NCBI GenBank assembly: GCA_017541145.1
Contig: JAFXZT010000062.1
Coordinates: forward strand, 1 to 44,804
DNA: 44,804 bases
Origin: Bacteroidales bacterium
GTDB taxonomy: Bacteria > Bacteroidota > Bacteroidia > Bacteroidales > UBA3824
Reading direction: 5' to 3'
Part shown: piece after piece, positions 1 to 44,804 of the stretch
Layout: the number at the start of each line of letters is the position of its first letter
Numbering within the stretch: the first letter of the stretch is position 1
The notes under the pieces: generated by a model
What the model saw: the letters and a program-made list of their open reading frames with translations, nothing else
What the model was told of the DNA's origin: nothing
Database searches by the model: none
Translations under genes and position numbers: made by a program

Positions 1-251
1 ATTTCGCACAGATATGTTGAGCCTTTGCCCGCAAAAAGCAAATCACCTTTTTTTAGAAGATAATTGTTTAGTTTTGCGGTATATTCAATATGCGACACAG
101 AGGTTTCAGGCGAAGGCATAGTCAAGTCTTTCACTTGCAAGTATGCTATCTCACCTGTCGGACTCTCTTTGGCATAAACACCAGAAACTATCTGTGCAAT
201 ATCTCCGAGTTTGACTTTAATCTTAGTATGTGAATTACTTTGATCCTTCAT
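1..251 (-). CDS. Type I restriction specificity subunit-like protein (HsdS-like), 5' part
   Basis: The gene runs off the left edge of the window, and about 83 codons are visible from the ATG at 251. The peptide has the pattern of a target-recognition domain of restriction S subunits: KLGDIAQIVSG near the start, a YLQVKDL segment, then KKGDLLFAGKGST, where the KGDLLF/GKG element is typical. Such subunits give DNA sequence specificity to HsdM/HsdR. No methylase or nuclease gene lies upstream; the neighbouring operon is unrelated, so this gene starts its own unit. The ATG is only 6 bases from a perfect -7 box, so the message may be leaderless. No later Met is visible in the fragment. It could also be a stand-alone S-like domain protein; the rest of the gene lies outside the window. 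Confidence 0.7.
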   Translation of the reverse strand, partial: MKDQSNSHTKIKVKLGDIAQIVSGVYAKESPTGEIAYLQVKDLTMPSPETSVSHIEYTAKLNNYLLKKGDLLFAGKGSTYLCE

Positions 252-256
252 AGCGG

Positions 257-288
257 CAAAGGTAGGAATTTAAAACAAACCCGCCAAA
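257..288 (-). promoter_or_regulatory. Bacteroidota promoter for the HsdS-like gene
   Basis: On the minus strand TTTG (288-285), a 20-base spacer and TACCTTTG (264-257) match the Bacteroidota -33/-7 consensus exactly. Transcription would begin at about 250, almost on the ATG at 251. Confidence 0.7.
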
Positions 289-390
289 TATTTTCTCAAA
301 AAAAACGTAGTATTTTGCGTACTAAAAACAATAAATATGATACACCTAAAATTTTAAGATGTTGAAGAAAAATTTGCAGACAGAAACAAT

Positions 391-427
391 AAAAAAGCCA
401 TACAGAACCTAAGCTCGTATGGCGTTT
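391..427 (-). terminator. Intrinsic terminator of the Hdr-like operon
   Basis: Read on the minus strand, GCCATAC (423-417) pairs with GTATGGC (403-397) around a 13-base loop. It is followed by a T run (396-391). It lies 27 bases past the last gene of the operon. Confidence 0.75.
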
Positions 428-453
428 TGATTGAAATTTATTGAGGAAAAAAA

Positions 454-2232
454 CTATTCTTGTTTCATCGAATTGACAACAACTTCCGCTAAATCTTTTA
501 CCGGTACGCTGTTAACTTTTGAGAATGTCTTTTTGCAAAGCGGACAAGATGTTACAACAACATCGGGATTATAACTTGCAAATTCTTCCATGGCTTTGCC
601 GGACAAAATATCACGCTCAGCCATCGAAATCTTGGTGTTGGCAAGACTTCCGCCGCAACAAAGTGCTTTTTCGCGTTCTCTGTCCATCGGAACAAGTGTT
701 AATGTAGAAGCCAAAAGTTCACGCGGTTGCTCGTAAATATGACTTCCGCGACCAAGTTCGCACGGATCGTGATAAACTGCACGAATTTCTGACGGATTTA
801 CTTTCAATCGTCCGTTTTTTACCAAGTCCAAGATGTATTCGGAATGGTGAACAACTTCGATATTTGGCAAATGATAGTCTTCTTTGAAAACCTTGTAACA
901 AATAGGACATGTCACCAAAAGCTTTTTAGCACCCGAATCCAAAATCATTTTGGTATTGTTGTCGATAAGTTTCTGAGCAGCATCATACTGACCTGCAAGC
1001 ATCAACGGACGGCCGCAACACGGAGCTTTGTTTTCGTCCATAAACCAATAATTCTCGCCGGCAGCATCCAATATTTTCAACATCGATTTTTTGATTGCAG
1101 GAGTAAGGTGTGTCATACATCCGGCAAAATAAATCATGTCGGTTTGTTTGGCTTTTCCGGTTTTCAAATAGTCGTAAGAAGAATTATACTGGCGTGTGGT
1201 TTCGATTCTCTGGGTGATTCTCAGTTTGTTGACATCGATTCCTACCGGACACGCTTCCTGACATTTACCGCAAATCAAACAGTTGAACAATACTTCGTCC
1301 GAAAGATTTTTGTTACGGATATTTTTGAGAACATATACCGATTGAGAATTTTTGATTCCGGCAAGATTCAATTGGCAAGCATCGATACAGATACCGCATC
1401 GCGAGCAACTGTAAACCTGAGCCAAAGTAAAAGTGTTAACACGACGTTCTTTTAGCGTTACGCCCCAATTTCTGAGGAAAATCAAGTTGATTTCTGCCGG
1501 GATGTGCATGTAACGAGTGTAAGGCATTGCTACAAAGAACACACCTAAAACAACTGAATAAAGCAGCCACAACGGATTGAGCCACGGTTCAAGATTTCCA
1601 ATCGAAGCAAAAGCCGAACCGATAGAATTGAAAATCGGGCTTCCGTTGTGATAAACTCCGGCAGTAAATGTTTCACAAAGGAAACGTGTCGGAAATATCA
1701 ACCACAAAGCTGTAAGACCAATTCTGTCGCCGTAACGCATTCTGGTAGTGCGTTTCATACCGAAAGTTTTGCTACGGAATCTTTTGAAATAAGCAAGCAT
1801 TACACCGCTCAAAACAAAAAACAACAGGATTTCCATTGCATAGCTAAAGAATACATGTCCCGGAAAATCAACAGGTTCTGTTACATAATAACGAAAAAAA
1901 ATTGAATGTTGAAACGGGAAAAACATCGTGCCGTGATAACACGAAGTCTCAATATGTCCAACCACAATCAGCAAAAACCATCCGAATGCCAAACTCATGT
2001 GCATATAGCCAAGCATCTTGTTGGTTTTGAATATATTGTGATGCAACAATCCTTCTCTGATACTCTCCCAAACAGATTTTAAAGTTTTAGTGGAGAATAA
2101 TCCGATTCTGACACGCATTTTGTCGATTTTGGAAAGTCCGATAAACCATTTTATAAACCTTCCGAAAACCACAACAAAAAGAAATATCGTGCCTATCAAA
2201 AACGGATAGTAAAAATAATCGCTAAAATTCAT
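454..2232 (-). CDS. Membrane-anchored HdrD-like Fe-S oxidoreductase (NarI/HdrE-like + HdrC + HdrD fusion)
   Basis: This protein of 592 residues probably passes electrons between the quinone pool and the soluble Hdr-like subunits encoded upstream. The N-terminal half has five likely membrane segments (about 9-33, 75-95, 127-149, 171-190, 219-240). Histidines near their ends (H78, H93, H243) could hold heme, as in NarI/HdrE. Two 4Fe-4S sites follow (C276-C286, CSRCGICIDAC; C318-C328, CLICGKCQEAC). Two complete CCG domains end the protein: C372/CC405/CPIC442 and C491/CC525/CPLC563, the cysteine pattern known for HdrD/HdrB non-cubane clusters. It is the last gene of the five-gene operon, 33 bases after its neighbour. 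DsrMK, QmoC and GlpC-type proteins share parts of this layout. The true electron partner is not shown by the sequence. Confidence 0.85.
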   Translation of the reverse strand: MNFSDYFYYPFLIGTIFLFVVVFGRFIKWFIGLSKIDKMRVRIGLFSTKTLKSVWESIREGLLHHNIFKTNKMLGYMHMSLAFGWFLLIVVGHIETSCYHGTMFFPFQHSIFFRYYVTEPVDFPGHVFFSYAMEILLFFVLSGVMLAYFKRFRSKTFGMKRTTRMRYGDRIGLTALWLIFPTRFLCETFTAGVYHNGSPIFNSIGSAFASIGNLEPWLNPLWLLYSVVLGVFFVAMPYTRYMHIPAEINLIFLRNWGVTLKERRVNTFTLAQVYSCSRCGICIDACQLNLAGIKNSQSVYVLKNIRNKNLSDEVLFNCLICGKCQEACPVGIDVNKLRITQRIETTRQYNSSYDYLKTGKAKQTDMIYFAGCMTHLTPAIKKSMLKILDAAGENYWFMDENKAPCCGRPLMLAGQYDAAQKLIDNNTKMILDSGAKKLLVTCPICYKVFKEDYHLPNIEVVHHSEYILDLVKNGRLKVNPSEIRAVYHDPCELGRGSHIYEQPRELLASTLTLVPMDREREKALCCGGSLANTKISMAERDILSGKAMEEFASYNPDVVVTSCPLCKKTFSKVNSVPVKDLAEVVVNSMKQE

Positions 2233-2242
2233 TTTTTTACGA

Positions 2243-2268
2243 TTTACGAATTATTTGTTTACGAATTA
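2243..2268. repeat. Short direct repeat in an operon spacer
   Basis: TTTACGAATTA occurs at 2243-2253 and again at 2258-2268, within the only real gap between the last two Hdr-operon genes. The second copy overlaps the stop codon of the upstream gene. It looks like low-complexity linker DNA, and no function is evident. Confidence 0.4.
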
Positions 2269-2628
2269 CGAGTTGAGAGATTGCTTATCTGACTTTTCGA
2301 TAACTTCGGTAGCCAAAGCCTTTTTGATAAGCATTACGACATTTCTCAAGTTGACACCGCGCGGACAAATCAACATACATTTTCCGCAAAGCATACATTT
2401 ATCAATCTCAGCTTTCAAAGTGTCGGTTTCGCCGCGTTTTACCATTAGCTGTATACGTCTGATATTAAACTCGGTAAGATTACCCGCACTACAAGTAGCA
2501 GTACAACCGCCGCACGCCATACAAACCAACAAACTCGGCTCGTAACGCAAAAGATACTCAATAAGCTTGCGGTCAAACTTGTCGTAATCAATAGAGCGGG
2601 TTTCTAATGTTGAAAATCCAAATTCCAT
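2266..2628 (-). CDS. HdrC-like 4Fe-4S protein (small)
   Basis: This soluble ferredoxin-type subunit of 120 residues carries two 4Fe-4S sites: C36/C39/C42/C46 (CMACGGCTATC) and C78/C81/C84/C88 (CMLCGKCMLIC-P). The spacing is that of heterodisulfide reductase subunit C. In Hdr and Qmo complexes this subunit wires the flavoprotein HdrA to the catalytic or membrane subunit. Here it starts 3 bases after the stop of the HdrA-like gene and precedes the membrane protein, which fits a bridge between them. In the first site the residue after the fourth Cys is Ser rather than Pro, a minor deviation. No signal peptide or membrane segment is seen. Confidence 0.8.
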   Translation of the reverse strand: MEFGFSTLETRSIDYDKFDRKLIEYLLRYEPSLLVCMACGGCTATCSAGNLTEFNIRRIQLMVKRGETDTLKAEIDKCMLCGKCMLICPRGVNLRNVVMLIKKALATEVIEKSDKQSLNS

Positions 2629-2631
2629 ATT

Positions 2632-3648
2632 TTACAATGATTTGAGATATTCATTAACCTGAAAAGCCGAACTTCTGGCATTCTCAATTGTTTCTTTTAT
2701 TGACATCGGCGAAATACATGTGCCGGCTGCAAAAATACCTTTGCGACTGAGGATTCCGGCTCCAAGATGAAAATCTTTTGACTTCAAAAATCCTGATTCC
2801 TCGGTTTCAACATCAAACAATTTTGCAGTAGCAAGTGTATTTTTCTTGGCTTCCATACCGGCAAGAAGAATTATCATATCAAGTTTCATTTTCATAGGAC
2901 GACCTGAAAGAGTATCTTCAGTCTTGATTGACAATCGATTGTCGGAAGATTCGCTAACTTCTGATACACGTCCTCTGATAAACTGAATATTATGATGTTC
3001 TTGAGCACTTCTGTAAAGTTCTTCAAAATGTTTGTCATACATCCTAAGATCCATGTAAAAACAGAAAATCTCAGTTTTAGGCAAAAATTTAGCAAGTTCA
3101 ATGGCTTGTTTTACACCTGTTACGCAACAAACTTTAGAACAATACATATTGTGACATTTTTCGTCACGAGATCCTACACAATGTACAATTGCAATTCTCT
3201 CAGGATCTTTGCCGTAAGAAGTTTTAAGATTACCGCTCTTGAATTTTGCTTCGATATCCGCTTGGGTATAAACATTGTCATAAATTTTGTAACCGAGTTC
3301 CTCCTTGCGGGTAGCATCAAAAAGGTCGTAACCCGTAGCCAAAACCACAGCATCGGCAGCATAACGGACATTTCCGGTATAAATAAACCAGCCGTTGCCA
3401 TTAGGTTCTACATTTTCTACTACAGATTTTAATTTAACTTCAATATCAAAATTTTTAAGACGATTGTGAATATAATCCAAAACCTCGTCAGATTTTTTGA
3501 AATCAGGAAACAAACAATACCATTGATTGAGTTTACCGCCCAATTTGTCGCTACGTTCTATTATAGTAACGTGGTTACCGGATTCCGCCAACAAACAAGC
3601 AGTTTCCACACCGGCTATACCGCCGCCTACCACTACGATATTTTTCAT
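2632..3648 (-). CDS. HdrA/QmoA-like FAD-dependent oxidoreductase
   Basis: This flavoprotein of 338 residues resembles the core of heterodisulfide reductase subunit A. A dinucleotide-binding glycine motif GGGIAG lies at 8-13, with an acidic/basic stretch ending the second strand (IIERSDKLGGK). The HdrA cluster-binding signature is CVGSRDEKC...YC..VCC (C157, C165, C170, C174, C175). ATG for an FAD-binding turn is near 105 and a final AAGTC near the C-terminus. Archaeal HdrA is about twice as long because of extra ferredoxin domains. The short form is closer to QmoA, which lacks them. It therefore probably depends on the two HdrC-like proteins for its iron-sulfur relay. Middle gene of the operon. 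Electron bifurcation has been shown for some HdrA proteins but cannot be inferred here. Confidence 0.85.
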   Translation of the reverse strand: MKNIVVVGGGIAGVETACLLAESGNHVTIIERSDKLGGKLNQWYCLFPDFKKSDEVLDYIHNRLKNFDIEVKLKSVVENVEPNGNGWFIYTGNVRYAADAVVLATGYDLFDATRKEELGYKIYDNVYTQADIEAKFKSGNLKTSYGKDPERIAIVHCVGSRDEKCHNMYCSKVCCVTGVKQAIELAKFLPKTEIFCFYMDLRMYDKHFEELYRSAQEHHNIQFIRGRVSEVSESSDNRLSIKTEDTLSGRPMKMKLDMIILLAGMEAKKNTLATAKLFDVETEESGFLKSKDFHLGAGILSRKGIFAAGTCISPMSIKETIENARSSAFQVNEYLKSL

Positions 3649-3682
3649 ATTTAATTTATAATAATTTAGTTCACACTTTCAA

Positions 3683-4738
3683 TTATCTCGACTGATGCGG
3701 AGTATAACTTCCGATTTGACGACCGGCACGAGTACGATATTTTTCGTCGGGATCATACTTAACACCCATTTTATCCAAAAGCGGAGTAACATCCACTTGG
3801 TGCATTTGCAAACCGAGATCCCAAGGATTGTAACCCAAAACCAAACCGGCAAGTTCCTCGTAAGTTAAAACAGGAATCATAGAATCATTTGCGCCGTAAC
3901 GTTTTCCGTGCATCTCGTTGATTACAAATTGCCAACGGTCAAGAAACATCGCACATCCCGGACAATTTGCAACAATAGCATCCGGCTCGTAAGGCTGCAT
4001 CGATTCAAATTTCTTTTTACTGTTACTTACCGAATATCCGCGATTGGCTTGTACAAGATATTGACGGAATCCGAATCCGCAACAATGACGGCGTTCCGGA
4101 TAATCAACAGTAGCACCGCCCCAAGCTTTTATCATACCTTGTAAAACCTGAGTAAATTCAGCACCGCCTTCACCATTTTTCGGAAACATCTTAGCATAAT
4201 GACAACCGATATGATCAACAATTTTCAACGGCTGACCGGTTTTTACATTGATAAGCGGATATTTCATCTGCTCAGCAATACGCATACGATATTTGTACAC
4301 AACATCGCTGGTATGAGCAATATTTTTCGGTAACATAAATTCACGTCCCGTAGCTTTTTTCAAGTGATGACGAATTTCTTCCAGTTGGTCCGGAAAATGT
4401 TTCCAAGTTTCAGTAATTTCGATATACATACCAAAACTTGTAACACAAGACGCCACGAAATTCTCAAAACCGTGTTCACTCATAAGCGCGAAATGACGGG
4501 CTACCACGGTTTGAATTGTATTGAAAGGAATTACATCGGAATGATAAGCAATTCCGGTACAAGTAGTATGCTTAGGATCATCGTAAATTGTACGTCCGAG
4601 GTCGTTTTTCAAAATATTAAGAAATGTAGCCTCGCTACCCGGAAAGAAATTCTGACGGATACAACTTCTGGCATAATAATAATTGTCGTCCGCAATTTCT
4701 TTACGGTAATTTTTACTTACTGTATATTGAGTTTGCAT
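3683..4738 (-). CDS. HdrB-like CCG-domain protein with a degenerate first cluster site
   Basis: This soluble protein of 351 residues is related to heterodisulfide reductase subunit B. The second CCG domain is complete: C179, C219-C220 (HCCGFG) and C259/C262 (CPGC), expected to hold a non-cubane 4Fe-4S cluster. The first domain keeps C26 but reads TCTG at 59-62 instead of CCG, and CVTS at 98-101 instead of CxxC. At most one cluster of the usual kind is therefore likely. In true HdrB both sites act on CoM-S-S-CoB. Bacteroidota do not make these methanogen coenzymes, so the substrate must be different. The gene lies 34 bases before the HdrA-like gene and 65 bases after the first HdrC-like gene. 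The motif differences are seen directly; loss of a cluster is inferred. Confidence 0.8.
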   Translation of the reverse strand: MQTQYTVSKNYRKEIADDNYYYARSCIRQNFFPGSEATFLNILKNDLGRTIYDDPKHTTCTGIAYHSDVIPFNTIQTVVARHFALMSEHGFENFVASCVTSFGMYIEITETWKHFPDQLEEIRHHLKKATGREFMLPKNIAHTSDVVYKYRMRIAEQMKYPLINVKTGQPLKIVDHIGCHYAKMFPKNGEGGAEFTQVLQGMIKAWGGATVDYPERRHCCGFGFRQYLVQANRGYSVSNSKKKFESMQPYEPDAIVANCPGCAMFLDRWQFVINEMHGKRYGANDSMIPVLTYEELAGLVLGYNPWDLGLQMHQVDVTPLLDKMGVKYDPDEKYRTRAGRQIGSYTPHQSR

Positions 4739-4803
4739 TGTTTTTCTGTGTAAGAATTGATGTAATACAAAAAGATGTCAACAACAAAAAAATGAACTGC
4801 TGA

Positions 4804-5496
4804 CTAAATTTTACCTTTGAAAATATCCACAAAATATTGGTTCATACCATCCTCATCGTCGGTGTCATAACCCAATTGTTCAGCCTTTTTTTCTGAATAT
4901 TCTTCAATTTTTTCGCCGAATTCAGTAGCTCCTGTTTCGTCGTAAATAGCCTTGAGTTCACCAAGAGTATCGTCATCAATTTTTCTGAGAGTTCCGGCAC
5001 CCGGCTTATGAAGATTGGCACCTACACGGTCGTAAACCTCGTCCAAATTGCGGTAAACCCATTCCCAAACAGGACCTTGTTCAGGATGCAATTCCGGTTT
5101 AACAGCCTCAGGTACAATACAATAACCTTGTCCCAAAACATTTCCGTTCAAAACCTTGTGAAGTGCATATTGTTGACGACCTTTTTGACTTTCGGTAAAA
5201 TATCCGAGCTCCTGCGAATAACGTCTCAAAACATTAATCATCAAACCGGGAACATTACCTCTCGGACAACGGGTTTTACAACTCATACATTGACCGCAAA
5301 GCCAAATATAATCGCTTTTCATAAGTTTTTCGAGGGTTTCATCGTCTTGACTTTGAACGAGATTAAGCAAAATCCTCGGATCATATTCAGAAAATTCCGC
5401 CGCAGGACAAACCGCAGTACACATCCCGCAATTCATACACGCATGTAGCGCCTCTTGGTAACGGATATCTTGTTTAATAAGTTCGTGAAGTTGCAT
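4804..5496 (-). CDS. HdrC-like 4Fe-4S protein (first gene of operon)
   Basis: This protein of 230 residues has two 4Fe-4S motifs near the N-terminus: C20/C23/C26/C30 (CMNCGMCTAVC-P) and C67/C70/C73/C77 (CGQCMSCKTRC-P). The rest is hydrophilic, with no membrane segment, and does not match anything I recognise. It is longer than the usual HdrC because of a C-terminal extension of roughly 130 residues ending in an acidic stretch (DTDDEDG). By analogy it relays electrons between the HdrA-like flavoprotein and the HdrB-like subunit. The start is the ATG at 5496, about 34 bases after the predicted transcription start. The two different HdrC-like genes in one operon suggest two separate docking routes. 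Confidence 0.8.
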   Translation of the reverse strand: MQLHELIKQDIRYQEALHACMNCGMCTAVCPAAEFSEYDPRILLNLVQSQDDETLEKLMKSDYIWLCGQCMSCKTRCPRGNVPGLMINVLRRYSQELGYFTESQKGRQQYALHKVLNGNVLGQGYCIVPEAVKPELHPEQGPVWEWVYRNLDEVYDRVGANLHKPGAGTLRKIDDDTLGELKAIYDETGATEFGEKIEEYSEKKAEQLGYDTDDEDGMNQYFVDIFKGKI

Positions 5497-5536
5497 TAGA
5501 GATAGACTTGATTGAATGCTTATAATAAAAACATCG

Positions 5537-5568
5537 CAAAGTTACGGCGAAAGGACGGATTAGACAAA
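5537..5568 (-). promoter_or_regulatory. Promoter of the Hdr-like operon
   Basis: Minus-strand TTTG (5568-5565), 20-base spacer, TAACTTTG (5544-5537): an exact match to the Bacteroidota housekeeping promoter. The leader before the ATG at 5496 would be about 34 bases. Confidence 0.75.
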
Positions 5569-5635
5569 ACGTTTTTCCTAAAAATGGGAAATTACATTTT
5601 TTTGAGATGAAATATTGCATTTTTTCATCAACAAT

Positions 5636-5682
5636 AAATAAAAAATCCCGACCCAAAATCATATCGATTTCAAGTCGGGATT
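5636..5682 (-). terminator. Intrinsic terminator of the flavodoxin lipoprotein gene
   Basis: On the minus strand AATCCCGAC (5682-5674) pairs with GTCGGGATT (5652-5644), followed by a T-rich tail. It begins about 20 bases past the stop of the flavodoxin gene and insulates it from the Hdr-like operon promoter. Confidence 0.75.
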
Positions 5683-5702
5683 ATATATAGAAAAAATGAA
5701 TT

Positions 5703-6533
5703 TTATCTTACAACTTGTGTAAATTCCGGATTAGAACCGTTTTCTACAATCACGTAAATCTTTGACTGAGCTTTGCTTCCGTCTTGATTTTGACTTTCTA
5801 CGTTGAACAAATACTCAACACCGTTTTTTACGTCACGTTTTCCTACAGTAACAGGAGTACCGAGCGGAAACTGATAGTTGCTGCAAGCTGCATCAAAAAT
5901 CTGTTTTTCTTCGTCGGTAACAGGCTGAGATTCACTGAAATCAGGGATTACAACTTTTTCACCTTTCAAAGCACCGCTGTTGATAAGGAATGTTTCGATT
6001 TCGCCAGCTGCTTTGCTTACACGCGCATTTCTAACGCCGTAACCCTCAGCAACAATTGCATCCGGCAATTGAGTTTTCAATTGGTCTGAACTTGTATTAA
6101 GACCACCGCTACCGAATGTACAGAACGGAACTAAAACCTTGCCTTTCAAATCAACATTCTTGATAAAACTTGCAACCGGAGGAGCAAATGTTCCGAACCA
6201 AACCGGATAACCGAGATAAATTGTATCAAATTCAGCAATATTGTGAGCGAGGGCTTTTATAGCCGGAACTTTTCCTTCTTGCAAATCCTTTTGACAACGT
6301 TCAATTGTCTGATTGAAATCACCATTATAAGGCTCTTCACAAACTATTGAATCTTTTTCAATTCCAAGTTTTTGACTGAAAATATCAGCCACTTTGGCTG
6401 TTGCACCGGTTTGAGAATAATAAACAACAATTGATTTTGACTTGTAAGGTTCATTAGACTTGTTACCGGCTTGCTGAGAACCACAACCGGCAAGAGCAAC
6501 TGCCGCAGCAATAGTTAATACTGTCTTTTTCAT
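5703..6533 (-). CDS. Flavodoxin-domain lipoprotein
   Basis: This protein of 276 residues starts with a lipoprotein signal, MKKTVLTIAAAVALAGC, with Cys17 as the lipidation site. A flavodoxin-like domain follows from about residue 33: IVVYYSQTGATAK is the FMN phosphate loop, YLGYPVWFGTFAPP the 60s loop and CTFGSGG the 90s loop. This is the Flavodoxin_4 type common in Bacteroidota. The last roughly 75 residues are an extra domain that I do not recognise. Being anchored in the envelope it may reduce periplasmic or outer-membrane partners, possibly fed from menaquinol, but that is inference. It is transcribed alone, with its own promoter region and terminator, in the same direction as the Hdr-like operon. 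Confidence 0.85.
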   Translation of the reverse strand: MKKTVLTIAAAVALAGCGSQQAGNKSNEPYKSKSIVVYYSQTGATAKVADIFSQKLGIEKDSIVCEEPYNGDFNQTIERCQKDLQEGKVPAIKALAHNIAEFDTIYLGYPVWFGTFAPPVASFIKNVDLKGKVLVPFCTFGSGGLNTSSDQLKTQLPDAIVAEGYGVRNARVSKAAGEIETFLINSGALKGEKVVIPDFSESQPVTDEEKQIFDAACSNYQFPLGTPVTVGKRDVKNGVEYLFNVESQNQDGSKAQSKIYVIVENGSNPEFTQVVR

Positions 6534-6640
6534 ATAATCGCTATCTTTTAATTGTTAAAAAAAAATAATAAAAAATAAGTTCTGCAAATTGGCTAAAATT
6601 CTACAAAAAAAATCCGCCTTTTTTTCAACCTTTTTCGCGG

Positions 6641-6648
6641 CAAAAGTA
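6641..6648 (-). promoter_or_regulatory. Putative -7 element upstream of the flavodoxin gene
   Basis: Minus-strand TACTTTTG fits TAnnTTTG. No TTTG is found at the usual 19-21 base spacing; the nearest TTG is 12 bases upstream. The leader would be about 100 bases of AT-rich sequence. Confidence 0.4.
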
Positions 6649-6686
6649 TAAACAAAAAATCAAATTAAAAATAAAAAAATTATAAA

Positions 6687-7781
6687 TCAAGTTAAAAAAT
6701 AATCATAAAATTTAAGTTCGGAAACAAAAGGAAAATCGCAAAACAATTTTTCTATTTGACTGAAATTTTGACAATTAATTTCATGTAACTTCTTGTCTTT
6801 TACATAAATAAACCTTTCGTTACGTTTTACAGTATCGAGATGAGTAAGAAAAATTGTAAACTTAGTTTCATGATAATTACCAAGTTTATGACGTTGAAAT
6901 GCCTCGTTTAACAAATCAAAATCAAAAACACCAGTCTTGAAATTTCCTTGAAATCCATTGTAAACGTTACTTTCTGATTCATCGTTAAGATTATAGTTTT
7001 CAACTTGTTGCGGGGTGAAACCGTTGCCGTGCCGCGTTAAATATGTCCGCATAACAAGATAAACTTCCGCATTTTCTAATTCGTGGTCAGCAAAATATTG
7101 AAGTCCCGTATTTGTTGCCGTTACAAAAGGTTGAAAACCTAAATCCGCATCAAGTAAAAGCCCTTGTGTTCCTTCGTAAATTATTGTAGAATAATCGTTT
7201 ATGTTGATTTCTGACTGTAAGTTTTTAACTTTATAAAACGCAGTCAAAAACATCTCGTCAAATTCTTTGCAATGTGTTGTATTATAATACTTTACGGCTG
7301 ATGAAAGTATTTCTTCGGGGTTGTCGTCAAGAGAGAAACTTTTTCCAGAATCAGACCGTTTCAACGCCGCATAAACGCCTTTTCCGCACGTGCCGTCGCT
7401 TAAAGTTTTCTTGTCGTTGCGGCAAAATTCAACATCGTAAGGCGTTATGATTTTTGCATCGGAAACGTTAAATTTGGGAGTTATACCTTTGTTAATTAAC
7501 ACATTATACTCGTTAACAATACAAATCGGGTCGATAAGTGCGGTGTTTAAATAAAGTGTCGGCACGTTTAAAAGTGTTCCTGACCCAAACGACGAAAAAA
7601 TATGTCTTAATCCGTTGAAATCAACTGTATGCGCCGCCTGAGGACCTCCGCAAAATCTTACAACCAAAGGGTGTTTACCTTCGTCAAGAGCCTTTTTGCA
7701 AAGACTATGAACGCAAACGCCTTTCCCTTCGTCGCCGAATAACGCTCCGAGTACAATTTTTGTTTCTTTGTTAGTTTTCAT
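6687..7781 (-). CDS. Truncated, divergent adenylosuccinate synthetase-like ligase (PurA/PurZ superfamily)
   Basis: This protein has 364 residues when started at MKTNKETK (7781), the best start given the -7 box at 7809-7802; an upstream ATG at 7793 is also possible. Family members ligate aspartate to the 6-oxo group of a purine nucleotide. Seen: GDEGKG at 16-21 with catalytic Asp17, and GGPQAAHTV with His51 matching the GGxNAGHT loop. Also seen are EGTQGLLLDADLG, TATNTG and a THLD near 313-316. Odd points: THLD replaces the TKLD guanine-recognition motif, the Arg-rich RRRRTG aspartate loop reads QGNFKTG, and the protein stops about 50 residues early, before the STGPDR GTP motif. It is therefore unlikely to be the housekeeping PurA. 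Phage PurZ enzymes are similarly short, but those I recall have lost the catalytic Asp that is kept here. Substrate unknown. Confidence 0.8.
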   Translation of the reverse strand: MKTNKETKIVLGALFGDEGKGVCVHSLCKKALDEGKHPLVVRFCGGPQAAHTVDFNGLRHIFSSFGSGTLLNVPTLYLNTALIDPICIVNEYNVLINKGITPKFNVSDAKIITPYDVEFCRNDKKTLSDGTCGKGVYAALKRSDSGKSFSLDDNPEEILSSAVKYYNTTHCKEFDEMFLTAFYKVKNLQSEININDYSTIIYEGTQGLLLDADLGFQPFVTATNTGLQYFADHELENAEVYLVMRTYLTRHGNGFTPQQVENYNLNDESESNVYNGFQGNFKTGVFDFDLLNEAFQRHKLGNYHETKFTIFLTHLDTVKRNERFIYVKDKKLHEINCQNFSQIEKLFCDFPFVSELKFYDYFLT

Positions 7782-7801
7782 TAGTAGTGTCATTACCTCT
7801 G

Positions 7802-7809
7802 CAAATGTA
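7802..7809 (-). promoter_or_regulatory. -7 element of the PurA-like gene
   Basis: Minus-strand TACATTTG fits TAnnTTTG. The -33 position has only a T-rich stretch. Transcription starting near 7796 favours the ATG at 7781 over the longer forms. It overlaps back-to-back with the plus-strand promoter at 7818-7849. Confidence 0.5.
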
Positions 7810-7817
7810 ACAATTCT

Positions 7818-7849
7818 TTTGCAACGGAGAAAATATTTTTTTAAATTTG
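7818..7849 (+). promoter_or_regulatory. Promoter of the LRR/Sel1 gene
   Basis: TTTG (7818-7821), 20-base spacer, TAAATTTG (7842-7849): a perfect Bacteroidota promoter. It places the transcription start near 7856 and supports the ATG at 7874 rather than the TTG at 7847, which lies inside the -7 box. Confidence 0.7.
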
Positions 7850-7873
7850 CCATCAACCAAATTGTTTTTTACT

Positions 7874-10165
7874 ATGAAAACTCAAAAGCCTATTTCAGAT
7901 GGCAACATATTAGAAATCAAGCTTTCCCCGTCAAATCCGATAGAGGAATGTATTATTGACGCCAACACCAAGACGCTTGTCATATCGGGTGTTTGTGAGG
8001 GATGGTCGTTGACTTGTTTCTTTAACGAAAACGACAGTATTGCAAATGTAACAACATTAAATCTTAAAAATTGCAAGGTAACGGATTCCGAGTTTGGATT
8101 TGTAAGTTCCTTCAAAAAACTTAGGACAATCATTTTTCCCGAATTCCAAGAAAAAATTTCCACAATTTTTGTCAAAAAACTTAATATTGTCTATCCTGCG
8201 AATTTAGAGAAATTGAAATTGTATATTGAACCAAAATTCAGTGCGAAAGAATTAATTTTACCTCAATGTCTGAAAGAATTGTCGTTTAATATCTTTGATT
8301 ATAACAAAAAACTCAAAAAAATAAAGATAGGAAAAAATCTTTCCAAAATCCATTGTTTCGACATACCAAACAACCTTGAATCCGTTGAAATTGATCCCGA
8401 AAATCCATTTTTGACATTTTCTGATAATGCAATATATACAAAAGATTTAAAGACACTTATTGCATATATTCCCTTGGAAGAAAACGACGAGTATGTAGTC
8501 CGTGAAGGAACCGAAACCATACAAGAATATGCCTTTGCTGATAAGGAAATTAAGAAAATTATATTGCCAAACACCCTTAAAAACATAGAGGAATCGGCTT
8601 TTTACTATTCACGCAAACTTGAATATGTATCTATGGCGGATTCAGTTTTACAAGTCGGCGACTACGCTTTTAGCCATTGCAAAAACCTTAAATATCTGAA
8701 ACTTTCAAATTCTATCAGCAAATTGGGCGAGGGAATACTCGAAGAATGTTTAAATATAGAGGAGTTGTATTTGCCTGAAAATCTAAAAACTATCGACCCT
8801 AATTTTTTTGCATTTACCGATTGCGAAACAGAAGCGAAGATTTATTTGCCGACAACCAACACGAATTTTCAAATTGTTGACGGGATTATATATTCTAAAA
8901 ATTTTGACACGCTTATTGCCGCAATAGACAAAACGCGAAAAAGGTACAACATCGCAAAAAACGTCAAAATAATTGAACGATATGCATTTAGCGGTTGCCG
9001 TTATTTGGAGTTCGTCCACCTCCCCGAATCCGTAACCGAAATTAATAGTTTTGCATTTTCATATTGCTACAATCTTAAAAAAATAGTTATCGGCAAAAAC
9101 TTGAAGAAGTTTGCCAACGACGCTTTCTCTTGGTCTGAAAACCTTAAATACGTGGTTTTAAAAACTGAAAATCCTCCACAAATTGAGCATTCTGACGACG
9201 GATATTATTCTTTTGAAACCACTCAATTTGTGGTTCCATCAAAAAGCAAGGCGAAATACAAAAAAGCCGATTTTTGGAGCGGCGTAAAATATTACGACGA
9301 TTGCATTAAGCAATGTTGTTGTAATTGCAATGACACCAATTCATTTACCGACGAAGAAATCACAAAATACCGGAAAGAAGCCGAAGATGGCGACGAATAC
9401 AGTCAGTTGTCACTAAGTATTATTTACAAACATCAAAATGATACGGAAAAAAGTGTCTATTGGCTGAAAAAATCTGCCGAGCAAGGATATTCAGTGGCAA
9501 TGTACAATCTTTCGCATTATTATGATTCAAAAGGTCAATATGACGAAAAGGTCAAACTTCTTAAACAAATTCGCAGAATAAAAATTGACCCGAATGAGAC
9601 ATTTTGGCTTGACAAAGAGAATTATGAAACATATTACCGTGCGACAAACGACCTCGGAGTATGTTACTATTACGGCGAAGGGGTTCGCAAAAACTACAAA
9701 AAGGCTTTTCAATTGTATTGTAAAGCGGCAAAAGTAGGCGTTGCGGAAGCCATTTGCAATCGTGGTGTATGCTATGATTATGGTCGCGGCACAAAGAAAA
9801 ATCCAAGCAAGGCATTTTGTTGCTATCTTCACGCCGCTTTAAAAGGATACAGCGAGGCAATGAATAATGTAGCGTTATGTTATATTGAAGGAACAGCGGT
9901 CGACAAAAACAAAGACAAATTTATGTATTGGATTGGCAAAGCCCTCAAAAAGAACAGTTGCAATGCACAAAACAACATTGCATACGAGTATCTTACCGGC
10001 GAATTTCTTGAAAAGGATTTGAAAAAGGCAAAAAAATACTTTTTGCTTTCAATCAATAATCCCGACGGTGGCGACAAAAACCGACTCGACACCATAGAAT
10101 CCGCCCGAAACGGCAATAAGTTGGATATGGAAATGCTCAAACTCTGCGGCATAAAGTATATGTAA
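7874..10165 (+). CDS. Cytoplasmic BspA-type LRR_5 protein with C-terminal Sel1 repeats
   Basis: This protein has 763 residues from the ATG at 7874. The N-terminal two thirds carry LRR_5 (BspA-like) repeats with the pattern IxxxAFxxCxxLKxIxLPxxLxxI, for example IQEYAFADKEIKKIILPN and VGDYAFSHCKNLKYLKLS. From about residue 500 there are at least four Sel1-like repeats, such as LGVCYYYGEGVRKNYKKAF and RGVCYDYGRGTKKNPSKAF. There is no signal peptide, lipobox or membrane segment, so unlike most BspA proteins it should act inside the cell. Both repeat types are protein-binding scaffolds. It shares an overlapping divergent promoter region with the PurA-like ligase, so the two may be co-regulated or functionally linked; this is inference. 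The N-terminal 60 residues are not recognised. Confidence 0.8.
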   Translation: MKTQKPISDGNILEIKLSPSNPIEECIIDANTKTLVISGVCEGWSLTCFFNENDSIANVTTLNLKNCKVTDSEFGFVSSFKKLRTIIFPEFQEKISTIFVKKLNIVYPANLEKLKLYIEPKFSAKELILPQCLKELSFNIFDYNKKLKKIKIGKNLSKIHCFDIPNNLESVEIDPENPFLTFSDNAIYTKDLKTLIAYIPLEENDEYVVREGTETIQEYAFADKEIKKIILPNTLKNIEESAFYYSRKLEYVSMADSVLQVGDYAFSHCKNLKYLKLSNSISKLGEGILEECLNIEELYLPENLKTIDPNFFAFTDCETEAKIYLPTTNTNFQIVDGIIYSKNFDTLIAAIDKTRKRYNIAKNVKIIERYAFSGCRYLEFVHLPESVTEINSFAFSYCYNLKKIVIGKNLKKFANDAFSWSENLKYVVLKTENPPQIEHSDDGYYSFETTQFVVPSKSKAKYKKADFWSGVKYYDDCIKQCCCNCNDTNSFTDEEITKYRKEAEDGDEYSQLSLSIIYKHQNDTEKSVYWLKKSAEQGYSVAMYNLSHYYDSKGQYDEKVKLLKQIRRIKIDPNETFWLDKENYETYYRATNDLGVCYYYGEGVRKNYKKAFQLYCKAAKVGVAEAICNRGVCYDYGRGTKKNPSKAFCCYLHAALKGYSEAMNNVALCYIEGTAVDKNKDKFMYWIGKALKKNSCNAQNNIAYEYLTGEFLEKDLKKAKKYFLLSINNPDGGDKNRLDTIESARNGNKLDMEMLKLCGIKYM

Positions 10166-10253
10166 GTTTTGGCGGATTTATCTCTATAAATTTGCCAAAA
10201 CCGCTCTAAAAAATATGGTTTTGGCAGATTTACCTATATAATTTTGCCAAAAC
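10166..10253. repeat. Two tandem palindromes (candidate operator) before the ATPase gene
   Basis: GTTTTGGC...GCCAAAAC occurs at 10166-10201 and again at 10218-10253, with arms of 8 bases, a 20-base centre and a period of 52 bases. The centres are also similar (GATTTA, then CTATA). The second right arm overlaps the -33 box of the ATPase promoter, so a dimeric repressor bound here would block it. The first copy begins right after the stop of the LRR/Sel1 gene. Confidence 0.65.
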
Positions 10254-10273
10254 TGAAAAATTTTGTATCTTTG
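10243..10273 (+). promoter_or_regulatory. Promoter of the DUF234-type ATPase gene
   Basis: TTTG (10243-10246), 19-base spacer, TATCTTTG (10266-10273). The -33 box lies inside the second palindrome. The leader to the ATG at 10301 is about 20 bases. Confidence 0.7.
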
Positions 10274-10300
10274 TGGCAAAATCATTAAAGCAACAAGGCC

Positions 10301-11722
10301 ATGAACGAAAACACAAATCTCATAGGACGTGACAGGGAGAAGAAACTTCTGACAAAGATTTTTAACTCACAAAAGTCAGAATTTACAGCGGTTTACGGAC
10401 GCAGACGTGTCGGCAAAACTTTTTTGGTGAGAGAGTTTTTCAACGAGAAAATCGTTTTTCAAGCCGCCGGACTTTCCAACTCCACAACTAAGGAGCAATT
10501 GAAAAACTTTTATCTGTCGTTGCAGCGTTACGACTGTGGCATTAACCAAACCCCTGACGATTGGTTGGAGGCTTTTAATTTGTTAGCCAATTACTTAGGC
10601 AAATTGAAAGTGGAACGTAAAGTTGTTTTTCTTGACGAATTACCGTGGATGGACACTCCTAATTCGGGATTCATATCGGCATTGGAACATTTTTGGAACG
10701 GCTGGGCTTCGGCACGTAAAGATATTGTGCTGATTGTCAGCGGTTCGGCAACGTCTTGGATGATGAACAACCTGATTCTCAATTACGGCGGACTTTATGG
10801 CAGGCTCACACAAAAAATATTCCTCGAACCGTTTGACCTAAACGAAACCGACGTGTTTTTGAAGTCCAAAGGAATCTACCTGTCTAAATACGAACTTGTT
10901 GAATGTTATATGATTATGGGCGGTATTCCATATTATTTGGAATTTATGGACAGGTCGCTTAGTCTTGCACAAAACATCAACAGAATGATTTTTAACCCTA
11001 ACGGCGACCTTTACCGAGAGTTTGAAACAGTGTATTCGTCGCTGTTTAAAAATAAGGAACTCTATGTAAAAACCGTTGAAATTCTCAGTCGCAAAGCCAA
11101 AGGTTTAACACGCAACGAAATAATTGAAGCCTCCGGCATAAAGTCGGGGAATGCGTTGACAACAGTTTTGAGTGACTTGGAATATTGCGGATTTATAAAA
11201 AAATATAACATTCTGAAATCGCAAAAAAACGCCATCTATCAACTGACAGATTTTTTCACGATTTTTCATTTTCGTTTTATTGAGAAAAGTTCGTTCTACA
11301 ATCTTCAATATTGGACTGACATTCAACGCAGTAGCGAATTTTATGTTTGGGCAGGCTGTACGTTTGAGATGTTGGTGATGAAAAACATCGACAAAATTAA
11401 GCGTAAACTTGGCATTTCGGGTGTTAAAACCGAAGTGTATTCGTGGCGCAGCAAAATATCCGATCCGGGCGCACAAATCGACCTTGTTATTGACCGCAAC
11501 GACAACACCGTAAATCTCTGTGAGATAAAGTTTTCAGAATCGGAATTTTTGATTTCAAAACAATACGACAAAAATCTCCGCAACAAGATTTCGGCGTTCA
11601 TTTCCGAAACCAAGACCAAGAAATCAGTACAACTCACATTCATAACCACTTACGGCCTCAAACGTAACGAATATTCGTCCGTCGCACAAAATGAAGTGGT
11701 AATGGATGATTTGTTTGGATAA
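10301..11722 (+). CDS. Archaeal-type AAA ATPase with C-terminal DUF234 nuclease-like domain
   Basis: This protein of 473 residues has a Walker A motif GRRRVGKT at 33-40 and a Walker B motif VVFLDELPW near 108-116, the ATPase_2 family layout. A winged-helix region follows (about 255-320, LTRNEIIEASGI). The C-terminal DUF234 domain carries a PD-(D/E)XK-like core, IDLVID...LCEIKF. The family is abundant, often in several copies, in Bacteroidota and archaea. Its cellular role is not established; roles in mobile elements or toxin-like systems have been suggested. The gene stands alone between the LRR/Sel1 gene and a convergent regulator, with its own promoter and palindromic operator-like repeats. 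No sign of truncation. Confidence 0.85.
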   Translation: MNENTNLIGRDREKKLLTKIFNSQKSEFTAVYGRRRVGKTFLVREFFNEKIVFQAAGLSNSTTKEQLKNFYLSLQRYDCGINQTPDDWLEAFNLLANYLGKLKVERKVVFLDELPWMDTPNSGFISALEHFWNGWASARKDIVLIVSGSATSWMMNNLILNYGGLYGRLTQKIFLEPFDLNETDVFLKSKGIYLSKYELVECYMIMGGIPYYLEFMDRSLSLAQNINRMIFNPNGDLYREFETVYSSLFKNKELYVKTVEILSRKAKGLTRNEIIEASGIKSGNALTTVLSDLEYCGFIKKYNILKSQKNAIYQLTDFFTIFHFRFIEKSSFYNLQYWTDIQRSSEFYVWAGCTFEMLVMKNIDKIKRKLGISGVKTEVYSWRSKISDPGAQIDLVIDRNDNTVNLCEIKFSESEFLISKQYDKNLRNKISAFISETKTKKSVQLTFITTYGLKRNEYSSVAQNEVVMDDLFG

Positions 11723-11776
11723 AACTAAGAAACAATAGGCATAATTTTAATATCTTTCTGATATTATGAGAATTAA

Positions 11777-13105
11777 TTACGCTCCATTCTTCCAATTGTT
11801 AAGTGTTTTTTCGCTAACAGACAACTTTTTTGCCGCCTTCTTGCGCGAGCCGAACTTTTGTAACGCCCATTTGTTGAGTTCTTGACGAAAAGTTTTTTCA
11901 ATAGAACCGGCGTCAACAATTCCATCCGAAATCTTGACCTCAATTTTATCAGATACCACGGGATTTGAATGATATAGTTCGTAGCATTTTTTTGCATAAT
12001 CTAACGGCGAAACGGGAATTTTCATTTCGCTGCAAATCTCTCGGCGGATGGACTCATTGAAGTCAAGAAAAATCTTGTAATCTTTGGCGATGTTTTCCAA
12101 ATCGCGGAAATTGCCCTCCAACGGCAATGTTTTCAGCCATTGAAATAGTTCTCTGTCAATAGGAGCTTCGACATTGTTCTCTGGGTAAAGCCTTTTAAAA
12201 ATGCTTTTCCAATCGTTTTCCAAATCTTCCAACGTATCTCTAACTGGTGGAATTTCAACAACATACTGTACTACACGGTCGTAAAAATCGGGTAACAGGA
12301 TTTCGTGCAATTCTTCAATTGTGCGGTTGGTGGCAAAAACTAATTTAACATTCTTCACCTCGATTTCCTCATTGTCACCAACACGCCTTATTTTAAAGTT
12401 GTTATGTTTGTCTGTTTGGAACGCTTTCATCAACTTTGCCTGCACAGACTTATCCAAATGATGAATTTCGTCCATAAACAATACTCCTTGTTCGGCATCC
12501 TTTATAAGTCCCGTCTTGTTAATATTTGCACCCGTAAACGCGCCTTTTTTGTAGCCAAATAATTCTGATTCAGCGATTTGACTATCGGTAAATGACGCGC
12601 AATTTGCCTCAACAAGTCGTCCTGACACAGAAATCTTTTTTTCGTCAATCAAACCTCTTATTATCGACGACTTGCCAGTTCCTCTTTCTCCTAAAAGCAA
12701 CACAGAAAAACCTGATTCAAGGAATTTTTCGATTTTTTTGTTGACTAATTTGCGTTTTTGGGATTTTGTGTTGGGATAAAATTTTAATTGCGAACTAATG
12801 TCGGCGATGAGTTTTGTGCTTACCGTTTTGATTGTAAACGACTTAAAATGTTTGGTCGTTTCTTCTTTGTTGTCGTATGTTTTTATAAACTGCGTGTTTT
12901 TGGGCAGCAAATCGTTGGCAGCCAAAATATGCCATACCGATTGCAATTCGGGGCCACCAAGAGATATGTTGATCACGCAGTGGTCGTCCGAGGAGATTTT
13001 TTTAAAGGAAAAAAAATTCCTAATATTGTCCGCAATATTTTTCTCATTGCGCGAATCTGTCACGTCAAGTTCTACTACTTCAAATTTTATTTTCGTCATA
13101 AACAT
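11777..13105 (-). CDS. CARF-type sigma-54 activator, RtcR-like (AAA+ and Fis-type HTH; possible 3' part of a split gene)
   Basis: This protein of 442 residues combines three parts. Residues 1-80 look like the second half of a CARF (Rossmann) ligand-binding domain: the strand FEVVELDVTD, then INISLGGPELQSVW and a LAANDLLP helix, matching the region of RtcR that reads IHITTGT and LAEARYLP. Residues 118-360 are a sigma-54 AAA+ domain with Walker A GERGTGKS (139-146), the sigma-54 contact loop GAFTGA (188-193) and Walker B VLFMDEIHH (208-216). Residues about 405-441 form a Fis-type HTH (RKKAAKKLSVSEKTLNNW). The first half of the CARF fold is absent here but is present in the overlapping upstream frame. 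Removing one T from the T7 run (13107-13113 on the plus strand) would join them. It lies divergent from the glycosyltransferase-radical SAM operon, its likely target by the usual RtcR arrangement. No rtcA/rtcB is in the window. Confidence 0.8.
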   Translation of the reverse strand: MFMTKIKFEVVELDVTDSRNEKNIADNIRNFFSFKKISSDDHCVINISLGGPELQSVWHILAANDLLPKNTQFIKTYDNKEETTKHFKSFTIKTVSTKLIADISSQLKFYPNTKSQKRKLVNKKIEKFLESGFSVLLLGERGTGKSSIIRGLIDEKKISVSGRLVEANCASFTDSQIAESELFGYKKGAFTGANINKTGLIKDAEQGVLFMDEIHHLDKSVQAKLMKAFQTDKHNNFKIRRVGDNEEIEVKNVKLVFATNRTIEELHEILLPDFYDRVVQYVVEIPPVRDTLEDLENDWKSIFKRLYPENNVEAPIDRELFQWLKTLPLEGNFRDLENIAKDYKIFLDFNESIRREICSEMKIPVSPLDYAKKCYELYHSNPVVSDKIEVKISDGIVDAGSIEKTFRQELNKWALQKFGSRKKAAKKLSVSEKTLNNWKNGA

Positions 13106-13586
13106 TAAAAAAATTTGTTTTTTCTTTGAGCCATTTTACTTGTTCTTTTATTTCATAATGTTGAATATCACGCCACATATATTGTTCAAAATCAGCGTAT
13201 TTGTCGCTGTATTTTTCTTTTACATACTGCAATTCCTTGTCAACGTCGTAACCAAACGATGTATTGGTCCTCAAATCGTCATATACCTCGACTAACCCTT
13301 TTGCTTGAAGCACTTCGTCGTTTTCAAAAGACATATTATGATAATGTAATCTTGACGAAACTTTGTTGACAACTTCTTGTCTTGTAGTGAGATAATAAAC
13401 CTTATCGAACAGTTTATTACCCGTATTATTGTCGAAAATAGAGTTACAGTAATCCTGTTCGTATTTCTGTTTGCCCAAAACACTTGCATCTGTTGTGTTT
13501 TTTTCATAAAAACAACTCAAAATATGCTTCATATAAGCAATTCCGTGTGTCGTATAATGCCAAGTTATGTAAATATCTCGTGCCAT
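13080..13586 (-). CDS. N-terminal CARF half of the split RtcR-like regulator, or a separate small protein
   Basis: This frame encodes 168 residues from the ATG at 13586, placed just after a promoter. It starts with a strand, DIYITWHYTTHGIAY, and has a second one, KVYYLTTRQEVV, about 60 residues on. These correspond to the first two strands of the CARF fold in RtcR, where the DRLELLHDARS segment follows the first strand. A charged helical insert of about 90 residues follows. The frame ends in KTNFFNVYDENKI, overlapping the start of the regulator gene by 26 bases. Alone it would be half a Rossmann domain, so I infer that it belongs to one protein of about 600 residues interrupted at the T7 run. 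Two separately made, coupled subunits remain possible. Confidence 0.6.
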   Translation of the reverse strand: MARDIYITWHYTTHGIAYMKHILSCFYEKNTTDASVLGKQKYEQDYCNSIFDNNTGNKLFDKVYYLTTRQEVVNKVSSRLHYHNMSFENDEVLQAKGLVEVYDDLRTNTSFGYDVDKELQYVKEKYSDKYADFEQYMWRDIQHYEIKEQVKWLKEKTNFFNVYDENKI

Positions 13587-13606
13587 ATTCCTGTGATTTA
13601 TTACAA

Positions 13607-13636
13607 CAAAGGTAAATAAATTCCTACAAAGACAAA
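13607..13636 (-). promoter_or_regulatory. Promoter of the CARF/sigma-54 regulator
   Basis: Minus-strand TTTG (13636-13633), 18-base spacer, TACCTTTG (13614-13607). The spacer is one base shorter than usual. The leader to the ATG at 13586 is about 14 bases. Confidence 0.55.
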
Positions 13637-13696
13637 TATTTCCTAAATTAATTTTACATATAGTTTCCAAATATCTGACTGTCAAATATATAAAAA

Positions 13697-13713
13697 TTGG
13701 CATATTATTTTCA
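13697..13713 (+). promoter_or_regulatory. Possible sigma-54-type promoter of the glycosyltransferase-radical SAM operon
   Basis: TTGGCATATTATTTTCA has the -24 element TTGGCA and a -12 element TTTTCA, where the consensus is TTGCA, so the -12 G is missing. The GG-to-C spacing is that of sigma-54 promoters. No TAnnTTTG box is seen between 13587 and 13751 on this strand, and the adjacent divergent gene is a sigma-54 activator. Three CAAATAT copies (13633, 13671, 13683) lie just upstream and could be activator sites. The match is imperfect. Confidence 0.35.
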
Positions 13714-13751
13714 TTGTAATTTAACAGTAAATAAAATAATATGAACAGAAT

Positions 13752-15959
13752 ATGCGAATCCTAATAATCATACACGGCTATCCGCCGTATTATATGGCGG
13801 GAAGCGAAGTTTACACCTACAACCTTGCGCGGGAGTTGGCAAAAAGCAACGACGTGTTTGTCTTTCACAGAATTGAAGACAAAACGCGACCGCTGTATCA
13901 GATTACCGATACGGTGAACGAGGGTGTAAATGTCAGGTATATAAATAATTACGAACCCTCAAACGCCGTGTTTTACGACAAGTATCTCAATCCGAGAATC
14001 GACGACGAATTTCGCAATTATGTTAAAATTGTGAATCCCGATGTGGTGCACATCGGACATCTCTCGCACCTTTCCACGCAGATTCCAATTATCGCCAAAC
14101 GGGAGTTTGGTCTGCCGGTGCTTTTCACAATCCACGATTTTTGGATGTTTTGCCATCGTGGACAATTGATCAATCCCGAAGATTGGCAGATTTGCCCGCT
14201 GCCAAACGCTGAACAATGCACCCACTGCGCCGCATTCCATTACAGAAAGCCTGATTTTGACGCACGGCAGATTGAGGAGCGCGACAGCCACATCAAAATC
14301 GTAAACGACTGTATTGATGTGTTTTTTGCACCGTCGCACACGCTCGAAAAATTTTATGTGGATATGGGCGTTGACCCGAAAAAAGTGTTTTATTCAAAAT
14401 ATGGCTTCAACGTTTCAAAAATCCACAAGCACAAAAAAACGCCGCACACAACTACAACGTTTGGTTTTACGGGCAGGATAATCCATAACAAAGGAGTACA
14501 TATTTTGTGCGAGGCGTTCAGCAAGGTGAAGGGCGACGCACGCCTTGTGATTTGGGGCGATGCCGACAGCGAATACGGCAACAATCTGAAAAAAAAATAT
14601 TCGAGCAAAAATATCGAGTTCAAAGGCCGTTACCACAACGACGATTTGCAGCAAGTGCTTGATTCATTTGATGTTTTGGTGTGTCCGTCGATATGGCTCG
14701 AAAATGCGCCGCTTGTGATTCAGGAGGCTCAGGCGGCACAACTCCCGGTACTTGTGAGCGACCGTGGCGGAATGGCGGAACTTGTCCACGACGGCATTGA
14801 CGGCTTTACGTTCCGACTTGGAGACGCGGACGACCTGCGTCTTAAAATGCAAAGAATTATTGACAATCCTGAAATGCTTTCCGCATTGGAACCGTCCATC
14901 GAAAAAGTACGTACGATACAAGATGATGCTGAGTTTTGTGTGCAGAAATACAGGGAGTTGACGAAAACATCGCCAATCTATCCGCACCGTCCGTCGCCGT
15001 GGAGAATCACTTTTATTACCAATCCTGACAAATGCAACTTGCATTGCAAGATGTGCGACACTTTTTCTGCCGACAACAGACATAGACTCAGAGAGTTGCA
15101 TCGAGAGGAAATGAATTTTTCTGTGGTGGAAAAGACCGTTGAGCAACTTGCGAATCACGGATTGAAGGAAATCATTCCCTCAACAATGGGTGAACCCCTG
15201 TTGTACTCTCATTTTGAGCAACTTGTGGATTTATGCAAAAAATTCAACGTCAAGATGAACCTCACCACAAACGGCACTTTTCCAAAAGGCGTTGAATTTT
15301 GGGCTGAAAAACTTTTGGACGTGATTTCAGACGTCAAATTCAGCATCAACGGCATCAATCCCGAAATCAACGAATCCATAATGTGCGGAGTCAACACCCG
15401 CAAGCAACTCGACAACATCGAGTATTACCTGAACATCCGCAAAAAAAACGGCGGAAACAGCACAGTGACGCTTCAATGCACGTTTATGAAATCGAATCTT
15501 TACGAACTCGAAAACATAATCCGCTGGGCAATCGAACACGGTGTTGACCGCGTGAAAGGCCATCATCTGTGGAAGACTTCGGAATCGCTCGATTGCGAAA
15601 TGCTCCGCACCGGCGACAATGCTCCGCTTTGGAACGAAGTCTGCGCCAAGTGCCACAAAATAGCCGACGGAAAAATCCGCTTGGAGAATTTTGTGCCGGT
15701 GGATTTGAACGCGCCTGCAATAGACGACAACGACACATTCTGTCAATTTCTCGGCAAAGAATTATGGGTGGAATATGACGGCTCGTACCAAGTATGTTGC
15801 TGTCCGTCGGAGGTTCGCAAAGAATTTGGCGACTTCGGCAATGTAAAAGACGTCTCGCCTCTGGAAATGTGGAACTCGCAGGCTTACTGCAATTTCATCA
15901 AGGATTGGGGCGACAGCGAAAACTGCAAAAAATGTAATATGAGGAGGAAAAGAATATGA
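13752..15959 (+). CDS. Glycosyltransferase family 4 - radical SAM/SPASM fusion protein
   Basis: This protein has 735 residues. Residues 1-400 form a GT-B glycosyltransferase of the GT4 type: IHGYPPYYMAGSEVY at the donor/acceptor cleft, FTGRIIHNKGVHIL starting the second Rossmann domain, and PSIWLENAPLVIQEAQA with GGMAELV, the E-x7-E region binding the nucleotide sugar. Residues about 415-640 are a radical SAM domain with C428/C432/C435 (CNLHCKMC). The end is SPASM-like, with C-rich VCCCPSE near 682 and CKKCNMRRKRI. Radical SAM/SPASM enzymes often modify peptides or carbohydrates by C-H chemistry; one chain with a sugar transferase is unusual. First gene of an operon overlapping the next by 4 bases. 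Cytoplasmic. Substrate unknown. Confidence 0.85.
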   Translation: MRILIIIHGYPPYYMAGSEVYTYNLARELAKSNDVFVFHRIEDKTRPLYQITDTVNEGVNVRYINNYEPSNAVFYDKYLNPRIDDEFRNYVKIVNPDVVHIGHLSHLSTQIPIIAKREFGLPVLFTIHDFWMFCHRGQLINPEDWQICPLPNAEQCTHCAAFHYRKPDFDARQIEERDSHIKIVNDCIDVFFAPSHTLEKFYVDMGVDPKKVFYSKYGFNVSKIHKHKKTPHTTTTFGFTGRIIHNKGVHILCEAFSKVKGDARLVIWGDADSEYGNNLKKKYSSKNIEFKGRYHNDDLQQVLDSFDVLVCPSIWLENAPLVIQEAQAAQLPVLVSDRGGMAELVHDGIDGFTFRLGDADDLRLKMQRIIDNPEMLSALEPSIEKVRTIQDDAEFCVQKYRELTKTSPIYPHRPSPWRITFITNPDKCNLHCKMCDTFSADNRHRLRELHREEMNFSVVEKTVEQLANHGLKEIIPSTMGEPLLYSHFEQLVDLCKKFNVKMNLTTNGTFPKGVEFWAEKLLDVISDVKFSINGINPEINESIMCGVNTRKQLDNIEYYLNIRKKNGGNSTVTLQCTFMKSNLYELENIIRWAIEHGVDRVKGHHLWKTSESLDCEMLRTGDNAPLWNEVCAKCHKIADGKIRLENFVPVDLNAPAIDDNDTFCQFLGKELWVEYDGSYQVCCCPSEVRKEFGDFGNVKDVSPLEMWNSQAYCNFIKDWGDSENCKKCNMRRKRI

Positions 15960-16531
15960 AAACCGCATTTGTAATCAGACATTCCGACCGTGATTCTGTG
16001 AAAAATCCCTTGAACCACGCTGTGGTGCTTTTGAACGCCGAAGGTGAAAAACGCGCCCGCGAATTTGGCAAAAAATTGTCGCAAGAATTTGCAAAAATCA
16101 GGATTTTTTCAAGTCCGATAGAGCGTTGCATCCAAACGGGAAAATGCATTCAGGAGGCGTTTGACGATGATTCAGAAGTGCAATTAAGCACAGTGCTTGG
16201 CGAGCCGGGACCATACGTTTTTGGAGACACCGCCGACCTTTTTGTAACACTTGGCACCGTCGGTGTTGTCGAAGGAATAGAAAAAGGCACGCCGCCGCCT
16301 TTAAACCGCAAAGAGGAAGAGGGCGCAAAAATTCTGTTGGATTACTTACGTGCCGAAACCGACAAATCTGACGAACAAACCGCCAATGTCTTCATCACTC
16401 ACGATGCCTGCATTGCGCCTGTAATTCATTGTTTTACAGGTGAATATTTCAATAAAAAACATTGGGTTGATTTTCTCGGCGGCTTGAAAATTCAGTTTGG
16501 CGAAGGTTTGTTAAACATCAAAAGAATTTAA
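15956..16531 (+). CDS. Histidine phosphatase superfamily protein
   Basis: This protein of 191 residues belongs to the phosphoglycerate mutase-like histidine phosphatases. The phosphate-accepting His9 lies in VIRHSDRD, where the usual RHG reads RHS. SSPIERCIQTGK carries the conserved phosphate-binding Arg, and the second catalytic His is in FITHDACIAP near residue 149. The enzyme would remove phosphate from a small metabolite such as a sugar phosphate. It overlaps the glycosyltransferase-radical SAM gene by ATGA and lies 2 bases before the carbamoyltransferase gene, so the three are translationally coupled and probably share one pathway. Which phosphorylated intermediate it acts on cannot be read from the sequence. 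Confidence 0.85.
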   Translation: MKTAFVIRHSDRDSVKNPLNHAVVLLNAEGEKRAREFGKKLSQEFAKIRIFSSPIERCIQTGKCIQEAFDDDSEVQLSTVLGEPGPYVFGDTADLFVTLGTVGVVEGIEKGTPPPLNRKEEEGAKILLDYLRAETDKSDEQTANVFITHDACIAPVIHCFTGEYFNKKHWVDFLGGLKIQFGEGLLNIKRI

Positions 16532-16533
16532 TT

Positions 16534-18210
16534 ATGTCAAAACCTACAATTGCAATCTACGGCATCAAAGACCGTAACACCTTTGAATATCCGGCATACG
16601 TACACGATCACAACATTTGCGTGATGACTGACGGAAAAATCGTTCAGTATCTGCAACTTGAACGTTATTCGCGCCGCAAATACGACAACCGTCTGGATGT
16701 GTACATTGAAAAATTGATCGACAAAAAAATCATTGACTGCCCTGAGGATTTTGACTTGGTATGCGTCAATGATTTCGTCGGGAATGCTTTTGTTTCCCAA
16801 AACGGACGACTGCGGTTTGAGTGCGACAAACAAAATAAACTGTCGTTTGAACTCCATAACGGGGACGCTTATTTTCAATACGACGGCTGGAACGGCAAAC
16901 CGATAAACGCTTATTTGTGTCAGCACGAGATTGCGCATATTTGTTCGACACTGCCGTTTTATGGTGATTTCAAGGACAATTCGTTGCTGTTTTCGCTTGA
17001 CGGAGGTTCAAGTCTCGGCAATTATTCAACATTTCTTTTCCACGACGGCAAAATTTCGCTCATCGAAAACAACTGGACTGATTTGGGTTACGCGTCAAAA
17101 TTTTTCAACGACAACTCATTTACATTCAGAATGTTGGGAGCAAAGCCGGGCGAGCATTGCTCCGTTCCTGGCAAACTGATGGGGTTTGCAAGTTGGGGCA
17201 GTTACGATTCCGAAATTGAAAAATGGCTCGTTGAAAACAATTATTTCAAGGAGTATTGGCACAAGGAAAACGAAATCTTGCAATCCATCAAAAAACGCTT
17301 CGGCGTGGACGCTACATTTGATACGCACGACTCTTTTATGCAGAATGTTGCCGCTACGTTTCAACGGATTTTTGAAAATGCCGTGCTCAAAAAACTTGAA
17401 ATCTTGCAGCAAAAATATCATACCGACTATTTGTATTATGGCGGAGGCTGTGCGTTGAATATTGTCACCAATACAAAAATCGTTGAAAGCGGGTTGTTCA
17501 AAGACGTTTTTATTGCGCCGTGCTGCAACGACAGCGGACTGAGCATCGGTGCGGCGGCATTGCTCGAACGTCAAAAAGGCAACCGAATCAAAATACATTC
17601 GCCGTATCTCAACAATGTTGGAATTGGCAACGAGCAATTGACTGTTGACGACGCAACAATCAAACAGACAGCCAATTTGTTGTTACAAAACAAAATAGTC
17701 GGCATCTGCAACGGCGCGGCAGAAACAGGACCTCGCGCACTCGGCAACCGCAGCCTGATTGCTCTTGCCAACAGCAAAGAGTTGGCGCAAAAAATGAGTA
17801 TGGATGTAAAAAAACGCGAATGGTATCGTCCTGTTGCACCAATTATGCTCAAAGAAAACGCAAAAAAGGTTATAAATCAAACGATTACACACCTTGCAAA
17901 ATTTATGCTGACCGACTTTACGATAAAACCAGAATACAGGTGGACTCTCGAAGGCGTTGTTCACGCCAACAATACGGCGAGGATTCAGATTTTGGAAACA
18001 TACAACGACAATCCGTTTATGTACCGGTTGTTAAAATATCTCTCTGACAATCACAGAGTTTTGGCATTGATTAACACCTCGTTCAATGCGCAAGGCGAAC
18101 CGATTGTCCACACCGAAAATGACGCCATCCAAAGCGCAAAACGGATGAATTTGGATGCTGTCGTGATTAATGGACAATTGTCAATTACTTCCGCCGAATG
18201 GCAATTATGA
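16534..18210 (+). CDS. NodU/CmcH-family carbamoyltransferase
   Basis: This protein of 558 residues transfers a carbamoyl group from carbamoyl phosphate, with ATP, to a hydroxyl group. The family includes NodU (Nod factors), CmcH (cephamycin) and TobZ. Seen: an ASKHA-type phosphate loop FSLDGGSSLGNYST, the metal-binding HEIAH about residue 131, and a second ATP-site region GGGCALNIVTNTKI. The C-terminal domain contains ETGPRALGNRSL, REWYRPVAPI and TSFNAQGEPIV, all typical of that domain. The N-terminal WNGKP and DHNIC segments are family-like. Length is normal for the family. Its position between a phosphatase and a WG-repeat gene suggests carbamoylation of a sugar made or attached by the fused glycosyltransferase. 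Confidence 0.9.
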   Translation: MSKPTIAIYGIKDRNTFEYPAYVHDHNICVMTDGKIVQYLQLERYSRRKYDNRLDVYIEKLIDKKIIDCPEDFDLVCVNDFVGNAFVSQNGRLRFECDKQNKLSFELHNGDAYFQYDGWNGKPINAYLCQHEIAHICSTLPFYGDFKDNSLLFSLDGGSSLGNYSTFLFHDGKISLIENNWTDLGYASKFFNDNSFTFRMLGAKPGEHCSVPGKLMGFASWGSYDSEIEKWLVENNYFKEYWHKENEILQSIKKRFGVDATFDTHDSFMQNVAATFQRIFENAVLKKLEILQQKYHTDYLYYGGGCALNIVTNTKIVESGLFKDVFIAPCCNDSGLSIGAAALLERQKGNRIKIHSPYLNNVGIGNEQLTVDDATIKQTANLLLQNKIVGICNGAAETGPRALGNRSLIALANSKELAQKMSMDVKKREWYRPVAPIMLKENAKKVINQTITHLAKFMLTDFTIKPEYRWTLEGVVHANNTARIQILETYNDNPFMYRLLKYLSDNHRVLALINTSFNAQGEPIVHTENDAIQSAKRMNLDAVVINGQLSITSAEWQL

Positions 18211-18233
18211 ATTATGCATTATGAATTGAAAAA

Positions 18234-18869
18234 ATGAAAGTATTTAAAAACAGACTCAAATTTCACGCTCCGGGAATTGCTCCCGTTGAAGACGAAACAG
18301 GTTGGTATCACATCGATACTCAGGAAAATCCGATTTACAACGAGCGTTACGCCCGCACATTCGGTTATTACTGCGGATTGGCGGCTGTAACTGATTGTAA
18401 CGGCAATTGCTTCCACATCGACACCTCCGGCAGGCGAGTTTACAGCCAAAACTACGCTTTTTGCGGCAATTATCAGGAAGACAAATGCGTTGTGAGGGAT
18501 CATTCCGGCAAGTATTTCCATATTGATAAAGATGGAAATCGTTTGTATTCAAAAAGTTACCGATATGTTGGAGATTTCAAGGACGGATACGCATCAGTCA
18601 GGCTCGACGACGGTTTGTTTATGCACATCGATGGCAACGGCAAACCGCTCAACGGTAAAAAATTTCAAGACCTTGGCGTTTTTCACAAGAATTTTGCCAC
18701 CGCCAAAGACGAAGACGGATGGTTTCACATTGACTTAAATGGAAACGCCTTGTATTCAGAACGTTATCTTATAGCAGAGCCGTTTTACAATGGATTTGCA
18801 TTGATGACGGACGTCTCAGGCAACAAATTGATTATCAACGAACAAGGAGAAAGGATACTATGTGTCTAA
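18234..18869 (+). CDS. WG-repeat protein
   Basis: This protein of 211 residues consists almost wholly of about six WG-like repeats of roughly 34 residues. The pattern is FHID-x2-G-x3-YS-x3-Y-x3-G-x-F-x2-G-x-A-x-V, for example FHIDKDGNRLYSKSY and MHIDGNGKPLNGKKF. Such repeats form beta structures used for binding; no enzyme motif is seen. There is no signal peptide. It sits within the operon: 23 bases after the carbamoyltransferase, across an AT-rich linker with repeated ATTATGAATT, and overlapping the epimerase start by 10 bases. It might act as a scaffold or target of the modification enzymes around it; this is speculation. Confident as to repeat type, not function. Confidence 0.75.
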   Translation: MKVFKNRLKFHAPGIAPVEDETGWYHIDTQENPIYNERYARTFGYYCGLAAVTDCNGNCFHIDTSGRRVYSQNYAFCGNYQEDKCVVRDHSGKYFHIDKDGNRLYSKSYRYVGDFKDGYASVRLDDGLFMHIDGNGKPLNGKKFQDLGVFHKNFATAKDEDGWFHIDLNGNALYSERYLIAEPFYNGFALMTDVSGNKLIINEQGERILCV

Positions 18870-19795
18870 AAAACAAAAAAATATTGATAACCGGCGGGCT
18901 TGGATTCATATGACGCACACTTTTGGAAACTTTGATTGACAGCCATTGCGGAGCGCAATTGTTTGCAATCGACGTCAAAGACTTTCCGAAAGACGCAACG
19001 GTATTGCGGCAAAATGTTGAATTTCAAAACATTGACATCCGCGACGAAAACGCCGTAAAATCATACGTCCGCGCACATAAATTTGACGGGATAGTGCATC
19101 TTGCCGCCGTGAGCCGTGTGGTTGCCGCAGAAAACGACAAGAAAAATTGTATCGAAACCAATTTTCAAGGCACAAAATATCTTGCCGAAGCCGCCGCCGA
19201 AAATCCCGATTGCTGGATAATTTTTGGAAGTAGCCGCGAAGTTTATGGCGAACAAAGCGTCTTCCCCGTCAAAGAAAATGCAGAACTTTTGCCGCTCAAT
19301 GTCTATGGATTTTACAAACTTGAAGGCGAGCGTATTGTGCGGTCATTAGTCAGAAAGAATTGTGTATTAAGGTTTTCCAATATCTATGGCAACCTTTACG
19401 ACATTCACGGACGTGTGATACCGACGTTTGTAAGCACAGCCATAAAAGGCGGCGAAATCAGGCTTGAAAGCGGCGAACAGATTATTGACTTCACCTATAT
19501 CGACGATACTGTCGCCTCAATTATCCAATGTATGAAAATGTTGCAGTCGGGAGACATCGATGCTGAAACCGTACACATCTCTCCCGGAGTTGCCAACAAG
19601 ATAACGGATATAATTGACATTCTGCGAGATATGGGATTTAAATTCGCTGTCCGTAAAAATCCGCCACGCAGTTATGACGTGCAGCGTTTTGTGGGCGATA
19701 CCGTGCACAGACAACAAATCTTCGGGGACAGGAGTTTTATCGGACTTCGCGAAGGGATAGGAAAATTGATAAAATTAGTTCGGCAAAAATCATAA
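18860..19795 (+). pseudogene. NAD-dependent epimerase/dehydratase interrupted by in-frame TGA
   Basis: The natural start is ATG 18860, giving MCLKNKKILITGGLGFI and then TGA at 18911-18913, followed in the same frame by RTLLETLIDSH and a full extended-SDR protein of about 290 more residues. The stop falls exactly where the conserved third Gly of GxxGxxG belongs (GGA to TGA is one base). Downstream motifs are intact: the VHLAAVS region, YGFYKLEGERI with the catalytic Tyr-x3-Lys, and RFSNIYG. The family makes nucleotide sugars by epimerising or dehydrating them. TGA is a normal stop elsewhere here, for example at 15957-15959, so recoding is unlikely. A restart at ATG 18923 would lack the NAD-binding loop. 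It is a recent nonsense mutation or a base error. Confidence 0.8.
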
Positions 19796-19799
19796 CAAT

Positions 19800-20186
19800 C
19801 TCGTCCCACTAATTGAGGCTTTGGCCGGCCCGTCAATGAGTTTGCGAGGGAGTCGCGACAATTGCCGAACATTTTTTTTGCAAAAGTGACTTCACTTTCA
19901 AAAAATGTTGTTATTTTGCGCTGACAATCCCAACCGTTACAGGAGGGACTGTCAAAAATACGACATATAAAATTAAGGCGTTACTTCACGCTTTGTACTT
20001 GACTAATTGGAATTTGGCCGTTTCGATAATCCGTCAACTTCAAAGCAACGGTGATGACCTCGTGTTCTATGCAACGATGACGTACTGCACATTTCTACTG
20101 TGCGGTATGGTTTGCAAATCGTGGGGCTTTCGGCGTTGCTCGTTTCTGACGGATGAGCCGGACAAAGCCTCAATTAGTGGGACGAG
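19800..20186. mobile_element. MITE-like element with perfect 24-bp terminal inverted repeats
   Basis: The left end (19800-19823, starting CTCGTCCCACTAATTG) and right end (20163-20186) are exact reverse complements over 24 bases. Weaker matching continues inward (CCGGC, CCGTCA). The 387-bp interior holds no gene I recognise; an ORF crossing its right end (19993-20295) has no family features. No target-site duplication is evident at the outer edges. It fits a non-autonomous transposable element mobilised in trans, or a structured repeat of this genome. It fills most of the 496-base gap between the broken epimerase and the Bor-like gene. Confidence 0.6.
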
Positions 20187-20291
20187 CGACAAAGTAAAAT
20201 TCCACGTTTTTCTTTTGTATCGTCATCTATCGAAACTAACAAAAACAATACTTTCTGATTTGGGATTTGCAGAAAACAATTTTTTACCATT

Positions 20292-20621
20292 ATGAAAAAA
20301 AGATTTTTTGCAGCCGTAGCACTTGTGCTGACAATGGTCGCATTCAGTTCTTGCTATTCCACCAAGACTTACGTAGGTGAGTATCAGGAGATTTCGCACA
20401 ACGGCACAGCCGACACCTACACGTATGCCGAGGGCAAACAACTCTACCTCTTCGGCGGTCTCATTCCGCTTGGACACACACGTGTCTCCACACCCAAGAG
20501 CGGCAACTGCGAAGTGGTAACAAGATTCACATTCCTCGACTTGCTGATTTCGGGAATCACCTGTGAGATTCTCACAATGCAGACTGTCAAGGTCAATGCA
20601 GTAACAGAAGAAACCAAATAA
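20292..20621 (+). CDS. Bor-like lipoprotein
   Basis: This protein has 109 residues. The signal MKKRFFAAVALVLTMVAFSSC puts the lipidated Cys at 21. The mature part has the Bor layout: YLFGGLIPLG, then GNCEVVTRFTFLDLLISGIT and a final TMQTVKVN, comparable to lambda Bor, where a hydrophobic FVNGLLGFITLG turn follows a Cys-containing strand. Bor is a phage-encoded outer-membrane lipoprotein linked to serum resistance; Bacteroidota have relatives of unknown role. It starts a short accessory stretch between the MITE-like element and the truncated lipoprotein gene. No clear promoter was found; part of the upstream sequence is the right end of the repeat element. Confidence 0.65.
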   Translation: MKKRFFAAVALVLTMVAFSSCYSTKTYVGEYQEISHNGTADTYTYAEGKQLYLFGGLIPLGHTRVSTPKSGNCEVVTRFTFLDLLISGITCEILTMQTVKVNAVTEETK

Positions 20622-20648
20622 TAATTTATTGAACAATACACAACAAAA

Positions 20649-20828
20649 ATGAAAAAACGTTTAATTTACGGTTTGTTGGCATTGCTGACAATCTCGGCAG
20701 GCGTAGTACCGTGCGGCGACGACGAAGAGGATTCATCCACCACAACAACGACCAACACAACCACCAACAACGGCACGAAAGGCAAGTACACTGTGGCTTA
20801 CTCAAACTGCGACAGGTTGGGCTTGTAG
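20649..20828 (+). CDS. Short lipoprotein, probably truncated
   Basis: This frame encodes 59 residues: MKKRLIYGLLALLTISAGVVPC (lipidated Cys22), an acidic GDDEED, a Thr/Asn linker (TTTTTNTTTNN) and then only about 17 residues. A lipobox plus flexible linker normally precedes a folded domain, which is missing. The last 10 residues overlap, on the other strand, the end of a convergent gene fragment. The original downstream domain may have been lost at a junction near 20797. It follows the Bor-like gene by 27 bases. Confidence 0.5.
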   Translation: MKKRLIYGLLALLTISAGVVPCGDDEEDSSTTTTTNTTTNNGTKGKYTVAYSNCDRLGL

Positions 20829-20917
20829 GCAAACATCATTTCGCGCAGAAACTGCTCCCTGTCCACCCTTGTGGCAGGATTGTCGATGGCGTTAAGTATC
20901 AAAGAATTAATGTTCAT
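20798..20917 (-). pseudogene. N-terminal fragment of an unidentified protein (possibly EcsC-like)
   Basis: The ATG at 20917 opens a 39-residue frame, MNINSLILNAIDNPATRVDR, then EQFLREMM and a stop soon after. The start resembles the beginning of EcsC-family proteins as I remember them, but the match is short and uncertain. A minus-strand TATATTTG (20955-20948) could be its -7 box. The frame ends at about the place where the convergent lipoprotein gene also breaks off, which suggests a recombination scar. Confidence 0.3.
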
Positions 20918-20963
20918 AACAGCGTCTATTTGATTGGTAATTCGGGACAAATATAAAAAAAAA

Positions 20964-20994
20964 TTGCAGAAACGAAAAAAATAAACTACCTTTA
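20964..20994 (+). promoter_or_regulatory. Promoter of the AAA/PD-(D/E)XK gene
   Basis: TTG (20964-20966), 20-base spacer, TACCTTTA (20987-20994), one base off the -7 consensus. The leader to the ATG at 21020 is about 20 bases. Confidence 0.45.
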
Positions 20995-21019
20995 CCCCGC
21001 AAACAAAACATCGAACACT

Positions 21020-22585
21020 ATGCGCAGATTCAACATAACAGGAACGTGCATTCCCAACAAGCACTATATGGTGGACATCACCGACCGACTTGACGAAATT
21101 GAAAAACAAGTGTCTATGGGAGAATACCTCACCATCAACCGTGGCAGACAATTCGGCAAGACTACCACGCTTTTCCATTTGGCGAAACGGCTGAGCGAGA
21201 AGTATGTAGTGTTTTCGATTAGTTTTGAGGCATTTAGCAGCAATCATTTTCGCACCAACGACACCCTCGCATACTCTTTTGTGGAGGCGTTATGGACAAA
21301 AATAGAACGCAACTTAACACGCAATGCCGACGACTGTGTAAAAAAATCGCTGTCTGACATTCTTAAAGCCAATGCGAAGAAAAAGGAAATATCCCAAAAC
21401 GATTTCTCCAAACTGATATTCGACATCTGCTCCCAATCGTCAAAACCAATTGTTGTGTTTATCGACGAGGTGGACAACGCGAGCAACTACGATTCGTTCA
21501 TAAATTTGTTGAGAGTTCTGCGTGACAAGTATTTAAACGCAGAAAACGACCCGACATTCCAATCCGTAATTCTTGCTGGCGTTTACGACATCAAAAACCT
21601 CAAACTCAAAGTGCGTCCCGACAGCGACCACCAATACAATAGTCCGTGGAACATTGCGGTGGCTTTCAAGGAGAGAATGTCTTTTTCCAAGGAACAGATT
21701 GCCCAAATGCTCGGCGACTACGAAAACGACCATCATACGGGTATGGACCTCAATGGAATTGCCTCGTTGATAGAGGATTATACATCGGGATACCCGTTTT
21801 TGGTATCAAAAATATGCCTTACCATCGACGAAGAAAAACTCGGTTGGACTACCGAAGGCGTCATCGAGGCTGTGAAAATCCTGCTCGTTGAAAAAAACAC
21901 CTTCTTCGACGACCTCAACAAGAAGTTAGATAACTTTCCTGAATTGGAATCGCTCTTGAAAGACATCCTATATTACGGCAAACCCTGCCCATTCAACTTG
22001 GACATCAAGATAATTGACATCGCGCAGATGTTCAATTACATAGCCAACAACAAGGGTTATGTGAAAATCTCAAACCGCATAATAGAAACCCGTCTTTACA
22101 ACAAGTTTATGGCGGTGGATGTGCGTGGCAAAATGTTTGACGCGGGCGAGATAGAAAAGTCGCAATTCATAGAAAACGGCTCTCTCAAAATGGATTTGAT
22201 TTTGGAACGTTTTGCCTTCCACTTCAACCAAATCTACGGCAAACAGACCAAGGAGTTCAAGGAGGAGGAAGCACGCCGTTATTTTATGCTCTACGTCCGC
22301 CCAATCATCAACGGCACAGGTAATTACTACATCGAGGCACAGACCCGCGACCGCTCCCGCACCGATATGGTCATCGACTATTTGGGCAAGCAATACGTCA
22401 TCGAAATGAAGATTTGGCGCGGCAACTCTTACAACGAGCGCGGCGAACAGCAACTCGCCGAATACCTCGACTTCTACAACATCACCAAGGGCTACCTGCT
22501 CAGTTTCTGTTTCAACAAAAAGAAAATCCCCGCCGCCAAGACCATAAAGATTGGCGACCGCGAGATTGTGGAAGTTGTAGTATAA
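21020..22585 (+). CDS. AAA-like ATPase with C-terminal PD-(D/E)XK nuclease domain
   Basis: This protein has 521 residues. The N-terminal motif FNITGTCIPNKHYMVDI precedes Walker A GRQFGKTT (42-49), and Walker B VVFIDEVDN lies near 147-155, the pattern of the AAA-like ATPases common in Bacteroidota. The last quarter has a nuclease-like core, RSRTDMVIDYLGKQYVIEMKIW, with the D and ExK residues of the PD-(D/E)XK fold; QQLAEYLDFYNI follows as in PDDEXK_9 domains. Such proteins occur in many copies per genome and their role is unknown, possibly in mobile-element or defence biology. It has its own promoter and is convergent with the chitosanase gene, with 4 bases between stops. Confidence 0.8.
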   Translation: MRRFNITGTCIPNKHYMVDITDRLDEIEKQVSMGEYLTINRGRQFGKTTTLFHLAKRLSEKYVVFSISFEAFSSNHFRTNDTLAYSFVEALWTKIERNLTRNADDCVKKSLSDILKANAKKKEISQNDFSKLIFDICSQSSKPIVVFIDEVDNASNYDSFINLLRVLRDKYLNAENDPTFQSVILAGVYDIKNLKLKVRPDSDHQYNSPWNIAVAFKERMSFSKEQIAQMLGDYENDHHTGMDLNGIASLIEDYTSGYPFLVSKICLTIDEEKLGWTTEGVIEAVKILLVEKNTFFDDLNKKLDNFPELESLLKDILYYGKPCPFNLDIKIIDIAQMFNYIANNKGYVKISNRIIETRLYNKFMAVDVRGKMFDAGEIEKSQFIENGSLKMDLILERFAFHFNQIYGKQTKEFKEEEARRYFMLYVRPIINGTGNYYIEAQTRDRSRTDMVIDYLGKQYVIEMKIWRGNSYNERGEQQLAEYLDFYNITKGYLLSFCFNKKKIPAAKTIKIGDREIVEVVV

Positions 22586-22589
22586 ACGC

Positions 22590-23371
22590 TTACTCCATCT
22601 TCCGTAATTCAAACTTGTCCCCGTACATCGTCCAACTTAGCGGCAAAGTCATCCCAAAATTCTTTTCGGAGAGAAATTTTTGTTGGGCGATGATGCGCGA
22701 GAGGTCTTCGTGGGCGGCTTCTTTTTTCATAATTATAGTCCGCGCTGACAAAAATGCCGAAAGCCATTCTGTTTCGTCGCCACCGAGCGATGGCGGACGA
22801 TGCGAAGAAAGCGCGGCTTGACGGATTCCGCCAAAACTGTCCTCGTCGTCGCCGGGGCCGTGCACCACAAGAGCGTCGTAATAAACAAATGTTCCAAGTG
22901 TGCTAATACCGTCTTTTTCAGCATAATAAAGCGCAGTATTGTAATACATCGCGTCCAAAACAGAATCCTGTGCCATTAACATCTCGTTATCCTTGGCGGC
23001 AAGTTTCCAAGCCCTGACAAACTTTTTGCCGAGACCTATGTGCGAGGGCGTGCCGTTAACTTTTTCGAGGGCGGGAAGATATTTTTGAAGCGGATTGTTG
23101 ACGGGTTTTAATGCAACGTAACGCTTTACGACCTCCAACATATCGCCCGTACCCGACGTAAAACCAATGACTCCTGCCGTGTATCCGCGTCCATCGTCGA
23201 TGTCCTTTATAAAAGCGTATTGCGCCTTGAAATCGAGCGACGAATTTTCCGCCGACGACACAATGCAAAAAATATCGTCCTCATATCCTGAGCCACTTCG
23301 CGAGAGAAAACTTGAGCGGCACAAAATATTGGTGTTAACAGCAATAATATGATTATCAGTGATTTACGCAT
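22590..23371 (-). pseudogene. GH46 chitosanase, signal peptide and catalytic domain in different frames
   Basis: The ATG at 23371 opens a signal peptide, MRKSLIIILLLLTPIFCAAQ. The catalytic domain then continues in another frame: SSAENSS holds the likely catalytic Glu, followed by DIDDGRGYTAGVIGF and TSGTGDMLEVV, all typical of GH46 endo-chitosanases, which cut chitosan outside the cytoplasm. A -1 shift at the T6 run (plus strand A6, 23267-23272), or one extra T there, joins the frames as TIFFCIVSSAENSS and gives one secreted protein of about 260 residues. The internal ATG at 23324 would give a form without a signal. It may be a mutation, phase variation or sequencing error. No chitosan-uptake genes are adjacent. 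Confidence 0.75.
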
Positions 23372-23380
23372 ATAGAAAAT

Positions 23381-23431
23381 AAAAAAAGTTTATTGCTGAT
23401 ACACGTTTCTTGTATATCGACAATAAACTTT
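23381..23431 (-). terminator. Intrinsic terminator after the VWA gene
   Basis: On the minus strand AAAGTTTATTG (23431-23421) pairs with CAATAAACTTT (23395-23385), followed by a T run to 23381. It closes the VWA operon and lies directly upstream of the chitosanase start at 23371. Confidence 0.65.
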
Positions 23432-23448
23432 AAGTCTTGAAAAAAAAA

Positions 23449-24306
23449 TTACAACATCTGCGGCGGTTTGTAATTGCTACTATTTGAACTTGCTGCATTT
23501 ACACTGACGTTTTGCTTTCTGTAATGTTCAACTCCCAAACGTGCAATCATGTTGGAAATATTTGTATCTGTATTTGCCTCAACACTAATAAAATGGTCGC
23601 CGAGAAGTTTTTCCCAACAGGTTTTAACTTCATTCATTTGTCCCGACCAATCAAGGATGTTGATGTGGTAAATTTCCCATTTTTGCTGAGCCTCTTTTAT
23701 GATTTCTTCTGAAGTCATACTTTTTTCACCACTGCCAAAAATTTCTGACAACGAACTTTTTGGATAATCAGCATGATTCGGTTCATCTCCAATTGTGATT
23801 AAAAGTCCTTTTTTACCACGCTTGCTGATAGCATCGCAAGAAGTATGTCGCGCCGCAAAATAGTAAACAAGCGATGTACTTTCACCGCCGTTACCACCAC
23901 CGCCGCCTTCCAAATAAACGGCTTTAAGCCATTTTTCAATCAGTTCGTCACTGGCTTCAAACTGTCCGGCTTGAAACGGAACATCATCGCATTTGTGATC
24001 GCCGTACGCTGTAAAACAAAGTTGAGGACACGGCACGCCTTCTTCCAAAAGTTTTTTCATAACTTCCGGCAAATCGTTTTTGATGAGGCTTTCGGGTACA
24101 TGTCCCATACTGCCTGTAACATCCAAACCAATTATAATTGGCAATGTATCAGGATGTTCATCGTTTTCACAACATTCACGAACCACACCTTTGGGATTCA
24201 TCTTAGGATCCAAAGAATTGTTAGAAAAAATAGCTTCGCGGCTTTCTTGTGCGTAACTTACTGAACGCATTCGCGCCGTATCGTATGAATAATGTCCTGC
24301 TCCCAT
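23449..24306 (-). CDS. VWA-domain protein
   Basis: This protein of 285 residues has a von Willebrand A fold. The strand IIIGLDVTGSMG (about 56-67) gives a MIDAS motif with Thr in place of the first Ser, and GGGGGNGGESTSL (about 133-145) and LLITIGDEPN follow. A metal-bound VWA domain mediates protein-protein contacts. No signal peptide or membrane segment is seen, so it is cytoplasmic. It follows the small gene at 24689-24309 by 2 bases, forming a two-gene operon with a good promoter. VWA proteins often pair with AAA ATPases; the nearest AAA gene here (21020) is not co-transcribed. Function unknown. Confidence 0.75.
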   Translation of the reverse strand: MGAGHYSYDTARMRSVSYAQESREAIFSNNSLDPKMNPKGVVRECCENDEHPDTLPIIIGLDVTGSMGHVPESLIKNDLPEVMKKLLEEGVPCPQLCFTAYGDHKCDDVPFQAGQFEASDELIEKWLKAVYLEGGGGGNGGESTSLVYYFAARHTSCDAISKRGKKGLLITIGDEPNHADYPKSSLSEIFGSGEKSMTSEEIIKEAQQKWEIYHINILDWSGQMNEVKTCWEKLLGDHFISVEANTDTNISNMIARLGVEHYRKQNVSVNAASSNSSNYKPPQML

Positions 24307-24308
24307 AA

Positions 24309-24689
24309 TTATTTGATTTTAGAAGTCCAACCTGGAATTAACTCTTTGATTTTTTCAGCCTCGGAATACGGTCCGAAAAGGTATTCGTAACGGTCGATTA
24401 CAATTTCCAAAATGATAAGTTCGTTGCGTTTGTCGATACCGATTTGGATATCTTTTTCTTTGAACGCAGCGGCATTAAAATCGCTTGGAACTACCTGAGT
24501 ACTTGTAATATTTGACGGACACAAATCAAGTATAAGATTTTCACGTTGTCTGTCGTATTGACGGATTCTGCGACAACGGTCCTCGATGTCGCGACGGTAT
24601 TCTATTTCGGTATCTTCGGCGATACCTTCGGCTCTGTCCTCGCGTATTTGTCGGAAAGATGCCGTAAGATTATCTTTAAATTTTGCCAT
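24309..24689 (-). CDS. Hypothetical protein coupled to the VWA gene
   Basis: This protein of 126 residues begins MAKFKDNLTASFRQIREDRA and is highly charged and probably helical for the first 55 residues (repeated RR/RD/RQ). A short alpha/beta part follows, ending in YEYLFGPYSEAEKIKELIPGW. No known motif is recognised and no signal peptide is seen. The 2-base spacing to the VWA gene implies translational coupling, and a joint complex is likely. This is the first gene of the operon. Confidence 0.65.
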   Translation of the reverse strand: MAKFKDNLTASFRQIREDRAEGIAEDTEIEYRRDIEDRCRRIRQYDRQRENLILDLCPSNITSTQVVPSDFNAAAFKEKDIQIGIDKRNELIILEIVIDRYEYLFGPYSEAEKIKELIPGWTSKIK

Positions 24690-24714
24690 AGTAGTTTGAT
24701 ATTAATTGTCCGCT

Positions 24715-24745
24715 CAAATGTAAACAAATTGTTTTTACTTCCAAA
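24715..24745 (-). promoter_or_regulatory. Promoter of the VWA operon
   Basis: Minus-strand TTTG (24745-24742), 19-base spacer, TACATTTG (24722-24715). Leader about 20 bases to the ATG at 24689. Confidence 0.65.
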
Positions 24746-24792
24746 AAAATTTAGAAGAAAAAATCAAAAAATTAAAAAATTTAATTATAAAT

Positions 24793-24821
24793 CACCGAAT
24801 TAAACAAATAAAACGAAGATT
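24793..24821. repeat. Dispersed repeat, copy 1 (CACCGAATTAAAC type)
   Basis: These 29 bases match 27 of 29 positions of the copy at 35600-35628; a third partial copy is at 42307. All three lie between genes. Apart from this and the promoter, nothing is seen in the 24690-24910 gap. Confidence 0.5.
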
Positions 24822-24910
24822 ATAAATTCAAGGTTTACAAGTATATAACAACGGGAAACACTGAACTTCTAAACGGGTTCTGAGCTTTCCGACGGACAAA
24901 ATATAAAAAA

Positions 24911-25576
24911 CTATTTTCCGTCTTTGAGGTTAATCAAAATTACGCCATTTGAACCTTGATTGCCATAAATTGATGAACTGCCGTCTTTTATCATCGAAAT
25001 TTCTTTCACTTCGGACGGTAAGATATAATCAATATTATTAACTATCACACCGTCAACAACATACAAAGCGCAATTGGAACCGTAAATAGAATGTGGACCT
25101 CTTATTATTACGCAATTGTTTTGGATTGAAACATTGTTGAAACGATATTTAATCACGTCAAAAATATTGTTATAATTGCTGTAATCACAGCCTTTTGGGA
25201 GATACTGAACGGCTTGAGTCCTGTGTTTTTCGCTGATATAACCGTAACCGATTGCAAGTTCCACATTTTCTTCGGTTGGTGTAAAATGTAGTTTTACAAA
25301 AATTGAGTCTTGGGTTTTGTGACTGATTTTTGTAATTGTAGGATTAAATGATTTTCCGCTGATTTTCAGTTTGTCTTTACGATTACAAACGATAGAAAAT
25401 CCGCCAAGTGAATCTGTAACGGTAGAAGTCTGAGCCTCAGCAGCTTTCACCTCAACTCCGCTTACCGGCAAACCGTTTAAGACCGTAACTTTTCCGTAGA
25501 CTACTCTTGTTTGCTGAGCTTTAATCACTGAAATACAAATCAGTAGGAAAATTAATGTTAACAATGTTCTTTTCAT
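24911..25576 (-). CDS. Plug-only TonB-receptor-like protein
   Basis: This protein has 221 residues from the ATG at 25576 (MKRTLLTLIFLLICISVIKAQ, a signal peptide); a longer frame from 25645 is less likely. A carboxypeptidase-regulatory-like domain comes first (YGKVTVLNGLPVSGVEV... DSLGGFSI). A TonB-receptor plug follows (NNCVIIRGPHSIYGSNCALY, VVDGVIVNN, SSSIYGNQGSNGVILI). It stops at NLKDGK, exactly where the beta-barrel would begin in a SusC protein. It is therefore either a truncated receptor or one of the small secreted plug-domain proteins of Bacteroidota. It cannot form a channel by itself. It stands alone, divergent from cas6. Confidence 0.75.
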   Translation of the reverse strand: MKRTLLTLIFLLICISVIKAQQTRVVYGKVTVLNGLPVSGVEVKAAEAQTSTVTDSLGGFSIVCNRKDKLKISGKSFNPTITKISHKTQDSIFVKLHFTPTEENVELAIGYGYISEKHRTQAVQYLPKGCDYSNYNNIFDVIKYRFNNVSIQNNCVIIRGPHSIYGSNCALYVVDGVIVNNIDYILPSEVKEISMIKDGSSSIYGNQGSNGVILINLKDGK

Positions 25577-25711
25577 GATTATAATTACTTTAGTATTAGC
25601 GCCGAAATCTACAAAAATTAATTTACAAAAAAAATCTTTTAACATTATTTATTGATAATTTTACATGGACTGTTTTCAATCATAAAAGAAGTCAGAAGAA
25701 AATTGTAAAAA

Positions 25712-25719
25712 TAATTTTG
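25712..25719 (+). promoter_or_regulatory. -7 element before cas6
   Basis: TAATTTTG fits TAnnTTTG; no TTTG at the usual upstream distance. The leader to the ATG at 25774 would be about 47 bases. Nothing else is recognised in the 25577-25773 gap. Confidence 0.4.
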
Positions 25720-25773
25720 TATGTTCACAAAAACATCATACATTAGCATTATCAAACTCAAACAAAATAGAAG

Positions 25774-26451
25774 ATGTTAGAAACAAAAACATTAATAGTT
25801 AGGTTCAATAACGACCTGAAAAGTTTTGAAATTCCGTTATTTAGAGGAGCTGTAATTTCGGCTTCGGGATACGACGATGTACTTTACCACAATCATCAAG
25901 GCGACAATTACCGCTATTCATACCCATTGATACAGTACAAAAGAATCGACAAAAAAGCGTCGATATTTTGCATTGGAAGTGGTACAGAAAGCATTGGAAA
26001 ATTGTTTTGCAACGGTGAATTTGAATTTCAGATTGGCGAAAGGAAAGTTCAAATGGAAATTGACACAATAAAAGCGACCAAGTATCTGATTCAACTTTGG
26101 CAAACGGAGCTGACATACAGAGTAGTAAGATGGTTGCCGCTAAACACAGAAAATTATCACCGTTACAATGCGATAGAAAGTCTCACCGAAAGAATCACTT
26201 TTTTGGAACATATTCTTACAAGCAATCTGTTATCGATGTTAAAAGGGCTTGGAATTTTTATTGAAGGAGAATTAACAGTCAAAATTACGGCACTTGACGA
26301 ACCATACATCCAAACATACAAAGGCGTGAAACTCATGGCATTCAATTGTAATTTCAAGAGCAATTTGAGTATACCTCATTACGCCGGCATTGGCAAAAAT
26401 GCGAGCAACGGCTTTGGCATTGTTTACCGCAGCAACCCGCAATCGCATTGA
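25774..26451 (+). CDS. cas6: CRISPR-associated endoribonuclease Cas6
   Basis: This protein of 225 residues cuts CRISPR precursor RNA inside the repeats. Seen: an N-terminal region with FRGAVISASG and YRYSYPLIQYK, and a C-terminal glycine-rich loop GIGKNASNGFG (205-215), the hallmark of Cas6/RAMP proteins. His and Tyr residues in YHNHQGDNYRYSY are candidates for catalysis. It lies 223 bases before a CRISPR array in the same direction. No cas1, cas2, cas3 or type III effector gene is present in the window, so it must serve effectors encoded elsewhere or be a relic. An 8-base handle ATTAAGAC at the repeat end fits Cas6 cutting. Confidence 0.85.
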   Translation: MLETKTLIVRFNNDLKSFEIPLFRGAVISASGYDDVLYHNHQGDNYRYSYPLIQYKRIDKKASIFCIGSGTESIGKLFCNGEFEFQIGERKVQMEIDTIKATKYLIQLWQTELTYRVVRWLPLNTENYHRYNAIESLTERITFLEHILTSNLLSMLKGLGIFIEGELTVKITALDEPYIQTYKGVKLMAFNCNFKSNLSIPHYAGIGKNASNGFGIVYRSNPQSH

Positions 26452-26674
26452 AAAAAGAAAAAAGGAAAAAACTAACGACAAATTTTATTTTAAAAATATT
26501 TGTATTACAACAAAATACTATCCGAATTTAAAAGAAAAGAAAAAAGAATTTTAAAAGCAGAAATTAAGCGAACTAATTAAAAAAAAATTAAAATTAATTT
26601 GGATAATAAAAATATATTTTTCAAATTTGAGACGTAAAACAAATTTCTTCTGCCATAATTAGTTGATGCACATA
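26452..26674 (+). other. Probable CRISPR leader
   Basis: AT-rich, gene-free stretch between cas6 and the first repeat. The first repeats are uniform while the last is broken, so the leader side should be this one. No clear promoter box was found. Confidence 0.45.
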
Positions 26675-27028
26675 ATTAGAGAGCATATTCCATTAGAACA
26701 AGGATTAAGACTTATATGCCGCACGCTCGTCTTGTTTTTTAACAGCCATTAGAGAGCATATTCCATTAGAACAAGGATTAAGACATCTGATTTGCTCCGC
26801 TTCTGCGCGGAGTTTTTCAGATTAGAGAGCATATTCCATTAGAACAAGGATTAAGACTATTTACTGTACCTCCGTTATTTTCAATCATCGTACCATTAGA
26901 GAGCATATTCAATTAGAACAAGAATTAAGACTGCCTTCTTCAAGGCTACTTTAACATTCTGTGTCATAATTAGAGAGCATATTCCATTAGAACAAGGATT
27001 AACTTTCCGTCTAAATATTCCATTAGAA
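26675..27028 (+). CRISPR. Short CRISPR array: 4 full repeats, a truncated fifth, a decayed sixth
   Basis: The repeat is 37 bases, beginning ATTAGAGAGCATATTC and ending ACAAGGATTAAGAC. Copies are at 26675-26711, 26748-26784, 26821-26857 and 26895-26931; the last has two substitutions. A fifth at 26969-27002 has lost the final GAC, and a 14-base remnant ATATTCCATTAGAA lies at 27015-27028. Spacers are 36, 36, 37 and 37 bases. Decay toward the right marks that as the old end. Spacer 2 contains a strong GC hairpin plus T run. The repeat has only a weak TCC/GGA stem. The lack of cas1/cas2 suggests an array no longer growing from this locus. Confidence 0.95.
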
Positions 27029-27072
27029 GAAACTCGAATATTGATTGTATTTTCTGTCTTGAAAAAATATCA

Positions 27073-27080
27073 TAACTTTG
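27073..27080 (+). promoter_or_regulatory. -7 element of the Nudix-SDR-ligase operon
   Basis: TAACTTTG is a perfect -7 box; the -33 position is only T-rich. The leader to the ATG at 27103 is about 16 bases. Confidence 0.5.
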
Positions 27081-27102
27081 CGACGTAAAATCACAAAAAA
27101 AT

Positions 27103-27651
27103 ATGAAAGAAGATTCAATGGAATGGAAAGTACTTGATAGCGAGTACCTTTACAAACAACCATGGCTCACCGCCAGACGCGATCACGTAAAACTGCCAAC
27201 CGGCGCGGAAATCCAAAATTTCTACGTCTTGGAATATCCCGATTTCGCAAATATTATCGCAATCACCAAAGACGGAAAATTTCTTTTGGAAAAGCAATAC
27301 CGTCACGCTCAGAAACTTACAGCATACGAAATCCCGGCAGGATGCGTTGAAAAAGGCGAAGAACCAATCGAGGGCGCAAAACGCGAACTTTACGAAGAAA
27401 CAGGTTACGCAGGTGGCAACTGGCAACTTTTCATGAAAACAAGTCCAAACGCCGGTGTTTGTACAAATTACAGCTACACTTTTTTGGCTGTCGGCGTCGA
27501 AAAGGTTTCTACTCAACATCTCGAAGAATCTGAAGATATCAAAATCGAACTTTTTGACAAGGATGAAGTATTCAAGATGCTAAAAAATGGTGATTTTCAT
27601 CAGGCAATGATGGTTGCGCCATTGTGGAAATATTTTGCAGAAAATCACTAA
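27103..27651 (+). CDS. Nudix hydrolase, ADP-ribose pyrophosphatase-like
   Basis: This protein of 182 residues has a complete Nudix box, GCVEKGEEPIEGAKRELYEE followed by TGY, preceded by YEIPA. This is the arrangement of NudF-type enzymes that split ADP-ribose or other nucleoside diphosphate sugars using Mg2+. QYRHAQ (about 66-71) also fits NudF. An in-frame ATG at 27118 is an alternative start. It is the first gene of an operon with an SDR and an AMP-ligase. About 2.5 kb downstream lies a PARG-like macrodomain gene, so ADP-ribose turnover is a possible shared theme, though not the same transcript as far as can be seen. Confidence 0.85.
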   Translation: MKEDSMEWKVLDSEYLYKQPWLTARRDHVKLPTGAEIQNFYVLEYPDFANIIAITKDGKFLLEKQYRHAQKLTAYEIPAGCVEKGEEPIEGAKRELYEETGYAGGNWQLFMKTSPNAGVCTNYSYTFLAVGVEKVSTQHLEESEDIKIELFDKDEVFKMLKNGDFHQAMMVAPLWKYFAENH

Positions 27652-28498
27652 AATTTATCACAGTGTGAACAGTGCTTTATCAAAAATAGTAAAAAAAATA
27701 CTATATCCCGCACCGAAAATCAACTCTCAAAAACTCAAACAAAAGTTCAAAGGTCAATGGGTTGTGATAACGGGAGCGTCTCGCGGAATTGGTGAAGCAC
27801 TTGCCAGCCGACTGATAAATTGCGGGGCAAAACTTATTCTCGTTGCTCGTAGTGAAGACAAACTGAAAGCATTATATTTCAAAGCGTTAGAAAACAATTG
27901 CGAAGTAAAAATCTCGATAACCGATTTAAGAAACCGAGAGCAACTGAACGCATTTTGTGAGGCTCTGAGGCAACAACCCGATGTCAAATACGTATTCTGC
28001 AACGCCGGAAAATCCATTCACCGCAAAATCATGGATTCAATTGACCGTATGCATGATTTTGACCGGACTATGGATTTGAATTTCAAGGCTTTAACATCAA
28101 TTGGATTAGCAGTGTTGCCCAACTTGCAGAAAAATCACGGTAAAATTATCTATACATCTTCCGTGAGCTGTCTTTACCCCGCAGCACCTAAGTGGAGTGC
28201 GTATCATTCGTCGAAATGTGCAGCAAATATTTGGTGTCAAACTGTTGATAATGAGTTAAAAACACAAGGCGTAAGAGTTCAAATTGCTTACATGCCGTTG
28301 GTACATACTCAGATGTCGGATGTTACAGAAATTTATCGCAAAATGCCCGCTTATTCAGCCGAAGAAGCTGCCGACATTTTATTGAAGCTAAGCATCAGCG
28401 ACAAAAGATGTTACAAGCCGTGGTGGGCATGGTTGACCGAAGTTCCGGCATTTTGTTTGTCACCAATTGTTAGAAAAATTTACAATCTAATAAAATGA
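27614..28498 (+). CDS. Short-chain dehydrogenase/reductase (SDR)
   Basis: This protein has 294 residues from ATG 27614, which overlaps the Nudix gene by 38 bases. A GTG at 27665, 14 bases past the Nudix stop, would give 277 residues and is a credible alternative. The NAD(P)-binding motif is TGASRGIG, NAG follows (CNAGKS), and the catalytic Ser and Tyr-x3-Lys are in YTSSVSCLYPAAP and SAYHSSK. The C-terminal tail is hydrophobic and may contact the membrane. It overlaps the following AMP-ligase by ATGA. The pair suggests activation and reduction of a fatty acyl or other carboxylic substrate; the substrate cannot be told. Confidence 0.85.
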   Translation: MRHCGNILQKITKIYHSVNSALSKIVKKILYPAPKINSQKLKQKFKGQWVVITGASRGIGEALASRLINCGAKLILVARSEDKLKALYFKALENNCEVKISITDLRNREQLNAFCEALRQQPDVKYVFCNAGKSIHRKIMDSIDRMHDFDRTMDLNFKALTSIGLAVLPNLQKNHGKIIYTSSVSCLYPAAPKWSAYHSSKCAANIWCQTVDNELKTQGVRVQIAYMPLVHTQMSDVTEIYRKMPAYSAEEAADILLKLSISDKRCYKPWWAWLTEVPAFCLSPIVRKIYNLIK

Positions 28499-30003
28499 AT
28501 TTACTTTTTACACTTATAAAACTGCATTTAATAACGCCACGGGGAATTTTCAGACTTCTACAATCTTTTGTTTCTGAAGGACTTACCTCGATGTCGTTGT
28601 TACGTTTTGCTTCCAAATATTATCCCGAAAATACGGCAATTGTTTCTGAATCTGAACGTTTAACATACAAACAATTTTACAAAAAAGCAATTTTACTAAG
28701 TGCAATTCTGAAACGAAATTTCAATATCCAAAATTCTGACAATGTAGCACTGATTTGCAGAAATCACACAATATCAGCACTTTTGCTGCCGTCGTTGCAA
28801 CGCATAGGCGCAAATACCAAAGCTCTTAACACTGATTTTTCAGTTGAAAACTTTCAGCAAATTCTTTCAAAACAAAAATTCAAACTGCTGATTTACGATG
28901 ATGAATTTCTCAGTAAAATACCGTTGATTGTAAATTGTAAAGCGGTAACTTCCAAATATTTAGCTACATTTCTTAACGATACAAAAGTCTCACCCGCTCC
29001 CCTACCCCGCTTAAAATTTTTTAAAAGTCCCAACATCTCGGTAGTTACCGGCGGCACGTCAGGCGGATACAAAGAAGCATCGAGGAAACCGTCTGTATTT
29101 CAGTTTCTTCCGCCATTTTTCTCGTTATTACGCGACATCAAAATACAACGTTACCAAAATGTATTGATTGCATTGCCGTTTTACCACGGATTCGGACTTT
29201 GTACTTTGATTATTTCGATTTTGATGGGTAAAAAAATCAGTCTCGCAAGATATTTTGACGCTGAAAATATTTTGCAAACTATTAATAATGAACAAATTGA
29301 CATTTTCCCGGCTGTTCCCGTCATGTTGACAAGGATGTGGGATGTATTTCTGTCAACAACAAAATTTCATGATATAAAAAATTACCTAAGATGTATAATT
29401 TGCGGTGGCGACCGTCTCGACAAAAAACTTGTAAACCAAACAAGCGAAATTTTTGGTGACATCTTGTACAATCTTTACGGAACTTCCGAAGCCGGATTTT
29501 TCATGCTCGCCACGCCCAACGATCTAAAAATCAATGCAGAATCCACAATCGGGAAACCTATTTTCGGAGTTAAATGCGAAATCCGCAATCCCGATTCCAA
29601 TGGTGTCGGTACATTTTGGGCAAAATCGCCGTGGGCTGTTACGTCGCTCAGAAATTGCTGGCAATCAACGGGTGACAGAGTTTCAATGAACGAAGCAGGA
29701 TATTATTTTTATCACGGTCGCGAGGACAGAATGGTGGTTTGCGGCGGTGAAAATGTTTATCCCGAAGACTTGGAACGGGCACTTTGCGAACTGAATTTTG
29801 TAACCGCCGCCAAAGCTTTTCCGATGCCTGACAAGGATTTCGGAACGGTTCTAAATGTAAAAATCGAGCTGAAAAAAGGTACGGAAATCTCATCGGAGGA
29901 AATAGTTAACTACCTGAAAACCAAAATAACACGAGCCGCAATGCCTCACAAAATAGAATTCGGAAATATTAAATCGCTGTCAACAGGCAAAACTGCAATC
30001 TAA
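28495..30003 (+). CDS. AMP-binding (ANL) acyl ligase
   Basis: This protein of 502 residues is from the acyl-CoA synthetase/adenylation superfamily. Core motifs: VVTGGTSGGYKEAS (A3, with Tyr where Pro is usual), YGTSEAGFF (A5), QSTGDRVSMNEAG (A7), GREDRMVVCGGENVYPEDLE (A8) and the final Lys in SLSTGKTAI (A10). It would activate a carboxylate with ATP and load it on CoA or a carrier. N-terminal about 35 residues are hydrophobic. Last gene of the Nudix-SDR-ligase operon. It is not NRPS-linked, as no carrier protein is adjacent. Lipid metabolism is the most likely setting, but this is inference. Confidence 0.85.
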   Translation: MNLLFTLIKLHLITPRGIFRLLQSFVSEGLTSMSLLRFASKYYPENTAIVSESERLTYKQFYKKAILLSAILKRNFNIQNSDNVALICRNHTISALLLPSLQRIGANTKALNTDFSVENFQQILSKQKFKLLIYDDEFLSKIPLIVNCKAVTSKYLATFLNDTKVSPAPLPRLKFFKSPNISVVTGGTSGGYKEASRKPSVFQFLPPFFSLLRDIKIQRYQNVLIALPFYHGFGLCTLIISILMGKKISLARYFDAENILQTINNEQIDIFPAVPVMLTRMWDVFLSTTKFHDIKNYLRCIICGGDRLDKKLVNQTSEIFGDILYNLYGTSEAGFFMLATPNDLKINAESTIGKPIFGVKCEIRNPDSNGVGTFWAKSPWAVTSLRNCWQSTGDRVSMNEAGYYFYHGREDRMVVCGGENVYPEDLERALCELNFVTAAKAFPMPDKDFGTVLNVKIELKKGTEISSEEIVNYLKTKITRAAMPHKIEFGNIKSLSTGKTAI

Positions 30004-30118
30004 AAGATGTTAACAAAAAAAAGCGTAAAACAAAGTCAAAATAAATTTGGAAATCTAAGAAAAATTTGCAAAATTTGTGCAGAATATAAGATGTAAAAAC
30101 AAAAAACAACTTTTAATT

Positions 30119-30982
30119 ATGGCTTATGTCAACGAAAAAAAGTCCAAACTGATGAATATCTTCAAAGATACATTGGACTTTATCAGAGAAGAAGAAGATC
30201 TTTATGACAGCGTAGAATACAGCAAACGCGAAACCGAAATTATCAAAGCCGATGAGTATTACGACCTTGAGGACACAAACCGCAACGGCAAAATTGTAGT
30301 AACAAAATCCAGAACTTTTGAAGCTGCAATGCGTTACGCTCAAGACGAGGCTTACAGCGACAAACTGATTGCAGTACTGAATTTTGCGTCGGCAACCAAT
30401 CCGGGCGGCGGCGTGGAATACGGTGCAACTGCTCAAGAAGAATCGCTTTGCAGATGCTCTACTCTGTATCCGGTTTTGAGTCAACACAGATTAGCTATCG
30501 ATTTTTATGAACCTAACCGCAAGGCTCACAATCCGTTGCACACCGACGATATAATTTATTCGCCGGGAATTGTAATTGTAAAAACCGACGAGGAATTGCC
30601 GGAACGTATGCTGGAAGACGATTGGTGTCAAGTGGATGTTATTACATGTGCTGCACCGAATTTAAAACCGCCGAAGTCAACAAGTTACAAACCGCAAAAC
30701 GCTGATTCAGCAGAAAAAATCAGCAACGAAGAATTGTATGATTTGCACCTGAGCCGCGCACAACATATCTTGAATGTAGCAGCAGGTCAAGGCGTTGATA
30801 TTCTGATTCTTGGTGCTTTTGGTTGCGGCGCGTTTATGAACAATCCGAATGTGGTGGCAAGTGCTTACAATGATGCGTTGAAAGATTACGCTAAATATTT
30901 TGACGTTGTAGAGTTCGCAATTTATTCAACTCCTTACGATTCAAAAAATTACAAAGCATTTTACGACACGCTAACAGACTAA
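30119..30982 (+). CDS. TIGR02452/DUF2263 protein, microbial PARG-like macrodomain
   Basis: This protein has 287 residues from ATG 30119; an in-frame ATG at 30077 would add 14 residues of poor quality. The signature NFASATNPGGGVEYGATAQE then ES carries the GGG-x7-QEE motif of bacterial poly(ADP-ribose) glycohydrolases, where the Glu pair is catalytic. ILGAFGCGAFMNNP is the second macrodomain loop binding the diphosphate. Family members are thought to remove ADP-ribose from proteins or nucleic acids. The enzyme is cytoplasmic. It follows the AMP-ligase by 115 bases and ends before a strong bidirectional terminator. The gap upstream has no clear TAnnTTTG box, so it may be read from the Nudix operon. 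Confidence 0.85.
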   Translation: MAYVNEKKSKLMNIFKDTLDFIREEEDLYDSVEYSKRETEIIKADEYYDLEDTNRNGKIVVTKSRTFEAAMRYAQDEAYSDKLIAVLNFASATNPGGGVEYGATAQEESLCRCSTLYPVLSQHRLAIDFYEPNRKAHNPLHTDDIIYSPGIVIVKTDEELPERMLEDDWCQVDVITCAAPNLKPPKSTSYKPQNADSAEKISNEELYDLHLSRAQHILNVAAGQGVDILILGAFGCGAFMNNPNVVASAYNDALKDYAKYFDVVEFAIYSTPYDSKNYKAFYDTLTD

Positions 30983-31000
30983 CTCTTTCATAAATAAAAC

Positions 31001-31045
31001 AAAAAAACGGTGGGTTCTTAATTGTTTTTTGAACTCACCGTTTTT
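31001..31045. terminator. Bidirectional terminator between the PARG-like and GH43 genes
   Basis: AAACGGTGGGTTC (31005-31017) pairs with GAACTCACCGTTT (31031-31043) with one mismatch. An A run precedes it and a T run follows, so it serves both convergent genes. Confidence 0.85.
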
Positions 31046-31065
31046 GTATAATTTAATTAAAATTT

Positions 31066-32661
31066 TTATTCACTGATTTTAAACCAATCGAAGTCAGCAT
31101 AGCCGCCCGGCTGTTTGGTTGAATAATTGAACAACGCAAATCTCTGACCCATAAAATGATCAAGTCGATAAACCATTTGAAGTGTATCACCGAGATTTTT
31201 CCACTCTTTGCCATCGAGCGAGTAAGAAAATACTGCCTTATCGTGTTGATTTTCAAAATCGCAGTCAGCTTTTAAATAAACCTGCTCAGCATCCAAAGCT
31301 ACTGAAGCAATTTCTTTCTGAATCGGTTTGTAATCTTCCTCAAATTGATTATTAACCGCAACAACAAAACGTTTGCCGTTTTCTACCTTAACGCCGATAT
31401 ATCCGAATCGTCCCGCCAAAAGTGCAAGTCCGGCAACATCTCCGTCTTTCAGACCGGCAGCATCAAGAAGTGCAGAACCGCTGCATTTTGGTCCGAATGT
31501 TCTTTGTGTCAACATGTTGCGACTAAACAAAAATGAATCGTCGATACGGTCGGTTTTCAATCTCATAAAGCCTTTACGCTCAGAAAGTGACCATAATTCA
31601 TTGACCGGATTGTGATTCCACTGCCAAACAAGTTTCAATTTGTCGCCCGAAAAATCATCGCTGTCCACAATTCCCGGAATCAAACTTTTGTTTTTCGGAA
31701 GATTAAGCTCGTCCGGAACTTTGCCGTCAACACCAAAAACCGGCCAACCGTCTTTCCATTCCACCGGTACCAAATATGGAATACGACCGACAGCACCTCT
31801 GTCACCAAACAAGTATGCAAACCATTTACCATCAGGAGTATCCACAAGTCCGCCCTGTGCAACGCCTTTGTCCTGAAGTACTACTTTGCCCTCGTAAGGT
31901 CCGAAAAGATTGTCAGCACGATGACAAACCACGGTACGCATACCGCCTCTTGGCCAAACGATATTGAAAAGATAGTATTTACCGTTGATTTTAAACATCT
32001 GAGAACCTTCAGCTCCAAGCATAATATCATCGCCGGCGGGTTTGCTTGCATTTTCTATCAAAACTTTTTCAGTTCCTTCTATTACGCCGCTGAAATCCGG
32101 TTGCAACTCTCTGATACTCAACTTACCGTTGCCGTTTATCATGTAAACATGACCATCATCTTCAAACATCACGGTATGGTCGTGAAGTGCGGGTTTAAAC
32201 TCGTGACGTTCCCAATTTCCGGTTTCAGGATTATCGGTTGTAAAGAAATAAGTTTTGTTTGTAACATTATCAAAAGTACTGACAACAAACTTGTTGTTAA
32301 CATATCTGATACAACTTGCCCACGAACCGCTGCCGTAAGTGTTTTTGCCGTTCAAAAGCATTGTTTCATCTTGATTACCAAGAATATCGTAACAATAACT
32401 TACGATTTTCCAGTTAGCAAGATCTTTTGAAGTCATAACCGGCACACCCGGATTCATGTGCATTGTAGTACTTGTAAGATAATAAGTGTCACCAACCCGA
32501 ACCATAGACAAGTCGGGAACATCCGCCCAAATTACGGGATTTGTACATCTTTCTGTAGCCGAAGAATCTACAGAAGAGGCGTTGTTATTTTGATTAGAAC
32601 CGCAAGAAGCGAAGAACAACGCAACAGACAACAGACTAATTGATAAGATTTTACGTTTCAT
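31066..32661 (-). CDS. GH43-family glycosidase lipoprotein
   Basis: This protein of 531 residues has a lipobox FASC with Cys20, so it is anchored in the envelope. The five-bladed GH43 domain shows NPVIWADVPDLSMVRVGDTY (base Asp about 50), HDHTVMFEDDGHVYM (second Asp) and MLGAEGSQMFKINGKYY (acid Glu). A C-terminal beta-sandwich of about 190 residues follows, as in GH43 subfamily 12 and related beta-xylosidases/alpha-L-arabinofuranosidases. It probably trims arabinose or xylose from plant glycans. It is monocistronic between two terminators. It lies 3 kb from the susCDE operon on the same strand, which suggests a shared glycan, but it is not co-transcribed. Confidence 0.9.
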   Translation of the reverse strand: MKRKILSISLLSVALFFASCGSNQNNNASSVDSSATERCTNPVIWADVPDLSMVRVGDTYYLTSTTMHMNPGVPVMTSKDLANWKIVSYCYDILGNQDETMLLNGKNTYGSGSWASCIRYVNNKFVVSTFDNVTNKTYFFTTDNPETGNWERHEFKPALHDHTVMFEDDGHVYMINGNGKLSIRELQPDFSGVIEGTEKVLIENASKPAGDDIMLGAEGSQMFKINGKYYLFNIVWPRGGMRTVVCHRADNLFGPYEGKVVLQDKGVAQGGLVDTPDGKWFAYLFGDRGAVGRIPYLVPVEWKDGWPVFGVDGKVPDELNLPKNKSLIPGIVDSDDFSGDKLKLVWQWNHNPVNELWSLSERKGFMRLKTDRIDDSFLFSRNMLTQRTFGPKCSGSALLDAAGLKDGDVAGLALLAGRFGYIGVKVENGKRFVVAVNNQFEEDYKPIQKEIASVALDAEQVYLKADCDFENQHDKAVFSYSLDGKEWKNLGDTLQMVYRLDHFMGQRFALFNYSTKQPGGYADFDWFKISE

Positions 32662-32734
32662 TTGATTTAAGTATTAATTTTTCGCAAGATACGTTATTTT
32701 TACTTCAATTACAACAATTAAATCATTGACACGC

Positions 32735-32770
32735 AAAAAAAATATCCCACAAAAATTTGCGGGATATTTA
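32735..32770 (-). terminator. Intrinsic terminator of the LRR lipoprotein gene
   Basis: On the minus strand AATATCCC (32768-32761) pairs with GGGATATT (32748-32741), followed by a T run to 32735. Confidence 0.7.
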
Positions 32771-32795
32771 TCATTTTAATTTTTTTTTCGGAATA

Positions 32796-34082
32796 TTACT
32801 TAGGCATACCGATAACTTTGGTATCAACAAAGAAACAGTTATTACCCATTGTTTTTAGTTGACTGCCTGCTTCAAAAGTTACAGTTTTTAAATCATAAGA
32901 ATAAAAAGCGTAGTCACCAATTGTAGTTACTGATTTAGGAATTGTAAAACTTTCGACCCCTGCATATTCAAAAACAGCAATTCCAATAGTTTTCAATTTA
33001 GTACCTTCTTCAAAATTGAACTTTTTTAAACTACCACAATCATTGAAAGCACCATTACCCAATTCAACAACACTTTTTGGCAATGTAAATTCTGTGAGTC
33101 CTGATTGTTTAAAAGCATCGTTGGAAATAATCTCCAATTGACTGTCTTTTTCAAAATTTACCTTTTTTAAATTGCTACAATAACCAAAAGCATCAAGTAT
33201 AATTTTTACTGATTTAGGAATTGTAATTTCGTTAATTCTCTTGCAATTACTAAAGTTCTTATACAAAAATTCAAGTGTATTAGGTAAAATAACCTTTATT
33301 TCTGCACCAATTTCGTAATTGCCAAACATCTCTCTTGGTAAATACTTTAAATTCGTATTTGAAAAATCAAAAGTTAAAGGAATATCTGAATATTTACATA
33401 AACTTTCTACAACCTCAAATGAAGCACTAGAATTAAGTCTACCACCTGCTGATAGCTTCCAACTAGAATAATTGTCAGTACCTTTTTCCGGGAAATCTAC
33501 GGCTCTGTTAAGTCCACAGTTACCTTCAATAATAAAGTACATCATTTCAGGTCTGTTTTCTTTGGCATAAGCCTCCAAATATTCCGGAATATCTTCGTAT
33601 TTACAACGAACAACATTTGAAAACACTGCATAAAGTGTAGTGTTTTTATCTGTTGTAAAGTCGGTAACAACTTCACCTTTTGAAGTTTTTGCCCAACCTT
33701 TAAACACGTAACCGGCAATATCAACAACAGGCAATTCAACTGCGGAATTTACAACTGCTTTTACATCTGACGGAGCTGTACCTTCAACACCATTCAAATC
33801 AAAACTAATCAAAACAGTTTCTTCTTCTTTCTCAGTTTTTCCTGATTCTGAAGGATTTTGATTTTCATTGTTTTCTGTGTTTTCTGGATTTTCAGAAGGT
33901 TTTTGGTCTTCGGGTTTTGTTGTGTTTCCTGAATTTTGTTGTTGAGAAGAGTTTTCCGGATTCTCTTTATTTTCTACTTGTTGTTTTTGATCAACATCGT
34001 CATCTTTATCTTTATTACATGACGAAAAAAAGCTAGCAGAACTTAACAACATCATTGCTGCTAACAAATAGTGTTTTTTCAT
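32796..34082 (-). CDS. BspA-type LRR lipoprotein with acidic linker and InlB-B repeat
   Basis: This protein has 428 residues from ATG 34082; a longer frame to 34151 adds non-signal sequence. The signal MKKHYLLAAMMLLSSASFFSSC gives Cys22. An extended Asn/Glu/Gln/Pro/Ser-rich linker of about 65 residues follows. Next is a Listeria-Bacteroides (Flg_new/InlB-B) repeat with VFKGWAKTSKGEVV and TTLYAVFS, and then LRR_5 repeats such as LTEFTLPKSVVELGNGAF. This is a surface-exposed binding protein; such proteins bind host proteins or fibres in related species. It is a single-gene unit. Compared with the LRR protein at 7874 this one is secreted and shorter. Confidence 0.85.
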   Translation of the reverse strand: MKKHYLLAAMMLLSSASFFSSCNKDKDDDVDQKQQVENKENPENSSQQQNSGNTTKPEDQKPSENPENTENNENQNPSESGKTEKEEETVLISFDLNGVEGTAPSDVKAVVNSAVELPVVDIAGYVFKGWAKTSKGEVVTDFTTDKNTTLYAVFSNVVRCKYEDIPEYLEAYAKENRPEMMYFIIEGNCGLNRAVDFPEKGTDNYSSWKLSAGGRLNSSASFEVVESLCKYSDIPLTFDFSNTNLKYLPREMFGNYEIGAEIKVILPNTLEFLYKNFSNCKRINEITIPKSVKIILDAFGYCSNLKKVNFEKDSQLEIISNDAFKQSGLTEFTLPKSVVELGNGAFNDCGSLKKFNFEEGTKLKTIGIAVFEYAGVESFTIPKSVTTIGDYAFYSYDLKTVTFEAGSQLKTMGNNCFFVDTKVIGMPK

Positions 34083-34390
34083 TTGCAGATAAATTAAGTT
34101 AAAATAGTAATCAATGCTGTTAAAACGGATAAAAAATTTAATTATTATCACTTCAGCAAATTATTTTTTTCAATTAGCGCAACAATACTTCACAATCAAC
34201 TTCTAATCAACACAATAACCGATCAAAATAAAATATAGAATCCAACAAGTAAAATCCGCAAGGTAAAAAAAAAAAAAAAATAACAGCAAAGTGCAATAAG
34301 TTTAAAAATCTTTTTATACATTTGCACCGAAAAAAATTTAGCCATTAGCTAAAAAATTATTTTAAACAAATTAAATATAAACAATAAAAA
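34083..34390. other. Divergent intergenic region, AT-rich
   Basis: There are 308 bases between the LRR lipoprotein and the barrel gene. A 16-18 base A run lies at about 34264-34280 and a plus-strand -7 box TACATTTG at 34317-34324. No minus-strand TAnnTTTG or RNA gene was recognised. Confidence 0.5.
34317..34324 (+). promoter_or_regulatory. -7 element of the outer-membrane barrel gene
   Basis: TACATTTG fits TAnnTTTG; the -33 region has GTTT but no TTTG at good spacing. Leader about 60 bases to the ATG at 34391. Confidence 0.45.
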
Positions 34391-35080
34391 ATGAAATTAG
34401 TTAAATTATTCATTGTTGCAGCAGTATTGGCAGTAACAGCACCTGCATTTGCGCAGGACGTAAACTTCGGCGTACTTGCCGGTTTTAACTCTTCTAACGC
34501 ATCAGTAAAAATTGCAGGAAATGATGTTGATGATTTGAAATCAAAATTAGGTACCAATATCGGTGCATTCGTAGACTTCAATTTCAGCGAAAAACTCGCG
34601 TTGGAAACAGGACTTCAGTTTGAACAAAAAGGTCACAAATATGAAGAAGAAATAGCATCAGGATTTGGATTTTCTATTAAATTTACAACAAAAACCATCA
34701 TCAACTACTTAACAATTCCTGTAAACGCGCGTTTGAATTTGCCGCTTGGTGAAAAAAACCTCTATTTCCTCGCCGGTCCTACATTAGGAATCGCTATTTC
34801 AGGTAAAGAAAAACTTGATGGAGGTGATAACGATGATGACGACGATATGGAATTTGACGAAGAAGACGATGAAGATAAATTAAAATTCGGTAACGAAGAT
34901 GATTGTGATTATAGACGTTTGAATATCGGCGCTCGTTTTGGCGTTGGTTTTGAATTCTCTAACAAACTTGGTATCAGATGTACTTATGACCTCGGCTTGT
35001 CTAATCTTGTACCAAAAGGTGACAGCGACAACTCATATAAATCAAAAGCTTTTGGTATCGCTTTGACATACAAATTCTAA
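34391..35080 (+). CDS. Porin-family outer-membrane beta-barrel protein with acidic loop
   Basis: This protein of 229 residues has the signal MKLVKLFIVAAVLAVTAPAFA followed by alternating beta strands (FGVLAGFNSS, GAFVDFNFS, LALETGLQFE) and a terminal KAFGIALTYKF ending in Phe, as outer-membrane barrels do. It matches the small porin/PorT-like barrels of Bacteroidota. Unusual is one extracellular loop near 143-169 with almost only Asp/Glu (DNDDDDDMEFDEEDDED). This loop could bind divalent cations or positively charged ligands. It is expressed alone between a promoter and a strong terminator. Ligand unknown. Confidence 0.8.
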   Translation: MKLVKLFIVAAVLAVTAPAFAQDVNFGVLAGFNSSNASVKIAGNDVDDLKSKLGTNIGAFVDFNFSEKLALETGLQFEQKGHKYEEEIASGFGFSIKFTTKTIINYLTIPVNARLNLPLGEKNLYFLAGPTLGIAISGKEKLDGGDNDDDDDMEFDEEDDEDKLKFGNEDDCDYRRLNIGARFGVGFEFSNKLGIRCTYDLGLSNLVPKGDSDNSYKSKAFGIALTYKF

Positions 35081-35112
35081 TTTGAAATAATAACTCTTTT
35101 TCAAAAATAACT

Positions 35113-35156
35113 AACACCGCATCTTGCAACATAGCTTCAAGATGCGGTGTTTTTTT
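35113..35156 (+). terminator. Intrinsic terminator of the barrel gene
   Basis: AACACCGCATCTTG (35113-35126) pairs perfectly with CAAGATGCGGTGTT (35138-35151), followed by T7. Only 15 bases separate it from the next -7 box. Confidence 0.9.
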
Positions 35157-35170
35157 ATGTTGACTTTTAT

Positions 35171-35178
35171 TATTTTTG
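35171..35178 (+). promoter_or_regulatory. -7 element of the DUF2809 gene
   Basis: TATTTTTG fits TAnnTTTG; its -33 region falls in the T tail of the preceding terminator. Leader about 22 bases to ATG 35208. Confidence 0.45.
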
Positions 35179-35207
35179 CAATTGCTTTTAAATGGAAAAA
35201 AATCAAA

Positions 35208-35570
35208 ATGAAATCCAAATTAATTTCTTCGGCTCTCGGTATCATCATTTTAATTCCGTTAGGATTGTTCTCAAGGCATATCAATTGGCTTCCGTCTGAA
35301 ACCGGCGATGCACTTTGGGCTATGATGATGTTTTGTATTTGGAGATTTTTGTTAATCAACAGAAATTTGAATTTTGTTGCAATTATCAGTTTGATATGTT
35401 GTTACGCTGTGGAATTTTCTCAACTTATTACTTGGCAATGGCTTGTAGAGTTACGTAAAACTTTTATCGGACACATGATTCTCGGTCAAGGTTTTCTCTG
35501 GATTGATTTGTTGGCTTATACTATTGGAATTGCTTGTATTTGGTTAGTTTTCAGAAAGATAGAAAAGTAA
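35208..35570 (+). CDS. DUF2809 membrane protein
   Basis: This protein has 120 residues from ATG 35208. An upstream in-frame start at 35124 lies inside the terminator hairpin of the barrel gene and is rejected. Four membrane segments (about 6-24, 36-50, 57-74, 92-113) surround motifs GLFSRHINWLPSETGDALWA and AVEFSQL, which match the DUF2809 family of small inner-membrane proteins of unknown function. Short loops and no catalytic pattern are seen. Downstream it is followed by a dispersed hairpin repeat. No link to the neighbouring sus genes can be shown. Confidence 0.75.
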   Translation: MKSKLISSALGIIILIPLGLFSRHINWLPSETGDALWAMMMFCIWRFLLINRNLNFVAIISLICCYAVEFSQLITWQWLVELRKTFIGHMILGQGFLWIDLLAYTIGIACIWLVFRKIEK

Positions 35571-35599
35571 CTCAAATTTCCGCAAGTATTTTTTTCGAA

Positions 35600-35654
35600 C
35601 ACCGAATTAAACTAATAAAACTAAGATTTTTATTGGATTCGCCTTAATTCGGTG
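35600..35654. repeat. Dispersed hairpin repeat, copy 2
   Basis: CACCGAATTAA (35600-35610) and TTAATTCGGTG (35644-35654) are exact inverted repeats around a 33-base centre. The left 29 bases recur at 24793 and partly at 42307. It may act as a REP-like or small transposable unit between convergent genes. Confidence 0.55.
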
Positions 35655-35683
35655 ATGAATAAAACAACTCAAAGTTGAGTAAA

Positions 35684-35724
35684 TAAAAAAAAGGGGAAAC
35701 TCCGAACATGCCGGAAATTTCCCC
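35684..35724 (-). terminator. Intrinsic terminator of the susCDE operon
   Basis: On the minus strand GGGGAAA (35724-35718) pairs with TTTCCCC (35699-35693), with an inner TCCG/CGGA stem, followed by a T8 tail. It lies 24 bases past the susE-like stop. Confidence 0.8.
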
Positions 35725-35747
35725 ACTAAAAAATGAACTGTATGATT

Positions 35748-37331
35748 TTATTGTGCTGTTACTGTCGCTGTTTTTGCTTCAGGATCAAGAACAAATGTGT
35801 AAGTTCCGGCAGTAATACTCAAGTTGTCACCATCTTGAGTCAAAGCATTGAGAGCACCACCGAAGTTAATATCCCAACCGCCTGCCCAACGGAATTTGTA
35901 TTGTCCGTCTTTTACAGTAATTGTTTTTGACCATAATTTGGTTACAGGATCATAATCCATTACGATACCTTTGTCCCAACCGAATTCACAAGCTTCACCG
36001 ATGATTTCCCAACCGGTAGCTACTACTGATGCCGTCATTTTCTTCTGATCAACAGTCAATTTGTAATAACCTGATTTCTCAACTTTGATGTTATCACCTT
36101 CACCGATTTTGAAACTGCCGTCTTCTGCGATATCGCCGACAATACCAATCCAAGCTCCTGTTCCGTCATCGTAGAATTTGAATTCGTTGGATTCTGTAGG
36201 AATATAAATCACACCTGAGAATACGTAATCACGAGCTTCGGATGTAATTACAAAATCTTCGGTCTTGTTGTTCCAATCATTGAATGTTCCCGGAATTGTA
36301 AGACTTGCACTTGAAAGTTCAATTTCGGTTTCTTCAATTGAATATGTGTATTTTCCGGCGTTTACAAGATTCAATTTAACGATGTAAGCATGAGCTTTTT
36401 CAATCACGAAATTATCACCGCCCGGAGCAAGTGTAAAATCCTCATCGCCTTTGCCGTAATTGATATCCCAACCGCTGTTGGCACGGAACTTAAATTCACC
36501 GGCTGTAAATGATGAAATTGCAGTCCAAATACCTGTAGCTTCGTCGAAATCCATTTTGGTATCTTTGTCCCAAGCTCCTGAAGTTGCACTACCGATAAGT
36601 CCCCAAGTTGTTTGAATGCCTGCTGAGAAATTACCGTCTTCGTCTGAAGCAATTTCTACAAATCCGGTATTAATTTCAGGATTCAACACATTGTCTTGAG
36701 ATATCACTTCAAATGTTTTACCGTCCAACACTGCAAACGAAGTAGCATCATCCGGAATATTTACATAACCTTGGTAAGTGCCGTCGCCATCAGGGTCACC
36801 AATCAAGTATGATTTTTCAAAATTGAAATCAGGATATCCGACTGCAACGTAAGCGTAATTCCAAGAAACGGTTTCGATTTTGGAATCGTAAGGAGTAATT
36901 TTTACATCCAAAGTGTTTTCACCTTCGTCACTATGTTCGTAATCAACAATTTCGGATACAATTGAAATTGTATAATCAGAAGAAATTCCCGGGAAAGCTC
37001 CTGTCTCAGCAGCAAGAGAATTTACTACAGAATTGTCGATTTCAAGTGAAGTATCAGTAGTTTCGCCCAAAAGAACTTCTTTGCCGGTTTTATTGTTTTT
37101 TAATTTTACAACATAATTAACGGCAGCACCATTGTAATTTGCAGCGTTCCAAGTAATTACCGGAAATTTTCCGGTAATATTACTTTTATCTAACGCTACT
37201 TCAGAATTTTGAATTGAATTGAATTCTGCTTTTTTCAGAAGTTCAAAAACGGGAGTATGCTCGTCCTCGCAGGCAGCAAATGTCAACATCAAAGCTGCCG
37301 GTATAATGAAAAATTTGTTTAATGCTTTCAT
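35748..37331 (-). CDS. SusE/SusF-like outer-membrane glycan-binding lipoprotein
   Basis: This protein of 527 residues has the signal MKALNKFFIIPAALMLTFAAC with Cys21. Next is an SusE-type Ig-like domain (about 30-150, with PVITWNAANYNG). Three related carbohydrate-binding modules then follow. Modules 1 and 3 share a W...FKFR..GWDIN[YF]G core (FKFRANSGWDINYG; YKFRWAGGWDINFG). Module 2 has LTIPGTFNDWNNKT and EFKFYDDGTGAW. In the starch system such modules bind alpha-glucan on the cell surface. It is the last gene of the operon, 13 bases after susD. The module type favours alpha-glucan, but sugar specificity is not certain. Confidence 0.9.
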   Translation of the reverse strand: MKALNKFFIIPAALMLTFAACEDEHTPVFELLKKAEFNSIQNSEVALDKSNITGKFPVITWNAANYNGAAVNYVVKLKNNKTGKEVLLGETTDTSLEIDNSVVNSLAAETGAFPGISSDYTISIVSEIVDYEHSDEGENTLDVKITPYDSKIETVSWNYAYVAVGYPDFNFEKSYLIGDPDGDGTYQGYVNIPDDATSFAVLDGKTFEVISQDNVLNPEINTGFVEIASDEDGNFSAGIQTTWGLIGSATSGAWDKDTKMDFDEATGIWTAISSFTAGEFKFRANSGWDINYGKGDEDFTLAPGGDNFVIEKAHAYIVKLNLVNAGKYTYSIEETEIELSSASLTIPGTFNDWNNKTEDFVITSEARDYVFSGVIYIPTESNEFKFYDDGTGAWIGIVGDIAEDGSFKIGEGDNIKVEKSGYYKLTVDQKKMTASVVATGWEIIGEACEFGWDKGIVMDYDPVTKLWSKTITVKDGQYKFRWAGGWDINFGGALNALTQDGDNLSITAGTYTFVLDPEAKTATVTAQ

Positions 37332-37344
37332 AATCCAATAGTAA

Positions 37345-38961
37345 TTAGTTTACGGAATATCCGTCGTTTTGTTTAAGATTAAGGTTTGCACCCATATCGT
37401 CGGAAGGAATCGGATAAACAGCATAGAATGCCGCAACATCTTTACCTTCAGCAACACCGCCCTTCCAAGGCCAATTGTAACCGGAAGTGTATTTGCCGAA
37501 ACGAATCAAATCGGTACGACGCTGAGCCTCGTAAAATGTCTCACGACCTCTTTCGTCACACAAATAGTCAAGACTGAGTTCGCCAATCGGTTCTGAAATT
37601 CCGGCTCTTTCGTGGAGTGCATTGATATATTTCAAAGCATCTACCTCATTGCCGGAACGGAAAAGAGCTTCTGCAATATTCAAATATATTTCACCCAAAC
37701 GGAACAACGGAAAATCGGTATACGCTTCAGCTGAAGGAGGCAATGTTCCGTCTTTGTAAACATTGTAGAATTTTGTAACAGGAATACCGTTGTTTTTGAA
37801 AGAAGATTCGTCTTTGATTTCGTTGCTTGTAGTACCGTCGAGACGAAGCATTGCCATACGAGAATCTTTGTCGCAATTGGCTTCACGCTCAAAAACATCC
37901 AAGAAAGAAGATTTTGCTCTTACACCTTGCCAAGCACCTTTGGCATTGGTTTCGGTTTGATAATCACCGGAACCCCAGCACAAGAGAGCAGTCATACCGC
38001 CCCAAGTCATGGTTTGATCGCCTTCGTAACGAACCGGCAAAATCATTTCGAGAGATTGGTCGTTGTCAGCTTTGAACATGTCACCATAAACGGGTTCAAG
38101 CTTGTAACCAGCATCAATTACTTTTTGTGAATATGTAATACATTCATTATACTTTTCAACACCGATGTAAACTTTTGCGTTGAGATAAAGTCTTGAAAGA
38201 GCAGCCCACGCAGCAGCTTTGTTAGCATGACCGTATTCGCTTGAATATCCGGGTTTTGCGTCTGACATCTCTTCTGCACTTTCCAAAAGTTGTTTTTCGA
38301 TATAATCAAAAAGATCTTTTGCTTGTATTTGCTGAGGATTTTCGCTACCTACTGTACTTTCTTCTGTTACAAACGGTACATTTCTGTAAAAATCAAGAGC
38401 ATACATGTACATCAAAGCACGAAGGAATTTAGCTTCACCTCTGTAAATATTTACTCTGTCAATTACATCTTGAGTACATCCGCGAGACGACAATTTGCTG
38501 TCAGTAGTTTCTCTCAAGAATGAGTTACAAAGATTGATTTGATAATAAAGTCTGAAGTAAGAACCTTTGATCCAAGGACTTGAAGCCGACCATGAAATAT
38601 GGTTGAAGTCAGGAATACCGGGGTCGTTCCAACAGCAGTGAGCAATATCGGAAGCAAGTTCCTGCATATTCCACATCACACGGATGAAAGAAGCCTGCGA
38701 ACCGCCGTCAATACCTACCACGTCTTGATCGTCATCACCGCCTTTGTTGCCACCGATAGCAAGTCCGGCGTAAATTTTTGCAATATTTTCGTTGTAAGCA
38801 TCGATTGTACTACCGAAAACCACATCTGAAACAAGCTCGTTTTCGTCCAACGGCACTGTATTCAAATCATCTACACAAGATGAAAAGCCAAGCATCAAAC
38901 TCATTGCAGCTGCCGGCAATATATATTTGAATTTACGATTAATGTTTTTCATAATTTTCAA
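37345..38961 (-). CDS. SusD/RagB-family nutrient-uptake lipoprotein
   Basis: This protein of 538 residues has a lipobox FSSC with Cys29 when started at 38961; ATG 38952 would shorten it by three residues. The SusD fold is recognised by DDLNTVPLDE after the Cys, the RLYYQINLCNSFL helix and the RGEAKFLRALMYMYALDFY motif. The C-terminal FPLFRLGEIYLNIAEALFR and DERGRETFYEAQRRTDLIRF also fit. It binds oligosaccharide at the cell surface and acts as a lid on SusC. The gene lies 12 bases after susC and 13 before the susE-like gene. All key segments of the family are present. Confidence 0.95.
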   Translation of the reverse strand: MKIMKNINRKFKYILPAAAMSLMLGFSSCVDDLNTVPLDENELVSDVVFGSTIDAYNENIAKIYAGLAIGGNKGGDDDQDVVGIDGGSQASFIRVMWNMQELASDIAHCCWNDPGIPDFNHISWSASSPWIKGSYFRLYYQINLCNSFLRETTDSKLSSRGCTQDVIDRVNIYRGEAKFLRALMYMYALDFYRNVPFVTEESTVGSENPQQIQAKDLFDYIEKQLLESAEEMSDAKPGYSSEYGHANKAAAWAALSRLYLNAKVYIGVEKYNECITYSQKVIDAGYKLEPVYGDMFKADNDQSLEMILPVRYEGDQTMTWGGMTALLCWGSGDYQTETNAKGAWQGVRAKSSFLDVFEREANCDKDSRMAMLRLDGTTSNEIKDESSFKNNGIPVTKFYNVYKDGTLPPSAEAYTDFPLFRLGEIYLNIAEALFRSGNEVDALKYINALHERAGISEPIGELSLDYLCDERGRETFYEAQRRTDLIRFGKYTSGYNWPWKGGVAEGKDVAAFYAVYPIPSDDMGANLNLKQNDGYSVN

Positions 38962-38973
38962 TAAATTAAATGT

Positions 38974-41900
38974 TTAGAAATTAAGATTAACACCGAACAA
39001 GAAAGTTACAGGACGCGGATAGATATTTCTGTCGATACCTTCGCCGCTGATTTCAGGATCAAGACCGCTGTATTTGGTAATTACAAACGGATTCTGAACT
39101 GTCATGTAAACTTTTGCGTTTTGATTAGAATTGAATATTTTCTTGAAATTGTATCCCAATGTCATATTATCCATTCTCAAGAACGATGCGTTTTCGATGT
39201 AATAACTTGATTTGTATTGACCGTTTTTGAAATCGGTATCAGCAGCTGTTGACATCCTGTTTTTCAAGAATCCTGAAGGATCGTACATCTGTGAACCGTC
39301 CCAAGCTTCACGATTTGATTTTACATTGTTGTAAACATAGTTGCCGATAGAAGCACGCAATGCAAAATTGAAGAACCAATTCTTGTAGCTGAATTGTGAA
39401 GACAAGCCCATGATAACATCCGGAGCTGATTTCTTGAATATAATCAAATCATCTTCATCAATTTTACCGTCTGAATTTTGGTCAACATAAACATTTTCAA
39501 GAGGATTGCCGTTGGCATCGTACATCTGTTCGTAAACATAGAATGAGTTGTAAGCTTGGTCAACTGCATTGATTTGGATGTTATGACCTGTACCGCCTTC
39601 GATACCGCCGTGGATTACACCTTTGTAAGAAGGATCATCGTTGATTGTAAGTTTTGTAATCTCATTTTTGTTGTACGATACATTATAACTCAATGTCCAT
39701 TCCATATCCTTTTTGGTAATAGCGTGAGCAGTCAAAGAAAATTCTACACCGCGGTTTTCAAGTTCACCGACATTTGTAAGAAGTTCGTTAGAGAAGTTAG
39801 TACCGGCAGATACTGTAACAGTGTTGAGCAAGTTGCTGGTTTTGCGGATATAGTAATCAACAGAACCTTCAATCCTACCTTTGAGGAAACCAAAATCGAG
39901 TCCGGCATTAATTGTTGTAGTTTCTTCCCATTTAAGATTCTGATCGTAAGCCTGAGGAGCAATCAAACGGTACTGAGTATCACCGAAATAATAGCTTGCA
40001 CCGGCTTCTGAATATTTGTAACGTGACATGTACGGATAATCATTGGTCTGAAGATTTTGCTGACCTGTAACACCGCAACCCAAACGAAGTTTCAAATCTG
40101 ATACAACGCTGCTGTTTTTCAAGAAAGCTTCATCGCTGATTTTCCAAGCCAATGCTGCTGACGGGAAAAGACCCCAACGGTTGTCTTTGTGGAAACGTGA
40201 TGAGCCGTCGTCTCTCAATGTAAATGTTACAAGATAACGATCCAAAATTGAATAATTCAAACGTCCGAAGAAAGAAACCAAATAGTTTTCAGTCTTGTAA
40301 GAATATTCATCTTTATAATATTCCTTGCCAAATTCAGCAGCTTTAGCCTCTGAGTAGCAATATTTTGTACCCTTATCAGAGTAGAAATGCTGCCAAGAAT
40401 AACCTGCCATTACGTCAAGAGAGTGGATACCGAAAGTTTTGTCGTAATCGAGATAACCTTCAAAAAGTCCGTTAGTTTTTTTCTGATAATAATCAGTATT
40501 TTCACCGAAACCGGTTTTGAAATTACCGCTTGCCCATGTTAAAGGAGAATTGTCAGCAATAATTTTTTCGCCGTCGCTTCGTGAAACATCATAACCGAAG
40601 TTGACATTTGCTCTCAAATCCGGAAGGAAATGAAATTTGTAATCTACTTGGATATTACCGATACTACGGTTAACAGTAGATTTATCTTCCTGATCCTCAA
40701 GTATCGATACAGGATTGGTAAGAGCAATATCAATAGGAGCTGTTTTATCCTCTTTCATGTAAATAAACCAACCGTTACCGTATTGATTATCTGACATATA
40801 GATAGGTTGTGTAGGATCAAACTGAGAAGCCATACCAATAGCATCAGTTGCACCGAAACGGTTGTTGTTGTTGATACCTTTTATATTAACAGAAACACTG
40901 AGTTTCTTATCAAAGAAAGTAGGAGTAAGACTTACAGCACCTGTAACACGCTCCATATTAGAGTTTTTCAAGATACCGTTTTCGTTGGTGTAACCTACAG
41001 AAACGCGGTAAGGAAGATTTTTGAAAGAACCGGAAACACTCAAATTGTGGTCAGTACTTACAGAAGTACGGAAAATTTCGTTCCACCAATCAGTGTTTTC
41101 GTTGCCAAGAGCCAAAGCCTTTTCGCTGTCAGCACCAAACTTATCCAAAACAAAAGTTCTGAACTCGTCAGCATTCATAATATCGATATCATTACGTTTA
41201 GTACTTACCGATACAGTACCTGCATAACTGATTCTCGGTTTACCGCTTTTACCTTTTTTAGTAGTAATAAGGATAACGCCGTTAGATGCTCTTGAACCGT
41301 AAATAGCTGTAGCAGAAGCATCTTTCAAGATAGTAAAAGTTTCAATATCATTTGGGTGAACAGTAGCCAAAGGGTTTGACATACCGTCAATACCGCCATC
41401 ATCCACAGCCACACCGTCGATTACAACAAGAGGGTTATTAGAAGCAGAAAGCGAAGAACCGCCACGGATTCTGATAGTAGCACCTGCACCCGGCGCACCG
41501 CCATCGCTGATAACACTTACTCCGGCTGCCTTACCTACCAAAAGATCGGTAGCAGAAGTAGCAGCACCTCTTACCATTTTATCAGCACTAATTGCAGTTA
41601 CAGAACCGGTGAGGTCGTTTTTCTTTACCTTACCATAACCGATTACCACAACCTCGTCCATCTCGCGAGTATCTTCTGCAAGTGCCACCTTAATATTTTC
41701 GGCAGCTCTTACGCGTTGCTCCACAAAACCGATGTACGAAATAGCAAGAGTATCTCCTACATTAGCTTCAAGGGTAAAATTACCGTCCAAATCAGTAATT
41801 GTACCGGAAGTAGTACCAAGGATCCTTACGGAAGCTCCGATAATAGATTCACCGGAGGCATCTATAACTTGACCTTTCACATTGATTTTTTGTGAAAAGG

Positions 41901-41979
41901 CACTTCCACAGCAAAGCATCGCGAAAAGCAACGCCAAAAATCTAAGCGGAAGTTTTGTTTTAAACATTTTACTTTTCAT
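38974..41979 (-). CDS. SusC/RagA-family TonB-linked outer-membrane transporter
   Basis: This protein of 1001 residues has the signal MKSKMFKTKLPLRFLALLFA; ATG 41967 is an alternative start. The domains are a carboxypeptidase-regulatory-like domain (KGQVIDASGESIIGASVRIL, DGNFTL), a TonB-box-like DEVVVIGYG and a plug (AISADKM... IRIRGGSSLSASNNPLVVID). A 22-strand barrel follows, ending in PVTFLFGVNLNF. It imports glycan fragments across the outer membrane using TonB energy. First gene of the susCDE operon. No hybrid two-component, SusR or ECF/anti-sigma gene is adjacent, so control is likely through the LacI-like sites upstream. Confidence 0.97.
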   Translation of the reverse strand: MKSKMFKTKLPLRFLALLFAMLCCGSAFSQKINVKGQVIDASGESIIGASVRILGTTSGTITDLDGNFTLEANVGDTLAISYIGFVEQRVRAAENIKVALAEDTREMDEVVVIGYGKVKKNDLTGSVTAISADKMVRGAATSATDLLVGKAAGVSVISDGGAPGAGATIRIRGGSSLSASNNPLVVIDGVAVDDGGIDGMSNPLATVHPNDIETFTILKDASATAIYGSRASNGVILITTKKGKSGKPRISYAGTVSVSTKRNDIDIMNADEFRTFVLDKFGADSEKALALGNENTDWWNEIFRTSVSTDHNLSVSGSFKNLPYRVSVGYTNENGILKNSNMERVTGAVSLTPTFFDKKLSVSVNIKGINNNNRFGATDAIGMASQFDPTQPIYMSDNQYGNGWFIYMKEDKTAPIDIALTNPVSILEDQEDKSTVNRSIGNIQVDYKFHFLPDLRANVNFGYDVSRSDGEKIIADNSPLTWASGNFKTGFGENTDYYQKKTNGLFEGYLDYDKTFGIHSLDVMAGYSWQHFYSDKGTKYCYSEAKAAEFGKEYYKDEYSYKTENYLVSFFGRLNYSILDRYLVTFTLRDDGSSRFHKDNRWGLFPSAALAWKISDEAFLKNSSVVSDLKLRLGCGVTGQQNLQTNDYPYMSRYKYSEAGASYYFGDTQYRLIAPQAYDQNLKWEETTTINAGLDFGFLKGRIEGSVDYYIRKTSNLLNTVTVSAGTNFSNELLTNVGELENRGVEFSLTAHAITKKDMEWTLSYNVSYNKNEITKLTINDDPSYKGVIHGGIEGGTGHNIQINAVDQAYNSFYVYEQMYDANGNPLENVYVDQNSDGKIDEDDLIIFKKSAPDVIMGLSSQFSYKNWFFNFALRASIGNYVYNNVKSNREAWDGSQMYDPSGFLKNRMSTAADTDFKNGQYKSSYYIENASFLRMDNMTLGYNFKKIFNSNQNAKVYMTVQNPFVITKYSGLDPEISGEGIDRNIYPRPVTFLFGVNLNF

Positions 41980-42044
41980 AATTATAGCAATTTGTAGATG
42001 TTAAATTTAGGTTTCAAAAACGAAAATTATTCTTTAAAACATTG

Positions 42045-42052
42045 CGAAGTTA
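42045..42052 (-). promoter_or_regulatory. Weak -7 element before susC
   Basis: Minus-strand TAACTTCG differs from TAnnTTTG by one base; no -33 TTTG is found. It lies between the LacI-like sites and the susC start (leader about 60 bases). A weak core fits an activated promoter. Confidence 0.35.
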
Positions 42053-42107
42053 TAACCGAAATTAATTTTAAGATAAGATTTTTACGTATATCTGCTAAAA
42101 AAAATAT

Positions 42108-42143
42108 GCAAACGGTTGCGCAATCGTTTGCGCAATCGTTTGC
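42108..42143. promoter_or_regulatory. Three contiguous 12-bp LacI-like operator sites upstream of susC
   Basis: GCAAACGGTTGC (42108-42119), GCAATCGTTTGC (42120-42131) and GCAATCGTTTGC (42132-42143) follow without any gap. Each is a near-palindrome of the GCAAnCGnTTGC type recognised by LacI-family regulators. They lie about 130-165 bases before the susC start and 55 bases upstream of the weak -7 box, a position suited to activation. No LacI gene is in the window. The surrounding 41980-42406 gap holds nothing else apart from a dispersed repeat. Confidence 0.65.
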
Positions 42144-42306
42144 ACAAAAATTGGATTTTACTAAAATTATTTTAAAATAAATTTTATCAAAGAAAGCATC
42201 AACGACAAACAAAACTTCAACTATCAGCACGCAGCACCCCAACCTCTTCTTTGGTTACAATTATATAACAATACACAATTTTCACAAGTGAGTTATTATA
42301 TTTTAA

Positions 42307-42332
42307 CACCGAATTAAACTAATTACGCGAAT
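42307..42332. repeat. Dispersed repeat, copy 3 (partial)
   Basis: CACCGAATTAAACTAAT matches the first 17 bases of the copy at 35600, then diverges. No right-hand inverted arm is present. Confidence 0.4.
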
Positions 42333-42406
42333 ACATATACAACTAATAACAAACAATTTGTAATGAAGGATAGTATCATTGTAAAATAATTCATATCAAA
42401 CATCTT

Positions 42407-42452
42407 ATTTACCGATGTCTGCCGTACATTATTTTAACAGACATCGGTAAAT
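42407..42452. repeat. Perfect 15-bp inverted repeat at the IS110 remnant
   Basis: ATTTACCGATGTCTG (42407-42421) and CAGACATCGGTAAAT (42438-42452) are exact reverse complements with a 16-base loop. It adjoins the truncated IS110 transposase and may be an element end or a terminator. Confidence 0.6.
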
Positions 42453-42606
42453 TTTTGTTAATTTTACTTATTGGAATTGTTTGACAGTTCCATCTATAAG
42501 ACGAAGATACTAAAAATTTTTTCACCTCACTGTTGTCCATTATACAAAGAAAAACAGTATCTTTGTGAACGTCAAGACCGGCAACTATACGTTGCTGTCT
42601 GTCCAT
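42453..42606 (-). pseudogene. IS110-family transposase, N-terminal remnant
   Basis: The ATG at 42606 gives MDRQQRIVAGLDVHKDTVFL and then CIMD, the first DEDD-transposase strand of IS110 elements, where GLDVHKDT holds the catalytic Asp. After about 30 residues the similarity ends and the frame runs into the inverted repeat. The rest of the transposase, which is normally 300 residues or more, is absent. An insertion sequence was here and was mostly lost. Confidence 0.7.
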
Positions 42607-42732
42607 ATCAAAGTATTATTAATTGAATTTTAAATTTTCAAATATAAAGAATTGGGCGGATTATTAAAATAACAAAAATAAGACTAACCTGGCTCTATTT
42701 ATTTGTTGATGCAGAAAATCTCAATTTTATTA

Positions 42733-42740
42733 TACTTTTG
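42733..42740 (+). promoter_or_regulatory. -7 element before the methyltransferase remnant
   Basis: TACTTTTG fits TAnnTTTG; no TTTG at normal spacing. It could drive transcription through the remnant toward the Fic gene. The rest of 42607-42811 shows no gene. Confidence 0.35.
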
Positions 42741-42811
42741 CATAATTAATATTAATTCATGATAATGGAACAAATATTAAATATAACAATGCAATTCGTG
42801 TAAGGGCATCG

Positions 42812-43170
42812 ATGCTTAACTGTATAACCAAATATTATTCTGAATTTTGGAAAGATGTTTGGAGTGATTATTATAAAATGGGAACATGGAGTAAACAAGA
42901 TAAAAGGCTTCATTCATTCTCTTCATTAACTGAGAATTGGACACACGACACACCATTAAGTAATTACTTTGAACGTCGTCAGGCATTGGTGGAAATATAT
43001 ACTTCCCTGTTCTCCGGCAGAATGAGAACGATACATGGTATGATGCAAAAAAGGTAAGGCAACAACAAGTGTTAAAAAGTTCCATATACCCCGTTGTGAC
43101 CGTATAGCTGATTACCGAAAAGCATGGGAACATTTTGAAAAAACATTTACAGATAAAGAAACGGTAAAAA
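42812..43170 (+). pseudogene. Degraded C-terminal remnant of a large DNA methyltransferase (Eco57I/type IIG-like)
   Basis: Pieces of one C-terminal region appear in order but in three frames: THDTPLSNYFERRQALVEI (about 42939-42998), NENDTWYDAKK (about 43021-43053) and PRCDRIADYRKAWEHFEKTF (about 43089-43148). As I recall, large restriction-methylase proteins carry the same succession near the C-terminus (ARRQALVEID, YExDTWYDANGR, RCDREEDYRxAW). Deletions and frameshifts separate the pieces, so it cannot be functional. It lies immediately before the Fic gene. Database comparison would be needed to name the subfamily. Confidence 0.6.
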
Positions 43171-43173
43171 AAA

Positions 43174-44295
43174 ATGACAGAAGGAAACCAATACATACAA
43201 GGTCTTGATGAATATATCCGCCAAGGAGAACCGCAAGAACAAGAGCGAGGAAGAGCTTGGCAAACAGCCATAGGATTACAGGAAGTTGATGGATTGAAGA
43301 CATCTCCTTACCTGTTGGAAACAGCTCGCCGCCACATCGAAGGTGACATCACCATCGATGAGGTAAAGCAATTAATAGACAGTTACTATAAATCTCAAGC
43401 CGGTCGTAAAGAAGTAGAAGGAGAAAGGACAGAAGAAGCAGATAAGGTTTCTGCTCGCATCACGGAGCTGCTTCAAGAACAAACTTTTAACTTCTCACCG
43501 GCTCAATTAACGTCCATCCATCGTCGTCTTTTTGAAGGTATCTATAAGTTTGCAGGTTTCATCCGTAACTACAATATTACCAAACGAGAATGGGTATTGC
43601 GAGGAGAGACTGTCTATTACGCCAGTGCCGATACTATCACAGAGACACTGGAGTATGACATGAGACTGGAACGTAACTATAGTTATGAGGGTAAAAGCAT
43701 TAATGAAGCAATCAGCCATCTGACACGCTTTTGTGCCAACCTTTGGCAGATACATGCCTTTGGTGAGGGCAATACCCGTAGTACGGCTGTTTTTATGATT
43801 AAGTATCTGAAAACACTTGGTTTCAAAGTAAACAATGATCTCTTTGCCACGAACTCATGGTATTTTCGCAATGCTTTAGTTCGTGCCAACTATAGTAATC
43901 TGCAAGAGGGAATAACAGAAACTACAGTCTTCCTTGAACATTTCTTCCGCAATATGCTGCTTGGAGAAACTACACCACTCCGCAACAGAGAAATGCATTT
44001 AGACTGGAAAACAGGAACCCCAAGTACAAAAATCGGCATCCAAAGTGCAAAAAAAACAGCTCAAAGTGCAAATTTTGCACTTTCACTACCCTCGAAGTGC
44101 AAAAATTGCACTTTGGAAGAAATCGCCGTGCTTAGAATAATACAGCAAAATCCTTCTGCAAAACAAACGTTTATTGCAAAAGAAATAGGGAAATCAGAGA
44201 GAACTGTAAAATCCATTACAGCCCGTCTTACGGAAAAAGGAATTATAAAACGCAGTAAAGGTAAGGGAAGCGATTGGGTGATTATTTACGATTAA
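43174..44295 (+). CDS. Fic-family protein with C-terminal winged helix
   Basis: This protein of 373 residues has the complete Fic motif HAFGEGNTRS (His194 to Arg202), which usually transfers AMP from ATP to protein hydroxyls. An N-terminal VbhA-like helix region (ETARRHIEGDITIDEVKQ) precedes it. The self-inhibitory S/TxxxEG motif is at best degenerate there (LQEVDG). The C-terminus is a winged helix (AKQTFIAKEIGKSERTVKS, then a wing KRSKGKGSDW), suggesting DNA binding or autoregulation. Between the two, the DNA contains five GTGCAAA-type half palindromes. The gene is intact although it sits in decayed DNA and is flanked by two copies of a methyltransferase peptide motif. Target unknown. Confidence 0.9.
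   Translation: MTEGNQYIQGLDEYIRQGEPQEQERGRAWQTAIGLQEVDGLKTSPYLLETARRHIEGDITIDEVKQLIDSYYKSQAGRKEVEGERTEEADKVSARITELLQEQTFNFSPAQLTSIHRRLFEGIYKFAGFIRNYNITKREWVLRGETVYYASADTITETLEYDMRLERNYSYEGKSINEAISHLTRFCANLWQIHAFGEGNTRSTAVFMIKYLKTLGFKVNNDLFATNSWYFRNALVRANYSNLQEGITETTVFLEHFFRNMLLGETTPLRNREMHLDWKTGTPSTKIGIQSAKKTAQSANFALSLPSKCKNCTLEEIAVLRIIQQNPSAKQTFIAKEIGKSERTVKSITARLTEKGIIKRSKGKGSDWVIIYD
44042..44114. repeat. Cluster of AAAGTGCAA palindromes inside the fic gene
   Basis: AAAGTGCAAA or close forms occur at 44042 and 44063, reversed at 44074 (TTTGCACTTT), at 44094 (GAAGTGCAA), and reversed at 44106. They form two adjacent hairpins inside the linker between the Fic and winged-helix domains. Confidence 0.6.
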
Positions 44296-44302
44296 AATAA
44301 AC

Positions 44303-44380
44303 AACCGCATCGCCGATTACCGCAAAGCATTTTATTATTTTCCGACGCAGAATGTAAAATCTGCAAATATAAGTCGCTGA
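44303..44380 (+). pseudogene. Second copy of the methyltransferase C-terminal motif, after fic
   Basis: The frame reads NRIADYRKAFYYFPTQNVKS and stops at 44378-44380. It repeats the DRIADYRKAW motif found at 43098-43127 before fic. The codons differ at many third positions, so the copies are old. It is too short to be a gene. Confidence 0.5.
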
Positions 44381-44804
44381 TAATCAGCGCATATTCCTCC
44401 AATTATATGGGACAGATACTATGCCGAGGGACGGAGGAGGGACGGAAAATATACAAAAATCTGCAAATATGACTGCCGTCAAAAAAAGAAAATGCAAAAA
44501 ACTGCAAAATCGATTTTCCAGTTCTTTGTATATTCACATTCGTTAACACGGATTTTTGCACATTTTTGTATTCTCTGTGAAGCGAGTGAAATGCAACTTC
44601 CAATTTCTGTCCATTTAGGTACATTTATCTTTGCAGTTCTTTGTATATCTTTATAATCAGACGAAAAAACGGTGCATTTTGTAACTCAAAATTGGGTTGT
44701 TAAAAAGTGTTGTCCCTGTTTTTGTCCCTTTGTGCCATTTTTCGAAATCTGTCCCTCTGGGGACACTTTTCTCCCTTCGTGTCCCTCTAGGCTCTTATTC
44801 TGTC
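44356..44804. repeat. Repeat-rich region at the right end (possible element end)
   Basis: Apart from the short remnant to 44380 there is no gene here. AAAATCTGCAAATAT occurs at 44356-44370 and exactly 100 bases on at 44456-44470. CAGTTCTTTGTATAT occurs at 44519-44533 and 44634-44648. GAGGGACGGA is repeated in tandem at about 44426-44445. GTCCCT appears four times between about 44712 and 44790, with one inverted GGGGACAC. Such spaced direct repeats are seen near integrase attachment regions; the integrase itself would lie outside the window. Confidence 0.5.

Follow-up and report, generated by a model that had tools for sequence, protein, structure and literature searches.

The locus raises the question of whether a CARF sensor can control a biosynthetic operon. 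The known targets of CARF sensors are nucleases and, in the case of RtcR, RNA repair. In the window, by which we mean the whole 44,804-nucleotide stretch of Bacteroidales DNA analysed here, a CARF-AAA+-HTH activator gene (11777-13586, minus strand) lies back to back with a five-gene operon (13752-19795, plus strand). Here the pathway under the CARF sensor appears to be one for a small molecule or a glycan, sometimes with a viperin alongside. The reading that we favour, with a probability of about 0.57, is that of a biosynthetic operon switched by CARF, in which a nucleotide-type signal, acting through sigma-54, would lead to a capped, glycosylated product, possibly an anti-phage one.

All genes named in the first-pass annotation were recovered at their positions as open reading frames with Pfam or PADLOC profile matches; their identities stood, but the activator proved to be split over two frames and the epimerase to carry an internal stop. 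The first operon gene (13752-15959) encodes a 735-aa fusion of a GT4 glycosyltransferase and a radical SAM/SPASM protein, matched by Pfam and NCBIfam profiles, with an intact CNLHCKMC cluster motif at residue 428; its relatives are 76-85% identical, the 85% one being a 114-aa piece. The radical SAM part does not qualify as a viperin (NF038283, 37.8 bits against a cut-off of 180). The next gene (15956-16531) encodes a 191-aa protein of the histidine phosphatase superfamily, with a weak match (PF00300, 3.7e-7, 30 bits) and a counterpart at 87% in L064. It is followed by a 558-aa O-carbamoyltransferase of the NodU/TobZ type (16534-18210; PF16861, 3.5e-50; PF02543, 1.5e-28), the N and C domains of which both pass the Pfam cut-offs (170.3 and 100.7 bits). 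This enzyme matches PDB entries at 1e-39 to 1e-32, TobZ and GdmN among them, falls short of the NodU profile (141.5 bits, cut-off 1000), and is replaced by a methyltransferase in many relatives. Variant modules also contain nucleotide kinases (cytidylate or adenylate kinase). The fourth product, a 211-aa WG-repeat protein (18234-18869; Pfam, 1.6e-6) that served as the marker of the module in genome counts, is a predicted beta-propeller: it had no sequence match in the PDB, and the model of its L078 homologue (pLDDT 94.9) is predicted to resemble designed propellers and BamB (Foldseek, best 1.6e-9, TM about 0.5). The last gene, an NAD-dependent epimerase/dehydratase (18860-19795), is represented by an open frame at 18923-19795, which is the gene tail; from the start at 18860, an in-frame stop falls before 18923, inside the Rossmann stretch. 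The L064 epimerase (3028-3969, 68%) is intact. With the start set at 18860, the gaps between the operon genes are -4, 2, 23 and -10 bases.

The two pieces of the activator are in different frames of the minus strand and overlap by 26 bases. The N-terminal piece (13080-13586, 168 aa) matches positions 2-167 of CARF profile A2, and the C-terminal piece (11777-13105) matches positions 164-283 and continues into the AAA+ (PF00158, 1.5e-36) and HTH domains; PADLOC RtcR_PspF1 (CARF_AAA_HTH) scores 293 bits against this piece, over profile positions 62-465 only. As the activators of relatives form one open frame of 603-637 codons spanning both pieces, the gene is interrupted in the window, either by mutation or by an assembly error. 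The AAA+ domain contains the GAFTGA loop (KKGAFTGAN), which was found in the strict or GSFTGA form in 9 of the 15 fetched activators and in an altered form in 6, and the genome encodes RpoN. The predicted structure of the CARF part (pLDDT 87.7) has CARF-type folds as its closest PDB matches, all of them weak (best Foldseek E 7.6e-3, TM about 0.3, none below 0.001). None of 17 same-genus genomes carried the CARF activator, and among 258 pattern matches of the CARF part in viral contigs there was no relative. Three plasmid records matched the activator (E up to 1e-30), covering at most query residues 177-579, or 50-61% of the query.

The first-pass annotation had asked whether the neighbourhood is conserved in relatives, and its central idea passes this check. 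Comparison of 16 regulator loci (15 fetched and the window) showed that the regulator is directly divergent from the GT4 operon in 10, and that this pairing spans Bacteroidota, one Lachnospiraceae MAG and one Thiomargarita MAG. At two loci (L067, L069) the module is near the regulator on the same contig without being directly divergent, and in four genomes (G144, G548, G549, G545) it is on another contig. Downstream of the regulator in L066 and L067, TetR-TolC-ABC exporter-like genes were recognised by eye. Among 147 relatives, the WG gene was present in 5 of 6 genomes with the regulator and in 4 of 141 without it (P 1.4e-6). One genome (G086) has the module without either regulator type, and another (G061) has a close, truncated activator and no WG gene. 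In a sample of the phylum, WG was found in 2 and CARF in 1 of 395 genomes, the window's genome being counted in both. A Mantel test gave r 0.53 (P 0.002, n = 11), which may reflect species kinship.

The region between the regulator and the operon contains candidate promoters in both directions. As the first-pass annotation had stated, no TAnnTTTG faces the operon; TACCTTTG (13607-13614, minus strand), which we take to be a -7 box of the Bacteroidota type, faces the regulator gene, and the same octamer starts 34 and 21 bases ahead of the regulator in L078 and L080. Toward the operon lies TGGCATATTATTTTCA (13698-13713, plus strand), a sigma-54-like promoter with a good -24 and a degenerate -12 element (TTTCA). 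This partial site, also noted earlier, stands out in its own 164-base region, where its score was equalled in 1 of 300 shuffles, but sites of this kind are at chance level over the whole window (18 at up to 2 mismatches, 21.5 expected). The -24 box TGGCAY, a pattern picked after the sites of a weighted scan had been seen, was found toward the operon in 8 of the 10 divergent regions, the window being one of the ten (1.23 in shuffles, of which 0 of 1000 reached this number), and on the opposite strand in none of them. Two of the ten regions (L068, L075) lack the box, and in two more it is far from the operon (467 bases in L071, 775 in L070), which leaves 6 of 10 with a box within 200 bases. Of the 6 regions without an adjacent operon, 3 have the box pointing away from the regulator (shuffles, 0.44), L066 and L067 being one identical sequence among these six. 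The weighted sigma-54 scan itself, settled before the relatives were examined, gave shuffle fractions below 0.1 in 5 of 10 divergent regions (window, L071, L074, L078, L080) and in 4 of 7 others (L069, L072, L073, L077); these rates are similar, and thus the scan alone cannot separate the two groups. In L074, the top scan site differs from the TGGCAY site. Three of the 10 CARF loci (L070, L076, L080) have TAnnTTTG toward the operon. A conserved palindromic operator was also sought, and rejected: Gibbs sampling returned just two motifs, TACCTTTG and the -24 box, and no common enhancer. For the proposed sigma-54 control of the operon by the activator speak the pairing (10/16) and the box (8/10); against it speak the poor -12 element, the occurrence of the box elsewhere (3/6), the TAnnTTTG boxes at three CARF loci and the altered GAFTGA loops of 6 fetched activators.

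At four loci, a GAFTGA-less AAA protein takes the place of the activator. TGGCAY was found in none of them, and TAnnTTTG lies 36-49 bases upstream in three. Such a protein occurs in 3 of 147 genomes, all three of which have the module and lack the CARF activator; the matches in G053 and G144 are themselves CARF activators and do not count among the three. The CARF activator and its GAFTGA-less relative would make a natural pair, in which the promoter type seems to track the regulator type.

Several relatives of the module keep company with defence genes or phages. The operons of L075 and L080 include viperin (278.7 and 269.7 bits, cut-off 180). Viperin was found in 3 of 18 genomes against 1 of 395 (P 2.7e-4), an excess that is partly circular, since two of these cases had been known before the count was made; the third is at another locus. 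HmaA and a cut HmaB adjoin L079, restriction-modification genes adjoin L099, and in provirus L102 the module lies between endolysin and integrase. Three phage lineages, one of them Wolbachia phage WO with its Undecim Cluster, carry either the module or the GT-radical SAM gene from it. WG matches in phages came to two records, the second (a Clostridioides phage) at 26.5%, and those in plasmids to 11, three of them from Arsenophonus at 43-45%; the remaining plasmid matches, among those listed, are at 23-29% and resemble general WG proteins. In the window itself, with 63 open reading frames of at least 100 aa, Pfam scanning of 20 proteins gave a single phage-type match, a Bor-like one below the cut-off (20292-20618), and PADLOC, run on 10 proteins, matched strongly only the regulator and the computational candidate PDC-S27. 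Type III CRISPR was rejected as a general source of the signal: Cas10 was found in 5 of 18 genomes and is absent from the window's own.

How could such a switch work? A housekeeping-type promoter of its own would drive the regulator gene, and the CARF domain of the regulator would hold the AAA+ domain in check until a nucleotide-type signal binds. By analogy with RtcR, this signal may be, instead of the cyclic oligoadenylate of type III CRISPR, RNA ends that arise on damage or infection. The released AAA+ domain would then remodel sigma-54 polymerase at 13698-13713 and turn on the five genes. The GT4 part would add a sugar, the radical SAM/SPASM part would make a radical modification, the phosphatase would remove phosphate, the product would be capped by the carbamoyltransferase or, in many relatives, by a methyltransferase in its place, and the WG propeller may serve in binding or as a scaffold. 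This would yield a small molecule or glycan that is glycosylated and capped and may act against phage. Of all this, comparison shows the gene content, the pairing and the conservation of the -24 box, from which sigma-54 dependence, the ligand, the single enzyme steps, the product and the anti-phage role are inferred. The return of the same pairing in bacteria far apart, at times next to genes of phage defence, suggests a chemical response that is little known and that infection may trigger.

The least probable alternative, chance juxtaposition with the regulator's target elsewhere, can draw on the four loci of 16 at which adjacency is missing and on the -24 boxes beside regulators without an operon; it is mostly excluded by the conserved pairing, the strand-specific boxes and the co-occurrence, and we consider it very improbable. 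A different matter is whether the copy in the window works. With the regulator and epimerase interrupted in this genome, this copy may be decaying, dead or mis-assembled, leaving no functional switch. The two lesions within 8 kb and the lack of the activator in all 17 same-genus genomes speak for this; the other four operon genes, however, are open frames close in length to those of relatives, the radical SAM part keeps its cluster motif, the overlapping activator pieces might be co-translated, and L078 keeps the gene order of the window with both genes intact. A dead locus is a serious possibility for the window, if a doubtful one.

The nature of the product allows further readings. GT4, epimerase, NodU and methyltransferase genes are frequent in surface-glycan loci. 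These enzymes might act on a cell-surface polysaccharide, altering phage adsorption or host interaction, and prophages would carry the module as serotype-converting cargo. Phage carriage is compatible with this, and an EPS/LPS role is among several suggested by the authors who described the Undecim Cluster (PMC9203015); yet no flippase, polymerase or membrane glycosyltransferase was recognised in a non-systematic look at the scanned module genes, and the SPASM radical SAM part, like the viperin and nucleotide kinases of variants, fits less well, so that we hold this reading to be rather unlikely. Alternatively, CARF could answer RNA damage from antibiotics or oxidation, and the metabolite made would be secreted or protective and have nothing to do with phage. 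RtcR itself responds to RNA damage (PMC9650030), the carbamoyltransferase is nearest to TobZ and GdmN, which tailor antibiotics, the Undecim Cluster is said to include genes for producing and exporting antibiotics (PMC9203015), and the exporter-like set judged by eye follows the regulator in L066 and L067. Such stress-induced secondary metabolism is unlikely in our estimate, as viperin in two operons and the phage or defence-gene neighbourhoods count against it. A narrower form of chemical immunity, in which CARF triggers an intracellular modified nucleoside or nucleotide and the Undecim Cluster is a bacterial antiviral pathway in a form carried by phage, also strikes us as improbable. Its parts would be the GT4, the radical SAM protein, the phosphatase and the methyl or carbamoyl cap, with viperin and cytidylate/adenylate kinase, and in the phage WO form aldolases, as optional ones.

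If the favoured reading of a CARF-switched biosynthetic operon is true, a chemical arm is added to CARF signalling, and Labilibacter marinus Y11 and Saprospira grandis become testable homes for the unexplained Undecim Cluster. The locus is intact in these two, which are cultured strains or have complete genomes.

The first-pass annotation knew of no described system of this composition. That statement needs a correction: the Undecim Cluster of Wolbachia phage WO (WD0611-WD0621), of which a related set is found on Arsenophonus plasmids, is a described partial relative and the nearest that we found. Open PMC articles gave none combining WG repeat, glycosyltransferase and radical SAM, and for CARF, RtcR and glycosyltransferase only PMC7159879, in whose passages on these terms no such system is described. 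Undecim has, in one run, counterparts of the epimerase (34%), of the GT4-radical SAM fusion (37.6% over 776 aa) and of the WG protein (53% over 198 aa). In 28.7 kb of phage WO compared, the histidine phosphatase, carbamoyltransferase and activator had no match. Undecim differs in that its WG is fused to a methyltransferase, whereas that of the window is unfused, and in its added L-allo-threonine aldolases; neither the WG-methyltransferase fusion nor the Undecim metabolic and export genes are among the five genes of 13752-19795. With NodU, TobZ and GdmN, the window enzyme shares both Pfam domains, although it scores below the NodU profile cut-off, and true prokaryotic viperin (pVip) genes are in two relatives' operons, while the radical SAM part of the window is not viperin. 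The activator shares with RtcR (PMC9650030) the CARF-AAA+-HTH order and, putatively, a sigma-54 target, but has a larger CARF N-terminus, scores 151.9 bits (C-terminal piece) against the NF038308 cut-off of 650, and faces an operon without rtcBA. The earlier notion of an RtcR-type activator with a target other than RNA repair is partly supported and needs a correction here too: CARF-AAA-HTH activators outside Rtc, tied to restriction and CoCoNuT genes, had already been described (PMC4012209, PMC11090510). In the CoCoNuT loci described there, the genes are mostly co-directional with the activator, whereas in the window the activator is paired with a divergent enzyme operon.

Gene calls, together with family and PADLOC profile matches, bore out the first-pass annotation of a sigma-54 activator back to back with a five-gene operon. 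The activator, of CARF-AAA+-HTH type, lies on the minus strand (11777-13105 and 13080-13586), and the closely packed operon on the plus strand (13752-19795), in the order GT4-radical SAM/SPASM fusion, histidine phosphatase, NodU-type carbamoyltransferase, WG-repeat protein (WG, the marker of the module) and epimerase. The operon starts 165 bases from the start of the regulator's N-terminal ORF, and the gaps between its genes are -4, 2, 23 and -10 bases, the last figure with the epimerase start set at 18860. The G+C content is 44% in the operon, 37% in the regulator and 39% in the window, whose assembly amounts to 4.6 Mb and is 97% complete. The regulator is split: a 442-aa ORF, in which the PADLOC match starts at profile position 62, lacks the first part of the CARF domain, and a separate 168-aa ORF, which lies upstream in a different frame and shares 26 bases with it, supplies the absent part. 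The window's match to CARF profile A2 is likewise divided, covering 2-167 with one piece and 164-283 with the other, and a single open frame of 603-637 codons holds both regulator parts in the relatives L003, L004, L005 and L007. An in-frame stop lies close to the epimerase start in the window, and the epimerase of locus L064 is intact. The split and the stop could be mutations or assembly errors, and the regulator/operon copy in this genome may be broken.

The window also encodes an adenylosuccinate synthetase-like protein (6690-7856, 100.7 bits), a 772-aa fusion of BspA-type leucine-rich and Sel1 repeats (7847-10165), a small protein that matches the lambda Bor family only below the cut-off (20292-20618), an AAA-ATPase with a weak C-terminal PD-(D/E)XK match (21020-22582) and a glycosyl hydrolase family 46 protein (22593-23324, 269.6 bits).

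Comparison showed that the pairing of regulator and operon is conserved. A single scan of GTDB genomes with the CARF part yielded 15 loci, 16 with the window; the regulator is directly divergent from a GT4-containing operon in 10 of 16 (window, L068, L070, L071, L074, L075, L076, L078, L079 and L080), with the GT of L068 truncated by the contig end and that of L079 present only as its first 66 residues. Other genes precede the GT in the operons of L075, L078, L079 and L080. Three genes separate regulator and operon in L067; the module of L069 is on the regulator's contig, but convergent; and in L066, L072 (Bacteroidales bacterium), L073 (Draconibacterium orientale) and L077 the WG gene is on a different contig of the same genome. 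No WG turned up in the genomes behind L068, L075, L079 and L080, loci that are cut off by the contig end or have a short operon. The L078 locus comes from an uncultured Bacteroidia MAG; it keeps the gene order of the window plus one small additional gene, its genes are intact, and it compares with the window at 77.6% in the GT-radical SAM protein and 69% in the activator. Apart from the Lachnospiraceae MAG of L075 and the Thiomargarita MAG of L070, the hosts are Bacteroidota; hosts that are MAGs may be mis-binned. Of 147 relatives, 9 have WG (counted at 325 bits or more) and 6 have the CARF activator, 5 of them having both (P 1.4e-6). WG and the CARF activator are rare and patchy in the phylum (2/395 and 1/395 of the phylum sample, the window's own genome counted in each). 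A putative TetR-TolC-ABC exporter set, recognized by eye, lies downstream of the CARF activator in L066 (6309-13181) and L067 (11028-17953).

The sigma-54-like site noticed in front of the operon, TGGCATATTATTTTCA (13698-13713, plus strand), was unremarkable across the whole window but stood out in its own region, where its score of 17.7 of 20.2 was matched by 1/300 shuffles. The -24 box TGGCAY faced the operon in 8/10 divergent regions, as compared with 1.23 in shuffles (0/1000 reached it), and was on the opposite strand in 0/10; accompanied by TT at the -12 distance, it was present in 7/10 versus 0.23 in shuffles. It was located 49-54 bases from the first gene in the window, L078 and L080, 112-193 bases in L074, L076 and L079, 467 bases in L071 and 775 in L070, and an unsupervised motif search recovered the same box. 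Counting against this, in control regions, where the regulator has no adjacent operon, TGGCAY still occurred in 3/6 (L066, L067 and L072; 0.44 in shuffles, 6/1000 reaching it), and with TT at the -12 distance in only 1/6. A weighted sigma-54 scan, set in advance, gave a shuffle fraction below 0.1 in 5/10 divergent and 4/7 other regions, and the -12 half was poor throughout. The comparison demonstrates a conserved -24 box before the operon, whose transcription would be sigma-54-dependent, and regulatory coupling of the CARF activator and the operon is probable, if slightly less so once the control regions are counted, which also takes a little from the confidence in the overall explanation. In 6/10 loci (window, L068, L076, L078, L079 and L080; a raw count without shuffle control) the Bacteroidota-type -7 box, TAnnTTTG, is directed at the regulator and lies no more than 35 bases from where that gene begins.

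In genomes G012, G017 and G097, and in provirus L102, the neighbour of the module is an AAA+ protein, roughly 300-330 aa long, without the GAFTGA loop. This protein occurred in 3/147 genomes, all module-positive and all without the CARF activator; two further matches to the search in the 147 were CARF activators. TGGCAY was not found in these four loci, and TAnnTTTG stands 36-49 bases ahead of the operon in 3/4; it faces the operon in 3 of the ten CARF loci as well (L070, L076 and L080). As the two boxes differ in this way between CARF and GAFTGA-less loci, promoter type seems to follow regulator type, though numbers are small. Saprospira (L074) carries both regulators, and genome G086 neither.

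The N-terminal domain of the regulator is a CARF domain; a model of the L078 homologue built from 14 sequences reached a mean pLDDT of 87.7 and a pTM of 0.83. The first 30 Foldseek rows against the PDB were by title CARF-type (Csm6, Can2, Card1, Cad1-CARF and a ring nuclease), with weak scores (best E 7.6e-3, none below 0.001, TM about 0.3). Makarova et al. (PMC4012209) describe a positive residue after strand 4 as mostly missing in RtcR; in our regulators this stretch has the consensus LGSNETQ, as might be expected if the ligand is not cyclic oligoadenylate. By likeness to RtcR (PMC9650030), the ligand would be RNA ends. Of 18 genomes bearing the regulator or module, 5 carry Cas10, which was not found in the window's own genome.

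Defence and phage neighbourhoods recur around the module. Both L075 (278.7 bits) and L080 (269.7 bits; cut-off 180) have a true prokaryotic viperin gene in the interval from regulator to GT. Viperin exceeded the cut-off in 3/18 regulator- or module-bearing genomes versus 1/395 in the phylum sample (P 2.7e-4), but two of the three positives were known beforehand, the third (the genome of L078) has it at another locus, and L075 belongs to a different phylum. HmaA and a cut HmaB adjoin L079, and type II R-M genes adjoin L099, which has no CARF activator. In the window, an ATPase_2-type protein next to the regulator's 3' end (10301-11722) matches PDC-S27, solely a computational PADLOC candidate (9.5e-195). 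The module of provirus L102 lies between endolysin and integrase, and in L119 a GT-radical SAM fusion is found among terminase, RusA and SSB genes. An anti-phage role of the operon has about even odds, the identity of its product is one that we infer, and we give the overall explanation of the locus a probability of roughly 0.57. The viperin in the genome of L078, distant from the module, has 384 aa (L113, 8655-9809).

The modules vary in their phosphatase (histidine or tyrosine type), in their cap enzyme (methyltransferase or NodU-type) and in whether GT4 and radical SAM are fused or separate. WG, predicted to be a beta-propeller at high confidence (pLDDT 94.9), is fused to a methyltransferase in some, as in the WG-O-methyltransferases of the Thiomargarita MAG (L070, 4170-5855), phage WO (L103, 13941-15635) and an Arsenophonus plasmid (L104, 10227-11936). 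Additional genes encode cytidylate kinase and B12-radical SAM in L065, a PDC-M51A radical SAM and a protein that by eye resembles adenylate kinase in L079, a second radical SAM in L054, and a Pol-beta-tyrosine phosphatase protein in L057. An enlarged module in a Dysgonomonadaceae MAG (L123, 7351-15999) has more radical SAM and other enzyme-like genes. The GT gene of G007 ends early (L056, 2486-2884; ~112 residues matching), and short contigs of G017 (L053, L064 and L065) carry fragments of at least two module copies.

A tblastn search with the L071 WG protein led to Wolbachia phage WO and Arsenophonus plasmids. Like the window, the phage WO stretch has an epimerase and a GT4-radical SAM fusion (37.6% over 776 aa), and it differs in its WG-methyltransferase; by order and description, these are UC2-UC4 of the Undecim Cluster, the functions of which PMC9203015 gives only as predictions. 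The Arsenophonus plasmid additionally carries a gene annotated as phytanoyl-CoA dioxygenase and a threonine aldolase gene. Genes of this kind may recall the nucleoside-antibiotic enzymes LipL and LipK.
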